This document shows positions 1 through 64,000 of a stretch of 64,000 bases of DNA, piece after piece. The notes beneath the pieces are model-generated. The model was not told the DNA's origin. It saw only the letters and a list, made by a program, of their open reading frames with translations, and made no database searches. The translations under genes and the position numbers were made by a program. Numbering within the stretch: position 1 is the stretch's first letter; each line of letters opens with the position of its first letter. The stretch is from contig CM067318.1 in assembly GCA_034231615.1 (NCBI GenBank), forward strand, positions 40,090,769-40,154,768. Direction: 5' to 3'. This DNA comes from Meghimatium bilineatum (lineage: Eukaryota > Mollusca > Gastropoda > Stylommatophora > Philomycidae).

Positions 1-305
1 CTAGACAAACCACACATGCAACAGTAAACCTTTGTAAATGACATACCGTTATATTGTTGCTCTCTTATGGAAACTTTGTGGCATGTCATCTATACAGTTA
101 TAAACCCCCTCTGAGTAAAAGGCTTCTTCAATAGGCATTGCACTAAGCCAAAAACTGAAGTCTTCTTGGTATGAAGAAAGAAAAACCACCCCACTGCACA
201 TAGGAAGTAAGAGCTAATCGCTCGCAATCCCTGCAGAGTTCTCAAATAAACAAACAACAAATATGTGGATTCATGTTTTTCTAAGATCCATCTTTCATTT
301 TTCAG

Positions 306-458
306 AACTGCCCACCAAAGAGCTCACTTAGAATCTGAAGAAAGATTAAATTCTCTAAAGTGGCCATGGGAAAGATTGGTCAATGTTGCAAACAGCATGG
401 ACATGAATGACCCAGAAGCAAGCAAGTATACAGACAAGGAGATGTATGAAAAGTACAA
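306..458 (+). CDS. DCDC1-like exon 1 in window
   Basis: The acceptor follows TTTTTCAG and the donor is GTGAGA at 459. The first base completes a codon begun in an exon left of the window, and the exon ends with two bases of a Lys codon completed at 2711. It encodes a basic and acidic linker (starts TAHQRAHLESEERLNS, ends KEMYEKYK) just before the beta-trefoil. Confidence 0.8.
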
Positions 459-3400
459 GTGAGAAATATTCAGCTTTAGTCAGATTCTTTGTGATAACAA
501 TTTGCATTTATAATAATTTAGGTCTTTTCTAGTTTTTACTTCCAAATTCCTTGTTCCTTATGTGCTCCTATGTTTGGTAAGTTTTAAGTTCAGAAAGCAA
601 TGACAACTTACTGAACATATTTAAATTGTCTGTAAAATTACTGATGTCCAAAAATTTTGGGTTGATCATTAATCATTACACCCTGAATAGGATATGTGAC
701 CAACATACGATCACTAAATATTTCTATTGTTATCATCCCCCCCCCCCCCATTTTGTCCTTCAGCATGACTATCGAAGTGCTTTGTCCATCAACGTGAATA
801 TGAAAGTGCTTTGTCCGTCAACGTTAATATCAAAATGAAATCGTTGAGAATTCTGCTAAGTCTGTCTGCTGTTGTTCTTCTTCTTCTGCATACATTCTCA
901 AACTCCTGCAGATTAGTAAGATGTAGTCTGGAGAATAGAATGCGTTGTGCTATGGTTTACAGCATAGTTGTGATATCTGCACCTTTCGGTCTGACATTTC
1001 TGACTTCAGCATGGCTTCTGGGTCACTTTGACCTTCTATGAGATGGGACCGCTAACTCCACCCCAGAATCTCATTAGTCGCTTGCATGGCAGGTAACAAT
1101 GCTGCTCTTCTTTGCTCTCCTCTCAAGGCTGGCAACACATGGGCACAGTCTGTACTGCGCTATCTCTTACTGTCGTTTAGTTCTGGTAGATTGATCAAAC
1201 TGCCATTTAGACCCACATGCTATGTTCTTCTTTTTTTTTTCTTCTTTCTGTCCTCGTGTACCTTTCGGTGTTGAGGGGAGAGTGAGTGTACGGTTTTTGC
1301 CCTTCTATTTGCCTCCTCCGCTGTTATATTTCCGAGTGTCTCTAATACACTATCTATCCACCTTTTACGAGGGCGTCCAATAGGTCTCCTGTTTTCGTAT
1401 CGTTTGTTAAGTGTTTTTTGGATAATACTTTGCTCTTTCTGTCTGGTTATGTGGCCGTACCATTTAACTTGTTGTTTCTGTATGTATTCTATTGTTGGCT
1501 TGATCCCTAATTGTTTCCTTAGTGCTTCATTCCTGATTTTGTCTCTCAAGCTAACTCCAATCATACGTCTCACACATTTCATTTCAGTGGTGTTAATCTT
1601 ATGTTGACTATCTAATAAATTCTCCATTTCTATTAAATATTCTAAATATTACTTTCTGTGATTACAGTTAAATAAACTGCTGTATTTGTATAGAAACACA
1701 TAACTGTCACTTATTCTTTTATTCCATCCATTTCTGGAGGTTTTATTTTAATATTACTTCATATAGAACATATAATACTCTAAAGTTATGGACTCAATAC
1801 AGTCATTACTGAAGGTTTTCAGACATTACTGCAGGTTTGCAGTCATTACTACAGGTTTGCAGATATTACTGCAGGCTTGCAGACTTTGAAATAGGGGGAT
1901 GTTTTCTTTACATACTATAATTACTGCAGGTATGCAGACATTACTACAGGTTTGCAAATATTACTGCAAGTTTGCATGGTATGAAGAAGATTTTGAAATG
2001 GGTGGATGTTTTATTTAAATACAACCATTACTGCAGATTTGCAAATATTACTGCAGGTTTGCAGACATTACTGTAGGTTTGAAAACACTACTGCAGACTT
2101 GCAGACATTACTGCAGGTTTGCAGACATTACTGCAGGTTTGCAGATTTTGAAATGGGCGGATGTTTTCTTCACAAAGGGAGTTTTTTATATAATGTTTGA
2201 TTAGCTTTTTTTTAGGGAAGATCAATAAAGTAGGGAGGAAGTTACCATCATGTTTACTTGTTTTCTATAACTAACTGCCATGTTCTATTTTGCTAGTGGT
2301 GAGGGTTTAAACCCTTTTAATTTACTGGTTTGAATCACTGTATTTTACATAAAACATCAGAAGGTAGCAGATGGGGGTTTAGCCAGGTCAGTTCAATTTA
2401 CACTAATTCACTTTGAATCCACACATTTTCTAAATCGACCAACCTGCATTTCCAAAATGTGAATTAGTTTAATTTGGAAAACGTGTTGATTTTATAATGT
2501 GCAACAAATAACAACAATATAGGGCTGATATAAGTTTTTTATTTTAAAAGTCATGAATGAACCAAGGGCACCAGGAAAAGAAGTTAGTTTGCACATATCA
2601 ATTCCTAGACTAACAAAACAAAATAGTTACATTCCATTTATTATATACGTTTTGCAAAATTTAAATATGAAAATATTGTCATGTGCTTCTGTTTTTTTTT
2701 TTTACTGCAGACCACAAACAACAGCTCGTGTCTCACCGGATATGTTTCAGAAGTTTGAATTTGCAGATGAGTATATTGCTCTTGTGGCCAATCGGAATCT
2801 TGTACTGTCAGTCAGTGAGACAGAGGGACGTGTTTTAGGTGTGGTGTTGGCCACTCGTAGACTGGAAGACATTAACCAGCGTTGGGTTATAAGAGAGAAT
2901 GGGTAAGTACCAGTGACTGGTTTCTGTGGATACACAAGAGTACACCAAATCTCCACTTTTTTCTGTCTCTACACAAGAATACATATCTCCACTTTTTTTC
3001 TGCGGATACACAGAAACACATCATAGTTGTCAACTATTATGAATTTTCCATATTGATACGGATTTCAGGCCTTAAAAGCAATTTTTTTCTTTTAAATGGT
3101 ACTACAATTCGTCTACAAAATTACTAGAATTTAGCCCTTTGTTTGATTTAGTGGTTCCTATTCTGTGTTTGTTTGTTGCTCTCCAGACCTGTCTGGACAA
3201 AACTAGATTCGTTCAGATCTCGTCAGGATGAAATGTATTGGATTGCTTAGTATAATATTCCCCACATTGCCAATGTGCTTGCCAACCCGGCTCACTTATG
3301 GGAACAAAAGCGAGTATGATATTGATCCATATTCAAGCCAAGTAAATTGATATTAATAAACTGCTTTGTTGGATTCTCTGGATTCAATGGGTAATTGCGA

Positions 3401-6400
3401 ATGTCACTGTTAAACAGTGGTACTCCATCTGTGTTGATGAAAACCATTGCAACCTCGTTAGATGTTGGTTCGTTATAGCGTCGTTGATCAAATTGATGAT
3501 CACGCTTGAAGATCATGTTTACTGTTAGGATTTCTCTTCCAGTTTGAGCAGCATTCTGAATCTCTTTTGTTTCAATATCACACATTAACTGATATGACAG
3601 TGCTAGGGTTGATGAAAAAAATAGATTGATTTTATCAAGAATTTCTCTTTTACATGTAGCATTTGCTTCATGTACTTGTTAAGCGTCTGTTGCTTGAGTA
3701 CTGTCCAAAACATACAACTGAGCAAACTGTGGAACTTTATTATAAGGTGGTTGTATGTGAGAAGTTCGATGACAAGTTTGTCCATGAACTTTTTAAACAT
3801 ATTGACCTTGACCTTGAAAATCTAATTTTTTCTCTCATTGACGCAAAAGAAAGGGCGCTATTATAAGAGTGAATATTCTAACAAAAATGTCTGTATTTAG
3901 GGTGTGCATTATTGGAGAGTAACCAGCACAAGAACTCGGGATACTCCAGCTTGTTACCATGGATATCTTGTGACTTTGGAAGCATAATCTTTTCCTTTCA
4001 GTAACAACTTGTAAACTTGCCATCTTTAGGACGTTCATCCAAAAAATTTAAAGCACCCCAAATTCGGCATATAATATCAAAAATTCCACAGTTATGTGCA
4101 GCAACATGATCCTCAGCAACATTTGCTGCTTCATTTGAAATTGCTTGACTTCGATGCATTTGTGACAATGAGTGAGCCTCAGCATCTCCAGCTCGATGTC
4201 TCTGCGTTTGTTCAACAGTTTCATGCTATCTGTGACGACGTTGTATTCTCTATTTATAGCTTGTTGATTTTCTCTTTGCACAATTCTAGCTTAGCTCAAC
4301 GCTGATGCAAATCAACATCCTTAGCAAGTCATGTTTGTCTTTGTTTTTAAGGGTTTCTTGATCAATTCTTTGCATCTTTCTTGCAATTCTATGTCTATGC
4401 TAAGCAGCATTTACAGCAACAATCTGAGTGAGTGACTCTTGACTTTGACGAGTCAACCCTCTAGCTTTTTGCTCTTTTGTTTTTTTACACTTTCTTGCGA
4501 TCTTCATCTATCATTTAAAGCAAATTATATGTATATTTTAAATATATGTTAGATAACTTGAACCACAAGTCGATACAGAAGTTTACCTATTAGCGAATCA
4601 ATAAGATTTGAATACAAAAAATGTCGTCTGCTTGAATAACATCTTAACACCAATCGTATTAATTGGATGTTGCAATGAATTCCATGATGTAAATGTGCTA
4701 TTTATAGAGCTTTCCGGATAGACTGACAGAACAAAGCTATTATATTTAAGATTACTTCAATTTTGTCCTTGATGTGGTGGGTTTCTATTCTGTGTATTGT
4801 TTGATGTGAAACTGCTTCTTCTTTCTTTTTCATTGTTCTTCAGTCTCCTTCTTCAGTGTTCCTTCTCAGACTCCCACTGGATCTCTCTTGTTGCAGGACA
4901 ATGGCACTACTATATTTCCAGCAGGATGTAATCCAGAGATTGGAAATATGCTGTGTTGCTTTTTTTTTTTGCACCCATGGTCAGAGACGTCTGTCTTTGG
5001 TGGAGTTCTTCAGTCAGTTGTCAGGTTACAGTGCCAATAGCTTCAATGAATTGTAATTCGCTTTAGGTTATCCATGGAACCCCTCAGGTTTGGAATTAGT
5101 GCGTCTCAGTAGGCCATATTTTCTCCCTCTCTGTTTGATAGAGTTGGCATGCAAAAAATATGTATTCTGCTGTTTGTGGGCTCAGTCCATGGTTGCACAG
5201 GTCTGTCTCACCAATTTTTAGGAACATGTGCCTTCTCAGTCTGTTGTGGATAGTTTGTAGTCAGAAGATTTTGGTTTGTTCGTTGTGTGACATTTGGTGG
5301 TAGGGGTCATTTGTTTCTGTAGTTGGTGCATCTGCCTCCACTTTTTTCTTAAATTCTTCTATCATAGTCAAGCATTCATAGTACGTCTTATCACTTTATA
5401 TTTGTTCTATAGAACAATTTCCTTGCCAGAAGATCAACTATTTCATTTCCAAGTATGCCACAGTGATCAGGTACCCACAGCAATACTATTTCTTTGGCGA
5501 TAGTCCTGAGGTGTAGTAAGCAGGGCATTCATGCTCAAGTTATTTCAATCTTTTATTGCCTGCAACAGTTAGCATCAGTTAGAAAGAATACATGTCTGCT
5601 TTGACTCTGCAAGCAATTTATGAGCTTTTTTTGGCTGCCTCTGTTATGGCTTATATTTCTGCTTTGAAGTTTGTTAAAATAGTTTGTTGGAATAGATATA
5701 TTGTTGGAAAGTTTGTTGGAATAGTTTGTTGGAATAGATATATTGTTGGAAAGTTTGTTGGAATAGATATATTATTGGAAAGTTTGTTGGAATAGTTTGT
5801 TGGAATAGATATATTGTTGGAAAGTTTGTTGGAATAGTTTGTTGGAATAGATATATTGTTGGAAAGTTTGTTGGAATCCTGTGTGTATGGATTTTAAAAA
5901 CTACTATTTAACCTTTTTAAACTTATCAAAAAGTATGAGCGTACTTTACATTGTTTGAATGAGTGATAAGGTTTATAGTTTATATTTTCATTGTTTCTTA
6001 ATTTACAATTATAATCACTAAAAATCAAGTCCATTGTCTTGACTAGTTCTTTTAAAACCATATCCTTCGCAAAAGTGGTACCTAACCCAGATTTTCTGAA
6101 TTAGAAACAAATGAGGGACCATTGTTAGAGCTACAGTGTGTTTTTCAGTTTGCTGACAGATAGAGCTACTGTGTGTTTTTTAGTTTGCTGACAGATAGAG
6201 CTACTGTGTGTTTTTTAGTTTTCTGACAGATAGAGCTACTGTGTGTTTTTTAGTTTTCTGACAGAGACTGAGAGCTCCAATCAGGATGCAATAAGTTCAT
6301 AGATTTTATCATATTAAATTTAAAAAATAAAAGTATAGGGGCCTAGGCCTAATGTAGTTTCATTGAAGTCAATCTGATTTCCTTAGACCTAAAGAACTTT

Positions 6401-9400
6401 GATTTATTTTACATTCAGAGAGATCCAATCCAGGCTTAATCAGAATATGGTCCTAACAGTGTCTATGCCAAAAACTGCGTCGGATGAACACACCACTTTG
6501 TCATTTGCTCGTTGTCCTGTTACTCTGCAGACCAGATGTGGCAATGCATATGGCAGAGCTAATCAAATGTGGCGATATAATGCAGAAACTGGGTTGATTC
6601 AAGCCTTCCACTCTGATTCTTATGACAAAGGTGAGCAATTATTGGTTTTTTAAACCTTTAACACACTGTATTAAAATGGAGTAATTTTCTCGTCACTGTA
6701 TTTTTTTTTTTTTATACTTAAAGTGTTATTTATGGAGGTTATTTAGAAAATACAATAGCTTTTTTGGTTGTAGATCTTTTTGAATATTTTTAAAAATTGG
6801 AAATTAAGGAACTGTTCATCATCAGTTAGCATATCCTGAACGGGATGTAGCAGTCATCACAGCCTTACAAAATTGATCTTGAGCTAGTCTTTCTGTTTCT
6901 GTCAAGGAATGATTACTGAATGTAATGATGTAAGTTTTGTTGGTGTATGTGTGATATGTAAAAGAAGGTGAAGATGAAAAATGCACCCCCCCCCCCCAAA
7001 ATAAATATAAGTGACTCACTTATTATTTGTGAAGACCATGTGTAAATCCACCCTGAAATTCACTAGCGTGTGGTACCATTCAAAGCAGGACACACAGATA
7101 CCTAACACCTACTGCACACATATTAGATCAAGTGGCGCTAATTCTTCCAACTGAAACAGACCACCTAGTCATTTTGAAAATCTTGCCATAGCTCAAGCGT
7201 TTTAGATTCATGGCAATGTGGTGCCGATCAACCAAAATCTGATTACTTGCGACACACGGCACAGTACTTGATTGACTCTTGGTTATATATTCTCTTATCT
7301 TGCAATGTGGAATGTTGTTTAATAGTAATATTTCATTAAATATTATTTTCATTACAACTTTATCTATGAAATGTTTGCCTGAAAAAACAACATATCAACT
7401 ACATATTCAAAATGAAAAAAATAACATATCAGCTATATATTCAAATTGAAAAAACAACAAATCAGCTATATATTCACATTGAAAAAAAAACATATCAGCT
7501 ATATATTCAAATTGAAAAAACAACAGGGGTGCAAAGGGAACGCATTGCTCTCAGCGGACTCAGGGTTAGCAGATAACTAAGATCCCAAATGTACCTCCTC
7601 GTTGTGCACCCTGTAAACAATGCAGCGGTTCATGCTGATTCTGGCTAAAATCGTTTGGGGATCGTGTCCGAGAATGTTGAGGTAGCAGATGGAAAGAGAT
7701 TTGACTGCATAAGAGACAGACAATATCTCTGACACTAACAGCACCAAAACATACAGTGGCACTGTCGGCATACAGTGAAGCTAGTCAGTCCAGTCCAAAC
7801 ATTGGAGGGGCAGCCAATGAAAACGGCACAAAAAGGTAGATCCATGGCGAGAGACGAATAGTTTTCATACTGAGTACAATGAAATGGCAGAACAGCGCCA
7901 GAGGGCAGAGCCAACTGCAAATAGAAAGGGAAAAGTTCCAAGGAAAGGGGAACTACAAGCTCTGTTAGATCGAGACGAGCTTCTAGTCACCTGTGCTCCT
8001 TATAGGCAGAGACCCTACCCAATCATGGGCATCCGGCAAAGCAAGACAACCTGGCCTAACTCTAATGTCAACCCTTCCTATACCGGAAACATGCTCACGA
8101 AGAGAAAGGGTTCCGTCCCCGATGGGCTCAGGCACAAAAGGGACAACCATTTTAGCCCTGGCCCAACTCTACTGTCAAGCTTTCCTATACTGGAAATACA
8201 CTTGCAGAGAGAAAGGGTTCAGTACGTGATGGGCTCAGGTGCTATTGGGACATGGTTGCTCAGCTCGAGAACACCATGCTCTCAAACGCATGGTGTGAGA
8301 CTCGAACTTGGGCAAGGGGTTCACGATGTCGGTGAATGATACCTTGGCTAAGAAGGCGAAAGAACCAGGGTCCAACTCTTCTGTTGAGTTCTTTCTCATA
8401 CGGAACCAGGCTCGCGGATGAGAAACGGTTCAGTACAGATGGGCACAGGCACAGTACGTCCAATTACACGAGGTAAGTTCATAGACGGTGGAACACCTCT
8501 GCGAGATAGACATGAACGACAAATGTCTTGGCGAAGAGTCACTACACACCTGCGTGCCCGGCAGATAGACAGACTGTCACGGACTATGGAAGCCCACTTG
8601 AATTTAAGGCATGCCGGAAACGGATGTGCTGGACCTCGGATGTTTAGACCACAGAGTGGCCAACCAAGGTGCAAATAACACAGTTTTACTGTGGAACTTG
8701 CAGCACAATGTACTTCACGCTGCCCGGCGGAAATCACACGATATATTCGTTGTGTTATATGAGAGCGAAAGCAGAAGAAGAAGAAGAAGAAAAAACAAAA
8801 TATCAACTACACATTCACATTGAAAAAGCAATATATCAGCTATATATTCACTTTGAAAAAACAACATATAAACTAGACATTCACATTGAAAAAGCAATAT
8901 ATCAGCTATATATTCACTGTGAAAAAACAACATATAAACTAGACATTCACATTGAAAAAGCAATATATCAGCTATATATTCACTTTGAAAAAACAACATA
9001 TAAACTAGACATTCACATTGAAAAAGCAACATATCAGCTATATATTCACATTGAAAAAGCAACATCAGCTATATATTCACATTGAAAAAGCAATATTTCA
9101 GCTATATATTCACATTGAAAAAGCAATATATCAGCTATATATTCACATTAGGTAATTTCTTCTTCATGATTCTTCAGAAATAACAGCTGCCAATAAAACA
9201 GATGTTTGCACATATGCTATTGCACAAGCTGCAGACATAGATCAACCTGTAGGTTTACTGTTTTGTCTTTTGAAAATTGTGTTTATAATAACAGTAAAGC
9301 TTATAAAATAAAAACAATTAAAATTAAACTGTTCGACAAAGCAGAGTGAAATGTAACATATTTAAAAAAAGTTTAAAGTGATGAGACAGATATGATAATA

Positions 9401-12400
9401 ATTTAATCATTTCTGTCTATCGAATGCAACAATGACATCTCTCAGAGTTGTGTTATTGTATCTTTCTGGTGTGTACAGAGGTGACTGAAAAATCTGGCGT
9501 AGAATCTCCTGCCATATTTAGGACTCATGTAGCCAGAGTCTGATATCTGTGCATTTGTTTTTTTAAGTCTGAAATTATAGCTTGCGTTGTATTCTGAAAA
9601 AAATGTGAAAATATTGTTTTATTCATCAACCTCACTCTCTTGTCCAAGTCTATTTGACACCAGTGGCAAGACAATGCCAAGACAACTGGAAATAGTACAC
9701 GATGCATTTGATCACCAGAGCATTCTGAGTGTCTGGCTATGCATTTTGCTGAGTTCTATCTACCCATTGTGCCATTTGGCATAATGGCATAAATGTGTTT
9801 GGTTTGGACATCTAACAAGATACTTTTCACTTTCTAAGACTATCTTGCAAGGAACAGTTGATGGTGGAAGGAGAAGCGGTGAACAAAGAAAATCCTGAAT
9901 GGATAACATCAATGAATAGTCTGGGCTTGATTTTTCTACACTTCTTCGAATAGTTGAGGACAGAGGTGTTTGGAGAGATTATTTCTGCTGATGTCTCCAG
10001 TGTGAAAAAACCCTGACAGGTTATTGGTCTTATTTTTATTATTATTATATTTATATTGGAATGACATAAACAATAAATGACAACACTGAGGTAATGCTAA
10101 TAACAAATCAGAAAGTCTCTACATATGTCCTACATTAATGACTGACTAAGCTGAGAGTATCTATGTATGTCCTACATTAATGACTCACTAAGCTGAGAGT
10201 CTCTATGTATGTCCTACATTAATGACTCACTAAGTTGGGAGTATCTATGTATGTCCTACATTAGTGACTAAGTTGAGAGTATCTATGTATGTCCTACATT
10301 AGTGACTGACTAAGTTCAGAGTCTCCATGTATGTCCTACATTAATGACTGACTAAGCTGAGAGTATCTATGTATGTCCTACATTAGTGACTAAGTTGAGA
10401 GTATCTATGTATGTCCTACATTAGTGACTGACTAAGTTCAGAGTCTCCATGTATGTCCTACATTAATGACTGACTAAGCTGAGAGTATCTATGTATGTCC
10501 TACATTAATGACTGACTAAGTTCAGAGTCTCTATGTATGTCCTACATTAATGACTGACTAAGCTTAATCTCTATGTATGTCCTACATTAATGATTCACTA
10601 GCTGAGTATGTATGTACTACATTAATGACTGACTAAGCTTAATCTCTATGTATGTCCTACATTGATGACTGACTACGCTTAATCTCTATGTATGTCCTAC
10701 ATTAATGACTAACTAGCTGAGTATGTATGTACTACATTAATGACTGACTACGCTTAATCTCTATGTATGTCCTACATTAATGACTCACTAAGCTGAGAGT
10801 CTCTACATATGTCCTATATTAATGACTGACTAAGGTGAAAGTCTCTATGTATGTCCTATATTAATGACTGACTAAACTGTGAGCCTCTGCATATGTCCTA
10901 CATTAATGACTAACTAAGAGCAATGAGGTTCAGAAGATGACACAATATTTCAAAAGTAAAATTGTTTGACAAAAATATTTTAAACCTTTAATAAGTTAAT
11001 ATTGCTAATATGTTCATTTTGATGGTTATTGAAACAGTTTTAGCAAGATGAAATATTGTTACAAGTGTGGAAGTTTGTTAAATACAATTTATATGAGGTT
11101 ATGGTGAGACATTTATAAAGCATGTCTGTGTGTACTGTGGAGTCCCTATACCAATAGCTCATACATTGATAACATATTTCCATCAGTTTTCAAAATCACC
11201 AATTATTTTTATTCGGTATAATTAATTGCTTAACACAAATATTTTATAAAAAATACTGCATATATAGCAAACTTTTGTTATTTACATACATATTGTGTTA
11301 ATTCCAACAAGTTGTTATGATGGGATTTGATTGAGTGTATAAACATTAATCCTTGTAGGAAAATATAACATCAGAGAGTAGAAATATAAAATTCCAGTCC
11401 TGGAAGAAAATGCATACTGGCAGCAAGATAGATTGTAGTTTGTCCAAACAATAACAACAGTTAACCTCTTCAAATAACTACTGGTAGATTTAAAATGAGG
11501 TAAACAAACGTTGTTGAGAGATGGAAGAAGTAGTCCTGAAGATTAAATATATCTACAAAAAAAGACAATAAAGTAATCCTAAAGATTAATGATATCTTGT
11601 TGGTTTGTTTTGACCCCCATGAATTACCATCAATGAAGCTCTTGTTTCCTATATGCAATGATGGGAGGAAGAAGGATGTTTCCATCCAGAGCTTTATTTA
11701 TACCAGATTTTAACTCTTCGCTGTATCTAGTTTATTGAGAAGAATTCAAATCTTTGATGGCTACCAAGTGGAAATAGATGGTCAGAAGCTGAAAGTAAGC
11801 TGGTTTATTTATCTCTCTGACATTTGTAATCATTACAGGGTTCTCTCTATGTGACATGTCCTTTGCAGAAAATTGTCCTCACTGCCACTCTGTAAACCTC
11901 ATGGTTCTGTGCAAGCTGTCCTTCCAGTGTCTTGTTCAGAAGGTCTTTGGTGTTATATGTCCACCGTAGTCTTGGTCTGTCTCTTGTTCTCTTTCCTGGA
12001 ACTTTCCCCTCCATGATTAATCTTTCCAATCTATTGTATTGTTTTATATCTCCGAAATATGTTAGTTTGTGTTTTTTTATAATTTTGAGAAGCCAGTCTT
12101 CCTCTATGTTCAGATTTTTGTGGGTATCTGCGTTTGTTCTTTTTTCTGTCCATGATATTCTTAAGATCTTTCTATAGCATTTGATTTCAAATGCAGATAA
12201 TTTCTTTTCCATTGTCAATGTCATTGCTCACATCTCACAACAATATAATAATGTCGCCACTGGAAAGATATAGCTTCTTAGTAGTTGTAACTTTGTTTTT
12301 CTGTTTGCTCCTTGCCATAGATTTCCATCTGTAATGTTTTTTGTAGTGCCATTGCTAATATCTTTCTTATCTCTGCCAGGCAATGTCTTGTGTTGATGAT

Positions 12401-15400
12401 TGATCCTAGATATTCTTCTTCTTCGGCGTTCATTCTCAAACTCCTGCTGGATCTCCCTTGTAGCATGACCATGGTCCTACTAGATTTCTAGCAGGATGTA
12501 GTCCAGAGAATGGAAATGCGTTGTGTCGCCGTTTTATTTGCGCCAGTGGCCCGACACATCCATCTTCGGTGGAGATATTCAAAGTTATTTACATTTTCTA
12601 GTTGCTCTTTGTCAATGACTATTTTAGGTGTAATTTCTTCTCTGATTACATGCATTATTTTTGTCTTTTTTGCATTGAGGAAAAGGTTTTGTGCCTGGCA
12701 ATGATGTTTGACTGATATAATCATTTGTTCTAAACCTGTAGGCCTACTTTATATTAGTGTGGTGTCATCTGCATACCTAATTTCTGGGATTTCTTTTCCT
12801 CCAATATTAAGGGGTTGAAACAGTTCATAATACGGGTATTCTCGTACATTTTGCATGATGTTTTCTGGATAAATGTTGAACAGGTATGGTGAGAGGATGC
12901 ATCCCTGTTTGACTCCTTTTTTTGGACCTCAAACAAGTCTGATGTTTCTCTGTCGAGACGAACAGAAACCTGTGATAAATCATTTTAATGAGCGATATGA
13001 GATGGTGTGGGAAGCTCATGTTTTCAGTTATGTTCAATAATTTCTGGTGTGTTATGCAGTTAAATACCTTTGAGTAGTCAATGAAACAGGTGTATATGTC
13101 TGCATTGAACTCTCTCCATTTCTTTATTATATTTATCATGTTGAAGATGCATGATAGAGTTACCAAGTAGAAATAGATGGTCAGGAGTTTAAAGTATGCT
13201 TTTATATTTATCTCTGACTTTTGTAATCATTACAGAGTTACCACGTAGAAATAGATGGTCAGGAGTTTAAAGTATGCTTTTATATTTATCTCTGACTTTT
13301 GTAATCATTACAGAGTTACCAAGTAGAAATAGATGGTCAGGAGTTTAAAGTATGCTTTTATATTTATCTCTGACATTTGTAATCATTACAGGGTTACCAA
13401 GTGGAAATAGATGGTCAGGAGTTTAAAGTATGATTTTATATTTATCTCTGACATTTGTAATCATTACAGGGTTACCAAGTAGAAATAGATGGTCAGAAGC
13501 TTAAAGTGTGCATGTCATGTGCTCGTGCTATGAGAGGAAGATACAAAGTTGAACGTCTGCCACCAAATACACATTTTCATTGTGCTATGGGAGATGGTAA
13601 GAGAGATTATGAATTTGGGATAGTTTTCTTTTTTCATTTATATAAATAGACCTATATACAACAAAATTGTCACAGAGCATGAGCCCATGGAACATTGGAT
13701 CAACAACCAACCACAACAAAATTGTCACAGCATGAGCCCATGGACCGTTGTATCAACAACCAACCACAGCAAAATTGTCACAGAGCATGAGCCCATGGAA
13801 CATTGGATCAACAACCAACCACAACAAAATTGTCACAGAGCATGAGCCCATGGAACATTGGATCAACAACCAACCACAACAAAATTGTCACAGAGCATGA
13901 GCCCATGGACCGTTGGATCAACAACCAACCACAACAAAATTGTCACAGAGCATGAGCCCATGGAACATTGGATCAACAACCAACCACAACAAAATTGTCA
14001 CAGAGCATGAGCCCATGGAACATTGGATCAACAACCAACCACAACAAAATTGTCACAGAGCATGAGTCCATGGACCGTTGGATCAACAACCAACCACAAC
14101 AAAATTGTCACAGAGCATGAGCCCATGGAACATTGGATCAACAACCAACCACAACAAAATTGTCACAGAGCATGAGCCCATGGACCGTTGGATCAACAAC
14201 CAACCACAACAAAATTGTCACAGAGCATGAGTGCATGGAACATTGGATCAGCAACCAACCACAAAAAAACTCAATATAATCTTACTACAGATAACATACC
14301 AGCAATATTTCAACTAGTTTATTGTGATACACCGACTGAGTTTAAGAAGGAAGAGATGGCAGACAATGTTTGCTTTAAGCTGCATATGAGTATGTGGCTG
14401 CTCACAGCTACAGAAATATGGGTGTGTGGCTGTTTACAGCTACAGAAATGTGTTTGTGTGGCTTCTAACATTTACAGAAATGTCAATAACATGGTCAATC
14501 ACATCTTCAGAAATGTGAGTGTGTGACCAATCACATCTACAGAAATGTGAGTGTGTGGCTGCTCATATCTATAGAAATGTGGGTGTCTTGCCACTCATGT
14601 CTACAGAAATGTGGGTGTGTCACCACTCTCATCTACAGAAATGTGGGTATGTGGCTGCTTACATCTAAAAAAATGTTGGTGTATGGCCTCTCACATGTAC
14701 AGAAATGTAGGTGTGTCACCACTCTCAACTACAGAAATGTAGGTGTGTCACCGCTCTCATCTACAGAAATGTAGGTGTGTGGCCTCTCACATCTAAAGAA
14801 ATGTGGGTGTGTGGCCACTCACATCTACAGAAGATAAATTTAACACTTGCCACACAAAATAGAGAAGTGTGGACCTGGAAAACGGTCTTTAAGTGCCATC
14901 TTAAGAGTGATTTGAAGTTTTAGTGTTTGGTTTATGTTCCAAAAATGTAGCCATGTAAAGATAATCAGTGAATCAATTGTGTGGCAGTTTTTGTTAATTC
15001 TTCCTTGAATTTATAATGGTTTGTATCAATTTCTTTTCCTGTGGATCCTTGTGCCATAAAATGGGGCAAAGATCCTGTTTTACATATGTTCGTAAAGTCT
15101 CATTCTACACATAAATCTTATATTTTCAATACACTGACTAATGTAAGATGGATAGATAAGCTATACATTTATGTTAGCTTGTTATCCCATAGTTAGGTCT
15201 AGCTGTCTGAATACACTAAAAGTGAAAGATGCAGATCTTGGCTCTGACTTATCCTATCAAATTTCAATAATATACTATTATACTAATATACAGGAATATC
15301 TAATATACTATAAATAACAGCTGAATACATGACTTCATTTCTTCTCTTTTACAATTTCAGCCAAAAAACTTAAAATTCGTCAAATCGGTAGTTTCAAGGT

Positions 15401-18400
15401 TCTTAATAACAAAGTCGACCTCTCCACTTTTGAGGCTGATGTTAGCCTCAGGTATTGGACGAATATGCTACAGGATCTGAAGCAACAGACCAGCGTGCGG
15501 ACTATCATGAAAGAAATAAGTGCAGCCAGAACCATCCTGACAGTCAAAGTCATGGCTTACAAAAATGGAGAAGGTAGACTTAGAAAGGGGGAGATTATTT
15601 GTGGATCCAGTATCGCGGGAGTAAGTAAATGTGTAATAATATGTCAAAGTTATGCTTCATTTTTTGTTGTTTGAAATTAATGAAGAGTGTGAGGGTTTAT
15701 CACTCTTGTTTCCTGAGTCAGGCAGTCAAATTTTGGCACCTGCTCTAAGAACATGTATGTTTGTCCTGGCACAGTTCTCTGATTGAGAGTTGCCATTGGT
15801 TTTCTTTTAGATCCATGAGGAATATTTGTTGCAATGTAGATGTAGAATGCCACAAGCTGGGAAATATTCTCCAGAGATGAGATTTTGTCCTAATCCTCGT
15901 GCAGCTGAGGCATGGTGCAGATAAAGAGGTTGATTCTATCGCATAGTACCACCCTTTTGGCAACTGGGGCCTGGACTTATAGCTCTTGGGTGCAAAGAAT
16001 AGCACTGCTGTCTTCTTTCTAGGCATGTCATAGGAGGTGACTAAGGAATGTTGAGTGATATGTTGACAACTTGTCACCTGTGAAAAAGTCATCGTCACTA
16101 CATGTCTTATCTTGATTTCTTACTTTTGTTGTCTTCTGTCACATTAAAAAACACACTTAAATTAAAAACTCACCTAAATTAAAAAACTCACTTTAATTAA
16201 AAAACTCACCAACATTAAAAAATGCACAAACTCACTTTAATTTACAAAAATCACCTAAGTTAAAAAACTCACCTAGATTAACAAAACTCACCTAAATTAA
16301 AAAACTCACCTAAATTTTAAAAACTTACCTAAATTAAAAAACTCACCTAAATTTTAATAACTTACCTAAATTAAAATAACTTACGTAAAATTAAGAAACT
16401 CACCTAAATTAAAATCTCACCTAAATTAAAAAACTTATGTAAATTAAAAGCTCACCTAAATTAAAAAACTTATCTAAATTAAAAAACTCACCTAAATTTT
16501 AAAAACTTACCTAAATTAAAAAACTTTCGTAAAATTAAGAAACTCACCTAAATTAAAATCTAACCTAAATTAAAATCTAACCTAAATTTAAAAAACTCAA
16601 CTAAATTAACAAAACTCACCTAAATTAAAAACTCACCTAAATTTAAAAAACTCACTTAAATTAAAAAAACCTAAATTTAAAAACTTACGTAAATTAAGAA
16701 AGTCACCTAAATTAAAAAATTCACCTAAATTAAAAAACTTACGTAAATTAAGAAACTCACCTAAATTAAAAAACTCACCTAAATAAAAAAAACTCACCTA
16801 AATTTACAAATACTTACATATATTAAAGAACTCACCTAAATTAAAAAACTTATGTAAATTAAAAAGCTCACCTAAATTAAAAAACTCACCTAAATTAACA
16901 AAACTTACCTAAATTAAAAAACTCACCTAAATTTTAAAAACTTACCTAAATTAAAAAACTTTCGTAAAATTAAGAAACTCACCTAAATTAAAATCTAACC
17001 TAAATTAAAAAAACTCAACTAAATTAACAAAACTCACCTAAATTAAAAACTCACCTAAATTTAAAAAACTCACTTAAATTAAAAAAACCTAAATTTAAAA
17101 ACTTACGTAAATTAAGAAAGTCACCTAAATTAAAAAATTCACCTAAATTAAAAAACTTATATAAATTAAGAAACTCACCTAAATTTTAAAAACTCACCTA
17201 AATTAAAAAAACTCACCTAAATTTAAAAATACTTACATAAATTAAAGAACTCACCTAAATTAAAAAACTTATGTAAATTAAAAAGCTCACCTAAATTAAA
17301 AAACTCACCTAAATTAACAAAACTTACCTAAATTAAAAAACTCACCTAAATTTTAAAAACTTACCTAAATTAAAAAACTTTCGTAAAATTAAGAAACTCA
17401 CCTAAATTAAAATCTAACCTAAATTAAAAAAACTCAACTAAATTAACAAAACTCACCTAAATTAAAAACTCACCTAAATTTTAAAAACTCACTTAAATTA
17501 AAAAAACCTAAATTAAAAAACTTACATAAATTAAGAAACTCACCTAAATTTTAAAAACTCACCTAAATTTAAAAAAACTCACCTAAATTTACAAATACTT
17601 ACATAAATTAAAGAACTCACCTAAATTAAAAAACTCACCTAAGTTTTTAAAAATTATATAAATTAAAAAACTCACATAAATTAAAGGATGTATGTAAATT
17701 AAGAAACTCACCTAAATTTTAAAACTTACATAAATTAAAAAACTTACATAAATTAAAAAACTCATGCATTATGTCATGTGATGACAGGAAGAACATGCAG
17801 CCTTTATCACACAGCTACAAAATTCCTTCCTGCAACTTCCTAATGGGATACGTGCAGTCTTCTGTCAAATGGTGCCCATGGATGACAGAGAAGTGCAGGC
17901 CAGCAGACATTGCACATGTGTCATTTTTGTGAAAAACTCCTAGGTGGCAGGAAATACTAGGTGTGTCATCACTGGCAATGGGTCAACAAAGCCAATGGAA
18001 GACTTGATGAACTGGTTGGCTGTATGCTATGCACATTGCAGAACCTGATATTTCATGGACCGCTGGATCAGCAACCAGAAACTGAGGATCATGGAATACT
18101 GCTGCACATTGCAGAAGCTGAGGATCATGGAATACTGCTGCACTAGAATGCTTTCCTTTGAAGACTAAATATGTATCAATAAACCTTCCTAATACAACCA
18201 CGTCTTTGAGACTGTGAGCCTTATACAAGCTCTGGTGTCACCTCCGTTACTTACTGAGTAGGACTTGTGTTTTTGTCAGAAAGTCTTGAATATATGTTTT
18301 AGTGAGAGGAGAATGTATCTGCAGCCCTGAATAGACCTATAAAAATAGAACATACCCCCTCCCTTTTTCAGTTGCTGTGAATGTATTATGATAGATCCAG

Positions 18401-21400
18401 ATTGTTACCACATCTACTGATATAAATTTAAATTAATTGCAACTCTTCCACACTTCAGGAAGTTCTGCGCTAGTCATAACTTAACTATCCCCATCATCTT
18501 TTTTATAACCGACACAACAAGTCCTGTGGGGAAGTAATATAAATAATACACTGATTTCAACACTAAAATCATCATCTGATTAATTTCCCTAATTGTTTTC
18601 AAATATTTTTACCATATAAATTTAATTAGTCATCAAGTACAAGCTCAATAGATCTTCCATACATTAGTGGGGGACTTGCCATGACAACATGCATTGAAAT
18701 AATGAGATTTGATGATTGTCTTAGCTACCATCCTTAATTATAAAAATGTACACATAGGAAGATCTATAGAACAGAATTATCCCAGATTTACAGCACAATT
18801 TCTCATGATGAAAATAGATAACAACCACATTATAGTGACAATCTGCCATGACTTGACTATACATTCCCATAGTGCATCTGTACTTTGTGACATTGCCTGT
18901 TTGTGTACATTTGAGCCTTCACAATATTCCTATAAGGTAGGATCTGTGAGGGTTTGTTAGACTGGTATATTGGTCAGACAGGGTGCATGATTGTTTATAT
19001 ACTGACCAAATATCAGGATATGGATTCGAAGAGATTACTGATATATATATATATCCCACACTAGAGTTTTTATAAAGCATCTGTAACAGAATAATAAATA
19101 ATGACCAGTTTCCTGTCCTCCCAGATCTTAGGACAGTGCACCCATAGACTGGACATGCATTCTGCTGCCCGGAGAATCTACCTAGAGGACGGATCAGTGG
19201 TCTTGGATGTAGATGATTTGATTAAGTTTGCAGTGGAAAACTGCAAGACTGAGATGATTAATATGATTCTCTCCAAGAAAAAAGAACATGGTGGTAAGTT
19301 GAAGGTCATATTTAGAAAAAATATATTGAGAAGACATAAGATCGATGAAAGAAGGCCTGATTAGATTATTAGTTATAATCTGATGTCGTTGCATTCTGGG
19401 TAAACTGTGCTCTGTTTCGCTCAGAAAATGTTGAAGATTGTGCATGCCAATGGTTTCCTTGCTTCCTTGTTGACAAAATTTCTTATTCTATCCTATCTAA
19501 CCATTCTTGGTATCACCATCTTTTATATATATATACCATAAATGACACAACAAAACTTCAGGAAGTTTGTTGTCAATGTCCTTCATTCTCTGATAAGGTT
19601 ACTTCTTCTCAATCTCCTTCATTCTCTGATTAGTATACTTCTCAATCTCCTTCATTCTCTGATTAGGATACTTCTCAATCTCCTTCATTCTCTGATTAGT
19701 ATACTTCTCAATCTCCTTCATTCTCTGATTAGGATACTTCTCAATCTCCTTCATTCTCTGATTAGTATACTTCTCAATCTCCTTCATTCTCTGATTAGTA
19801 TACTTCTCAATCTCCTTCATTCTCTGATTAGTATACTTCTCAATCTCCTTCATTCTCTGATTAGTATACTTCTCAATCTCCTTCATTCTCTGATTAGTAT
19901 ACTTCTCAATCTCCTTCATTCTCTGATTAGGATACTTCTCAATCTCCTTCATTCTCTGATTAGGATACTTCTCAATCTCCTTCATTCTCTGATTAGGATA
20001 CTTCTTCTCAATCTCCTTCATTCTCTGATTAGGATACTTCTCAATCTCCTTCATTCTCTGATTAGGATACTTCTCAATCTCCTTCATTCTCTGATTAGGA
20101 TACTTCTCAATCTCCTTCATTCTCTGATTAGGATACTTCTCAATGTCCTTCATTCTCTGATTAGGATACTTCTTCTCAATGTCCTCCATTCTCTGATTAG
20201 GATACTTCTTCTCAATGTCCTCCATTCTCTGATTATGATACTTCTTCTCAATGTCCTCCATTCTCTGATTAGGATACTTCTTCTCAATGTCCTCCATTCT
20301 CTGATTAGGATACTTCTTCTCAATGTCCTCCATTCTCTGATTAGGATACTTCTTCTCAATGTCCTCCATTCTCTGATTAGGATACTTCTTCTCAATGTCC
20401 TTCATCTCTTCTGAGAATGTACATTCTAACCTGTTGAAGTCCTCTGTGCATGAAATAAAACTCTGAAGAAATGCACTGTGACACATGATACTGATGACAT
20501 TGCACATAGAAAGTAAGAGCTAAACATACATAATTCCTAGGTATGAAATATAGCTCTGAAAGAGCTAATCATTCTTTTCAATGACCAAATTTCCTCACAA
20601 TCCATCTGCACTCTGCTGGAAGCAGAAATCAATGTGCACACTTTGAAGATCAACATATTTTTTTAACTCGTAGGTAGTATGCGTGAACTTAAACTCACAT
20701 TTTTACACACTCTTTCTAAGAAACAAAATTAAAAGTGTATTTACATTTACTCTTTGTACAATATTTTATGTATTTTAAAATCTACATTACTATACATCGT
20801 AATGTGCAAAATTGAATGACATTTTCAGAATCTTAGAATATCTGCATGTTGTTTTGTTTGAAGAGTAGAAATATATAGTATATCAGATGAATGTTTCTGA
20901 GAAAATATAATAGTAAAAATTTGTTTTAATTTTGAAAAACAATATTTATAAAGTCAGACATAGGGCGTATGACTCTAGCATTTTAAGTTGGCTGTTTTGT
21001 ATAGTATATCCATTTCTGTGACTATTTGGAAAGTCTCAAATGTTTCTATGCACAAATAAAAGTTCTGTGATAATTTGAATGTTTGTTGACATGTGGTTTT
21101 GTTTACGAGATAAGTTTTAACTTTTTATCCTGATCAATTTCGACAAATCATCTAACGACAGTATTTGCTCCTGAACAAATATCACAAAATGGCCAAAAAA
21201 AGTTATGAGAGAAGACCTTTAGAAATATTTTGATTGAACAACATTTTACAATCTGTTTTCGTGGAGAGTTTTAGCAACGTTTACAAACAAAGTATAGAAT
21301 TGTCTATTCAGAAGTCGAGCATATTTTTTTGTCTGACCACAATCTTTTCAAAAGATGGACTGGGTAAAAAAGGCTTAAAGCAAGGTATGTAACTCTTTTA

Positions 21401-24400
21401 CGCTCTGTGTGAGATCTCACAAGTGAAGCTGAACTACTATCACCATGATGGGACAAACTAGGTCACCTTCACTTGTAAGATTTCATATAGAGCATGAAAG
21501 AAGTTATATACTTCTCATTTTATACATATATTGGCACATGGTCAGTGCATGCAACTGGTAAATAATAACAATTTATGTATTATGGTTTATAATATTTTTT
21601 TTTTAAATCGAGGAAGTTACTATAATCTCTTGTATGATATAGCATGTAAGACATAATGAGAATTGATGACTGTCTTATCTACTTTTCTTGATTATAACAA
21701 ATATATCTTCATTGTTCTGACAGAAATAATAGGAGAGGATGAAACAGTCAGAATACAGTCTCTGCAGAATGAAGTCAGTGAAGATGTTAATGAAGATTTT
21801 AGAAGATCCTACAGCATCATAAAAAATGAAGCTGAAAATTATGTAGAAAGAACAGAGAAGGCCAAAAAGATTATGAAAGATGAAATGAGAATGGAGAATA
21901 ATTTGTCAGCAGAACAAGAAAAAGAGAATTCAGTACTAAAAGGTAATTTGATTTTAGTATTGGTACATGCAACGTGTGACTTTATCTTGTCCAGAATTGT
22001 TGTATTGGTACATGCAACTTGTGATTTTATCTTGTGCAGAATTGTTGTATTGGTACATGCAACTTGTGATTTTATCTTGTGCAGAATTGTTGTATTGGTA
22101 CATGCAACTTGTGATTTTATCTTGTGCAGAATTGTTGTATTGGTACATGCAACTTGTGATTTTTATCTTGTGCAGAATTGTTGTATTGGTACATGCAACT
22201 TGTGATTTTTATCTTGTGCAGAATTGTTGTATTGGTACATGCAACTTGTGATTTTTATCTTGTGCAGAATTGTTGTATTGGTACATGCAACTTGTGATTT
22301 TATCTTGTGCAGAATTGTTGTATTGGTACATGCAACTTGTGATTTTATCTTGTGCAGAATTGTTGTATTGGTACATGCAACTTGTGATTTTATCTTGTGC
22401 AGAATTGTTGTATTGGTACATGCAACTTGTGATTGTATCTTGTGCAGAATTGTTGTATTGGTACATGCAACTTGTGATTTTTATCTTGTGCAGAATTGTT
22501 GTATTGGTACATGCAACTTGTGATTTTTATCTTGTGCAGAATTGTTGTATTGGTACATGCAACTTGTGATTTTTATCTTGTGCAGAATTGTTGTATTGGT
22601 ACATGCAACTTGTGATTTTATCTTGTGCAGAATTGTTGTATTGGTACATGCAACTTGTGACTTTATCTTGTCCAGAATTGTTGTATTGGTACATGCAACT
22701 TGTGATTTTATCTTGTGCAGAATTGTTGTATTGGTACATGCAACTTGTGATTTTATCTTGTGCAGAATTGTTGTATTGGTACATGCAACGTGTGACTTTA
22801 TCTTGTCCAGAATTGTTGTATTGGTACATGCAACTTGTGATTTTATCTTGTCCAGAATTGTTGTATTGGTACATGCAACTTGTGATTTTATCTTGTGCAG
22901 AATTGTTGTATTGGTACATGCAACTTGTGATTTTATCTTGTGCAGAATTGTTGTATTGGTACATGCAACGTGTGACTTTATCTTGTCCAGAATTGTTGTA
23001 TTGGTACATGTAACTTGTGATTTTATCTTGTCCAGAATTGTTGTATTGGTACATGCAACTTGTGATTTTATCTTGTCCAGAATTGTAGTATTGGTACATG
23101 CAACTTGTGATTTTATCTTGTCCAGAATTGTTGTATTGGTACATGCAACGTGTGATTTTATCTTGTCCAGAATTGTAGTATTGGTACATGCAACTTGTGA
23201 TTTTATCTTGTGCATAATTGTTGTATTATGTAAGTTATCACTTCTTGAATGATCACTTTAAAAACAGCCTATGCTTCTTTTTCAACAAGGCTCAAGAGTA
23301 TTAAGATGCAATTGGCAACTGTGCCAGACTTTGTCAACTTCCAGAATCATCATTCTATATTTTAGTTCAAGGTAGTCCATACATTCTGTATTTTGGCCAC
23401 ACATCATTGTAGGGGTCTTGATTATAGGTTAATACTAGCCTAGTGCTCATTATGGGCATGTTCAGTGAAGCAGAGTATATTCTGTAAAAATTGACAGGAA
23501 TACACATAATTTATTGTAAAATGGTTTGGACACCCTGTGAGAATGAACCATAACCAACTACCGACAAGAACATATAACATAAGAAGATCCGGATACAAGG
23601 CTAGAGGAAGACCTAGAACAAGATGGATAGATAATATCAAGACAATTCTGAACAAATATGAATTCAGCCAAGGTGACTCATCTGGTCTTGGATAGACAAC
23701 TAAAGCTCCCAGTCACCATCCCTACACTTAACAGCAAGTGTGGATATTCTCACCATCATCCACCTGAGAATAGACAATAGATCCATCAAAATGGGCTTAT
23801 GCCTTTTAGCCCCGAAAAGAATGTTGTACAGGTTGTTAAATACTGGCTAATTTAAAGTAAAAAAATGTATCTTATTTGTAACATTACAAATTATAACCTA
23901 ATCAGATCAGGGTCAAATTATAACTTTTCAATGACAAGAGTAAATGAGGAATAGAGAAAATATAATCTTTACTAAAGAGTCTGTCTATTCTCTGATTATC
24001 AGTGACCTATCAGTTAATTTAGACTAGCATATTTGAGATGATATTTGATAGGGAACAAAGAAGTATCTATCTTACTTCTCTTTCATTGACATCCTTTGGA
24101 ACTTCAGAGCACTAAAACAATAACTTTCTTGTCCCAATCCTGCACAAACAATGCTAAATTTGATCTGCCTACATAAAATGTCTTGTCTTCTCCTGTTCTA
24201 TACAATTAATTACATTTACTTTTTTCATATTTCTTTCCATTACATTTAAGATAGTAACTTACTGTAATAAACAACTCATTGAATGTTTATCAACTTTACT
24301 AGAAGCAGTGGATGAACACAAACAAGAACATGAGAAACTTCTTGAGAACATAGAATTACCTCCCCTTGAAATGATCCTACACGCACCAATAGAAGTGTGG

Positions 24401-27400
24401 ATCTCCAGTGGTAAAGCGTTTGTACCTCCTGAAGGTTAGTTGGCATATAAATCATGTTCGTCATGAGTGTTCGTCCATCACATGATGGTGATGTCCATTT
24501 GTTACATCCACTTGTGAAAAGTCAGTCAGAACTATATCCTTGCCTATGGCATAGATGGCAGATAAAATGTAAATACAGAAGCAATGATAAATACTGCACT
24601 AGTTAATTTAGACATTGTTCACACAGTTAGATAATTTAGACATTGTTCACACAGTTAGATAATTTAGATATTGTTCACACAGTTAGTTAATTTAGACATA
24701 TTTCACACAGTTAGACAATTTAGACATTGTTCACACAGTTAGATAATTTAGACATTGTTCACACAGTTAGATCATTTAGACATTGTTCACACAGTTAGAT
24801 AATTTAGACATTGTTCACACAGTTAGATAATTTAGACATTGTTCACACAGTTAGATAATTTAGACATTGTTCACACAGTTAGATAATTTAGACATTGTTC
24901 ACACAGTTAGATAATTTAGACATTGTTCACACAGTTAGATAATTTAGACATTGTTCACACAGTTAGATAATTTAGACATTGTTCACACAGTTAGATAATT
25001 TAGACATTGTTCACACAGTTAGATAATTTAGACATTGTTCACACAGTTAGTTAATTTAGACATTGTTCACACAGTTAGATCATTTAGACATTGTTCACAC
25101 AGTTAGATCATTTAGACATTGTTCACACAGTTAGATCATTTAGACATTGTTCACACAGTTAGTTAATTTAGACATTGTTCACACAGTTAGATCATTTAGA
25201 CATTGTTCACACAGTTAGATCATTTAGACATTGTTCACACAGTTAGTTAATTTAGACATTGTTCACACAGTTAGATCATTTAGACATTGTTCACACAGTT
25301 AGTTAATTTAGACATATTTCACACAGTTAGATAATTTAGACATTGTTCACACAGTTAGATAATTTAGACATTATTCACATAGTTAGATAATTTAGACATT
25401 GTTCACACAGTTAGATAAATGCGAAATTACAAGACAATTAATTCAAACATTTTTATTTATGGAATATTTTGGGAGTTCATAGAAAAGAAGAAATTTATAG
25501 GAGGTCACTATTTACTTATGCAACATGTCTTCAGTAGATAATATGCCAGGATAGCCAGATTTTTCTCTTGTTGCACCTATCAGATCAACCATCATGCAAC
25601 AGTAAGATGTCATCATGCAACAGTAAGATGTCATCATGCAACAGTAAGATGTCATCATGCAACAGTAAGATGTCATCAGTAGATGACATGCCAATATAGT
25701 CAGACTCTTTTCTTGTGTAAAACCCACATAATTGTATCTGCATTTCTGTTTCCTTTAATGGGGCAGCATTAAGATAATCCAGCATTGCACACTACGAATA
25801 AGTCTTTTTTCACATTCAGCAGAAGCTGTAACTTGCATTTATCTGTTTAGATTATTAGTAATTATGAGGAATAGAGATCTTTTATTCTGTGGGAAGATTT
25901 CTCCAGAGCTTGATTTCATACCCAGAAGATGCCAACTCTCAGCACTGTGCAATACTTTAGGAATCCTTTACTCAGAGAGGGAAAACATGATTGTATAGAG
26001 AAGGGATGAGGGGCTTCCATGAGAGGAATGTCTCACTATACAGTGGAATCCATCTATAAAACAATCGCTATATAACAGATTTTCCTATTTAACAACACTT
26101 TATAAAATCCCCAATTTTTGTGTATTCTTTATTGTTTGTACTGTATGTAATGAATATCTGTTATTACATACATATTTTGTTGGCCCAGACCAAGGTGTTA
26201 TAATGGGATTTGGACTGTGTAAGCATGATTAAGAGTTCACTGTTGCATGGTAGTTGCACAGTGGTTTCATGGTGGTTGCACAGTTGTTTCATGGTGGTTG
26301 CATGGTGGTTGATCTGACATACCCCTAGTAAGACCTATTTGTATTTATAGCTTGTGAACGTGAACATTTGGACAAAAACACAAACTGTTTTCTAAGTGAC
26401 TTTCATGAACATTCATCCAGTTGTTGAATCTAAAGAAGAAAACCTTCGGAAAAAAAGACAATTGAGATCACAAGTATGCCTCGCTCTAGACATTGAGAAA
26501 CATGTTTTGAGGCAGATAAAAGGAAGGCGCCTAGAACAGATGAGTCCTGGAGTGTATGAATCCACACTAAACAGTCAACAGCCAGTGGTGATTGAGAAAC
26601 ACTGGCTGGAGCCAACATTGGAGGAACAAGACAAACACCTGTCTATAGATAAATTACAGGTAACTTATCTCAGATCTGTATGTCACTTAACTATAGATAA
26701 ATTACAGGTAATTTATCTCAGATCTGTATGTGACTTAACTATAGAAAAATTACAGGTAACTTATCTCAGATCTGTATGTGACTTAACTATAGAAAAATTA
26801 CAGGTAACTTATCCCAGATCTGTATGTGACTTAACTTTAGAAAATTACAGGTAACTTATCCCAGATCTGTATGACTTATACAAGGCCCCTATAGATAAAT
26901 TAAAGGTAACTTATCCCAGATCTGTATGTGACTTAACTATAGATAAATTACAGGTAACATATCTCAGATCTGTATGTGACTTAACTTTAGAAAATTACAG
27001 GTAACTTATCCCAGATCTGTATGACTTATACAAGGCCCCTATAGATAAATTAAAGGTAACTTATCCCAGATCTGTATGTGACTTAACTATAGATAAATTA
27101 CAGGTAACTTATCTCAGATCTGTATGTGACTTAACTTTAGAAAATTACAGGTAACTTATCCCAGATCTGTATGACTTATACAAGGCCCCTATAGATAAAT
27201 TAAAGGTAACTTATCCCAGATCTGTATGTGACTTAACTATAGATAAATTACAGGTAACTTATCTCAGATCTGTATGTGACTTAACTTTAGAAAATTACAG
27301 GTAACTTATCCCAGATCTGTATGACTTATACAAGGCCCCTATAGATAAATTAAAGGTAACTTATCCCAGATCTGTATGTGACTTAACTATAGATAAATTA

Positions 27401-30400
27401 CAGGTAACTTTTCTCAGATCTGTATGTGACTTAACTTTAGAAAATTACAGGTAACTTTTCTCAGATCTGTATGTGACTTATAGTATAAATGACATCATCA
27501 TGTTACTTGTCAGCAGATATAAATGATCATTAATCTCAACATATGTCATCTCTGATTATCTGTTTAATTGTTGATATTTATTCCATGCCAAGAAGTTTCA
27601 GTGTAAAAATATATCAAACAAATTGCTATGCCTAATGGCATAGATAATCATGTTTCTCTACAACTCTCCACATGTTTCTCCACAACTCTCCATGTGTTTC
27701 TCCACAACTCTCCATATGTTTCTCCACAACTCTCCATGTGTTTCTCCACAACTCTCCATGTGTTTCTCCACAACTCTCCATGTGTTTCTCCACAACTCTC
27801 CATGTGTTTCTCCACAACTCTCCATGTGTTTCTCCACAACTCTCCATGTGTTTCTCCACAATTCTCCATGTGTTTCTCCACAACTCTCCATATGTTTCTC
27901 CACAACTCTCCATGTGTTTCTCCACAACTCTCCATGTGTTTCTCCACAACTCTCCATATGTTTCTCCACAACTCTCCATGTGTTTCTCCACAACTCTCCA
28001 TGTGTTTCTCCACAACTCTCCATGTGTTTCTCCACAACTCTCCATGTGTTTCTCCACAACTCTCCATATGTTTCTCCACAACTCTCCATGTGTTTCTCCA
28101 CAACTCTCCATGTGTTTCTCCACAACTCTCCATATGTTTCTCCACAACTCTCCATATGTTTCTCCACAACTCTCCATGTGTTTCTCCACAACTCTCCATA
28201 TGTTTCTCCACAACTCTCCATATGTTTCTCCACAACTCTCCATATGTTTCTCCACAACTCTCCATATGTTTCTCCACAACTCTCCATTACATTTCTCCAT
28301 AACTATCCACATTTCTCCACAACTCTCTAAATTTCTCCAGAACTCTCCACATGTTTCTCCACATCTCTCCACATTTCTCCACATGCTTCGCTACAACTCT
28401 CCACATGTTTCTCTACAACTCTCCACAACTCTCCACATGTTTCTCCACAACTCTCCACATGTTTCTCCACATTTCTCCACATGTTTCTCCACATTTCTCC
28501 ACATGTTTCTCCACAAATCTCCACATGTTTCTCCACAACTCTCTTATCTCTTGTGATGCTAAGAAGTTCAGTCTGTCATATTCTACTATGCCATTATAAT
28601 AAAATATCTAAAAACTTCTCTCTTTCTCTTCCTCTATAACTTCTCTATTTCTCTTCCTCTATAACTCCCCCCCCCCCTCATCTTTCCAGTAGTTAGAAAA
28701 ATGTTTAAGTTCTGCTCTTCTCATCACATGCCCTATAAATCGTGATTGCTATTATAAATCTAATGTTTTCTATCATTTGTCTCTTTATAGCATCCCTGAA
28801 CAGGTTCAGATATGCATTCAAAAACAATTTTTTTAAAACATTCCTCTTAAACAGATTTGCTTCATTCAATTTCTTTAATTTATATTTTCAAGAAATAAAT
28901 TAATCTGTTATCTTTAGTAGTTTAGAAAACATATTCATCTGTTATAAATAAATAATCATGTTTGAATAGATATGCAAAATAATTTGTAATGTTTGTGTTA
29001 CTTCCTTAATTTCATGTGCAGTCCCATCTTGGTGAAATCCGAGCCAACCAGCAAGAAGAAAAAGTAACATTTACAGGAATCAATCTAGATGGGAAGTTGT
29101 ACCACCAGCCAAATATGGTAAGTTTTCTTCTTATTAAGTCTCTTAACACTTGTAATGTGTGATGTTGACACAAGGGATTACAGAGTCTCAACTTAACACT
29201 TGTATTGTGTGATGTTGACACAAGGGATTACAGAGTCTCAACTTAACACTTGTAATGTGTGATGTTGACACAAGGGATTACAGACCTTCAACTTAACACT
29301 TGTAATGTGTGATGTTGACACAAGGGATTACAGACCTTCAACTTAACACTTGTAATGTGTGTTGTGGACACAAGGGATTACAGACCTTCAACTTAACACT
29401 TGTAATGTGTGATATTGACACAAGGGATTACAGACCTTCAACTTAACACTTGTAATGTGTGATGTTGACACAAGGGATTACAGAGTCTCAACTTAACACT
29501 TGTAATGTGTGATATTGACACAAGGGATTACAGACCTTCAACTTAACACTTGTAATGTGTGATATTGACACAAGGGATTACAGACCTTCAACTTAACACT
29601 TGTAATGTGTGATGTTGAAACAAGGGATTACAGACCTTCAACTTAACACTTGTAATGTGTGATATTGACACAAGGGATTACAGAGTCTCAACTTAACACT
29701 TGTAATGTGTGATGTTGACACAAGGGATTACAGACCTTCAACTTAACACTTGTAATGTGTGATATTGACACAAGGGATTACAGACCTTCAACTTAACACT
29801 TGTAATGTGTGATATTGACACAAGGGATTACAGAGTCTCAACTTAACACTTGTAATGTGTGATGTTGACACAAGCGATTACAGACCTTCAACTTAACACT
29901 TGTAATGTGTGATGTTGACACAAGGGATTACAGACCTTCAACTTAACACTTGTAATGTGTGATGTTGACACAAGGGATTACAGACCTTCAACTGAACACT
30001 TGTAATGTGTGATGTTGACACAAGGGATTACAGACCTTCAACTTAACACTTGTAATGTGTGATGTTGACACAAGGGATTACAGAGTCTCAACTTAACACT
30101 TGTAATGTGTGATGTTGACACAAGGGATTACAGACCTTCAACTTAACACTTGTAATGTGTGATATTGACACAAGGGATTACAGACCTTCAACTTAACACT
30201 TGTAATGTGTGATATTGACACAAGGGATTACAGAGTCTCAACTTAACACTTGTATTGTGTGATATTGACACAAGGGATTACAGAGTCTCAACTTAACACT
30301 TGTAATGTGTGATGTTGACACAAGGGATTACAGACCTTCAACTTAACACTTGTAATGTGTGATATTGACACAAGGGATTACAGACCTTCAACTTAACACT

Positions 30401-33400
30401 TGTAATGTGTGATATTGACACAAGGGATTACAGACCTTCAACTTAACACTTGTAATGTGTGATATTGACACAAGGGATTACAGAGTCTCAACTTAACACT
30501 TGTAATGTGTGATATTGACACAAGGGATTACAGACCTTCAACTTAACACTTGTAATGTTTGATATTGACACAAGGGATTACAGAGTCTCAACTTAACACT
30601 TGTAATGTGTGATGTTGACACAAGGGATTACAGACCTTCAACTTAACACTTGTAATGTGTGATATTGACACAAGGGATTACAGAGCCTCAACTTAACACT
30701 TGTAATGTGTGATATTGACACAAGGGATTACAGAGTCTCAACTTAACACTTGTAATGTGTGATATTGACACAAGGGATTACAGACCTTCAACTTAACACT
30801 TGTAATGTGTGATATTGACACAAGGGATTACAGAGTCTCAAATTAACACTTGTAATGTGTGATGTTGACACAAGGGATTACAGAGTCTCAACTTAACACT
30901 TGTAATGTGTGATGTTGACACAAGGGATTACAGACCTTCAACTTAACACTTGTAATGTGTGATATTGACACAAGGGATTACAGACCTTCAACTTAACACT
31001 TGTATTGTGTGATATTGACACAAGGGATTACAGAGTCTCAACTTAACACTTGTAATGTGTGATATTGACACAAGGGATTACAGAGTCTCAACTTAACACT
31101 TGTATTGTGTGATATTGACACAAGGGATTACAGAGTCTCAACTTAACACTTGTAATGTGTGATGTTGACACAAGGGATTACAGACCTTCAACTTAACACT
31201 TGTAATGTGTGATATTGACACAAGGGATTACAGACCTTCAACTTAACACTTGTAATGTGTGATATTGACACAAGGGATTACAGACCTTCAACTTAACACT
31301 TGTAATGTGTGATATTGACACAAGGGATTACAGAGTCTCAACTTAACACTTGTAATGTGTGATATTGACACAAGGGATTACAGACCTTCAACTTAACACT
31401 TGTAATGTGTGATATTGACACAAGGGATTACAGAGTCTCAACTTAACACTTGTAATGTGTGATGTTGACACAAGGGATTACAGACCTTCAACTTAACACT
31501 TGTAATGTGTGATATTGACACAAGGGATTACAGACCTTCAACTTAACACTTGTAATGTGTGATATTGACACAAGGGATTACAGAGTCTCAACTTAACACT
31601 TGTAATGTGTGATGTTGACACAAGGGATTACAGACCTTCAACTTAACACTTGTAATGTGTGATATTGACACAAGGGATTACAGAGTCTCAACTTAACACT
31701 TGTAATGTGTGATGTTGACACAAGGGATTACAGAGTCTCAACTTAACACTTGTAATGTGTGATGTTGACACAAGAGATTACAGACCTTCAACTTAACACT
31801 TGTAATGTGTGATATTGACACAAGGGATTACAGAGTCTCAACTTAACACTTGTAATGTGTGATATTGACACAAGAGATTACAGACCTTCAACTTAACACT
31901 TGTAATGTGTGATATTGACACAAGGGATTACAGAGCCTCAACTTAACACTTGTAATGTGTGATATTGACACAAGGGATTACAGAGACTCAACTTAACATT
32001 TGTAATGTGTGATATTGACACAAGGGATTACAGACCTTCAACTTAACACTTGTAATGTGTGATATTGACACAAGGGATTACAGAGTCTCAACTTAACACG
32101 TGTAATGTGTGATGTTGACAGAAGGGATTACAGACCTTCAACTTAACACTTGTAATGTGTGATGTTGACACAAGGGATTACAGACCTTCAACTTAACACT
32201 TGTAATGTGTGATGTTGACACAAGGGATTACAGACCTTCAACTTAACACTTGTAATGTGTGATATTGACACAAGGGATTACATGGTCTCAACTTAACACT
32301 TGTAATGTGTGATATTGACACAAGGGATTACAGAGTCTCAACTTAACACTTGTAATGTGTGATGTTGACACAAGGGATTACAGACCTTCAACTTAACACT
32401 TGTAATGTGTGATGTTGACACAAGGGATTACAGACCTTCAACTTAACACTTGTAATGTGTGATGTTGACACAAGGGATTACAGACCTTCAACTTAACACT
32501 TGTAATGTGTGATATTGACACAAGGGATTACAGAGTCTCAACTTAACACTTGTAATGTGTGATGTTGACACAAGGGATTACAGACCTTCAACTTAACACT
32601 TGTAATGTGTGATGTTGACACAAGGGATTACAGACCTTCAACTTAACACTTGTAATGTGTGATTTTGACACAAGGGATTACAGACCTTCAACTTAACACT
32701 TGTAATGTGTGATGTTGACACAAGGGATTACAGACCTTCAACTTAACACTTGTAATGTGTGATATTGACACAAGGGATTACAGACCTTCAACTTAACACT
32801 TGTAATGTGTGATATTGACACAAGGGATTACAGAGTCTCAACTTAACACTTGTAATGTGTGATATTGACACAAGGGATTACAGACCTTCAACTGAACACT
32901 TGTAATGTGTGATATTGACACAAGGGATTACAGACCTTCAACTTAACACTTGTAATGTGTGATATTGACACAAGGGATTACAGAGTCTCAACTTAACACT
33001 TGTAATGTGTGATGTTGACACAAGGGATTACATAGTCTCAACTTAACACTTGTAATGTGTGATGTTGACACAAGGGATTACAGACCTTCAACTTAACACT
33101 TGTAATGTGTGATATTGACACAAGGGATTACAGACCTTCAACTTAACACTTGTAATGTGTGATATTGACACAAGGGATTACAGAGTCTCAACTTAACACT
33201 TGTAATGTGTGATGTTGACACAAGGGATTACAGACCTTCAACTTAACACTTGTAATGTGTGATATTGACACAAGGGATTACAGACCTTCAACTTAACACT
33301 TGTAATGTGTGATATTGACACAAGGGATTACAGAGTCTCAACTTAACACTTGTAATGTGTGATATTGACACAAGGGATTACAGACCTTCAACTTAACACT

Positions 33401-36400
33401 TGTAATGTGTGATATTGACACAAGGGATTACAGAGCCTCAACTTTGTACTTTCACTGGTCATGGATAGTGTGTGCCATTGTTTACTCAGTCTTAGGAAAT
33501 AGATCACTTTTGTTTCTTTTGCTAGACAGTGTTTTACTTGTCTTACTATAGGGCATACTGATGTTTACTTGTCTTACTATAGGGCAGGGGTCGACAACCT
33601 ATGGCATGTGTGCCACACTTGGCACGCCAAGCAATTTTAAAGGGCACGCAGACCCTTCACGTTTCCTGTATAAAGTTGATTATACATCGATTAGCGGAGT
33701 TTTAGCAACAGATTGACTTCAGATCTTCAGAATTATGGACATCAAAATTTGTCGAACTACGGTAGTCTCTGGAAAATGAAAATCTAGAAAAGTCTGCAGC
33801 TGTTGGACATCTCTCCCAAATGATTACATCTGTTTGAAGAAAAATGCTTTTGCTCTTCTTTCAGCTTTTGGATCAACCTATTCCTGTGAGCAAATTTTCT
33901 CTCACATGAAAGCAGTGCTAAATCCACAGCGTAGTCGCCTAACGCCTGAACATTCAGAAAATTGTGTCAAACTCAAAGTGACAAAGTATGTTGTCGATAA
34001 TGAGCAACTGGCCAAGACCATGCAAGGCTCTCATTAATAATAAAAAAGTTGTTTTTTTAAATCTTTCAAGAAACTATTTCTTTTAATGTTGTTTACAGCT
34101 GTACATATTATTGATTATCTCTATATATTAATTAATTAAAAATATAAAAATAAAATATATGGTAAAATAAGAATATTGACCTCGTTTTGTATAAAATGAT
34201 ATGTGATGTTGGCACTCTGAATAATTTGAAACCTCAAGTTGGCACACAGTTAGCAAAAGGTTGCCGACCCTTGGTATAGGGCATACTGATGTTTACTTTT
34301 CTTACTATAGGGCGTACTGATGTTTACTTGTCTTACTATAGGGCGTACTGATGTTTACATGTCTTACTATAGGGCGTACTGATGTTTACTTGTCTTACTA
34401 TAGGGCATACTGATGTTTACTTGTCTTACTATAGAGCGTACTGATGTTTACTTGTCTTACTATAGGGCGTACTGATGTTTACTTGTCTTACTATAAGGCG
34501 TACTGATGTACAATCACAGTGCACTATGTTATTACATACATTAAACTAATGCACACTGTTTGCTCATGTAAAATTGGATGCCAATGTTATTTTTCAAGTC
34601 AAGTGGTTTTGTTTCTATGAAATAATAAGTCAGTACTTATAGAAAAAAATAAACAAATTGTTGAATGACATTTTTATGTGGAACAATACACAAAATCAAC
34701 GCTTCGACCACAAAAGGACTAAAAGGCCTGTATCCTGAACACAACATAACAAACAGTGAGTAAAAAGCAGTAAGAATGTCCACGCACACATTGCTAGTGA
34801 TGAATGTTGGGACTTGGACATTGTCGTTTCTCACTCGTCGTGTGTATATTGTAGTCTTGATATATGTCTTTTAGTTAAAACATCAATATATGTGTTTTAT
34901 TATGTGTGTTACTATTGGATGGCAGTTTTGCTGCAGTTTATACGCCTATTATTCTTGGTTTGACAGTCAAGCTTCCATATTGTACTAATGAAATGATTGA
35001 ATGTATTAGCCTCCACGTTGTACTAGAAATATGATTGAATGTATTAGCCTCCACATTGTACTGTGATATGATTGAATGTATTAACCTCCACATTGTACTA
35101 GTGATATTATTGAATGTATTAGCCTCCACATTGTACTGTGATATGATTGAATGTATTAACCTCCACATTGTACTAGTAATATTATTGAATGTATTAACCT
35201 CCACATTGTACTAGTGGTATGATTGAATGTATTAACCTCCACATTGTACTAGTGGTATGATTGAATGTATTAACCTCCACATTGTACTAGTGGTATGATT
35301 GAATGTATTAGCCTCCACATTGTACTAGTGATATGATTGAATGTATTAGCCTCCACATTGTACTGGTGATATGATTGGGTGTATTAGTAACACTAAATAT
35401 TCTACAATAGTTGAACAGAAATTTCTCATACAGGATTATTCATTCATATATACACATACAAGGATTAAGTACTCAACTTCCACCAGTATTATAGTATATA
35501 CACATACTTATTATAGTATATACACATACTTATAGTATAGAATAGAAGTTTATCAGAAAAGATTGCAGTGTAGCAACCAGGAACTGGACTTAAACAGGAT
35601 AGGGTCACTGTCTTCTTTCTAGGCATGTTGTAGGCGGCGACTAAGAAAGTTGAGGGATGAACTGACAACTTGTCACATGTGAAAATTACAATTGTCGCTG
35701 CAAGTCTTGATTTCTTACTTTTTTCATCTGCGAAGTGGTCACCATGGATGACGACAAGATTCAAGCCAATGGATATTGTACCTTTGTCCTTTTGTGACAC
35801 TCCTAGCTGGCGGGGAATAATAGATGTGCCACCACTGCTAATGGATTAATATATCTGACAAGAAGAATGGTGAAATAGTTGGCCCAGAATTACGTTATGT
35901 GCTCTGGACAGGACATAATGATCATAGGGTACTACTGGCACACTGGAATGCTTCCCTTCAGGGATTAAACATGCATTTATATACCCTACGTACTCACACA
36001 ACCATGTCTTTGAGACAATAAAATTTGTATGAGTTTTGAACCAGTGCGAACGGGAATTGAACCAGTCCGTTCAATGGCACCAAATCGCCTAGTTAGTCTC
36101 ATGAATTTTTACTCAACTGAGTAGCACCTGTGTTTTTGTTAGAAAGGCAATGGACTGTCAAGAGTTACTGCTCACAGCTAAAGGGATTATTTCATCATCA
36201 TGATAACAAGATTGAAGTTTGAACTAAGTAGAAATTGAACAATGGATTGTAGGTACATTAAGACCATGGTACTAACATTGGTATAGTCTTTGTTAATATT
36301 AACTGTTGATTGTATATTAAAGAAACGAGTCCTAGTGTTCCCAAACGGAGCATCTACAGAGAGAAGTATTTATGTTTGGGGTAACAGCATACAGGAAATC

Positions 36401-37150
36401 ATGAACAGCGCTGCTTTGAAACTGGGCCTATGGAAACAACCTAGCATCTTGTACAGTATGGACGGACAAAAGGTAATTCATCAGCAGTTTCAATTTTCTA
36501 GCTTTTCTTTTAATATTTACCTTTTCGAGATAAATAGGCACTCCTGACCATCATCATGTGCGATAGAAGAATGTATCCTGGTAGATATGAGGCCTCAGAA
36601 CAAAATTGTAACGTAAGTGCTAATTTTTGTGTAAAATTCTTATTTTAGCCAGTCAAATACCATCGAAACAACTTGGTCCGACTGACAAAATATTTATGTA
36701 GTAACAGAAATTCACTATACATAGCCGGGGGACCAAGTGTCACACTTTTCACTTTTAGTGTATTCTCACAACTAGACTCAACTATGAGAGACCAAATTGC
36801 CATCGGTGAATAGCTTATCAATTCTTCTTACATTAGTGAGAATATATCAAGTGTAATGAAAACGTATAAACAGTAGAATGAGAATGTATGAACATATGTT
36901 TAAATTTTTTTTACCATTTTTGAGGGCAAAGTGTCACAGGCTAAAAGGTAATACAAACCATTATAAAATTGAAGGAGACCACCACTGTGACAGGTCTGAC
37001 ACACCGGCAATGTGTAAATGTGTGCTAAGAATAGATTAAATAAATAGATATACCTAGTTTCATAACTTTAATCTGAAAAAAAAGTTTGGATAAAAACTAG
37101 TTTGTAAGTTCCGTTTTAAAGCTAACAATGTCTTTTTAAAGTTGGATGAT

Positions 37151-37201
<51 letters not shown>

Positions 37202-40200
37202 TCTATCCTAGCTTTATATCGACAACTTGCTCATAACATCAGCATTTTTTTTCATACATTCTGAATGCAACACTTTGCCCCATTTATCTTGCAACACTTT
37301 ACCCCAGATGGCATTGTTAGCAACTATCATAAATTCCAATGAAAAAACAAAATAAAAAATTTTGAAATGAACTAAGCATGTGACATTCAATAAGAGTGTA
37401 GTCTTTGTAAGAGCTATTTGTGTTTTAAAATAATTTCATCATAAATTTGGTGATGGCTCACAATTTTGGGGTGGAAAGATTAATAAATAAATCAAATGTG
37501 AAATGTAGAACATAAGGTTAAGATGGGATAAAGTGTGGAGAAACTGATCAAAAATGGATAGAGCTTACATTTGCTGGTGTGAAATATTAGTGACTGTATG
37601 GTTCAGAGTCCCTAACTTGTGGATAAGATGAAGAGATAGGCTAATTTGATCATCTGAGGAACTGAACCAGGCCAGTGACAGTATCCCACTCTATTCCTGA
37701 TTTTACCAGATTGCCCGTGTCCCATGCAAGTTAACCAGTAGGCCTATGATATCTTAATAATTGTTTCTAATATCAATCAAGTGCCCAGGCTGAGGGGCAT
37801 TGAGGATCATGTTTCTCCACAACTCTCTGCCTGTTGTCTTGTTAATAAGTTCAGTTGGTGACATTCTATCATGTCATGGCAACAGCTCCTCCAGCGATTT
37901 CTCTCTTTGTCTTCCTCCATATCTTCTTCCCGTGATCTTTCCGGCGGTTACTAAATGTTCAAGTGTTGCTCTTCTTATCACATACCCTAAAAATCTGGAC
38001 TGTCTGTTTCAATTTTTCAATATACTTTCTTCTTCTTCCTCTGTGTTCATTCTAAAACTCCTGCAAATTAGCAGGATGTAGTCTGGATAACAAAATGCCA
38101 ATGGATAACAAAATACCACAGCACACAATTTCTTATATACATTTATAGCACTTCACTGCACAGAATATTTCTCATTTAAAAAAAAAAGGCAATTTGAAAT
38201 TTATTATGCTGCATAAGTGTACATAGGTTTTACTCCATATTACTGCTGCCCAGGCAATTCACGCCAAATCAGTGGAGAAGGATACCCTACCATTACAGAG
38301 GTTTGTAGATCAGTTGTAATTTTCACACCAGCTTTCTTCCTGAACCCATTTGTAACGTTTGCTAATATGTACTTACTGCGCAAAACTGAAATCCAACAGG
38401 TATTTGTAATGTTTGCACCGGCTTACTTCCAGACTCCCCTGTTAAGACACAAAAGGCTATCATCATCATCATCTTCATATACATACAATAATTTTATTTC
38501 AACAGATTGAGGTGTTTGATGATATAGAGCGTGACCAGCTTCTCTGTGTCTCCACTGGTAAAAAGTTCATGCCTCCCAGTATTCAAAGAGCAAATACTGA
38601 AATCAAAGCCAACTGGGGCCGTGCGCGCAAGATGTATGGCAAACAGGCAACAGATTTAACGGTGAATGTAGAAAAGAACCCGAAGATTGATGTAAGTATA
38701 AGGAAGTGTAGGCTTGGTATATACTTTTTTTTTAAAACCACCAGACATTATCAACAAAGACAGGTAGTTCAAATGTTCACAAATTCAAATTTCAATTTCC
38801 ACCAGTTAGATTATAGTTTTACCACAGTTCTATTCTATTATTGATATGTCAATACTGACACATTTTCTTCTTCTTCATTATTCTCAGATTCCTACTATTG
38901 AACATTATTTACTCGAGTATACAGAATATGAGTTATAGTTCAAAACTTTGCTGTAATATCTACACCTTTCAGTCAAACACTTCTAATTTCAGCTTGACTG
39001 TGATATTATACCTTTCAGTCAAACACTTCTAATTTCAGCTTGACTGTGATATTACACCTTTCAGTCAAACACTTCTAATTTCAGCTTGACTGTGATATTA
39101 CACCTTTCAGTCAAACACTTCTAATTTCAGCTTGACTGTGATATTACACCTTTCAGTCAAACACTTCTAATTTCAGCTTGACTGTAATATCTACACCTTT
39201 CAGTCAAACACTTCTAATTTCAGCTTGACTGTGATATTACACCTTTCTGTTGAACACATCTAATTTCAGCTTGGTATTTTAGATCACCTTTGCTTCTAAG
39301 TTAGCCAACCCAACACTCTGACTCTTCTTAGTTGCCTCTCTTGATATGCATGGGCAAGTCAGCTAAGATTCGTTTCCCTTTTAGGCCTTGGCAATCTATT
39401 AGTGATTTGCGCAGATATTGATCAGTATATGGCTACATATACATTTTATGAATGTATGTCTCATTAAGAAATTCATAAATAATGACCTGGATACCTGCAA
39501 ATGAAGTTAAATATATTTTTGGCCATTATTAATAATGCTTAATTTTAAACTTAAATACAACCAAGTCCAGTTAGAACAATTTGGCCCGGATCAGTTAAAT
39601 ATGTATGTAATAACAGAAATTTGTTGTATGGTTGGTTAGTTGCTGATCCAGTGTTACATGGGATCATGCCCTTTGACCCTGTCATTATATTGCTGGGAAG
39701 TCTGTGGATTTTCGGCCCACCCTGGCCCAGAGAATAACTATCACACTGCCAGGAAGGTAGGTTTCTACATATGCTCTGCTCCAAGCCACTGCAGCCAAGA
39801 TAGGGTTCACTGTGCTCATTCCCCACCACCAATTGACTACTGGTAATGCCGAACTCTCTATTGCTCCAGGCATGTAACCAAATATTCAAGTCAAAAAAGA
39901 TTTTCCCATCCTGAACCACTGTGATGGGTCTCAGTCATAGGAAAAAAACAGTGCTGTCAGTTTCCTCCTCCCTTGTGTTGTGCAGTACATCTCTGGCTCC
40001 CTCCAAACCACAGAAAGTGCTTACATATATAAAAATATACAAATCATAAAACACATTGCAACAACAAAATAAAATCATGAGAAGCATAATTGTATAGATA
40101 ACGTGCCATGAAGCTTCTATAAGAAGATAGCCTCAATATAACAGCATGCCATCTACTAAGGTTTTCTGTTGCATGGGTGGTTTGTCTAGTGGATCATTGG

Positions 40201-41157
40201 TAAGACCCACAGATGCAACTGCATGCGTGTTATATACAGTATAAAATATAAAAATAATTGGGGATTTTGAAAAGTGTTGTTATATAGGGAAATGTGTTAT
40301 AAAAGGATACACTATAGAGAGATTCTACTGTATATTGCAAAGTGTATCAGATTTGGGCTACAGATATTTGAGGCTGTCATAGTCTCAGGACAACTTATCA
40401 GATTTAAGGTTGTCATAGATTCAGGACACATTTTTGGAAATATGTTCCATGAGACCTTTGCTTTCTTTGAACAATTTCAAAATTATAGCTGAGAATAGCA
40501 TGGATGTAGATTACAGGAGTGAGTTCACTGTATTTGGGTTTTTATCATATATACTCTATCTCTCTCAATAAAGTGACATGCCACCTGCAGAGAGTAACAC
40601 TCATAGCACGTAACTCCATAGATTCAAGTGATAATCTCCAGGGATCTCTGAAATAATCCTTTGTAAGCAAGTTGTCATGAACCGGATTTGAACCCGTGAC
40701 TTTTTAAGCACAAGTTAACCTGCTTAACTAGTGTGCTAGGAAGAACTCCAAGAGAAATAGGAAAAGATGTAATGAGAATTTCCCACCGAAGGCAGATGTG
40801 TCGCGCCATTGACAGATATAAAACGGTGACAGCACATTTCCATTCTCTGGACTACATCCTGCCAGAAATCTAGCAGGACCGTTGTCCTGCTACAAGAGAG
40901 ATTCAGTGTCCTGCTACAAGAGAGGTTCAGTGTCCTGCTACAAGAGAGATTCAGTGTCCTTCTACAAGAGAGAGTCAGTGTCCTGCTACAAGAGAGATTC
41001 AGGATGAACACTGAGGAAGAAGAATAATGATAATTTTGGGATTCATAATTTACAATACTAAAACTAAATGTTTTGCTAATTTATTTTTTTGCAGGTTGAT
41101 CCTTTTGGCCCTCCAATTCTGGCACTACCGATCAGCTCGACACAGAGCATTAAGTGA
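306..41157 (+). CDS. DCDC1-like protein, C-terminal 755 aa in 14 exons (5' end off window)
   Basis: Exons 306-458, 2711-2902, 6419-6630, 9178-9248, 13470-13596, 15361-15620, 19125-19293, 21724-21942, 24303-24434, 26421-26659, 29022-29117, 36323-36472, 38506-38691 and 41095-41157 all have AG/GT borders, and every junction keeps one frame (2268 nt = 756 codons with TGA). Counting the Thr codon at 307 as residue 1: a ricin-type beta-trefoil-like region at ~65-185 with QxW motifs (QRW 107-109, QMW 164-166), a DCX-like domain at ~308-370, a Glu/Lys-rich helical stretch at ~396-500, and a C-terminal DCX domain at ~624-700 (KRVLVFPNG start, STGKKFMPP end). DCX plus ricin-B architecture is known for DCDC1 (which absorbed DCDC5). 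DCX domains bind microtubules; a cytoskeletal role is inferred from the family. The assignment is from memory of family architecture, without a search. Confidence 0.8.
866..1130 (+). repeat. interspersed repeat family B copy
   Basis: Starts CATTCTCAAACTCCTGCAG and continues through a TAGTCTGGAGAATAGAATGC core. Related copies lie at 44076-44300 (+), 38870-39390 (+, with internal tandem expansion), 51830-52040 (-) and 58800-59035 (-). It is non-coding. Its opening segment resembles the ~160-bp SINE-like family A, so the two share a module. Confidence 0.6.
1205..1640 (-). mobile_element. non-LTR retrotransposon (LINE) ORF2 C-terminal fragment
   Basis: Minus-strand open frame at 1627-1220 with the LINE ORF2 tail signature: KCVRRMIGVSLRDKIRN, VKWYGHITRQ, then RPIGRPRKRWIDSVLETLG. 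It ends in an A/GAA-rich tail, so it is a 5'-truncated copy lacking the RT and endonuclease. Confidence 0.8.
1801..2170 (+). repeat. ~20-bp minisatellite with higher-order unit
   Basis: Tandem CATTACTGCAGGTTTGCAGA variants are interrupted three times (near 1880, 1990 and 2145) by a spacer beginning TTTGAAATGGG, giving a higher-order repeat of roughly 130 bp. It lies in the intron before DCDC1-like exon 2. Confidence 0.85.
2711..2902 (+). CDS. DCDC1-like exon 2: first half of ricin-type beta-trefoil
   Basis: The acceptor follows a T-tract and CTGCAG, and the donor is GTAAGT at 2903. It enters with one base and leaves with two, matching both neighbours. The peptide has alternating hydrophobic strands (YIALVANRNLVLSVS) and the QxW element NQRWVI, typical of a ricin-B subdomain. 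Confidence 0.85.
3230..4520 (-). mobile_element. degenerate Helitron remnant
   Basis: The minus-strand frame at 3585-3292 reads FDQRRYNEPTSNEVAMVFIN and continues with NMDQYHTRF, similar to the Helitron_like_N region (RRYN.P...EVA..F). Further 5' on that strand, 4281-3835 carries the pre-domain segment (AEFGVL, then GYSPIMHTLNTDIF). The frame is interrupted in several places and no helicase domain is present, so this is an old fragment. Confidence 0.6.
4845..5004 (-). mobile_element. SINE-like family A copy with 10-bp TSD
   Basis: This 160-bp element is flanked by perfect GTTCTTCAGT at 4835-4844 and 5005-5014. Its sense strand is minus: it starts CCACCAAAGACAG and ends with a GAAG-type tail. 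Other copies: 12415-12570, 40782-41025, 46121-46281, 46885-47020, 53415-53620 and 54600-55060. Confidence 0.75.
5668..5878 (+). repeat. minisatellite, ~29 and 45 bp units
   Basis: Alternating GTTTGTTGGAATAG and ATATATTGTTGGAAA blocks, about five copies. Intronic. Confidence 0.85.
6130..6263 (+). repeat. 35-bp minisatellite, 4 copies
   Basis: The unit begins TAGAGCTACTGTGTGTTTTT and ends CTGACAGA. It lies 150 bp upstream of DCDC1-like exon 3. Confidence 0.85.
6419..6630 (+). CDS. DCDC1-like exon 3: second half of beta-trefoil
   Basis: The acceptor follows ACATTCAG and the donor is GTGAGC at 6631. The peptide NQNMVLTVSMPK ... NQMWRYNAETGLIQAF is a second ricin-B-like repeat with QMW in the QxW position. 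The upstream reading frame stays open to 6399, but the splice site and phase set the boundary at 6419. Confidence 0.85.
7385..9150 (+). repeat. 33-bp minisatellite split by a retroposon
   Basis: The unit (CATATCAGCTATATATTCA followed by AATTGAAAAAACAA) is present at 7385-7523 and again at 8799-9150. The two blocks were one array before the 7524-8788 insertion. Confidence 0.88.
7524..8788 (+). mobile_element. GAA-tailed retroposon of unknown family, 1265 bp, 10-bp TSD
   Basis: Flanked by GAAAAAACAA at 7514-7523 and 8789-8798 and ending in GCAGAAGAAGAAGAA, so it looks reverse-transcribed. It is visibly more GC-rich than its surroundings. It contains three diverged ~100-bp internal repeats (starting near 8052, 8160 and 8368; each with a form of AGAGAAAGGGTTC and GATGGGCTCAGG). 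No known protein domain was recognised. The tail resembles that of the I-clade-like LINE at 56.4 kb, suggesting mobilisation by such a LINE. Confidence 0.65.
9178..9248 (+). CDS. DCDC1-like exon 4 (71 nt)
   Basis: This short exon runs between ATTCTTCAG and GTAGGT. It is too short to stand out as an open frame. It is supported because its 2-base start completes the Glu codon from exon 3 and its end is in phase with the GGT start of exon 5. It encodes ITAANKTDVCTYAIAQAA and a few more residues. Confidence 0.75.
9690..10005 (+). mobile_element. LINE ORF2 C-terminal fragment
   Basis: Frame near 9805 reads FGHLTRYFSLSKTILQGT then VDGGRRSGEQRKS, and later STLLRIVEDRGVWRDY, the common ORF2 tail (GHVTR.....ILQGT..G.R..G.QRK.W). 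The copy is interrupted by stops, and only the 3' end remains. Confidence 0.75.
10112..10918 (+). repeat. ~40-bp minisatellite, about 20 copies
   Basis: The core CTATGTATGTCCTACATTAA is followed by TGACTGACTAAGCTGAGAG. Unit length varies from about 32 to 41 bp. Intronic. Confidence 0.9.
11137..11350 (+). mobile_element. pogo/Tc1-mariner-like MITE relic
   Basis: Starts TACTGTGGAGTCCCTATA and is collinear with 26038-26230 and with the reverse complement of 40150-40333. The pattern TACAGT(A/G)GAATC followed by repeated TATAACA blocks recalls pogo/Tigger-type termini with TA target sites. No transposase is present. Confidence 0.5.
11840..13148 (-). mobile_element. LINE ORF2 fragment (RT end to C-terminus) with nested SINE-like insert
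   Basis: The minus strand carries RT segments: 13166-12825 (YTCFIDYSKVFNCITHQKLL, RT motif region), 12724-12580 (LNAKKTKIMHV, LENVNNFEYL), 12414-12278 (EEYLGSIIN) and 12224-11847 (CYRKILRISWTEKRTNAD, then RTRDRPRLRWTYNTKDLL). It is interrupted by stops and frame changes, and by the family A element at 12415-12570. The copy is 5'-truncated at the minisatellite boundary. Confidence 0.82.
12415..12570 (-). mobile_element. SINE-like family A copy nested in LINE, 8-bp TSD
   Basis: Flanked by AGATATTC at 12407-12414 and 12571-12578. The insertion splits the LINE codons for NNFEYL and EYLGSII, which gives a clean empty-site reconstruction. Sense strand is minus, ending in AACGCCGAAGAAGAA. Confidence 0.85.
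13470..13596 (+). CDS. DCDC1-like exon 5, start duplicated upstream
   Basis: The acceptor is ATCATTACAG and the donor is GTAAGA at 13597. The peptide begins GYQVEIDGQKLKVCMSCARA and contains two Cys near the start and HFHCAMGD at the end. The 3' splice site and first ~13 codons are repeated upstream in a 78-bp tandem array; only this last copy continues into open frame. Confidence 0.85.
13655..14262 (+). repeat. 54-bp minisatellite, ~11 copies
   Basis: The unit includes TTGGATCAACAACCAACCAC then AACAAAATTGTCACAGAGCA and TGAGCCCATGGA. A single, unexpanded relative lies inverted at about 39617-39680 inside an interspersed repeat. Confidence 0.9.
14385..14835 (+). repeat. ~32-bp minisatellite, ~14 copies
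   Basis: The unit is close to CTACAGAAATGTGGGTGTGT then GGCTGCTCACAT, with many point variants. It lies directly after the 54-bp array. Confidence 0.88.
15361..15620 (+). CDS. DCDC1-like exon 6: first half of a DCX-like domain
   Basis: The acceptor follows TTTACAATTTCAG and the donor is GTAAGT at 15621. Two bases complete an Ala codon, followed by 86 codons. The end (TILTVKVMAYKNGEGRLRKG) has the strand and NG turn that open DCX domains. Confidence 0.88.
15720..18240 (+). repeat. interspersed repeat family C, split by an AT-rich array
   Basis: The two halves, 15720-16141 and 17857-18240, are collinear with an uninterrupted relative at 35540-36030 (shared TGTCTTCTTTCTAGGCATGT, CCATGGATGAC and CCACGTCTTTGAGAC-type landmarks). 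It is non-coding. Confidence 0.7.
16142..17856 (+). repeat. 17-19 bp AT-rich array bounded by 11-bp direct repeats
   Basis: About 90 copies of CTCACCTAAATTAAAAAA variants. There is a higher-order period of roughly 420-430 bp: the block CTTTCGTAAAATTAAGAAAC recurs near 16525, 16956 and 17377. GTCTTCTGTCA at 16131-16141 and 17857-17867 flanks the segment. Intronic between DCDC1-like exons 6 and 7. Confidence 0.88.
18241..19124. other. intron sequence without recognised feature
   Basis: AT-rich unique-looking sequence with a short (AT)n run near 19040. I see no exon, element boundary or RNA gene. Confidence 0.5.
19125..19293 (+). CDS. DCDC1-like exon 7: second half of DCX-like domain
   Basis: The acceptor follows TTTCCTGTCCTCCCAG, a strong tract, and the donor is GTAAGT at 19294. 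The peptide AARRIYLEDGSVVLDVDDL matches the DCX pattern of arginine, tyrosine, DG turn, then V.D.DDL. It leaves in phase 1. Confidence 0.88.
19575..20405. repeat. 30/33-bp minisatellite, ~27 copies, open on both strands
   Basis: The unit is CTTCATTCTCTGATTAG then TATACTTCTCAATCTC (30 bp), with a 33-bp form carrying an extra TTC at the right end. Because both lengths are multiples of three, both strands hold ~300-codon open frames. Variants change amino acids on either strand, so these frames look incidental. Confidence 0.88.
20406..21723. other. intron with one long hairpin
   Basis: Mostly unique AT-rich sequence. The segment at 20490-20560 resembles 190-230 (CATAGAAAGTAAGAGCTAA), a minor interspersed repeat. 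A 48-bp-arm inverted repeat lies at 21385-21511. Confidence 0.6.
21385..21511. other. long imperfect hairpin, 48-bp arms
   Basis: The left arm 21385-21432 pairs with 21463-21511 around a ~30-nt loop. Read as a + strand RNA, about 40 Watson-Crick pairs, 5 G-U pairs, 3 mismatches and one bulge are expected. It could be a foldback element or a pre-miRNA-like stem; there is no evidence of expression. Confidence 0.6.
21724..21942 (+). CDS. DCDC1-like exon 8: charged helical segment
   Basis: The acceptor follows TTGTTCTGACAG and the donor is GTAATT at 21943. It encodes about 72 residues rich in Glu and Lys without Pro or Gly, probably a coiled coil between DCX units. A 45-46 bp minisatellite begins about 10 bp after the donor. 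Confidence 0.82.
21950..23225 (+). repeat. 45/46-bp minisatellite, ~28 copies, each with a 3'-splice-like CAG
   Basis: The unit is TTGTATTGGTACATGCAACT then TGTGATTTTATCTTGTGCAG and AATTG. It begins ~10 bp after the exon 8 donor. Every copy ends in a T-rich tract plus G/C-CAG, resembling a weak acceptor. Confidence 0.9.
23440..23830 (+). mobile_element. LINE ORF2 C-terminal fragment
   Basis: From 23518 the + frame reads VKWFGHPVRMNHNQLPTRTY then KARGRPRTRWIDNIKTIL, a typical ORF2 tail, followed by a 3' UTR-like stretch to ~23830. Confidence 0.8.
24303..24434 (+). CDS. DCDC1-like exon 9
   Basis: The acceptor follows AACTTTACTAG and the donor is GTTAGT at 24435. The peptide ends APIEVWISSGKAFVPPE, closely parallel to the STGKKFMPP ending of the terminal DCX domain, suggesting a degenerate DCX half here. 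Confidence 0.82.
24603..25418 (+). repeat. 28-bp minisatellite, ~29 copies
   Basis: The unit is GTTAGATAATTTAGACATTG plus TTCACACA, with few variants (AGATCATT, AGTTAATT). Near-uniform copies suggest recent homogenisation. It lies just after DCDC1-like exon 9. Confidence 0.92.
25590..25683 (+). repeat. 21-bp repeat, 4 copies
   Basis: The unit is CATCATGCAACAGTAAGATG plus T. It is short and nearly perfect. Confidence 0.85.
26038..26230 (+). mobile_element. pogo/Tc1-mariner-like MITE relic
   Basis: TACAGTGGAATCCATCTATA followed by TATAACA and TTTAACAAC blocks. It is collinear with the reverse complement of 40150-40333 and with 11137-11350. No coding sequence. Confidence 0.55.
26421..26659 (+). 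CDS. DCDC1-like exon 10, 3' end and donor tandemly repeated
   Basis: The acceptor follows CATTCATCCAG and the first donor is GTAACT at 26660. It encodes basic and acidic residues starting VESKEENLRKKRQLRS and ending SIDKLQ. The last codons and the 5' splice site are repeated about 17 times downstream. The first repeats are 48 bp and open, so later donors could add multiples of 16 residues. Confidence 0.82.
26640..27478 (+). repeat. 47/48-bp array of exon 10 end plus 5' splice site, 17 donors
   Basis: Every unit contains AAATTACAGGTAA (or AAATTAAAGGTAA) and CAGATCTGTATG. The first four units are 48 bp and keep the reading frame. From 26842 a ~150-bp higher-order unit repeats four times with the spacer ACTTATACAAGGCCCC. 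Confidence 0.92.
27600..28790 (-). mobile_element. LINE ORF2 C-terminal fragment interrupted by a 22-bp array
   Basis: Minus-strand order is an RKSRF..HVMRRAEL-like stretch at 28770-28690, a K/R/E-rich stretch, then RELWRN and, after the array, WRNMI.YAIRH at 27660-27625. The same tail is unexpanded at 38030-37780 (minus). Confidence 0.65.
27650..28540 (-). repeat. 22-bp minisatellite, ~40 copies, from LINE codons
   Basis: The minus unit is GAGAGTTGTGGAGAAACATG plus two bases, equal to the codons for ELWRNM of the surrounding LINE tail. Units read in all three frames because 22 is not a multiple of 3, creating long spurious frames on both strands. Confidence 0.88.
29022..29117 (+). CDS. DCDC1-like exon 11
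   Basis: A 96-nt phase-0 exon between TTTCATGTGCAG and GTAAGT. The peptide includes KVTFTGINLDGKLYHQPNM. The 4.3-kb 50-bp minisatellite starts about 20 bp after its donor. Confidence 0.8.
29140..33443 (+). repeat. 4.3-kb 50-bp minisatellite, ~86 copies
   Basis: The unit is ACTTAACACTTGTAATGTGT then GATGTTGACACAAGGGATTA and CAGACCTTCA. Two binary variants (GATGTT/GATATT and GACCTTCA/GAGTCTCA) are shuffled along the array. I see no length change in the 50-bp period over the whole array. It starts ~20 bp after the exon 11 donor. Confidence 0.95.
33535..34512 (+). repeat. ~31-bp minisatellite split by hAT insertion
   Basis: The unit is GGGCGTACTGATGTTTACTT plus GTCTTACTATA. Blocks 33535-33584 and 34274-34512 flank the 33585-34273 element. 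Confidence 0.9.
33585..34273 (+). mobile_element. internally deleted hAT transposon, 689 bp, 8-bp TSD
   Basis: Terminal inverted repeats are CAGGGGTCGACAACCT on the left and the complement of CAAGGGTCGGCAACCT on the right. Target duplications are CTATAGGG (33577-33584) and GTATAGGG (34274-34281). A 67-codon frame at 33834-34037 encodes the hAT C-terminal dimerisation region (AFGSTYSCEQIFSHMKAVLN, then RSRLTPEHSENCVKL). The catalytic part is missing, so it is non-autonomous. Charlie-like by its ends. Confidence 0.9.
34975..35385 (+). repeat. ~38-bp minisatellite, ~11 copies
   Basis: The unit is CCTCCACATTGTACTAGTGA then TATGATTGAATGTATTAA. Intronic. Confidence 0.9.
35540..36030 (+). repeat. 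interspersed repeat family C, uninterrupted copy
   Basis: Collinear with 15720-16141 plus 17857-18240. It includes GGCGGCGACTAAGAAAG, also seen in diverged form in family B tails. Confidence 0.65.
36045..36110 (-). other. tRNA-like B-box relic
   Basis: The minus strand contains GGTTCAATTCC (Pol III B box) and a loose A-box-like GACTAACTAGGCG upstream. No clean cloverleaf, so probably a SINE head or tRNA pseudogene. Confidence 0.35.
36323..36472 (+). CDS. DCDC1-like exon 12: first half of terminal DCX domain
   Basis: Phase 0 at both ends; donor GTAATT at 36473. The peptide KRVLVFPNGA then EIMNSAALKLGL and YSMDGQK fits the first two thirds of a DCX fold. The acceptor (ATATTAAAG) has a weak pyrimidine tract, so the start could move by a few codons. 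Confidence 0.85.
36473..37780. other. intron, mostly unique, with (AT)n microsatellite
   Basis: A dinucleotide AT run occupies ~37156-37199. Sequence at 36655-36725 resembles 39560-39625 (AATAACAGAAATT region), a minor interspersed repeat. Nothing else recognised. Confidence 0.6.
37780..38030 (-). mobile_element. LINE ORF2 C-terminal fragment
   Basis: The minus strand reads VCDKKSNT-type GHV region, a GRR.GRQREK-like stretch and ends RELWRNMI near 37800. It is the unexpanded relative of the LINE at 27600-28790. Confidence 0.6.
38506..38691 (+). CDS. DCDC1-like exon 13: end of terminal DCX domain
   Basis: The acceptor follows TTTTATTTCAACAG and the donor is GTAAGT at 38692. IEVFDDIERDQLLCVSTGKK completes the DCX domain begun in exon 12 (V.DD.+...L.VSTG), followed by a basic tail. 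Confidence 0.88.
38870..39390 (+). repeat. family B copy with 46-bp internal array
   Basis: The array at ~38955-39270 (unit CTGTGATATTACACCTTTCA then GTCAAACACTTCTAATTTCA plus GCTTGA, ~7 copies) corresponds to one segment of family B as seen once at ~970-1010. Flanking sequence on both sides also matches family B. Confidence 0.75.
39550..39960 (-). repeat. interspersed repeat family D copy
   Basis: Contains an inverted single copy of the 54-bp unit of the 13.7-14.3 kb array (GGTTGGTTAGTTGCTGATCC). A 122-codon minus frame here has no recognised domain and is probably non-coding. Confidence 0.55.
40150..40333 (-). mobile_element. pogo/Tc1-mariner-like MITE relic
   Basis: The minus strand begins TACAGTAGAATCTCTCTATA near 40333 and continues in parallel with 26038-26230. 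No transposase. Confidence 0.55.
40675..40740 (-). other. tRNA-like B-box relic (SINE head?)
   Basis: The minus strand has a perfect GGTTCAAATCC B box and an upstream CACTAGTTAAGCAGG A-box-like segment, 30-35 nt apart. The T and acceptor stems do not pair well. Confidence 0.4.
40782..41025 (-). mobile_element. SINE-like family A copy with tandem 24-bp expansion
   Basis: Flanked by AATGAGAATTT (40771-40781) and AATGATAATTT (41026-41036). In the middle, TCCTGCTACAAGAGAGATTC plus AGTG is repeated about five times (40875-41000), lengthening the ~160-bp element to 244 bp. On the + strand the element begins CCCACCGAAGGCAGATG, so its sense orientation as printed is +; the 3' end is AGGAAGAAG. Confidence 0.8.
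41095..41157 (+). CDS. DCDC1-like terminal exon with stop
   Basis: The acceptor follows TTATTTTTTTGCAG. Twenty codons (VDPFGPPILALPISSTQSIK) then TGA at 41155-41157. It is in phase with exon 13, and a poly(A) signal follows 177 bp later. Confidence 0.85.
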   Translation, partial: VDPFGPPILALPISSTQSIK

Positions 41158-41360
41158 AATTAGCAAATCTTTGAAGTTACTGGACATCATAAGTTGTCCT
41201 GTGTATTAACTCATGCTTTCTTGTGCATTTATTTTGATGATATGTAATTCTTTACCAGTGTAAAGTCCTCAAGAAAAAATGTGGCAGATCACGGCAATGA
41301 GCTGCTTGTGAACTTGGAGGACATTTAACTAAAAATAAACTATTGAAACTGTCTATGCTG
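41158..41360 (+). promoter_or_regulatory. DCDC1-like 3' UTR with poly(A) signal
   Basis: AATAAA lies at 41334-41339, about 180 bp after the stop, and is the first canonical signal downstream. Cleavage would be expected near 41350-41365. No other gene signal is seen here. Confidence 0.65.
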
Positions 41361-42640
41361 TGATCTGATAACTGACATAAGAGTGATAAGGAACTCAAAT
41401 CTCCTTGAGTTATTTCTCATGGAACTGTTCAGAATACAAATACAGAAGGAAAGAGAATGCATTTAATTTGCTGACAAATGATGCATGGTGTGTCTTCTCC
41501 CATAATCAAGAGTGTTCGCAAACTTGAGAACAAAATAACAGTGCATATTTAACAAAAATTGGTTTTTATTTAAAAATGAACTTATGACTTTAGAAGTTTG
41601 AAATGTTCACTCTGTCATAATTCACATTTTCTCTTTTTGAAGGAATTTTAAGATCCAAAAGTTATTTCAAGGGTACAAAGTAGGCCTATATATTATAATA
41701 CTGGATGTTACTTTACATTTCTTTCAATCGAACACACTCACCTGCGGAAAATTTCTAATTATTAACCCTTTCACCACTAAGAGATTTCCCTATTGTCACT
41801 CCCCCGTCACTAAGATAAGGGTAACAATTAATTGTTGATATGATGATTTTAAAAATGCAATTTCCTTTAAAACTGTTTGTCTTATCACACACTTAGACTT
41901 GTCAGATTAAACTGTCTTATCACACTCAGACTGGGCAGATCAACAGAAAAATTAAGTCTCACAAGAAACTATATAAAAAATATACCGTATATGCTTATAT
42001 ATTTAAAAAATAAACCTTTAAACTCCACATAATGTGGAAAAAATTGTTTACCTTGGTGTGCTGCTTAGTGGAGTCATTCAAATGAAAATATTGAGATATA
42101 TTCTTAAATCTTTTTTCCAACCACGTTGATATTTCAAGAGTCTGTACTCTAATACATGCCATACTTGGGCTGAATATGCAGGTCAATCATAATATAAATA
42201 TTAAAAAAGATATTTTATTCGCTGGCAGTGCATTCAGCACATTTTATTTCCTTGCTTGTTCTGTGCTTGTATTCACCTCCAGATTAACAATGTTATTTCT
42301 CAGTGCATGTGTTCACGTCCAGAATAACAATGTTAATTCCCAGTGAATAGATTGTAAAAAATGTATGGTTGATTCCACCCCCAGAAAATTGAAACATTAC
42401 ATTTAATACTAGAAACTTTGCCAAAAGGTGGGCAATAAAGTCTGTGCATTTTCATAAAAGGGTCGTCAAGTTTTACATAAAAAAGGATAATTAAATCTAA
42501 CATCGGAAAACATGTGAATGACTTTTTAATAATTTTTAAAAATTAGGTAAACTCTCCCCCCCCACCCTTTTGAAGATGATATCTATGTCCCTATCATAAA
42601 TACAATATTTTATTAGTCTTTTGACCAAACTCATCAGGTT
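41361..42640. other. intergenic, no gene recognised
   Basis: AT-rich sequence between the convergent genes. TTAACCCTTTCACCACTAAG at ~41763 resembles a piggyBac-type end, but I could not find its partner. Confidence 0.5.
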
Positions 42641-42699
42641 ACTGCATATATTTTGTTTTGGTTAGCTCCCTTATCCCATAACCATCATCAACTTGATGG

Positions 42700-42915
42700 C
42701 ACCATCTTTTTATAAACTTTGTTCCAAGACAGTTCACTGTGCCAAGATAATTCATTGTACCAAAGCAGTTCAAAGTGTCAAGATAGGTTAGAGTGCAAAA
42801 ACAGTTCAGTTCACTGTGTAAAAAGTTCACTGTGCCAATACAGTTCACTGTATAGAGAGTTCACAGTGCTAAGACAGTTCACTGTGTAAAGAGTTCAGTG
42901 TGCCAAGACAGTGTA
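42700..42915 (+). repeat. degenerate ~20-bp repeat
   Basis: Diverged copies of CAGTTCACTGTGCCAAGA. Old and irregular. Confidence 0.7.
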
Positions 42916-43206
42916 TAGGTTTGTTTTGTTAATTGCTTCCTTTTGTTTGCACTATTTTTATAATTTATTTATATTTTTATCAATTTGGTTTTAGTATTTC
43001 TGCAGACTCTGTTGTTCCTAGAAATCAGAAAAATATTACTAATTGATTTGCATTTTTGATGTATTTTTATAAAAATGTTTGTAATTTGTTTGCATTTTTG
43101 ATGTATTTTATATATATAGTTATATATTGAGAGTGTTTATGTTTGCTACAGACAATCTAATTTTAACTGATAGATTATAGTACTCTCATTAATCTTATCC
43201 TTCCAT

Positions 43207-44074
43207 TTTAACTCATTCCAGCCGGGGAGACTTATACAAGTCAGTAAACATTATTTCTTCTGGCCGAAAAGACTCCTATAAGTCATACTCCAATGACATT
43301 CATGTTGTTTTTTTCGGTATTTATATCAACATAAGAATGTTTCCAATCGAAAGTGTAATGTCCACATTACTTCTTGCATGATTTTTATGTGTATTGATAT
43401 CAATTTTGTTAAGTTATTGATAAGTTTTGATAATGGGGGTATGTGACGTCATTTTTCCTTATATGTTTTATATATTTTTTCCAATTTACTTATTTTCGTA
43501 AAATAATAACTATTTTATTTACTTTGGTCTCATTTATTATGAAATCCAACCTGGCAAATGCTTCTAGCATCGTGTTTGCAAATTTACGCCATTTTGTAAG
43601 AAAAATTAGCCATATTTTCATTTTAGTTTCGTGTAAAGTTAAGTCTACTGATTTTGATAGATGTCAAAATTCTTTCTAAATAATAAATTTTTGACGCACT
43701 ATGCATATATATTATACATTATTGTATTCGTAATTGGATTATCTAACAGAAATAATACAGTTTGAGTGGAATTTATTGATTCAAAAATACGGTAAGGTAA
43801 AATATCATATCTAAAATAATATTTATGTGTCATTTACATATTTTCTTTTCTGTCTAAAATAATTTTTATATATTAACATAATTTTCTTTTCAAAATGATC
43901 TTGTGATAATCACATTCTCTGTCCATTTCTGTTTCGAAATATATATATTACATTATAATGTAAATATATTTAGAAGTACTATTTCTTGTTTCCGTGATGC
44001 ATGTGCACACAAAATATTCGAACAAAATTTAATTACGTTTAAACGCTAAAAATATTTCGGCCCTAATCAGTTAA
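43207..44074. mobile_element. piggyBac-like MITE (candidate)
   Basis: Bounded by TTAA at 43207-43210 and 44071-44074. Inner ends CTCATTCCAGCCG and, on the other strand, CTGATTAGGGCCG match at 9 of 13 positions. The interior is very AT-rich with no transposase. TTAA target sites are characteristic of piggyBac. Confidence 0.45.
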
Positions 44075-44075
44075 T

Positions 44076-44300
44076 TCTCAAACTCCTACATATTAGCAGA
44101 ATGTAGTCCAGAGAATGGAATGTGTTGTGTCATGGTTTATATCTTGACTGCAATATCTGCATATTTCAACCTGAGGCATCAAACTTCAGCCTAGCTTTTG
44201 GGTCACGTCAACTCCACTACCAAATCATCTTAGTTGCCTCTTGATACCAGGTTACAGTGTTGCTATTCTTTGTTCCTCCGTCATGTTCTGACAACACACA
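44076..44300 (+). repeat. interspersed repeat family B copy
   Basis: Begins ATTCTCAAACTCCTACATAT and follows the 866-1130 copy through GGTTACAGTGTTGCTATTCT. Confidence 0.65.
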
Positions 44301-44599
44301 TTCTATCTTCTTAGAAAATTCTTAGAATTTTTGCTATAACATTATTGTAGCTATAACATTATAGTAGCATAAAATTAGTGTAGCTATAACATTATTGTAG
44401 CTTAGATATAAAGAACAGACTTGGCCAGGAACTAGCAACATATTCGAAGATTAGGATCATCAACTTTCTTTTCTGAAGACTGCCTGGATTCTATTTGATT
44501 CCCCCCTCCATTCCTGTTCATGGATAGTTCCTTGTATCTACTTGTATACGGCAGCTTTGTGTTTCAATTTTATGATGTAGGAATAAGTCTTCCTTCGCA

Positions 44600-44910
44600 A
44601 TTACACGTATGCCATGACATTTGTAGCTACATGCATGCCATGACACTTGCAGTTACACATATGCCATGACATTTGTAGCTACACGTATGCCATGACATTT
44701 GCAATTACATGTATGCCATGACATTTGTAGCTACATGCATGCCATGACACTTGCAGTTACACATATGCCATGACATTTGTAGCTACACGTATGCCATGAC
44801 ATTTGCAAGTACATGTATGCCATGACATTTGCAATTACATGTATGCCATGACATTGGCAATTACACTTATGCCATGACATTTGCAATTACACGTATGCCA
44901 TGACATTTAT
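44600..44910 (+). repeat. ~26-bp minisatellite, ~12 copies
   Basis: The unit is ATGCCATGACATTTGCAATT plus ACACGT. Intergenic. Confidence 0.88.
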
Positions 44911-44954
44911 AATATTAATAATCCATCCTTTTTTGTCTTTTTTTTCTTTTTTGT

Positions 44955-45130
44955 GACGTTTGACCACTTCCAGGATATGTTGAAAGGGAATCATAGCCAA
45001 ACACATAAGTTTGTGACATTTCACCACTTCCAGGATATGTTGAAAGGGAATCGTGGCCAAACACATAAGTTTGTGACGTTTCACGACTTCCAGAATATGT
45101 TGAAAGGGAATCGTGGCCAAACACATGTTT
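44955..45130 (+). repeat. 60-bp repeat, 3 copies
   Basis: Units start TTTGTGACGTTTCACCACTT and end CGTGGCCAAACACATAAG, about 95% alike. Confidence 0.88.
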
Positions 45131-45149
45131 ATTAGGTATATTTTAGTTT

Positions 45150-45360
45150 TCTGTATAATGGATGCACAAATACTGTTGGAACAACAGTCTGTGGTCAACT
45201 ATATTGAAAAACAGAGACTGAAATGGTTTGACCTATTTAAGAGAATAAACCCTTATAAGCCAGCATCAAGAACGTACATGAGAATACAAACAGGAAGAGG
45301 TGGAGGAAAACCAGGAAGAAGATGATTTGAAGGAGTTAATAAAATGTTCTGAGACATCAC
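45150..45360 (+). mobile_element. LINE ORF2 C-terminal fragment
   Basis: The frame reads VVNYIEKQRLKWFDLFKRIN then RIQTGRGGGKPGRR, the IE.QRLKWFGH..R...GRP pattern of ORF2 tails. Confidence 0.7.
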
Positions 45361-45379
45361 AATATTACTGTATAAGTAA

Positions 45380-45700
45380 AAAGTAAAGTAACCTATAGCA
45401 TTTATTAATGCCGTAGGGGTGTGAGATGTTAGCGATCTCACATTTCCGAGGCTCTGCAAATGAGGGTGGTAGCCATCTCCTCTCCCTCGCAGTCTTTACT
45501 TCCCGTATTAATCCGGTACCCCTTTAAGGCTGGGTCGACCTGGGAGCCGTTGTGATCTGAAAATCATTTCCGCCTCAACTGGGCACATCCAATGGTGGAT
45601 GTCCGCCTCATACTGTATATCAAGCGATGAAGCATGTCATAGACCAAAAATGATGGTCTTAAGATCCTAAGACGCTTTACAGCAAAAGCAGAGAAAAGTT
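45380..45700. repeat. GC-richer block, probable interspersed repeat
   Basis: Distinctly higher GC than its surroundings (e.g. TTTAAGGCTGGGTCGACCTG). No coding frame or boundary was identified. Confidence 0.4.
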
Positions 45701-46120
45701 GATAGATAGAAAATAGATGCACAATATTGCTCTGTAATATTTATTTTAAAAGCCTGAAGTCTCCTCTCTATTTCCGCTGTAACTGTCCAACTCTTACATC
45801 CTGACAAAAGAATAGGTATTAGTAAAAATTTATATAATTTGATCTACACTGCTGTTCTTGTTCTCTACTATCTCCTCGAGCTATTCCAAAGTCTCATAAT
45901 CTTGTAGTGCTAGAGGCTGCTCCCACAGTGTTCTCATCCAAAAGATGCGTACTTTAGGGAATTACAATTTGTAGATGGTCATGGACATGTATGCTATAGA
46001 TAGTTCATTCATGATCTGGTCCCTGACCAATCAAAAGTGTGATATAAGTCTATTTTAGCAAAAATATGTGCTTGTAAATATAGTAATATATCGTTCATGT
46101 TTAGTCCATGTTGTTATTAT

Positions 46121-46281
46121 CCACAGAAGACGGATGTGTCGGGCCATTGGCACAAATAAAATGGTGACACAACGCATTTTCATTCTCTGGACCACATCCT
46201 GCTGGAAATCTAGTAGGACCATGGTCCTGCTACAAAGGAGATCCAGCGGGAGTTTTGAGAATGAACGCTGAAAAGAAGAAT
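46121..46281 (+). mobile_element. SINE-like family A copy with 8-bp TSD
   Basis: Flanked by GTTATTAT at 46113-46120 and 46282-46289. It begins CCACAGAAGACGGATGTGTC and ends AACGCTGAAAAGAAGAAT. The middle holds the near-palindrome TAGTAGGACCATGGTCCTGC. Confidence 0.82.
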
Positions 46282-46289
46282 GTTATTAT

Positions 46290-46850
46290 TATGATATAAT
46301 GTTATTCTTATGTAATGTTATTATTGTAATTTTATGATGATTTAATGTTGTTATTGTATTGCTATGATGTACTGCTATTATGATGTAATGTTATTGTTTG
46401 TTTGTTTTGCTTTCACTCCATTGTAATCAGCACGGATATTCAAATAGTATATAAGCATAGTTACGTTGTGCCACCGTAATGCGCCTTGTAGGCCCCGCAC
46501 ATCCGATTTTGGAATTAATTTTATTGTAATGTAATGTTATTGTGATGTAATATTATTGTGATGTAATGTTGTCATTGTAATTTTATTATGATGTAATATT
46601 ATTGTGATGTAATATTATTGTGATGTAATATTATTATGATGCTATATTTTTGTGATGTAATGTTGTATTTATCATATAACATTGCTTTTGTGATATATTG
46701 TTGATGTGATATGATGTTATCATCATGATGTAATGATGCTGTAGTGATGTAATGTTATGATGTAATGTAATGTTATGATGTAATGTAATGTTGTGTTGAA
46801 ATGCTATCATTAATTGTAATGTTGATGTGATGTAATGTTATGATTTAATC
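46290..46850 (+). repeat. degenerate TGATGTAATGTTATTG array
   Basis: Irregular 14-17 bp units, interrupted at ~46400-46510 by a GC-richer insert with GCGCCTTGTAGGCCCCGCAC. Confidence 0.75.
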
Positions 46851-46884
46851 TGAAATTCTGAAAACACACAGTAATTTTCTTAGA

Positions 46885-47020
46885 TTTCATTCTCAAACTA
46901 CCGCTGGCTCTCTCTTATAGCAGGACCATGTTAGTACTAGATTTCTAGCCGGATATAGTCCAGAAAAATATGTGCTGTAACAGGATTTTATTTTAAACAA
47001 TGACCTGAGAAATCCAATTT
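46885..47020 (-). mobile_element. SINE-like family A copy, diverged
   Basis: CATTCTCAAACTACCGCTGG, then GGACCATGTTAGTACTAGAT and ATATAGTCCAGA landmarks. Boundaries are unclear. Confidence 0.55.
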
Positions 47021-47039
47021 CAGTGTTCTGATTTATATG

Positions 47040-47490
47040 GTTCAATGTTTTATCAATTCCTCCACTGAACGGTGGATCTCTGTAGTCAATTTTCTACCAA
47101 TTCCTCCACTGAATGGTGGATGTCTGTAGTCAATATTTTACCAATTCCTCCACTGAATGGTGGATGTCTGTAGTCAATGTTTTACCAATTCCTTCACTGA
47201 ATGGTGGATGTCTGTAGTCAATATTTTACCAATTCCTTCACTGAATGGTGGATGTCTGTAGTCAATGTTTTACCAATTCCTTCACTGAATGGTGGGTGTC
47301 TGTAGTCAATGTTTTACCAATTCCTCCACTGAATGGTGGATGTCTGTAGTCAATGTTTTACCAATTCCTCCACTGAATGGTGGATGTCTGTAGTCAATGT
47401 TTTACCAATTCCTCCACTGAATGGTGGATGTCTGTAGTCATATTGTTCAGTGTTCTACCAATTCCTCCACTGAATGGTGGATGAAATTAA
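47040..47490 (+). repeat. ~44-bp minisatellite, ~10 copies
   Basis: The unit is CCAATTCCTCCACTGAATGG then TGGATGTCTGTAGTCAATGT. Each unit holds the small inverted repeat TCCAC/GTGGA. Confidence 0.9.
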
Positions 47491-47734
47491 TCCTCTATAA
47501 TTTTGTTAACCTTTTTTTCCCCACTGTCTTGGTCGCTATTAATCTGACCACAGGTGTATAAACACAGGGTGGATAATGAAAAACATTGATTCTGGTTTTT
47601 TTAGTGACTCATAAAATTTGAATTGCTGTGTGTTTTCATGTTTTGCTGATTGTATCGGTTTTACCATAGTCCCACCTGTTATGATGTTATACAGTTACAG
47701 TGTATTTATAACTGATGTCAGTGAACAATATCAT

Positions 47735-47840
47735 CAACTTTATCAATGTATTGTGCACTTACATGCATCATTATATTATCAATGTACTGTGCACTTACAT
47801 GCATCATTATATTATCAATGTACTGTGCACTTATATGCAT
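47735..47840 (+). repeat. 36-bp repeat, 3 copies
   Basis: The unit is TATCAATGTACTGTGCACTT then ACATGCATCATTATAT. Confidence 0.85.
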
Positions 47841-48064
47841 AATTATTAAATCAAAAATATTTGAAAGTTATATGTGTATAAAATCCTGCAAATTCTGAAA
47901 TAAATTTTACAAACTTTTGTCTGTTTTTTGTTCAGGAGTTCAGGGAGAATTGTATAATCATGGAAGATAAAGTTGTTTTGTCTTATTTGTCACCACTATG
48001 TATACAGGGTCGTCTTAGTAGTCACTACTATGTACAGATTCGATTTTATTTTTATCCTGGAAAG

Positions 48065-48140
48065 AAAAAAATCAAATCCAAACCAGATTTGAACCCACCT
48101 GTGAGATGTGTTCTAACCATTTGACCACACACTCCAACAA
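48065..48140 (-). other. tRNA-like A/B-box segment
   Basis: The minus strand reads TGTGGTCAAATGGTTAGAAC (A-box-like) and, ~20 nt later, GTGGGTTCAAATCTGG (B-box-like). Likely the head of a tRNA-derived SINE rather than a tRNA gene; it lies in or just beyond the RASSF-like 3' UTR. Confidence 0.4.
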
Positions 48141-48189
48141 ATGTTTAAAAAATATTCAAAATAGGGCACACATGTACAGAATGGATAAG

Positions 48190-48420
48190 TCTGCATTTAT
48201 TAGAACTATAATCATTTATAGAACTATAATCATTCAATGCATCAATTATAAATCAATAGGAACTAATGAAATTGATTTATTCTCATTGTCTTGAAATGTC
48301 ATATATTAAGTCACTTGAATCTGTACACAGGTCGAGCAGATCCTGCCCTTGAATATATTTACAGAAAGTAGTGCGTGAAGCAGTTGGGATTGTAGCAGAC
48401 AACAGTTTACAGGCATGATG
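48190..48420 (-). promoter_or_regulatory. RASSF-like 3' UTR with two poly(A) signals
   Basis: Minus-strand AATAAA occurs at 48281-48276 and again at 48201-48196, 140 and 220 bp after the stop. Either could serve. Confidence 0.55.
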
Positions 48421-48581
48421 CTAGACCCAAACTCCATTAGGATTTTTGACTATTATGATTGACTTGTTGTACACATGTTGTGCTGATGTAATACCATTTA
48501 AGTTGTCATCTTCATCTGCACTGAAAGATGTTAGTGGTGAACGTGGCGCTGCAAGGCGGCCTTCTAGAATTTTCAGAATTG
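48421..48581 (-). CDS. RASSF-like terminal exon with stop
   Basis: The acceptor follows CTACTTCATAG. G plus CA gives Ala, then ILKILEGRLAAPRSPLTSF ... KSIIIVKNPNGVWV and TAG (48423-48421). The frame was too short to be obvious alone. Support comes from the phase match and the RASSF8-like C-terminal ending. Confidence 0.72.
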
Positions 48582-51500
48582 CTATGAAGTAGAAAAAAAA
48601 TTACAGAATTTTATGTGGCATATACAAATTTAGACAATTCATAAAATAAGTTTTACAATTCTTATAAGTCCATTGTTAAAAATAGCTGAATACGGTTAAA
48701 ATAATCTGCCAATGCGTTAGAACACTCTGAGATTTTATAAGAGCAATTACTGCCTGTACTGCATTTGTTTCCTGAGACAGTGCTTGTACTGCATTTGTTT
48801 CCTGAGACAGTGCTTGTACTGCATTTGTTTCCTGAGACAGTGCTTGTACTGTATTTGTTCTCTGAGACAATGCCTGTACTGTATTTGTTCATGAGACAAT
48901 GCTTGTACTGTATTTGTTCCCTGAGACAATGCCTGTACTGTATTTGTTCTTTGAGACAATGCTTGTACTGTATTTGTTCATGAGACAATGCTTGTACTGT
49001 ATTTGTTCATGAGACAATGCTTCTGCTGTATTTGTTCCCTGAGACAATGCCTGTACTGTATTTGTTCTCTGAGACAATGCTTGTACTGTATTTGTTCATG
49101 AGACAATGCTTGTGCTGTATTTGTTCATGAGACAATGCTTCTGCTGTATTTGTTCCCTGAGACAATGCCTGTACTGTATTTGTTCTCTGAGACAATGCTT
49201 GTACTGTATTTGTTCATGAGACAATGCTTGTACTGTATTTGTTCTCTGAGACAATGCCTGTACTGTATTTGTTCTCTGAGACAATGCTTGTACTGTATTT
49301 GTTCATGAGACAATGCCTGTACTGTATTTGTTCTCTGAGACAATGCCTGTACTGTATTTGTTCCCTGAGACAATGCTTGTACTGTATTTGTTCCCTGAGA
49401 CAATGCTTGTACTGTATTTGTTCTCTGAGACAATGCTTGTACTGTATTTGTTCCCTGAGACAATGCCTGTACTGTATTTGTTCCCTGAGACAATGCCTGT
49501 ACTGTATTTGTTCTCTGAAACAATGATTGTACTGTATTTGTTCATGAGACAATGCTTGTACTGTATTTGTTCTCTGAGACAATGCTTGTACTGTATTTGT
49601 TCTCTGAGACAATGCTTGTACTGTATTTGTTCTCTGAGACAATGATTGTACTGTATTTGTTCCCTGAGACAATGATTGTACTGTATTTGTTCTCTGAGAC
49701 AATGCTTGTACTGTATTTGTACTCTGAGACAATGATTGTACTGTATTTGTTCTCTGAGACAATGATTGTACTGTATTTGTTCATGAGACAATGATTGTAC
49801 TGTATTTGTTCCTTGAGACAGTGCTTGTACTGCATTTGTTCATGAGGCAATGCTTGTACTGCATTTGTTCCCTGAGACAGTGCTTGTACTGTATTTGTTC
49901 TCTGAGACAATGCTTGTACTGTATTTGTTCCCTGAGACAATAATTGTACTGTATTTGTTCATGAGAAAATGCTTCTGCTGCATTTGTTTCCTGAGACAAT
50001 GCTTGTACTGTATTTGTTCATGAGAAAATGCTTCTGCTGCATTTGTTTCCTGAGACAATGCTTGTACTGTATTTGTTCATGAGAAAATGCTTCTGCTGCA
50101 TTTGTTTCCTGAGACAATGCTTGTACTGCATTTGTTCATGAGAAAATGCTTCTGCTGCATTTGTTTCCTGAGACAATGCTTGTACTGTATTTGTTCATGA
50201 GAAAATGCTTCTGCTGCATTTGTTTCCTGAGACAATGCTTGTACTGCATTTGTTCATGAGAAAATGCTTCTGCTGCATTTGTTCTCTGAGACAATGCCTG
50301 TACTGTATTTGTTCATGAGACAATGCTTGTACTGTATTTGTTCCCTGAGACAATAATTGTACTGTATTTGTTCATGAGAAAATGCTTCTGCTGCATTTGT
50401 TTCCTGAGACAATGCTTGTACTGTATTTGTTCATGAGAAAATGCTTCTGCTGCATTTGTTTCCTGAGACAATGCTTGTACTGTATTTGTTCATGAGAAAA
50501 TGCTTCTGCTGCATTTGTTTCCTGAGACAATGCTTGTACTGTATTTGTTCATGAGAAAATGCTTCTGCTGCATTTGTTTCCTGAGACAATGCTTGTACTG
50601 TATTTGTTCATGAGAAAATGCTTCTGCTGCATTTGTTCCCTGAGACAATGCTTGTACTGCATTTGTTCCTTGAGACAGTGCTTGTACTGCATTTGTTTCC
50701 TGAGACAGTGCTTGTACTGCATTTGTTCCCTGAGACAGTGCTTGTACTGCATTTGTTCCCTGAGACAGTGCTTGTACTGCATTTGTTTCCTGAGACAATG
50801 CTTGTACTGCGTTTGTTTCCTGAGACAATGCTTGTACTGCATTTTTTCTCTGAGACAATGCTTCTGCTGCATTTGTTTCATGAGACAATGCTTGTACTGT
50901 ATTTGTTCCTGATACAATGCTTGTACTGCATTTTTTCTCTGAGACAATGCTTGTACTGCATTTGTTCCCTGAGACAATGCTTGTACTGCATTTGTTCCCT
51001 GAGACAATGCTTGTACTGCATTTGTTTCCTGAGACAATGCTTGTACTGTATTTGTTCATGAGACAATGCTTCTGCTGCATTTGTTTCATGAGACAATGCT
51101 TGTACTGTATTTGTTCCTGATACAATGCTTGTACTGCATTTGTTCCTGATACAATGATTGTATTGCGTTTGTTTCCTGAGACAATGCTTGTGCTGCATTT
51201 TTTCCTTGAGACAATGCTTGTACTGTAGGTTTCCTGAGACAATGCTTGTACTGTATTTGTTCCTGTGACAATGCTTGTACTGTATTTGTTCCTGAGACAA
51301 TGCTTGTACTGCATTTGTTCCCTGAGACAATGCTTGTACTGCATTTGTTTCCTGAGACAATGCTTGTACTGTATTTGTTCATGAGACAATGCTTCTGCTG
51401 CATTTGTTTCATGAGACAATGCTTGTACTGTATTTGTTCCTGATACAATGCTTGTACTGCATTTGTTCCTGATACAATGATTGTATTGCGTTTGTTTCCT

Positions 51501-54500
51501 GAGACAATGCTTGTGCTGCATTTTTTCCTTGAGACAATGCTTGTACTGTAGGTTTCCTGAGACAATGCTTGTACTGTATTTGTTCCTGAGACAATGCTTG
51601 TACTGTATTTGTTCCTGAGATAATGCTTGTACTGTATTTGTTCCTGTGACAATGCTTGTACTGTATTTGTTCCTGAGACAATGCTTATAATGTATTTTTT
51701 CCTGAGACAATGCTTGTGCTGGAACTGAGGGATTCCACAGATAACATGAAGTGACTTACAGTTTATTGAAGCTATCGCGTGTGTGTTCCTGGGCACAAAA
51801 TAGGAGTAAAGAATATGAACAGTTACTTGTCATGTACATCATAGGAGGTGACTAAGGAGATTTTGGGGTGGAGTTTGCTGTCCCATCCCATAGAATATCA
51901 AAGTTACATAGAAACTGTGCCAAATTCTGATGTGTTGGGTAGAAAGGCACAGATATTGCAGCGAAGCTCTAGATCATGGTACAATGCATTCCATTCTCTG
52001 GATTACATCCTGCTAATATGCAGAAGTTTTAGAAGCTAATGGTGCTGTAGCCTGATGTCTGACAGAAGAACAATGAAGATGAAGACTAAATTTGTTCTGA
52101 AACTCCTTTCAATCAACAGAATGTAACTGAGAGAGAAATTTCATTGTAGTTACTGCTTGACAGTAATATCAGTGTCTGTTGGTCTAATAAAACCAATTTC
52201 AGAATGCCATTTTTGATGTACTGGGAATACTTTCTCTTACAACACAATAAATGTATAATTTAATGTCTTAGGAAAATCACAAAAAACAAACTGGAAAAAC
52301 GAGGCACTAAGAGAAGAGACAAAACAAGAATACATCACAGACGTTATTAGAAAAGGTGTTGTTCATACATTAGGCACGCACCCAGAATGAATGAAGACAG
52401 AATACTAAGTCAAGTCTTTAAATGGTCACCAAGTGGTAAGAGAAAAAGGGGAAGACCAAAAACAACACTGAAAAGAACTATCAAAAAAGAAATCACAACA
52501 GCTGGTATAAAAATTAACAATCTGGAATAACTGGCTGTTAATCGACAAGCATGGAGAGCTATGACATCTGCCCTATGTACCAAGCTTGGATTGACAAGCA
52601 TGGAGAGCTATGACATCTGCCCTATGTACCAAGCTTGGATCGACAAGCATGGAGAGCTATGACATCTGTCCTGTGTACCAAGCTTGGATCGACAAGCATG
52701 GAGAGCTATGACATCTGCCCTATGTACCAAGCTTGGAGAGCTATGACATCTGCCCTATGTACCAAGCATGGAGAGCTATGACATCTGCCCTATGTACCAA
52801 GCATGGAGAGCTATGACATCTGCCCTATGTACCAAGCATGGAGAGCTATGACATCTGCCCTATGTACCAAGCATGGAGAGCTATGACATCTGCCCTATGT
52901 ACCAAGCATGGAGAGCTATGACATCTGCCCTATGTACCAAGCATGGAGAGCTATGACATCTGCCCTATGTACCAAGCTTGGAGAGCTATGACATCTGCCC
53001 TATGTACCAAGCTTGGAGAGCTATGACATCTGCCCTATGTACCAAGCATGGAGAGCTATGACATCTGCCCTATGTACCAAGCATGGAGAGCTATGACATC
53101 TGCCCTATGTACCAAGCATGGAGAGCTATGACATCTGCCCTATGTACCAAGCATGGAGAGCTATGACATCTGCCCTATGTACCAAGCATGGAGAGCTATG
53201 ACATCTGCCCTATGTACCAAGCTTGCCACAAGAGGAAAATGATGATGATAATGAATATAGAAGCATAGGGGATTTAATATTAAAGAAAAGTCATGTAGCA
53301 AATGGGATTTGAACCAGAGCCAAATAAGGCTGCACCCATGATCTGATTTATTTGATTAGGCAATGATGGTAATTTCTGTATTTTGATCGTATTGTTAATT
53401 TGAAGTGATATATGCTGACGTCACATGTGTCAAGTCATTGGCACGAATAGAACAGTGACGCAACGCATTTTTCTGGACTACATCCTGCGGGAAACCTTGA
53501 GGACCATTGTCCTGCTACAAAAGAGATCCAGTGGGAGTTTGAGAATGAAATCTAAGAGAACCATTGTCCTGCTACAAGAGAGATCCAGTGGGAGTTTGAG
53601 AATAAAAGCTGAAGAAAATGAAGTATTTAAAGTGGACACAAGGGGAAAGAATGCAGTTATTTCAACAGATAACTTACCATCACCTCTGTCTGAGATGGGA
53701 AAAGCATTGTTTGATGCCACAAGAACTGGAGTTGTGGACTGCATGGAGACATATGGGAGAGTTTTAGCCTCACCATTCAGTTGTTCTTCCATAATCTTTA
53801 CTGTTTCATCCTGTCACATTACAGAATGAATTAATATCAATAATACCTTAAAAACGTTACATATGTAATTGATTTTTATACTAATAAAAACAAATTGGCA
53901 AAAATAATGTAAAACTACTCTAGGTCTAGGTCTGATATAAATGTTTTCTAGGGCAAAATAAAATGTATTTCTGGAGAAGATGCATGAATAAGCAGGAAGT
54001 AGAACATTAACTCTCTATCTGTAGCAAGCCACTAAAGTAGCCAGTTAAAGTAGATCTCTTCTGCCAGTGAGCCGCTATAACCTTTTACAGTTCCTTCTAA
54101 ATACATTATGGCAAGAAAACCCTTATGGAGATAAAAGTGCTAATGTGACTGAAAAGATGATTTCAAAATAAGAAAAGAACAAAACTGGCTTAATAAAATA
54201 TAAGATATAAGATATTAAAACTTTGTATATGTTATAACAAACTTGGATACTATCAACAAGCTACGGTAGGTTGTTGATTTTGAACCAATTTCATTTCCCT
54301 CCAGGCAAAAACATGGGCAACATTGATATATAAGAAACATTTAAAAAAACAATAACAATTTAAATAAAATGAATGGATTGCATAAATAAAACCTTTTAAC
54401 GAGATAATATGTTTCTATACAAAGTCCTATTGGCTGCAACATTGAAAATATCTGTTTTTATCATTTATATTTATCACTCTATACTTACTTGTTAGATTTG

Positions 54501-57500
54501 TACAAAATGTGACATTTTATTATTTATCCCCCTTGGTATGAGTTTTTGGTTTCCTTCTTACTTGCTGTAGTGTAATGCTCACAACTTTTATATTCCAGAA
54601 ATGTCAGATCTGTTGGGCTTTTAGCGCAAATAAAACAGAGACACAACACATTTCCGTTATCTGGACATAGTTGGAAATCTACTGGAACCATTGTCCTGCT
54701 ACAAGAGAAATCTAGTATGACAATTGTCCCACTACATGAGAAATCTAGTAGAACCATTGTCCTGCTACAAGAGAAATCTAGTAGAACCATTGTCCCACAA
54801 GAGAAATCTAGTAGAACCATTGTCCCGCTACATGAGAAATCTAGTAGAACCATTGTCCCGCTACATGAGAAATCTAGTAGAACCATTGTCCCACTACACG
54901 AGAAATCTAGTAGGACCATTGTCCTGCTACAAACAAAATCTAATAGGACCATTGTTCCACTACAAGAGAAATCTAGTAGGACCATTGTCCAACTTCAAGA
55001 GAAATCTAGTAGAGACATTGTCCTGCTACAAGAGAAATCTGGTGGGAGTTTGAAAATGAATGGAAAAAACCCCAGAATTCTTAGTACTCTGATTCTCAAA
55101 AAGAATTCAAAATTGTCAGATTACACCTATTTACAAATATTAAAAATAATCAACTAACTTGTAAAATTGTGAGATAATTACTCCTTCTTCTCGTTTGTAG
55201 TGTGACGTGTTTATACAGCAATGTTTTCTTAATAAGTGCATAATTACTCCTGTTCATCAATTGATACATATTATTTTTTAACCAACTCTGTGATACCAAT
55301 GTCGAACATTGTCCTTGACAAACACTAGTGAAAAGATCACAGCATGTAAAATGAGTTGTTTGAGGAAAGCAATAAATGTCACCAGAAGAGACCGATGGAG
55401 AATTGAAGATATCGGGAATGAATTAAAGACCATCTCAAACCAGAACTACATTGAGAGACAGTAAACCAGGCGGTTTGGCCAAGTCATGAGATTTGAATTA
55501 ATGAATTCAGCCCTTCGTGGCATACAGCAGCTGAAGATGGAGCTACAATGCATGAGGAAGACCTAGATAAGTGGAGACAAATAAAAAAAACAGAGGGTGC
55601 AGTAAAGAAAGGAGGAGATGGGATACTAATACTCATACCAAACACCCCAAAACTAGAACTCTCAATTGCTACTGGCAAATTATCAACAAATTACAGGGCA
55701 GTGCTACAAGCAATCTTGGAAGCATCAAAGGCTCTAGAGGAACGGAGGCTCAAAGGAACTAACATAGTCTTCTTGTGTGACTGCATGTCAGTACTCCAAA
55801 CCATCCAAAAGGAACCTAAAGATCTCCTAACAAAAACAACTGTAGAACTTCTAAATCAACTATCTGCCAACAATAAAGTTGTGCTGCAGTGGATCCCTGC
55901 ACACTGTGGAATAGCAGGAAATGAAGGAGCTGACAGACTGGCAAAAACAGGTGCAAAAAAGGAACAATTCCAGCACACAATATCACTGACTGAAGCAAAA
56001 ACCCTCATCAAAGGAAAATACAAACATACATGGAGTCAGAGAACAGGCAGTAACTTTCCACAGGACCCTATTCTAAAGCTAAACAGGTCACAACAAACCA
56101 CAATTTTTAGATTTCGCACAGGACACTGCAGACTACAAGCACATCTCCACAAAATTAAGGCTGCCCAAACTGACCAATGCCCATGTCAAAAGGGTCCCCA
56201 GACTCCAGAACATATTGTGCAGACATGCCCACTCTTTGATGACGTGAGAACCAAAATATGGCCCCAAGAGACAGATCTGAAGGTGAAGCTGTGGGGCAAC
56301 CGTGAGGACCTCCTGCTGATGACTGAATTCATGGAGGCAGCCCACCTTCCTGTATAGACTTATGAGCATAGGAAACTGATCGCAGAAGAAGAAGAAATAA
56401 ATAAAAAAAAACCTTAAAGAAGCACAGCTGACCATGGTCAATGTGATCCAAATGGCTAAAGACAGACAACTTCAATCCCCCACTCACAACACTAAATGGA
56501 ACAGGGGGAAATGACAATAGATAGATAAAGATTAAGATTTACATTTAGGCCCTACATTTAGATTTACATTTAGATTTGCATTTAGATTTCAATTTAAATG
56601 AAATAAGATAAAATAAAATAAGATGAGATAAAATGAGATATGATTAGATGTGATAAGATAAGATCAAATAAAATAAGATAAGATAAGAGAGAGAGAGAGG
56701 CAAGCAGGCATACAGACAGATAGATAGAATTACAGGTATTAAAATTAACCAGCTTGCAAATGAACTAGCTTACCTTCTGATACAGGTCTATGTCTGTGTT
56801 ATGAATCTCTTTGTCCACATCTTTCAGTTTTTGGTTATTTTCGTCAGTTATCTTACTCAAACTGGCCAGTTGCTCCTCAAGCTGTTGTATTTGTAAGATG
56901 GCTTCTTCTTCAAGCTAAATATGATAAAAGCCAATCTCAACACTTGTGACATATACATTCAGTAATATATTATCATTCATATATTATATTACTCTCAAGA
57001 TTACGTCATCGATGTAAAATGATTACAATTGAAATGAGGATGTATTTACAGTTAATTATGTGATCTCATCTGTAGTCTGTGTGTTCTCTTATGTGTAATC
57101 TTATGTGTACTCTGTGTGTAATCAGTTAATTATGTGATCTTATCTGTAGTCTGTGTGTTCGTCCATCACAAGTGATGATGACCATTTGTTACATCCAATT
57201 TTGAAAATTTAGTTAGAATTATGAACATGCCTAATAGTTCATAGATGGCTAATAAGCCCTATTTGAGCTGTAAATGTTCTTGGACAGTTCGGGCATGGAA
57301 TGACCACTGTAGATGGGACTCTACAGTCTAAGATTAATGTTACAGCTTTTCTCTGTCTCTATGTAATGTGTCCTTTACAGAACACTGACTCTGGTTCCTT
57401 TGTTTTTCTAAAAACTGAATTGTTCTTCACTGACATCCATGTCTATCTTCTTTTTAAAAGAGAGACTAAGCACCTATTAAGGTTTACCATAGTGTTGTGA

Positions 57501-60500
57501 TGTTAATTCAATCAACCAATGGTCAACCTGTTCAAATTAATGTTAAAACTGACCTTCTCTGATTTCATCTTCTCCATGGCAATCTTCTCCTCCTCTGATT
57601 TGAGCTCTTTGCTTTGCCGATGATCTTCTTCATTTAGCTGATTAATTTGAGATTCGACTTCTTTCAGTTTCTCCTTCAAACTTATTATCTGGAAAGTTCA
57701 ATATAATGGGTATCACTTATTGTGTAACTGATTAGGGTATCTGCATGGTTTAGTGGTTATACAATGTTGTATGTGCATAGTTTAGTGGTTATATAATGTT
57801 GTATCTGAATAGTTTAGTGGTTATATAATGTTGTATCTGAATAGTTTAGTAGTTATATAATGTTGTATCCGCATGGTTTAGTGGTTATACAATGTTGTAT
57901 CTGCATAGTTTAGTAGTTATACAATGTTGTATCTGAATAGTTTAGTGGTTATACAATGTTGTATCTGCATAGTTTAGTGGTTATATAATGTTGTATCCGC
58001 ATGGTTTAGTGGTTATACAATGTTGTATCTGCATAGTTTAGTAGTTATACAATGTTGTATCTGAATAGTTTAGTGGTTATACAATGTTGTATCTGCATAG
58101 TTTAGTGGTTATATAATGTTGTATCCGCATGGTTTACTGGTTATATAATGTTTACTAGCTCAAAGATCCTATATAATGTACATGTGTGTCTTCTGCTGTG
58201 ATGAAGTCTGGTGTAGGGGGTCTAACCATCTAAGTGTATTAATCTCCGAATAAGGTGCATTCAATTTGTGATTGAACTACTCAAATCAATCCCATTTATA
58301 TGACCCCCGCTTGTTACCATTTCTCAGCTTGAGGACTAACATACTTTTCTTTACCTTCTTTCATTCACTTGAAATTTATCTTTATGTCATTTTGTGTCTT
58401 GAAATTCACTGGTTTTGTAGTTCTGAACAAAAGCACAAGGTTCATAGAGCTTTCATTCTAGTGTTAGTTTTCTGGGATAGTATATTTGTCTCAACATCAG
58501 CCATCTCATATTTGAGAAATACTTGAAGCATAGGGCATATGTTCTGCAGTCAGTGATGGCTGTCCACATGTACAAAAGGCTGTGTTGTCAACTCTGAATT
58601 TTGTGTACATGTGACTGTGGGATTGGTTATGTCCTGCTCCGAGTTGTGTAATTGGTTGTGTCTTTACTCTGAGTTGCGCAATTGCAACTTGTTATGTTCT
58701 TTTCATAATTTGATCATTGTCTTGGTTTATCTGATAACATTAACTAAATGTAGAATTAAATAGTCCCGCTCATGTATGCAAGGGATCAAAAGGGAACAGT
58801 AACACATTAAACTTCCATGCATGTCATAAGAGGTAACTAAGGAGAATTGGACATGGGATTTTCTAACTCATCTCGTAGATGGTCTGTGACCCGAATGTCA
58901 TGCCATGTTGTAATTGCTGGACTGAGAGATGAACATATTGAAACCAAGCTGTAAACCATGACACAATGCATTTCATCTTCCAGACTACATCCTCTTACCA
59001 GCAGGATTTTTAGAACAACTAAGAATAAGCACACACTATCCATTGCGGTTAATTTCAGTATACTGAAACTATAAAATTCTGGTTAAATTCAGTATACTGA
59101 AACTATAAAATTCTGGTTAAATTCAGTATACTGAAACTATACACTTCTGGTTACATTAAATATACTGAAACTATACAATTCTGGTTACATTAAGTATACT
59201 GATACTATACAATTCTGGTTACATTAAGTATACTGAAACTATACAATTCTGGTTACATTAAATATACTGAAACTACCCGGTATACAATTCTGGTTACATT
59301 AAATATATTGAAACTAGTAATTATGGTTAAATTCAGTGTAATGAAACTATACAATTCTGGTTAAATTTAATATACTGAAACTATGTAATTTCATATCGAA
59401 AGACTGGATAGAATCCAGAATGCAGCAATGCATATCATACTGGGATGCACAAGAGACACATCGACAAGAGCTATCGATACCTACTTAACTGTCCAACAGC
59501 TGAGTGCAGATTACAGTATTGCCATGTCCGGGCGTACCTTCAGATACATGCAGATAAGGAACACCAGTTGCATTCCGAAATACATAAAGTTAAAGGCAGC
59601 AGATTCAAGAGAGGGAGGTCGTAGATGGGACGTGCTGAGGATGTCATACAAAGCGTGTGCAGATTGCAGGATGTGGCAGCAGGTGCAGAATGGATAAGTC
59701 TACCCACAGATTTCGAAACTTGTTTGAGATTAGTAATATCACTTAGCAGGGAATGCAGAGAATGTTGTTCCACAGCTGTGGAGAAAGAAGTGCAGGCTTT
59801 GGTCAGTGAGAATACCAAACAGGGGGATGTGAGTATATACACTGATGGATCTTTGATCAGACATGTTCGCAGTGCTTGGGCCTTCACAGCACAGTGCGCA
59901 GGTAAAACAATTAGGGAGGAGAGTGGTGCCTCTGCGGTCACTACGAGTAGTATGACCATGGAGACTATGGCAGTGACCATGGCATTTGAGTGGGTATGCA
60001 CACAGAAGGTAACACAGGTCTGCATCTTGAGTGACTCTATGAGTATGATTAAGAAGGTACAAGTGGGTCTTGTTCACGAACAGTGGATTGAGGCCTTGAG
60101 AAATTCGAGGCTGAAAGTGGTTACATTTATTTTCGTGCCGGGACATGTGGGTGTTCGAGGCAATGAAAGAACAGATCAACTGGCATCATGCATGATTGTG
60201 GCACAGGGCGAAGGGGTAATGGATCGTGATGACGTTTTGAACTCCTTAAGAGATACAACACGCGAGAGTGAGACTAATGTGGATGATGATTCCTTTTCAA
60301 TGGCTAGGATTAAAGATCAGGGATTGAAATCCGGTGTTGCTAGAAGTGAACATTTTGGAGGGCACAGAAGAATGATGGTCAACCAGCATAGGACCAGTAC
60401 TGTCAGCAGAAGTGTAATGGCGGATACACTCAAGGGGAGATCAGAGCAACTATGGACATATCCAGTTTGCAGTGGTGATGATCCGACAACTAACTAACTA

Positions 60501-63500
60501 TGTAATTCTGGTTAAATTTAATATAGCGAAACTATGCAACTCTGGTTAAATTTAATATATTGAAATATTGCAATTCTGGTTAAATTAATCAGTAATTTAA
60601 CTTGCTATACTCAAACTAAGTGATTCCAAATCCTAAATAAATAAATTAATGAAACAATATAAATATAACAACCAAAAATACTGACCTGCATTTTAATATC
60701 TTCCCCCAGTCTCTTTTCTCTGTTGACAACATTTATATATTCATCAAGCTCTACATTTTCCAGCTCTTTCTTGTAGTTAGCCTCTTGTTGATCAAAATTG
60801 GTGACATCTTCAACAATGGCTTCTAACTTTGTCTTGTGACTCAATGCATCTTGTTCAAGTGTGATTATTTCTGCAGTTGTTGTTTTTTTTTTACAGAAAT
60901 AGTAAAATGTCATTTGAACATTGATGCAAACTAAACTCATTATATATTATACATATGGTAGGGACTCCCTACATAACGGGGTCTACACAACCCTAAACTA
61001 AACTTGTATATATTATACATACGGTAGGGACCACATACTAACACCTATTGTTTGCATTACTGTTGTAAGTTCCCTATGGAATATTGGAATATAGGGCTGA
61101 AACTGGATGATTTTTTTGCTGGTGTACTGCAACCTTGGTGCACTGCCTGATGCGCTGATCTTTGAACTCTGTTGATGAGACTTAAGTAGGTTTATTCTTC
61201 TAGTATTTGTGTTTTACTAATTGTATTTCAAGGCCATGCAATAGCATCTTCCCATGGGTGTATTTCAGGGCCATGCAATAGCATCTTCCCATGGGTGTAT
61301 TTCAGGGCCATGCAATAGCATCTTCCCATGGCTGTATTTCAGGGCCATGCAATAGCATCTTTCCATGGGTGTATTTCAGGGCCATTCAATAGCTTCTTCC
61401 CATGGGTGTATTTCAGGGCCATGCAATAGCATCTTCCCATGGGTGTATTTCAGGGCCATGCAATAGCATCTTCCCATGTGTGTATTTCAGGGCCATGCAA
61501 TAGCATCTTCCCATGGGTGTATTTCAGGGCCATGCAATAGCATCTTCCCATGGGTGTATTTCAGGGCCATGTAATAGTATCTTCCCATAGATATTTAAGT
61601 CAAGCGTCTATCTGGTTGTGCTGTCAGGTATCGTTCTTATGGTGTGTCCTATATCTACATACATGCACACACGTACACGCATAAAATCCATCTATCATAA
61701 ATGCTCCTAAATACGGTGCATGTGGCAAACATCAGAGCTTTCCAGTTTGAGTAATATGAATGCTGCAGTATGTAGCTCTTGCATTTTGTTGAAATCCAGT
61801 CATACCCTCTTTGTTTGCAACTCTTGCATGTTGTTGAGACCCAATCATACCCTCTTTGATGGTTGTTCTGCAAATAATTTCTTTTGGGACACATTTTATT
61901 TCCATGCCACCCCAAAAAATACAATTTAAAAAACAGCCCTTGATTTTCTTTACAAACTACCAAGGTTTTTTAAAGATTTATCGATATAATTCTTCTTATT
62001 AACTTTTATGGATAGTATTCTTCTTATTTTCATTCAAGTAGTCAACTTCTTGTGGCCTTCCAAATGCAAAATTGTTTATCATCGTAACAACGTCGGCACA
62101 TTACGGGGACACGTGGCCAAATTTTAATAGAACAAACCACACATTATTTAATGAGATGAACTTTCAATAAAGATGTATAAACCGCCGCATTCATTGAGCT
62201 GTGAGGCTACCCCCCTGGATGACCCTGATGGATGTGGGGATCTCAGTGTGTTGTGCTGAGCTCAATTCATCAGCAGCAGAAGTTGCATATTCTTAATCTT
62301 CAAGTCACAAATATTTTACTGTATGAAATCTGTATGAAATTACGCATATTATTAAAACGTTGAAATGTAGACACGTGATATGGCCACGTCTCCCAGTAAA
62401 GAACCAAAAAAGTCTTTGTCTTCAAGCCCTACATTAATATAAAATAGATGTAGAAAATGCATATTTTTAGTTTGTTGATGATTTTTCATGTGAACATTAA
62501 TTATATCTGACTAAAGACAGATATACACTTGATTACTTAGAAATACATCTAGAAATACATACCCAAGTTGGTATCATGTATCTGTGTCTCTTGTGCTTTC
62601 ATCCGTTTCAGTTGCTCTTGGACTGTCTTGAGAAGTTCACTATATTCTTTGTCTACCTGACTAGTTTCCAGGTTAGTTTGCATGTCTCCATTTAGTCTTT
62701 CACTGTCAGCAACATCTCTGGTAATATTATCTTTAAAACTGTGATCTTGATGAAGGTTAGCTTCTTTAGATTTAGTACTGTCCTGGTCTGAGTAAACACT
62801 GGTTGTGCAAAAGAGAGAATGTGGATTGTTGTCTGAATTATCGATGTTGCAAGCAGGATATTTATACAATGGAGATGAAGTTCTTCCATGATTGTTTGAC
62901 CTTAAATCTTCTGTGAATGGAGAATTATGCTGGGAACATGATACTGAATCTAACGACAGAGATGTCTTGTTTCTTGATTGTTGCACTGCATCATTTCTAT
63001 ACGGTTGATTGTAATTGTTGATATTACTGCTTCTGTTTGAATAATCCACATTATTTGCATATTGCTTTGAGGACATGTTGACATTTTGAGCAAGTCTTTG
63101 AAAATATTCATCAGTTTTGCTAATGTCTGAACTATGTTGTCGCACATGAGTCACTAATTTTGATACTTTTAAAAGAGCATCTTCACTATTCTGACGTATG
63201 TGGGATACTGCGGAAGCAAATGAGGACATTCTTTTAACATTAATGCCATCTGTATTGAATCCCTGTTTTTTTATCTGAGCTGCTGAATTCACAGAGCTGA
63301 ATTTGAGCTCGTCTTGTCGATGAAGTTGAACCTCATTAGAAGCTGACTGAATATTCCTCAGATTTCCTTCATTTGATATCGCGTGTTTAACATCTTCACC
63401 ATCAGCACTGAGACTTCTATAGGGTAGCCCTGGATTTGGTCTGGATCTTATGAAATGTCTATCCAAGGTTGCAGATTTAACTAAATTTGTCCTGCTGATA

Positions 63501-64000
63501 GAAGTGGATTCTAAATTAGCATTAGAATCTGAATTTTCTTCACTATTCCTAGCCGAGATATTCAATGTAGACTCGTGTGAGACTTTATACTTTGGCACAG
63601 TGTTACTTTCTCTGGTAGATTTTGAAAAGTTTATTATGAAATCGACTGCAGTGCCATCTTTATTACTATTAGAAGGGCAATAATTAGAGATAACAGTTTC
63701 AAATATTTTTTTTGTGTGATCTCCCCTGTTTTCGTTACAGAAATCATCAGCAGAAATCGAATCCGAAAAAGTGGCAACAGTCACCCTCGGCGACTTTCTT
63801 GTAAGAATATCTTTCTTATGCAGTGAAGCATTTTGATGGTTTTCCATATTGTTAGAGATGTTCTCTTGGTGCGAAGTTCGGGTCGATATAATTGTTTGAT
63901 GTCTTGGAGCTGGTTTTGGATGAGCTTGCTGATTTGACTGTCTGTTTTGTGGTCGAGGTAAAGATGATGATGAATAAGGATGCTGTGGCTGAGATGGATG
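48421..64000 (-). CDS. RASSF7/8-like coiled-coil protein, C-terminal ~730 aa in 6 exons (5' end off window)
   Basis: Minus-strand exons in order: 64000-62563 (continues off the window), 60870-60686, 57688-57554, 56914-56774, 53810-53678 and 48581-48421 with TAG. All have AG/GT borders and phases match at every junction (1, 0, 0, 0, 1). The large exon encodes ~479 residues rich in Ser, Asn and Gln, probably disordered. It ends in a coiled coil (ELLKTVQEQLKRMKAQETQI) continued by three exons of heptad-like sequence. The C-terminus ends KSIIIVKNPNGVWV. The coiled-coil run (IITLEQ...KKELENVE...) and this ending recall RASSF8 (ends ..NPEGIYV). That call is from memory. RASSF proteins carry an N-terminal RA domain that would lie to the right. 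N-terminal RASSF proteins act at junctions and centrosomes, but function here is inference. It could be another coiled-coil protein. Confidence 0.6.
48750..51715. repeat. 3-kb 29-31 bp minisatellite in last RASSF-like intron
   Basis: About 100 copies of TTTGTTCCCTGAGACAATGC plus TTGTACTGTA. Dimeric ~59-bp units (AAAATGCTTCTGCTGCATTT alternating) dominate 49950-50640. A block near 51061 recurs ~323 bp later near 51384. Long frames on both strands come from the repeat. Confidence 0.93.
51830..52040 (-). repeat. interspersed repeat family B copy
   Basis: Contains GGAGGTGACTAAGGAGATTT then CATTCTCTGGATTACATCCT, reverse of the 866-1130 copy. Confidence 0.55.
52270..53245 (+). mobile_element. LINE ORF2 C-terminal tail with 35-bp array inside
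   Basis: Around 52370-52550 the frame reads RMNEDRILSQVFKWSPSGKR, then KRGRPKTTLKRTIKKEI and VNRQAWRAMTSALCTK. The array follows at these last codons, after which LINE-like 3' sequence resumes near 53215. Confidence 0.78.
52540..53225 (+). repeat. 35-bp minisatellite (first units 49 bp), ~19 copies, from LINE codons
   Basis: The unit is ATGGAGAGCTATGACATCTG then CCCTATGTACCAAGC, which is the QAWRAMTSALCTK codon stretch of the LINE. The first three units are 49 bp and keep ATCGACAAGC. Confidence 0.9.
53280..53350 (-). other. tRNA-like B-box relic
   Basis: The minus strand contains GGTTCAAATCC (B box) and GCTACATGAC after it. The A box is not clear. Confidence 0.3.
53415..53620 (+). mobile_element. 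SINE-like family A copy with internal duplication
   Basis: A segment from GAACCATTGTCCTGCTACAA to GAGTTTGAGAATGAAA is present twice (53505 and 53560). Ends with AAAGCTGAAGAAAATGAAG. It lies just downstream of the donor of the minus-strand exon 53810-53678, in its intron. Confidence 0.7.
53678..53810 (-). CDS. RASSF-like penultimate exon
   Basis: The acceptor follows TGTAATGTGACAG and the donor is GTAAGT. It begins DETVKIMEEQLNGEAKTLPY, the end of the coiled coil, then passes into a Ser/Thr/Pro-containing tail. It leaves in phase 1, which matches the last exon. Confidence 0.8.
54600..55065 (+). mobile_element. SINE-like family A copy with ~33-bp expansion (~11 units)
   Basis: The element head (TGTTGGGCTTTTAGCGC) and tail (GGGAGTTTGAAAATGAA) flank an array of GAAATCTAGTAGAACCATTG plus TCCTGCTACAAGA. 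The unit is the element's own hairpin region. Confidence 0.85.
55375..55500 (+). mobile_element. short LINE ORF2 fragment
   Basis: RRDRWRIEDIGNELKTISNQ, then NYIERQ and FGQVMRF, with a stop between. It abuts the RNase H-bearing element that follows. Confidence 0.55.
55520..56400 (+). mobile_element. I-clade-like LINE 3' end with RNase H domain
   Basis: Frame 55548-56357. The RNase H region has a third-position Asp (FLCDCMSVLQ) and the C-terminal WIPAHCGIAGNEGADRLAK box. The usual AE pair is AV (NYRAVLQAI) and the first YTDGS motif is absent, so the domain is probably inactive. A Cys/His knuckle follows (CPCQKGPQTPEHIVQTC). The tail is GCAGAAGAAGAAGAA. 5'-truncated. Confidence 0.85.
56515..56760. 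repeat. low-complexity GATA/ATAAAAT and ATTTAGATTT tract
   Basis: ATTTAGATTTACATTTAG runs then AAGATAAAATAAAATAAG and GAGAGAGAGAG. It lies just 3' of the LINE tail and may have grown from it. Confidence 0.75.
56774..56914 (-). CDS. RASSF-like coiled-coil exon, 47 codons
   Basis: The acceptor follows TATCATATTTAG and the donor is GTAAGC. Phase 0 at both ends. LEEEAILQIQQLEEQLASL continues the coiled coil. Confidence 0.85.
57554..57688 (-). CDS. RASSF-like coiled-coil exon, 45 codons
   Basis: The acceptor follows ATTGAACTTTCCAG and the donor is GTCAGT. Phase 0 at both ends. IISLKEKLKEVESQINQL and following residues are strongly heptad-like, without Pro or Gly. Confidence 0.85.
57730..58150 (+). 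repeat. ~32-bp minisatellite, ~13 copies
   Basis: The unit is GTTTAGTGGTTATACAATGT plus TGTATCTGCATA. It begins ~40 bp upstream (minus sense) of the RASSF-like exon at 57688. Confidence 0.9.
58151..58800. other. intron without recognised feature
   Basis: Mostly unique. A short degenerate repeat of GAGTTGTGTAATTGGTTGTG lies near 58630-58690. No exon seen on either strand. Confidence 0.45.
58800..59035 (-). repeat. interspersed repeat family B copy
   Basis: The reverse orientation of the 866-1130 pattern: CATAAGAGGTAACTAAGGAG at the left and CCAGACTACATCCTC near the right end. Confidence 0.6.
59045..60590 (+). repeat. ~34-bp minisatellite split by a LINE
   Basis: The unit is GGTTAAATTCAGTATACTGA plus AACTATACAATTCT. 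Blocks 59045-59390 and 60496-60590 flank the LINE at 59391-60495. Confidence 0.9.
59391..60495 (+). mobile_element. young LINE 3' end with complete RNase H residues, 12-bp TSD
   Basis: Perfect target duplication AACTATGTAATT at 59379-59390 and 60496-60507, with a 3' AACTAACTAACT-type tail. Upstream frame ERLDRIQNAAMHIILGCTRD (RT C-terminal region), then, after a frame change, RNase H in 59625-60497: YTDGSL, TMETMAV, LSDSMSM and GHVGVRGNERTDQLA supply D, E, D and D. 5'-truncated, 1105 bp. Clade uncertain (R1/I group likely). Confidence 0.88.
60686..60870 (-). CDS. RASSF-like coiled-coil exon
   Basis: One base from the large exon plus AA gives Glu, then 61 codons of coiled coil (IITLEQDALSHKTKLEAI ... 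REKRLGEDIKMQ); donor GTCAGT. The acceptor CTGCAG is preceded by a purine-rich A-tract rather than pyrimidines, which is unusual, but the phase fits. Confidence 0.78.
60900..61205. other. intron with a short TATATATTATACATA repeat
   Basis: GGTAGGGACTCCCTACATAA and GGTAGGGACCACATACTAAC at 60957 and 61023 form a ~66-bp two-copy repeat resembling a pogo-like end. No gene. Confidence 0.45.
61210..61590 (+). repeat. ~37-bp minisatellite, ~10 copies
   Basis: The unit is GGGCCATGCAATAGCATCTT then CCCATGGGTGTATTTCA. Intronic in the RASSF-like gene. Confidence 0.92.
61600..62562. other. intron next to the large RASSF-like exon
   Basis: A two-copy ~41-bp repeat near 61775-61860 (AACTCTTGCATGTTGTTGAG). 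Otherwise unique sequence with a GC-richer patch at 62180-62260. No exon recognised. Confidence 0.5.
62563..64000 (-). CDS. RASSF-like large exon, disordered region plus start of coiled coil
   Basis: Open from the right edge (codon boundary at 64000) to the donor GTATGT at 62562. The edge-proximal part is Pro/Gln/Ser-rich (HPSQPQHPYSSSSLPRPQ). The middle is Ser/Asn-rich without a recognised domain. The last ~35 residues form a helical heptad region. An ATG lies at 63847, but the frame is open upstream without interruption, so it is internal. Confidence 0.85.

What the first reader, a model, noticed from the sequence alone, without database searches (positions are those of the whole stretch)
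26640..27478. A host 5' splice site has been amplified into 17 tandem donors, the first four in frame
The last codons of DCDC1-like exon 10 and the GTAA donor form the core of a 47/48-bp array. The first units are 48 bp and open, so splicing at donor 1, 2, 3 or 4 would add 0, 16, 32 or 48 residues and still join phase-0 exon 11. This is a possible length-variable protein segment generated by a minisatellite that carries its own splice site. Later units (47 bp, then ~150-bp higher-order) break the frame.
Basis: seen in the sequence. Interest (0 to 1): 0.82.

Follow-up and report, generated by a model that had tools for sequence, protein, structure and literature searches.

The report
Minisatellite copying an exon's splice donor
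In an animal gene related to DCDC1, a short stretch spanning the end of one exon and the start of its intron is repeated 17 times, so the cell sees 17 near-identical cutting signals; this kind of repeat is already known from lancelets, where it is reported to leave normal splicing intact, although here the first four signals could in principle lengthen the protein.

Summary
A minisatellite at 26643-27482 starts 17 nt inside an exon (26421-26659) and carries 17 AG|GTAA donors in units of 48, 47 and 55 bp; after unit 4 these form a 150-bp higher-order repeat. The exon model is sound: nine exons join into 542 open codons with matching phases and match Pfam DCX2_DCDC1 (E 3.2e-16). Donors 1-4 add 0, 16, 32 or 48 residues and keep the frame through the last modelled exon; donors 5-17 all meet a stop.

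The candidate extra codons look intronic. And this class is published: 'mirages', tandem repeats across exon-intron boundaries in lancelet genes, reported not to disturb normal splicing. Tandem dual-use AG|GT arrays are also known from human polyubiquitin UBC.

My reading is a mirage-type array: donor 1 makes the main mRNA, and donors 2-4 give at most a minor, frame-tolerated fraction. The gene shows a wider pattern: arrays start within 25 nt of a donor, or overlap it, in 4 of 11 modelled introns against 0.48 expected (post hoc), and a second array duplicates an exon edge. No RNA data and no second allele were available, so donor use is unproven.

The parts
26421..26659 (+).
   Evidence: acceptor ...catccag|TT, donor CAG|gtaact, phase agrees with both neighbours; open frame
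26643..27482 (+). Boundary-spanning minisatellite, 17 units (48, 47 and 55 bp), 17 AG|GTAA donors
26660..26665 (+). Donor 1 (CAG|GTAACT), inferred main donor
   Evidence: U1 pairing -8.0 kcal/mol, same as most later donors, so the choice of donor 1 is inference
26660..26803 (+). Three open 48-nt units: splicing at donors 2, 3 or 4 (26708, 26756, 26804) would add 16, 32 or 48 residues in frame
   Evidence: codon content looks intronic
26834..27433 (+). Four copies of a 150-bp higher-order repeat (55+48+47 bp), successive copies 99.3-100% identical; contain in-frame stops
26647..26670 (+). Near-palindrome centred on the AG of the first donor (AGATAAATTAC-AG-GTAACTTATCT, 10 of 11 pairs), a possible seed of slippage
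   Evidence: of 134 other AGGT sites in the window 1 scores 9 and none 10 or 11
29022..29117 (+).
13470..38691 (+). Gene model of nine exons: 13470-13596, 15361-15620, 19125-19293, 21724-21942, 24255-24434, 26421-26659, 29022-29117, 36323-36472, 38506-38691; 542 codons, no stop
   Evidence: Pfam DCX2_DCDC1 E 3.2e-16, two stretches
2711..6630 (+). Two upstream exons (2711-2902, 6419-6630) of a ricin-type domain, phase-matched to each other
   Evidence: Ricin_B_lectin E 2.1e-6, 28.4 bits, just under the cut-off of 29
13156..13511 (+). Second boundary array in the same gene: 78-bp spaced copies of 36 nt of exon ([SG]Y[QH]VEIDGQ[EK][FL]K) plus intron; the last copy runs into the real exon at 13470; a sixth copy lies at 11759, beyond reverse-transcriptase-like fragments; 4 of the 6 copies have cattacag directly upstream

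Best explanation
This is a mirage-type minisatellite: tandem duplication of a 48-bp segment, 17 nt of exon plus 31 nt of intron, spanning the 5' splice site of a DCDC1-like gene. SHOWN: the anatomy, the 17 donors, the exon model, the frame arithmetic, the higher-order repeat. INFERRED: the array began by slippage or unequal exchange at the boundary, perhaps helped by the near-palindrome around the donor, and has been homogenised recently. It was tolerated because every copy brings its own donor and what lies beyond donor 1 is intron. Donor 1 is used for most mRNA. Use of donors 2-4 would add 16, 32 or 48 residues between two DCX-like regions without breaking the frame, so it is a harmless minor outcome; use of donors 5-17 would introduce a stop and probably send the mRNA to decay.
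For: The array overlaps the exon by exactly the 17 nt repeated in unit 2. Exon phases agree at 8 of 8 junctions, with DCX2_DCDC1 at 3.2e-16. Extension codons look intronic: with this array left out of the intron background, -0.34 per codon for 48 codons and -0.44 for the first unit, exons +0.03 to +0.27, open intron 16-mers mean -0.22 (sd 0.20), and 0 of 526 exon 16-codon windows as low as the first unit; with every array left out, -0.23 and -0.28 against exons -0.01 to +0.13. Same gene: arrays start within 25 nt of, or overlap, the donor in 4 of 11 introns (expected 0.48, P 7.5e-4), and a second boundary array exists. Published lancelet mirages have the same anatomy and are reported not to disturb regular splicing.
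Against: No RNA was available. By U1 pairing 13 of 17 donors score -8.0 to -8.1 kcal/mol and 4 of 17 -6.5, so there is no sequence reason why donor 1 should win; from general knowledge (no call), when two strong donors compete the one nearer the acceptor can win, which here would favour stop-bearing products. The lancelet globin paper itself says the repeated signals could act as cryptic sites giving alternative transcripts. The species is unknown, so a link to lancelets is by anatomy only. The donor-side clustering was tested after it was seen, on one gene, with distance limits chosen afterwards; across three array-score cut-offs and two limits P ranged from 0.0004 to 0.0048.
Confidence: 0.72

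Rival explanations
1. Stochastic length-variable protein segment, the first reader's idea: donors 1-4 are all used at appreciable rates, giving linkers of 0, 16, 32 or 48 extra residues, much as the tandem dual-use AG|GT sites of human UBC give a ladder of monomer numbers.
For: 4 of 4 first donors keep the frame; every unit has AG|GT (17 of 17); dual-use AG|GT arrays and a variable number of monomers are described for UBC; the junction (residue 398/399 of the joined model, from the exon lengths) lies between DCX-like stretches, where a length change could be tolerated.
Against: Codon content looks intronic. The three sites that differ among the three 16-residue units all change the amino acid (too few to test). 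As acceptors the AG sites are poor, 9-11 pyrimidines of 20, against 10-17 for the 12 modelled exons.
Confidence: 0.13
2. The donor array acts on RNA processing rather than on the protein: 17 U1-binding sites at the start of the intron work as decoys, or as a U1 platform that slows or secures splicing or suppresses premature polyadenylation, with strength set by copy number.
For: 17 near-equal U1 sites within about 0.8 kb.
Against: Nothing here shows selection for it. Other arrays in the same gene also sit at donors without a repeated AG|GTAA, so position at a donor does not need donor function. The mechanism is from general knowledge, not from a call.
Confidence: 0.08
3. The exact copy number, and some of the 150-bp copies, are an assembly artefact; the true allele has a different number of units.
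For: Successive 150-bp copies are 99.3%, 100% and 99.3% identical, a hard case for assembly; 36% of the window is tandem repeat.
Against: Units 1, 2 and 7 each carry a base found in no other unit, units 3-4 and units 16-17 share differences pairwise, so the edges at least are distinct sequence. An artefact of copy number would not remove the boundary overlap.
Confidence: 0.05

Closest known systems
Mirages: minisatellite-like tandem duplications of exon-intron boundaries in lancelet genes (Adh3, globins BflGb6 and BflGb9, troponin C, PGBD5); PMC3087553 (passages read), PMC3902484 (passages read)
   Same: Tandem units straddle a splice boundary and carry AG/GT signals; edge units are less homogenised than inner ones; suggested route to new introns. 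Regular splicing is reported kept for Adh3, troponin C and the globins; for PGBD5 that is the authors' inference.
   Different: Here 17 donor copies, against 6 and 3 units in two haplotypes of BflGb6 (copy numbers for Adh3 were not in the passages seen); a 150-bp higher-order repeat; the first four copies keep the reading frame; the gene is DCDC1-like; the species is unknown and not shown to be a lancelet.
Tandem dual-specific splice sites (DSS) of human polyubiquitin UBC; PMC10809524 (abstract and passages read)
   Same: AG|GT at every repeat boundary; frame-keeping 48-nt units could in principle be kept or spliced out in any number.
   Different: UBC units are functional coding monomers; here the units look intronic, lose the frame after unit 4, and are weak as acceptors.
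Internal tandem repeats at exon-intron boundaries of human duplicated genes; PMC2812944 (passages read)
   Same: Minisatellite expansion at an exon edge changes, or could change, splicing.
   Different: Those are mostly primate-lineage expansions in duplicated genes, with transcript evidence; here there is none.
[quoted passage not shown] PMC4974935 (abstract and outline read)
   Same: A duplicated boundary supplies ready splice signals.
   Different: No new intron is shown here; the second array (13156-13511) is the closer case for it.

Membership tests
Mirage (boundary-spanning minisatellite) | Tandem repeat unit spans an exon-intron boundary | tested here: met
   The 48-bp units hold 17 nt of exon and 31 nt of intron; array 26643-27482, donor 26660
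Mirage (boundary-spanning minisatellite) | Units carry splice signals | tested here: met
   17 of 17 units have AG|GTAA
Mirage (boundary-spanning minisatellite) | Normal mRNA splicing is kept | not testable with these tools
   No RNA data; donor 1 joins the next exon in frame
Mirage (boundary-spanning minisatellite) | Copy number varies between alleles or cells | not testable with these tools
   No genome held for the window; near-identical inner copies suggest recent turnover
Mirage (boundary-spanning minisatellite) | Found in a lancelet | not testable with these tools
   Species not identified; window G+C 35.6%
Tandem dual-specific splice-site array (UBC type) | AGGT at each repeat boundary | tested here: met
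   17 of 17
Tandem dual-specific splice-site array (UBC type) | Unit is an open multiple of 3 that encodes protein | tested here: not met
   Of 16 spans between neighbouring sites, 7 are 48 nt and open, 5 are 47 nt, 4 are 55 nt with stops; the open units score as intron
Tandem dual-specific splice-site array (UBC type) | Each site also works as acceptor | tested here: inconclusive
   9-11 of 20 pyrimidines upstream for 17 sites, against 10-17 for 12 modelled acceptors
DCDC1-like doublecortin gene | DCX2_DCDC1 domain | tested here: met
   E 3.2e-16, 59.8 bits, cut-off 27.8, two stretches, on the joined nine-exon protein

The most novel reading that the evidence does not exclude
Repeat copy number at a splice boundary sets the length distribution of a protein linker: U1 chooses stochastically among four equal in-frame donors, while further copies are held in check by a built-in stop and mRNA decay, so an unstable minisatellite makes a heritable, tunable, self-limiting protein length polymorphism.
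Probability: 0.1. Interest if true: 0.72.

Novelty: new member of a known kind. Interest (0 to 1): 0.42.

Why it matters
It is a clean natural experiment on how the spliceosome chooses among 17 near-identical donors, with a frame read-out for the first four and a stop for the rest. It also suggests that boundary minisatellites of the lancelet kind can recur within one gene: two boundary-spanning arrays here, and several more that start within tens of bases of a donor. If that holds genome-wide it would make one proposed route of intron and exon-length change directly testable.

Tried and rejected
Chance or a wrong exon model: rejected. Phases agree at 8 of 8 junctions, 542 codons are open and DCX2_DCDC1 is at 3.2e-16. 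In single-fragment Pfam scans (20 fragments) 3 of 20 passed a curated cut-off, all transposon domains (RNase_H twice, Dimer_Tnp_hAT once); two exons hit DCX2_DCDC1 below the cut-off. The two exons at the array junction have no credible family of their own (best 0.093, Hom_end_hint, and none). The joined protein also had two weak hits below their cut-offs (KHA 0.0018, Ubiquitin_DCDC1 0.014). The PDB search gave nothing usable: 4 distinct sequences, E 0.015 to 0.23.

RNA fold of the array: no unusual structure. 211 nt at z -1.06, and 5 of 17 single units at z -0.65 to 0.47. No tRNA, no Rfam family at its gathering score. The bacterial promoter and terminator scan is not meaningful for an animal gene.

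Acceptor-side clustering of arrays: not found, 1 of 11 introns against 0.46 expected at 25 nt and 1.25 at 70 nt. The test used 28 arrays merged by hand from the Tandem Repeats Finder table up to 41002, and limits (25, 70 nt) set after seeing the distances. Two of the 11 'introns' (459-2710, 6631-13469) may hide unmodelled exons; the exon 306-458 is not phase-linked to the rest. The palindrome control used an arm length taken from the observed palindrome.

Codon test: the first version had the array itself in its intron background; one search repeated it without this array and without any array, and the sign of the result stands.

None of the listed titles or abstract starts named this gene or a 17-donor array, but no search used a term for DCDC1. 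The original lancelet Adh mirage paper was not among the two papers listed and was not read.
Full report
WHAT IS THERE. Tandem Repeats Finder places an array at 26643-27482, 17.0 copies at period 48 and 5.6 at period 150. Seventeen AG|GTAA donors were listed one by one. Split at the donors, the units are 48, 48, 48, 47, then 55, 48, 47 four times over, and a last unit of 48. Successive 150-bp copies are 99.3, 100 and 99.3% identical. The array enters the exon by 17 nt: CTATAGATAAATTACAG ends the exon and recurs exactly in unit 2.

THE GENE. Nine exons with AG and GT splice sites from 13470 to 38691 join into 542 codons without a stop; start and end phases agree at all eight junctions. The joined protein matches Pfam DCX2_DCDC1 with E 3.2e-16 in two stretches; the single exons near 19.1 and 36.3 kb gave 2.6e-4 and 1.6e-5, both below the curated cut-off. 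Two exons further upstream, phase-matched to each other, give Ricin_B_lectin at 2.1e-6, just under its cut-off. DCDC1-like is therefore right. From the exon lengths the junction in question is residue 398/399 of the joined model. The best DCX stretch is at 102-174, and the other DCX-matching exon, 36323-36472, begins after residue 430, so the junction lies between them.

FRAME. Splicing donors 1-4 to 29022 stays open through the last modelled exon, with 0, 16, 32 or 48 added residues; 13 of 13 later donors meet a stop. Twelve of 17 donors are a multiple of 3 away from donor 1, because 48+47+55 = 150, but a stop at donor 5 (AGG TAA) closes the way. This is less surprising than it looks: a random 48-mer of this window is open in a given frame 39% of the time, and the copies are not independent.

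DOES IT ENCODE PROTEIN? With this array left out of the intron background, the three open units score -0.34 per codon, exon against intron (first unit -0.44). The nine exons, each left out in turn, score +0.03 to +0.27; open 16-codon intron windows average -0.22 with sd 0.20, n 15093; none of 526 exon 16-codon windows (these were part of the exon training set) is as low as the first unit. With all arrays left out of the background the figures are -0.23 and -0.28 against exons -0.01 to +0.13 (first version). G+C is 28% in the units and 32-44% in the exons. This argues against a long-standing coding role. It does not exclude occasional use.

WHICH DONOR? By pairing to the 5' end of U1, 13 of 17 score -8.0 to -8.1 kcal/mol and 4 of 17 score -6.5, mid-range among the other modelled donors. 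Sequence alone does not pick a winner. As acceptors, the same AG sites have 9-11 pyrimidines in 20 nt, the 12 modelled acceptors 10-17, so use as dual sites is possible but weak.

HOW IT MAY HAVE ARISEN. The first donor sits in a near-palindrome, AGATAAATTAC-AG-GTAACTTATCT, 10 of 11 pairs; of 134 other AGGT sites in the window one scores 9 and none more, and of the other 11 modelled donors none scores above 5. A hairpin there could seed slippage; this is inference. Single-strand RNA folds of the array are not unusual (5 of 17 units).

THE WIDER PATTERN. Tandem repeats fill 36% of the window (52 arrays merged by hand). Among 11 modelled introns, an array starts within 25 nt of the donor, or overlaps it, in 4 (expected 0.48, P 7.5e-4), and within 70 nt in 5 (expected 1.24, P 0.0026); on the acceptor side 1 at either limit (expected 0.46, P 0.38, and 1.25, P 0.75). 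With higher array-score cut-offs the donor side gave P 0.0004 to 0.0048. The limits were chosen after seeing the data. A second array, 13156-13511 with a further copy at 11759, repeats 36 nt of exon plus intron at 78-bp spacing; six copies read GYQVEIDGQKLK or close variants in frame. Five of the six are followed by GTAAGC, GTATGC or GTATGA; the last, which runs into the exon, by GTGTGC. Four of the six have cattacag directly upstream. Reverse-transcriptase-like fragments lie between the two parts (RVT_1 E 0.0017, below its cut-off). Which copy of that exon edge is the original was not settled.

COMPARISON. Lancelet 'mirages' are the same kind of object: minisatellite-like duplications of exon-intron boundaries in Adh, globin, troponin C and PGBD5 genes. 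Regular splicing is reported kept for Adh, globin and troponin C, with the note that repeated signals could act as cryptic sites; for PGBD5 it is inferred (passages read). Human UBC shows that tandem AG|GT sites can give a ladder of isoforms, human duplicated genes that repeats at exon edges can change splicing, and potato that a boundary duplication can make an intron (abstract). The array here meets the anatomical tests of a mirage; splicing outcome, copy-number change and species could not be tested. It fails the coding-unit test of a UBC-type array.

VERDICT.

Noticed in passing
window 11759-13511: Second boundary array in the same gene: six copies of 36 nt of exon with an intron end and a donor-like GT, reading as in-frame 12-residue micro-exon-like pieces; one copy is separated from the rest by reverse-transcriptase-like fragments. 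A candidate for intron gain or tandem micro-exons.
   Followed up: partly
window 2921, 13658, 21957, 29142: Other minisatellites begin 18, 61, 14 and 24 nt after modelled donors (37-, 55-, 45- and 50-bp units); the last has 86 copies over 4.3 kb.
   Followed up: partly
window 1-64000: 36% of the window is tandem repeat, 52 merged arrays.
   Followed up: partly
window 40883-41002, 53499-53615, 54674-55040: Three arrays whose units share a stretch close to TGTCCYGCTACAA, as if part of one dispersed element had been tandemly amplified at several places.
   Followed up: no
window 33780-34034, 55497-56354, 59625-60494: hAT dimerisation fragment (E 4.3e-7) and two RNase H domains, probably of retrotransposons (E 3e-12 and 5.4e-12).
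   Followed up: no
window 27650-28543: A second large array in the same intron, 41 copies of a pyrimidine-rich 22-bp unit, between the donor array and the acceptor at 29022.
   Followed up: no
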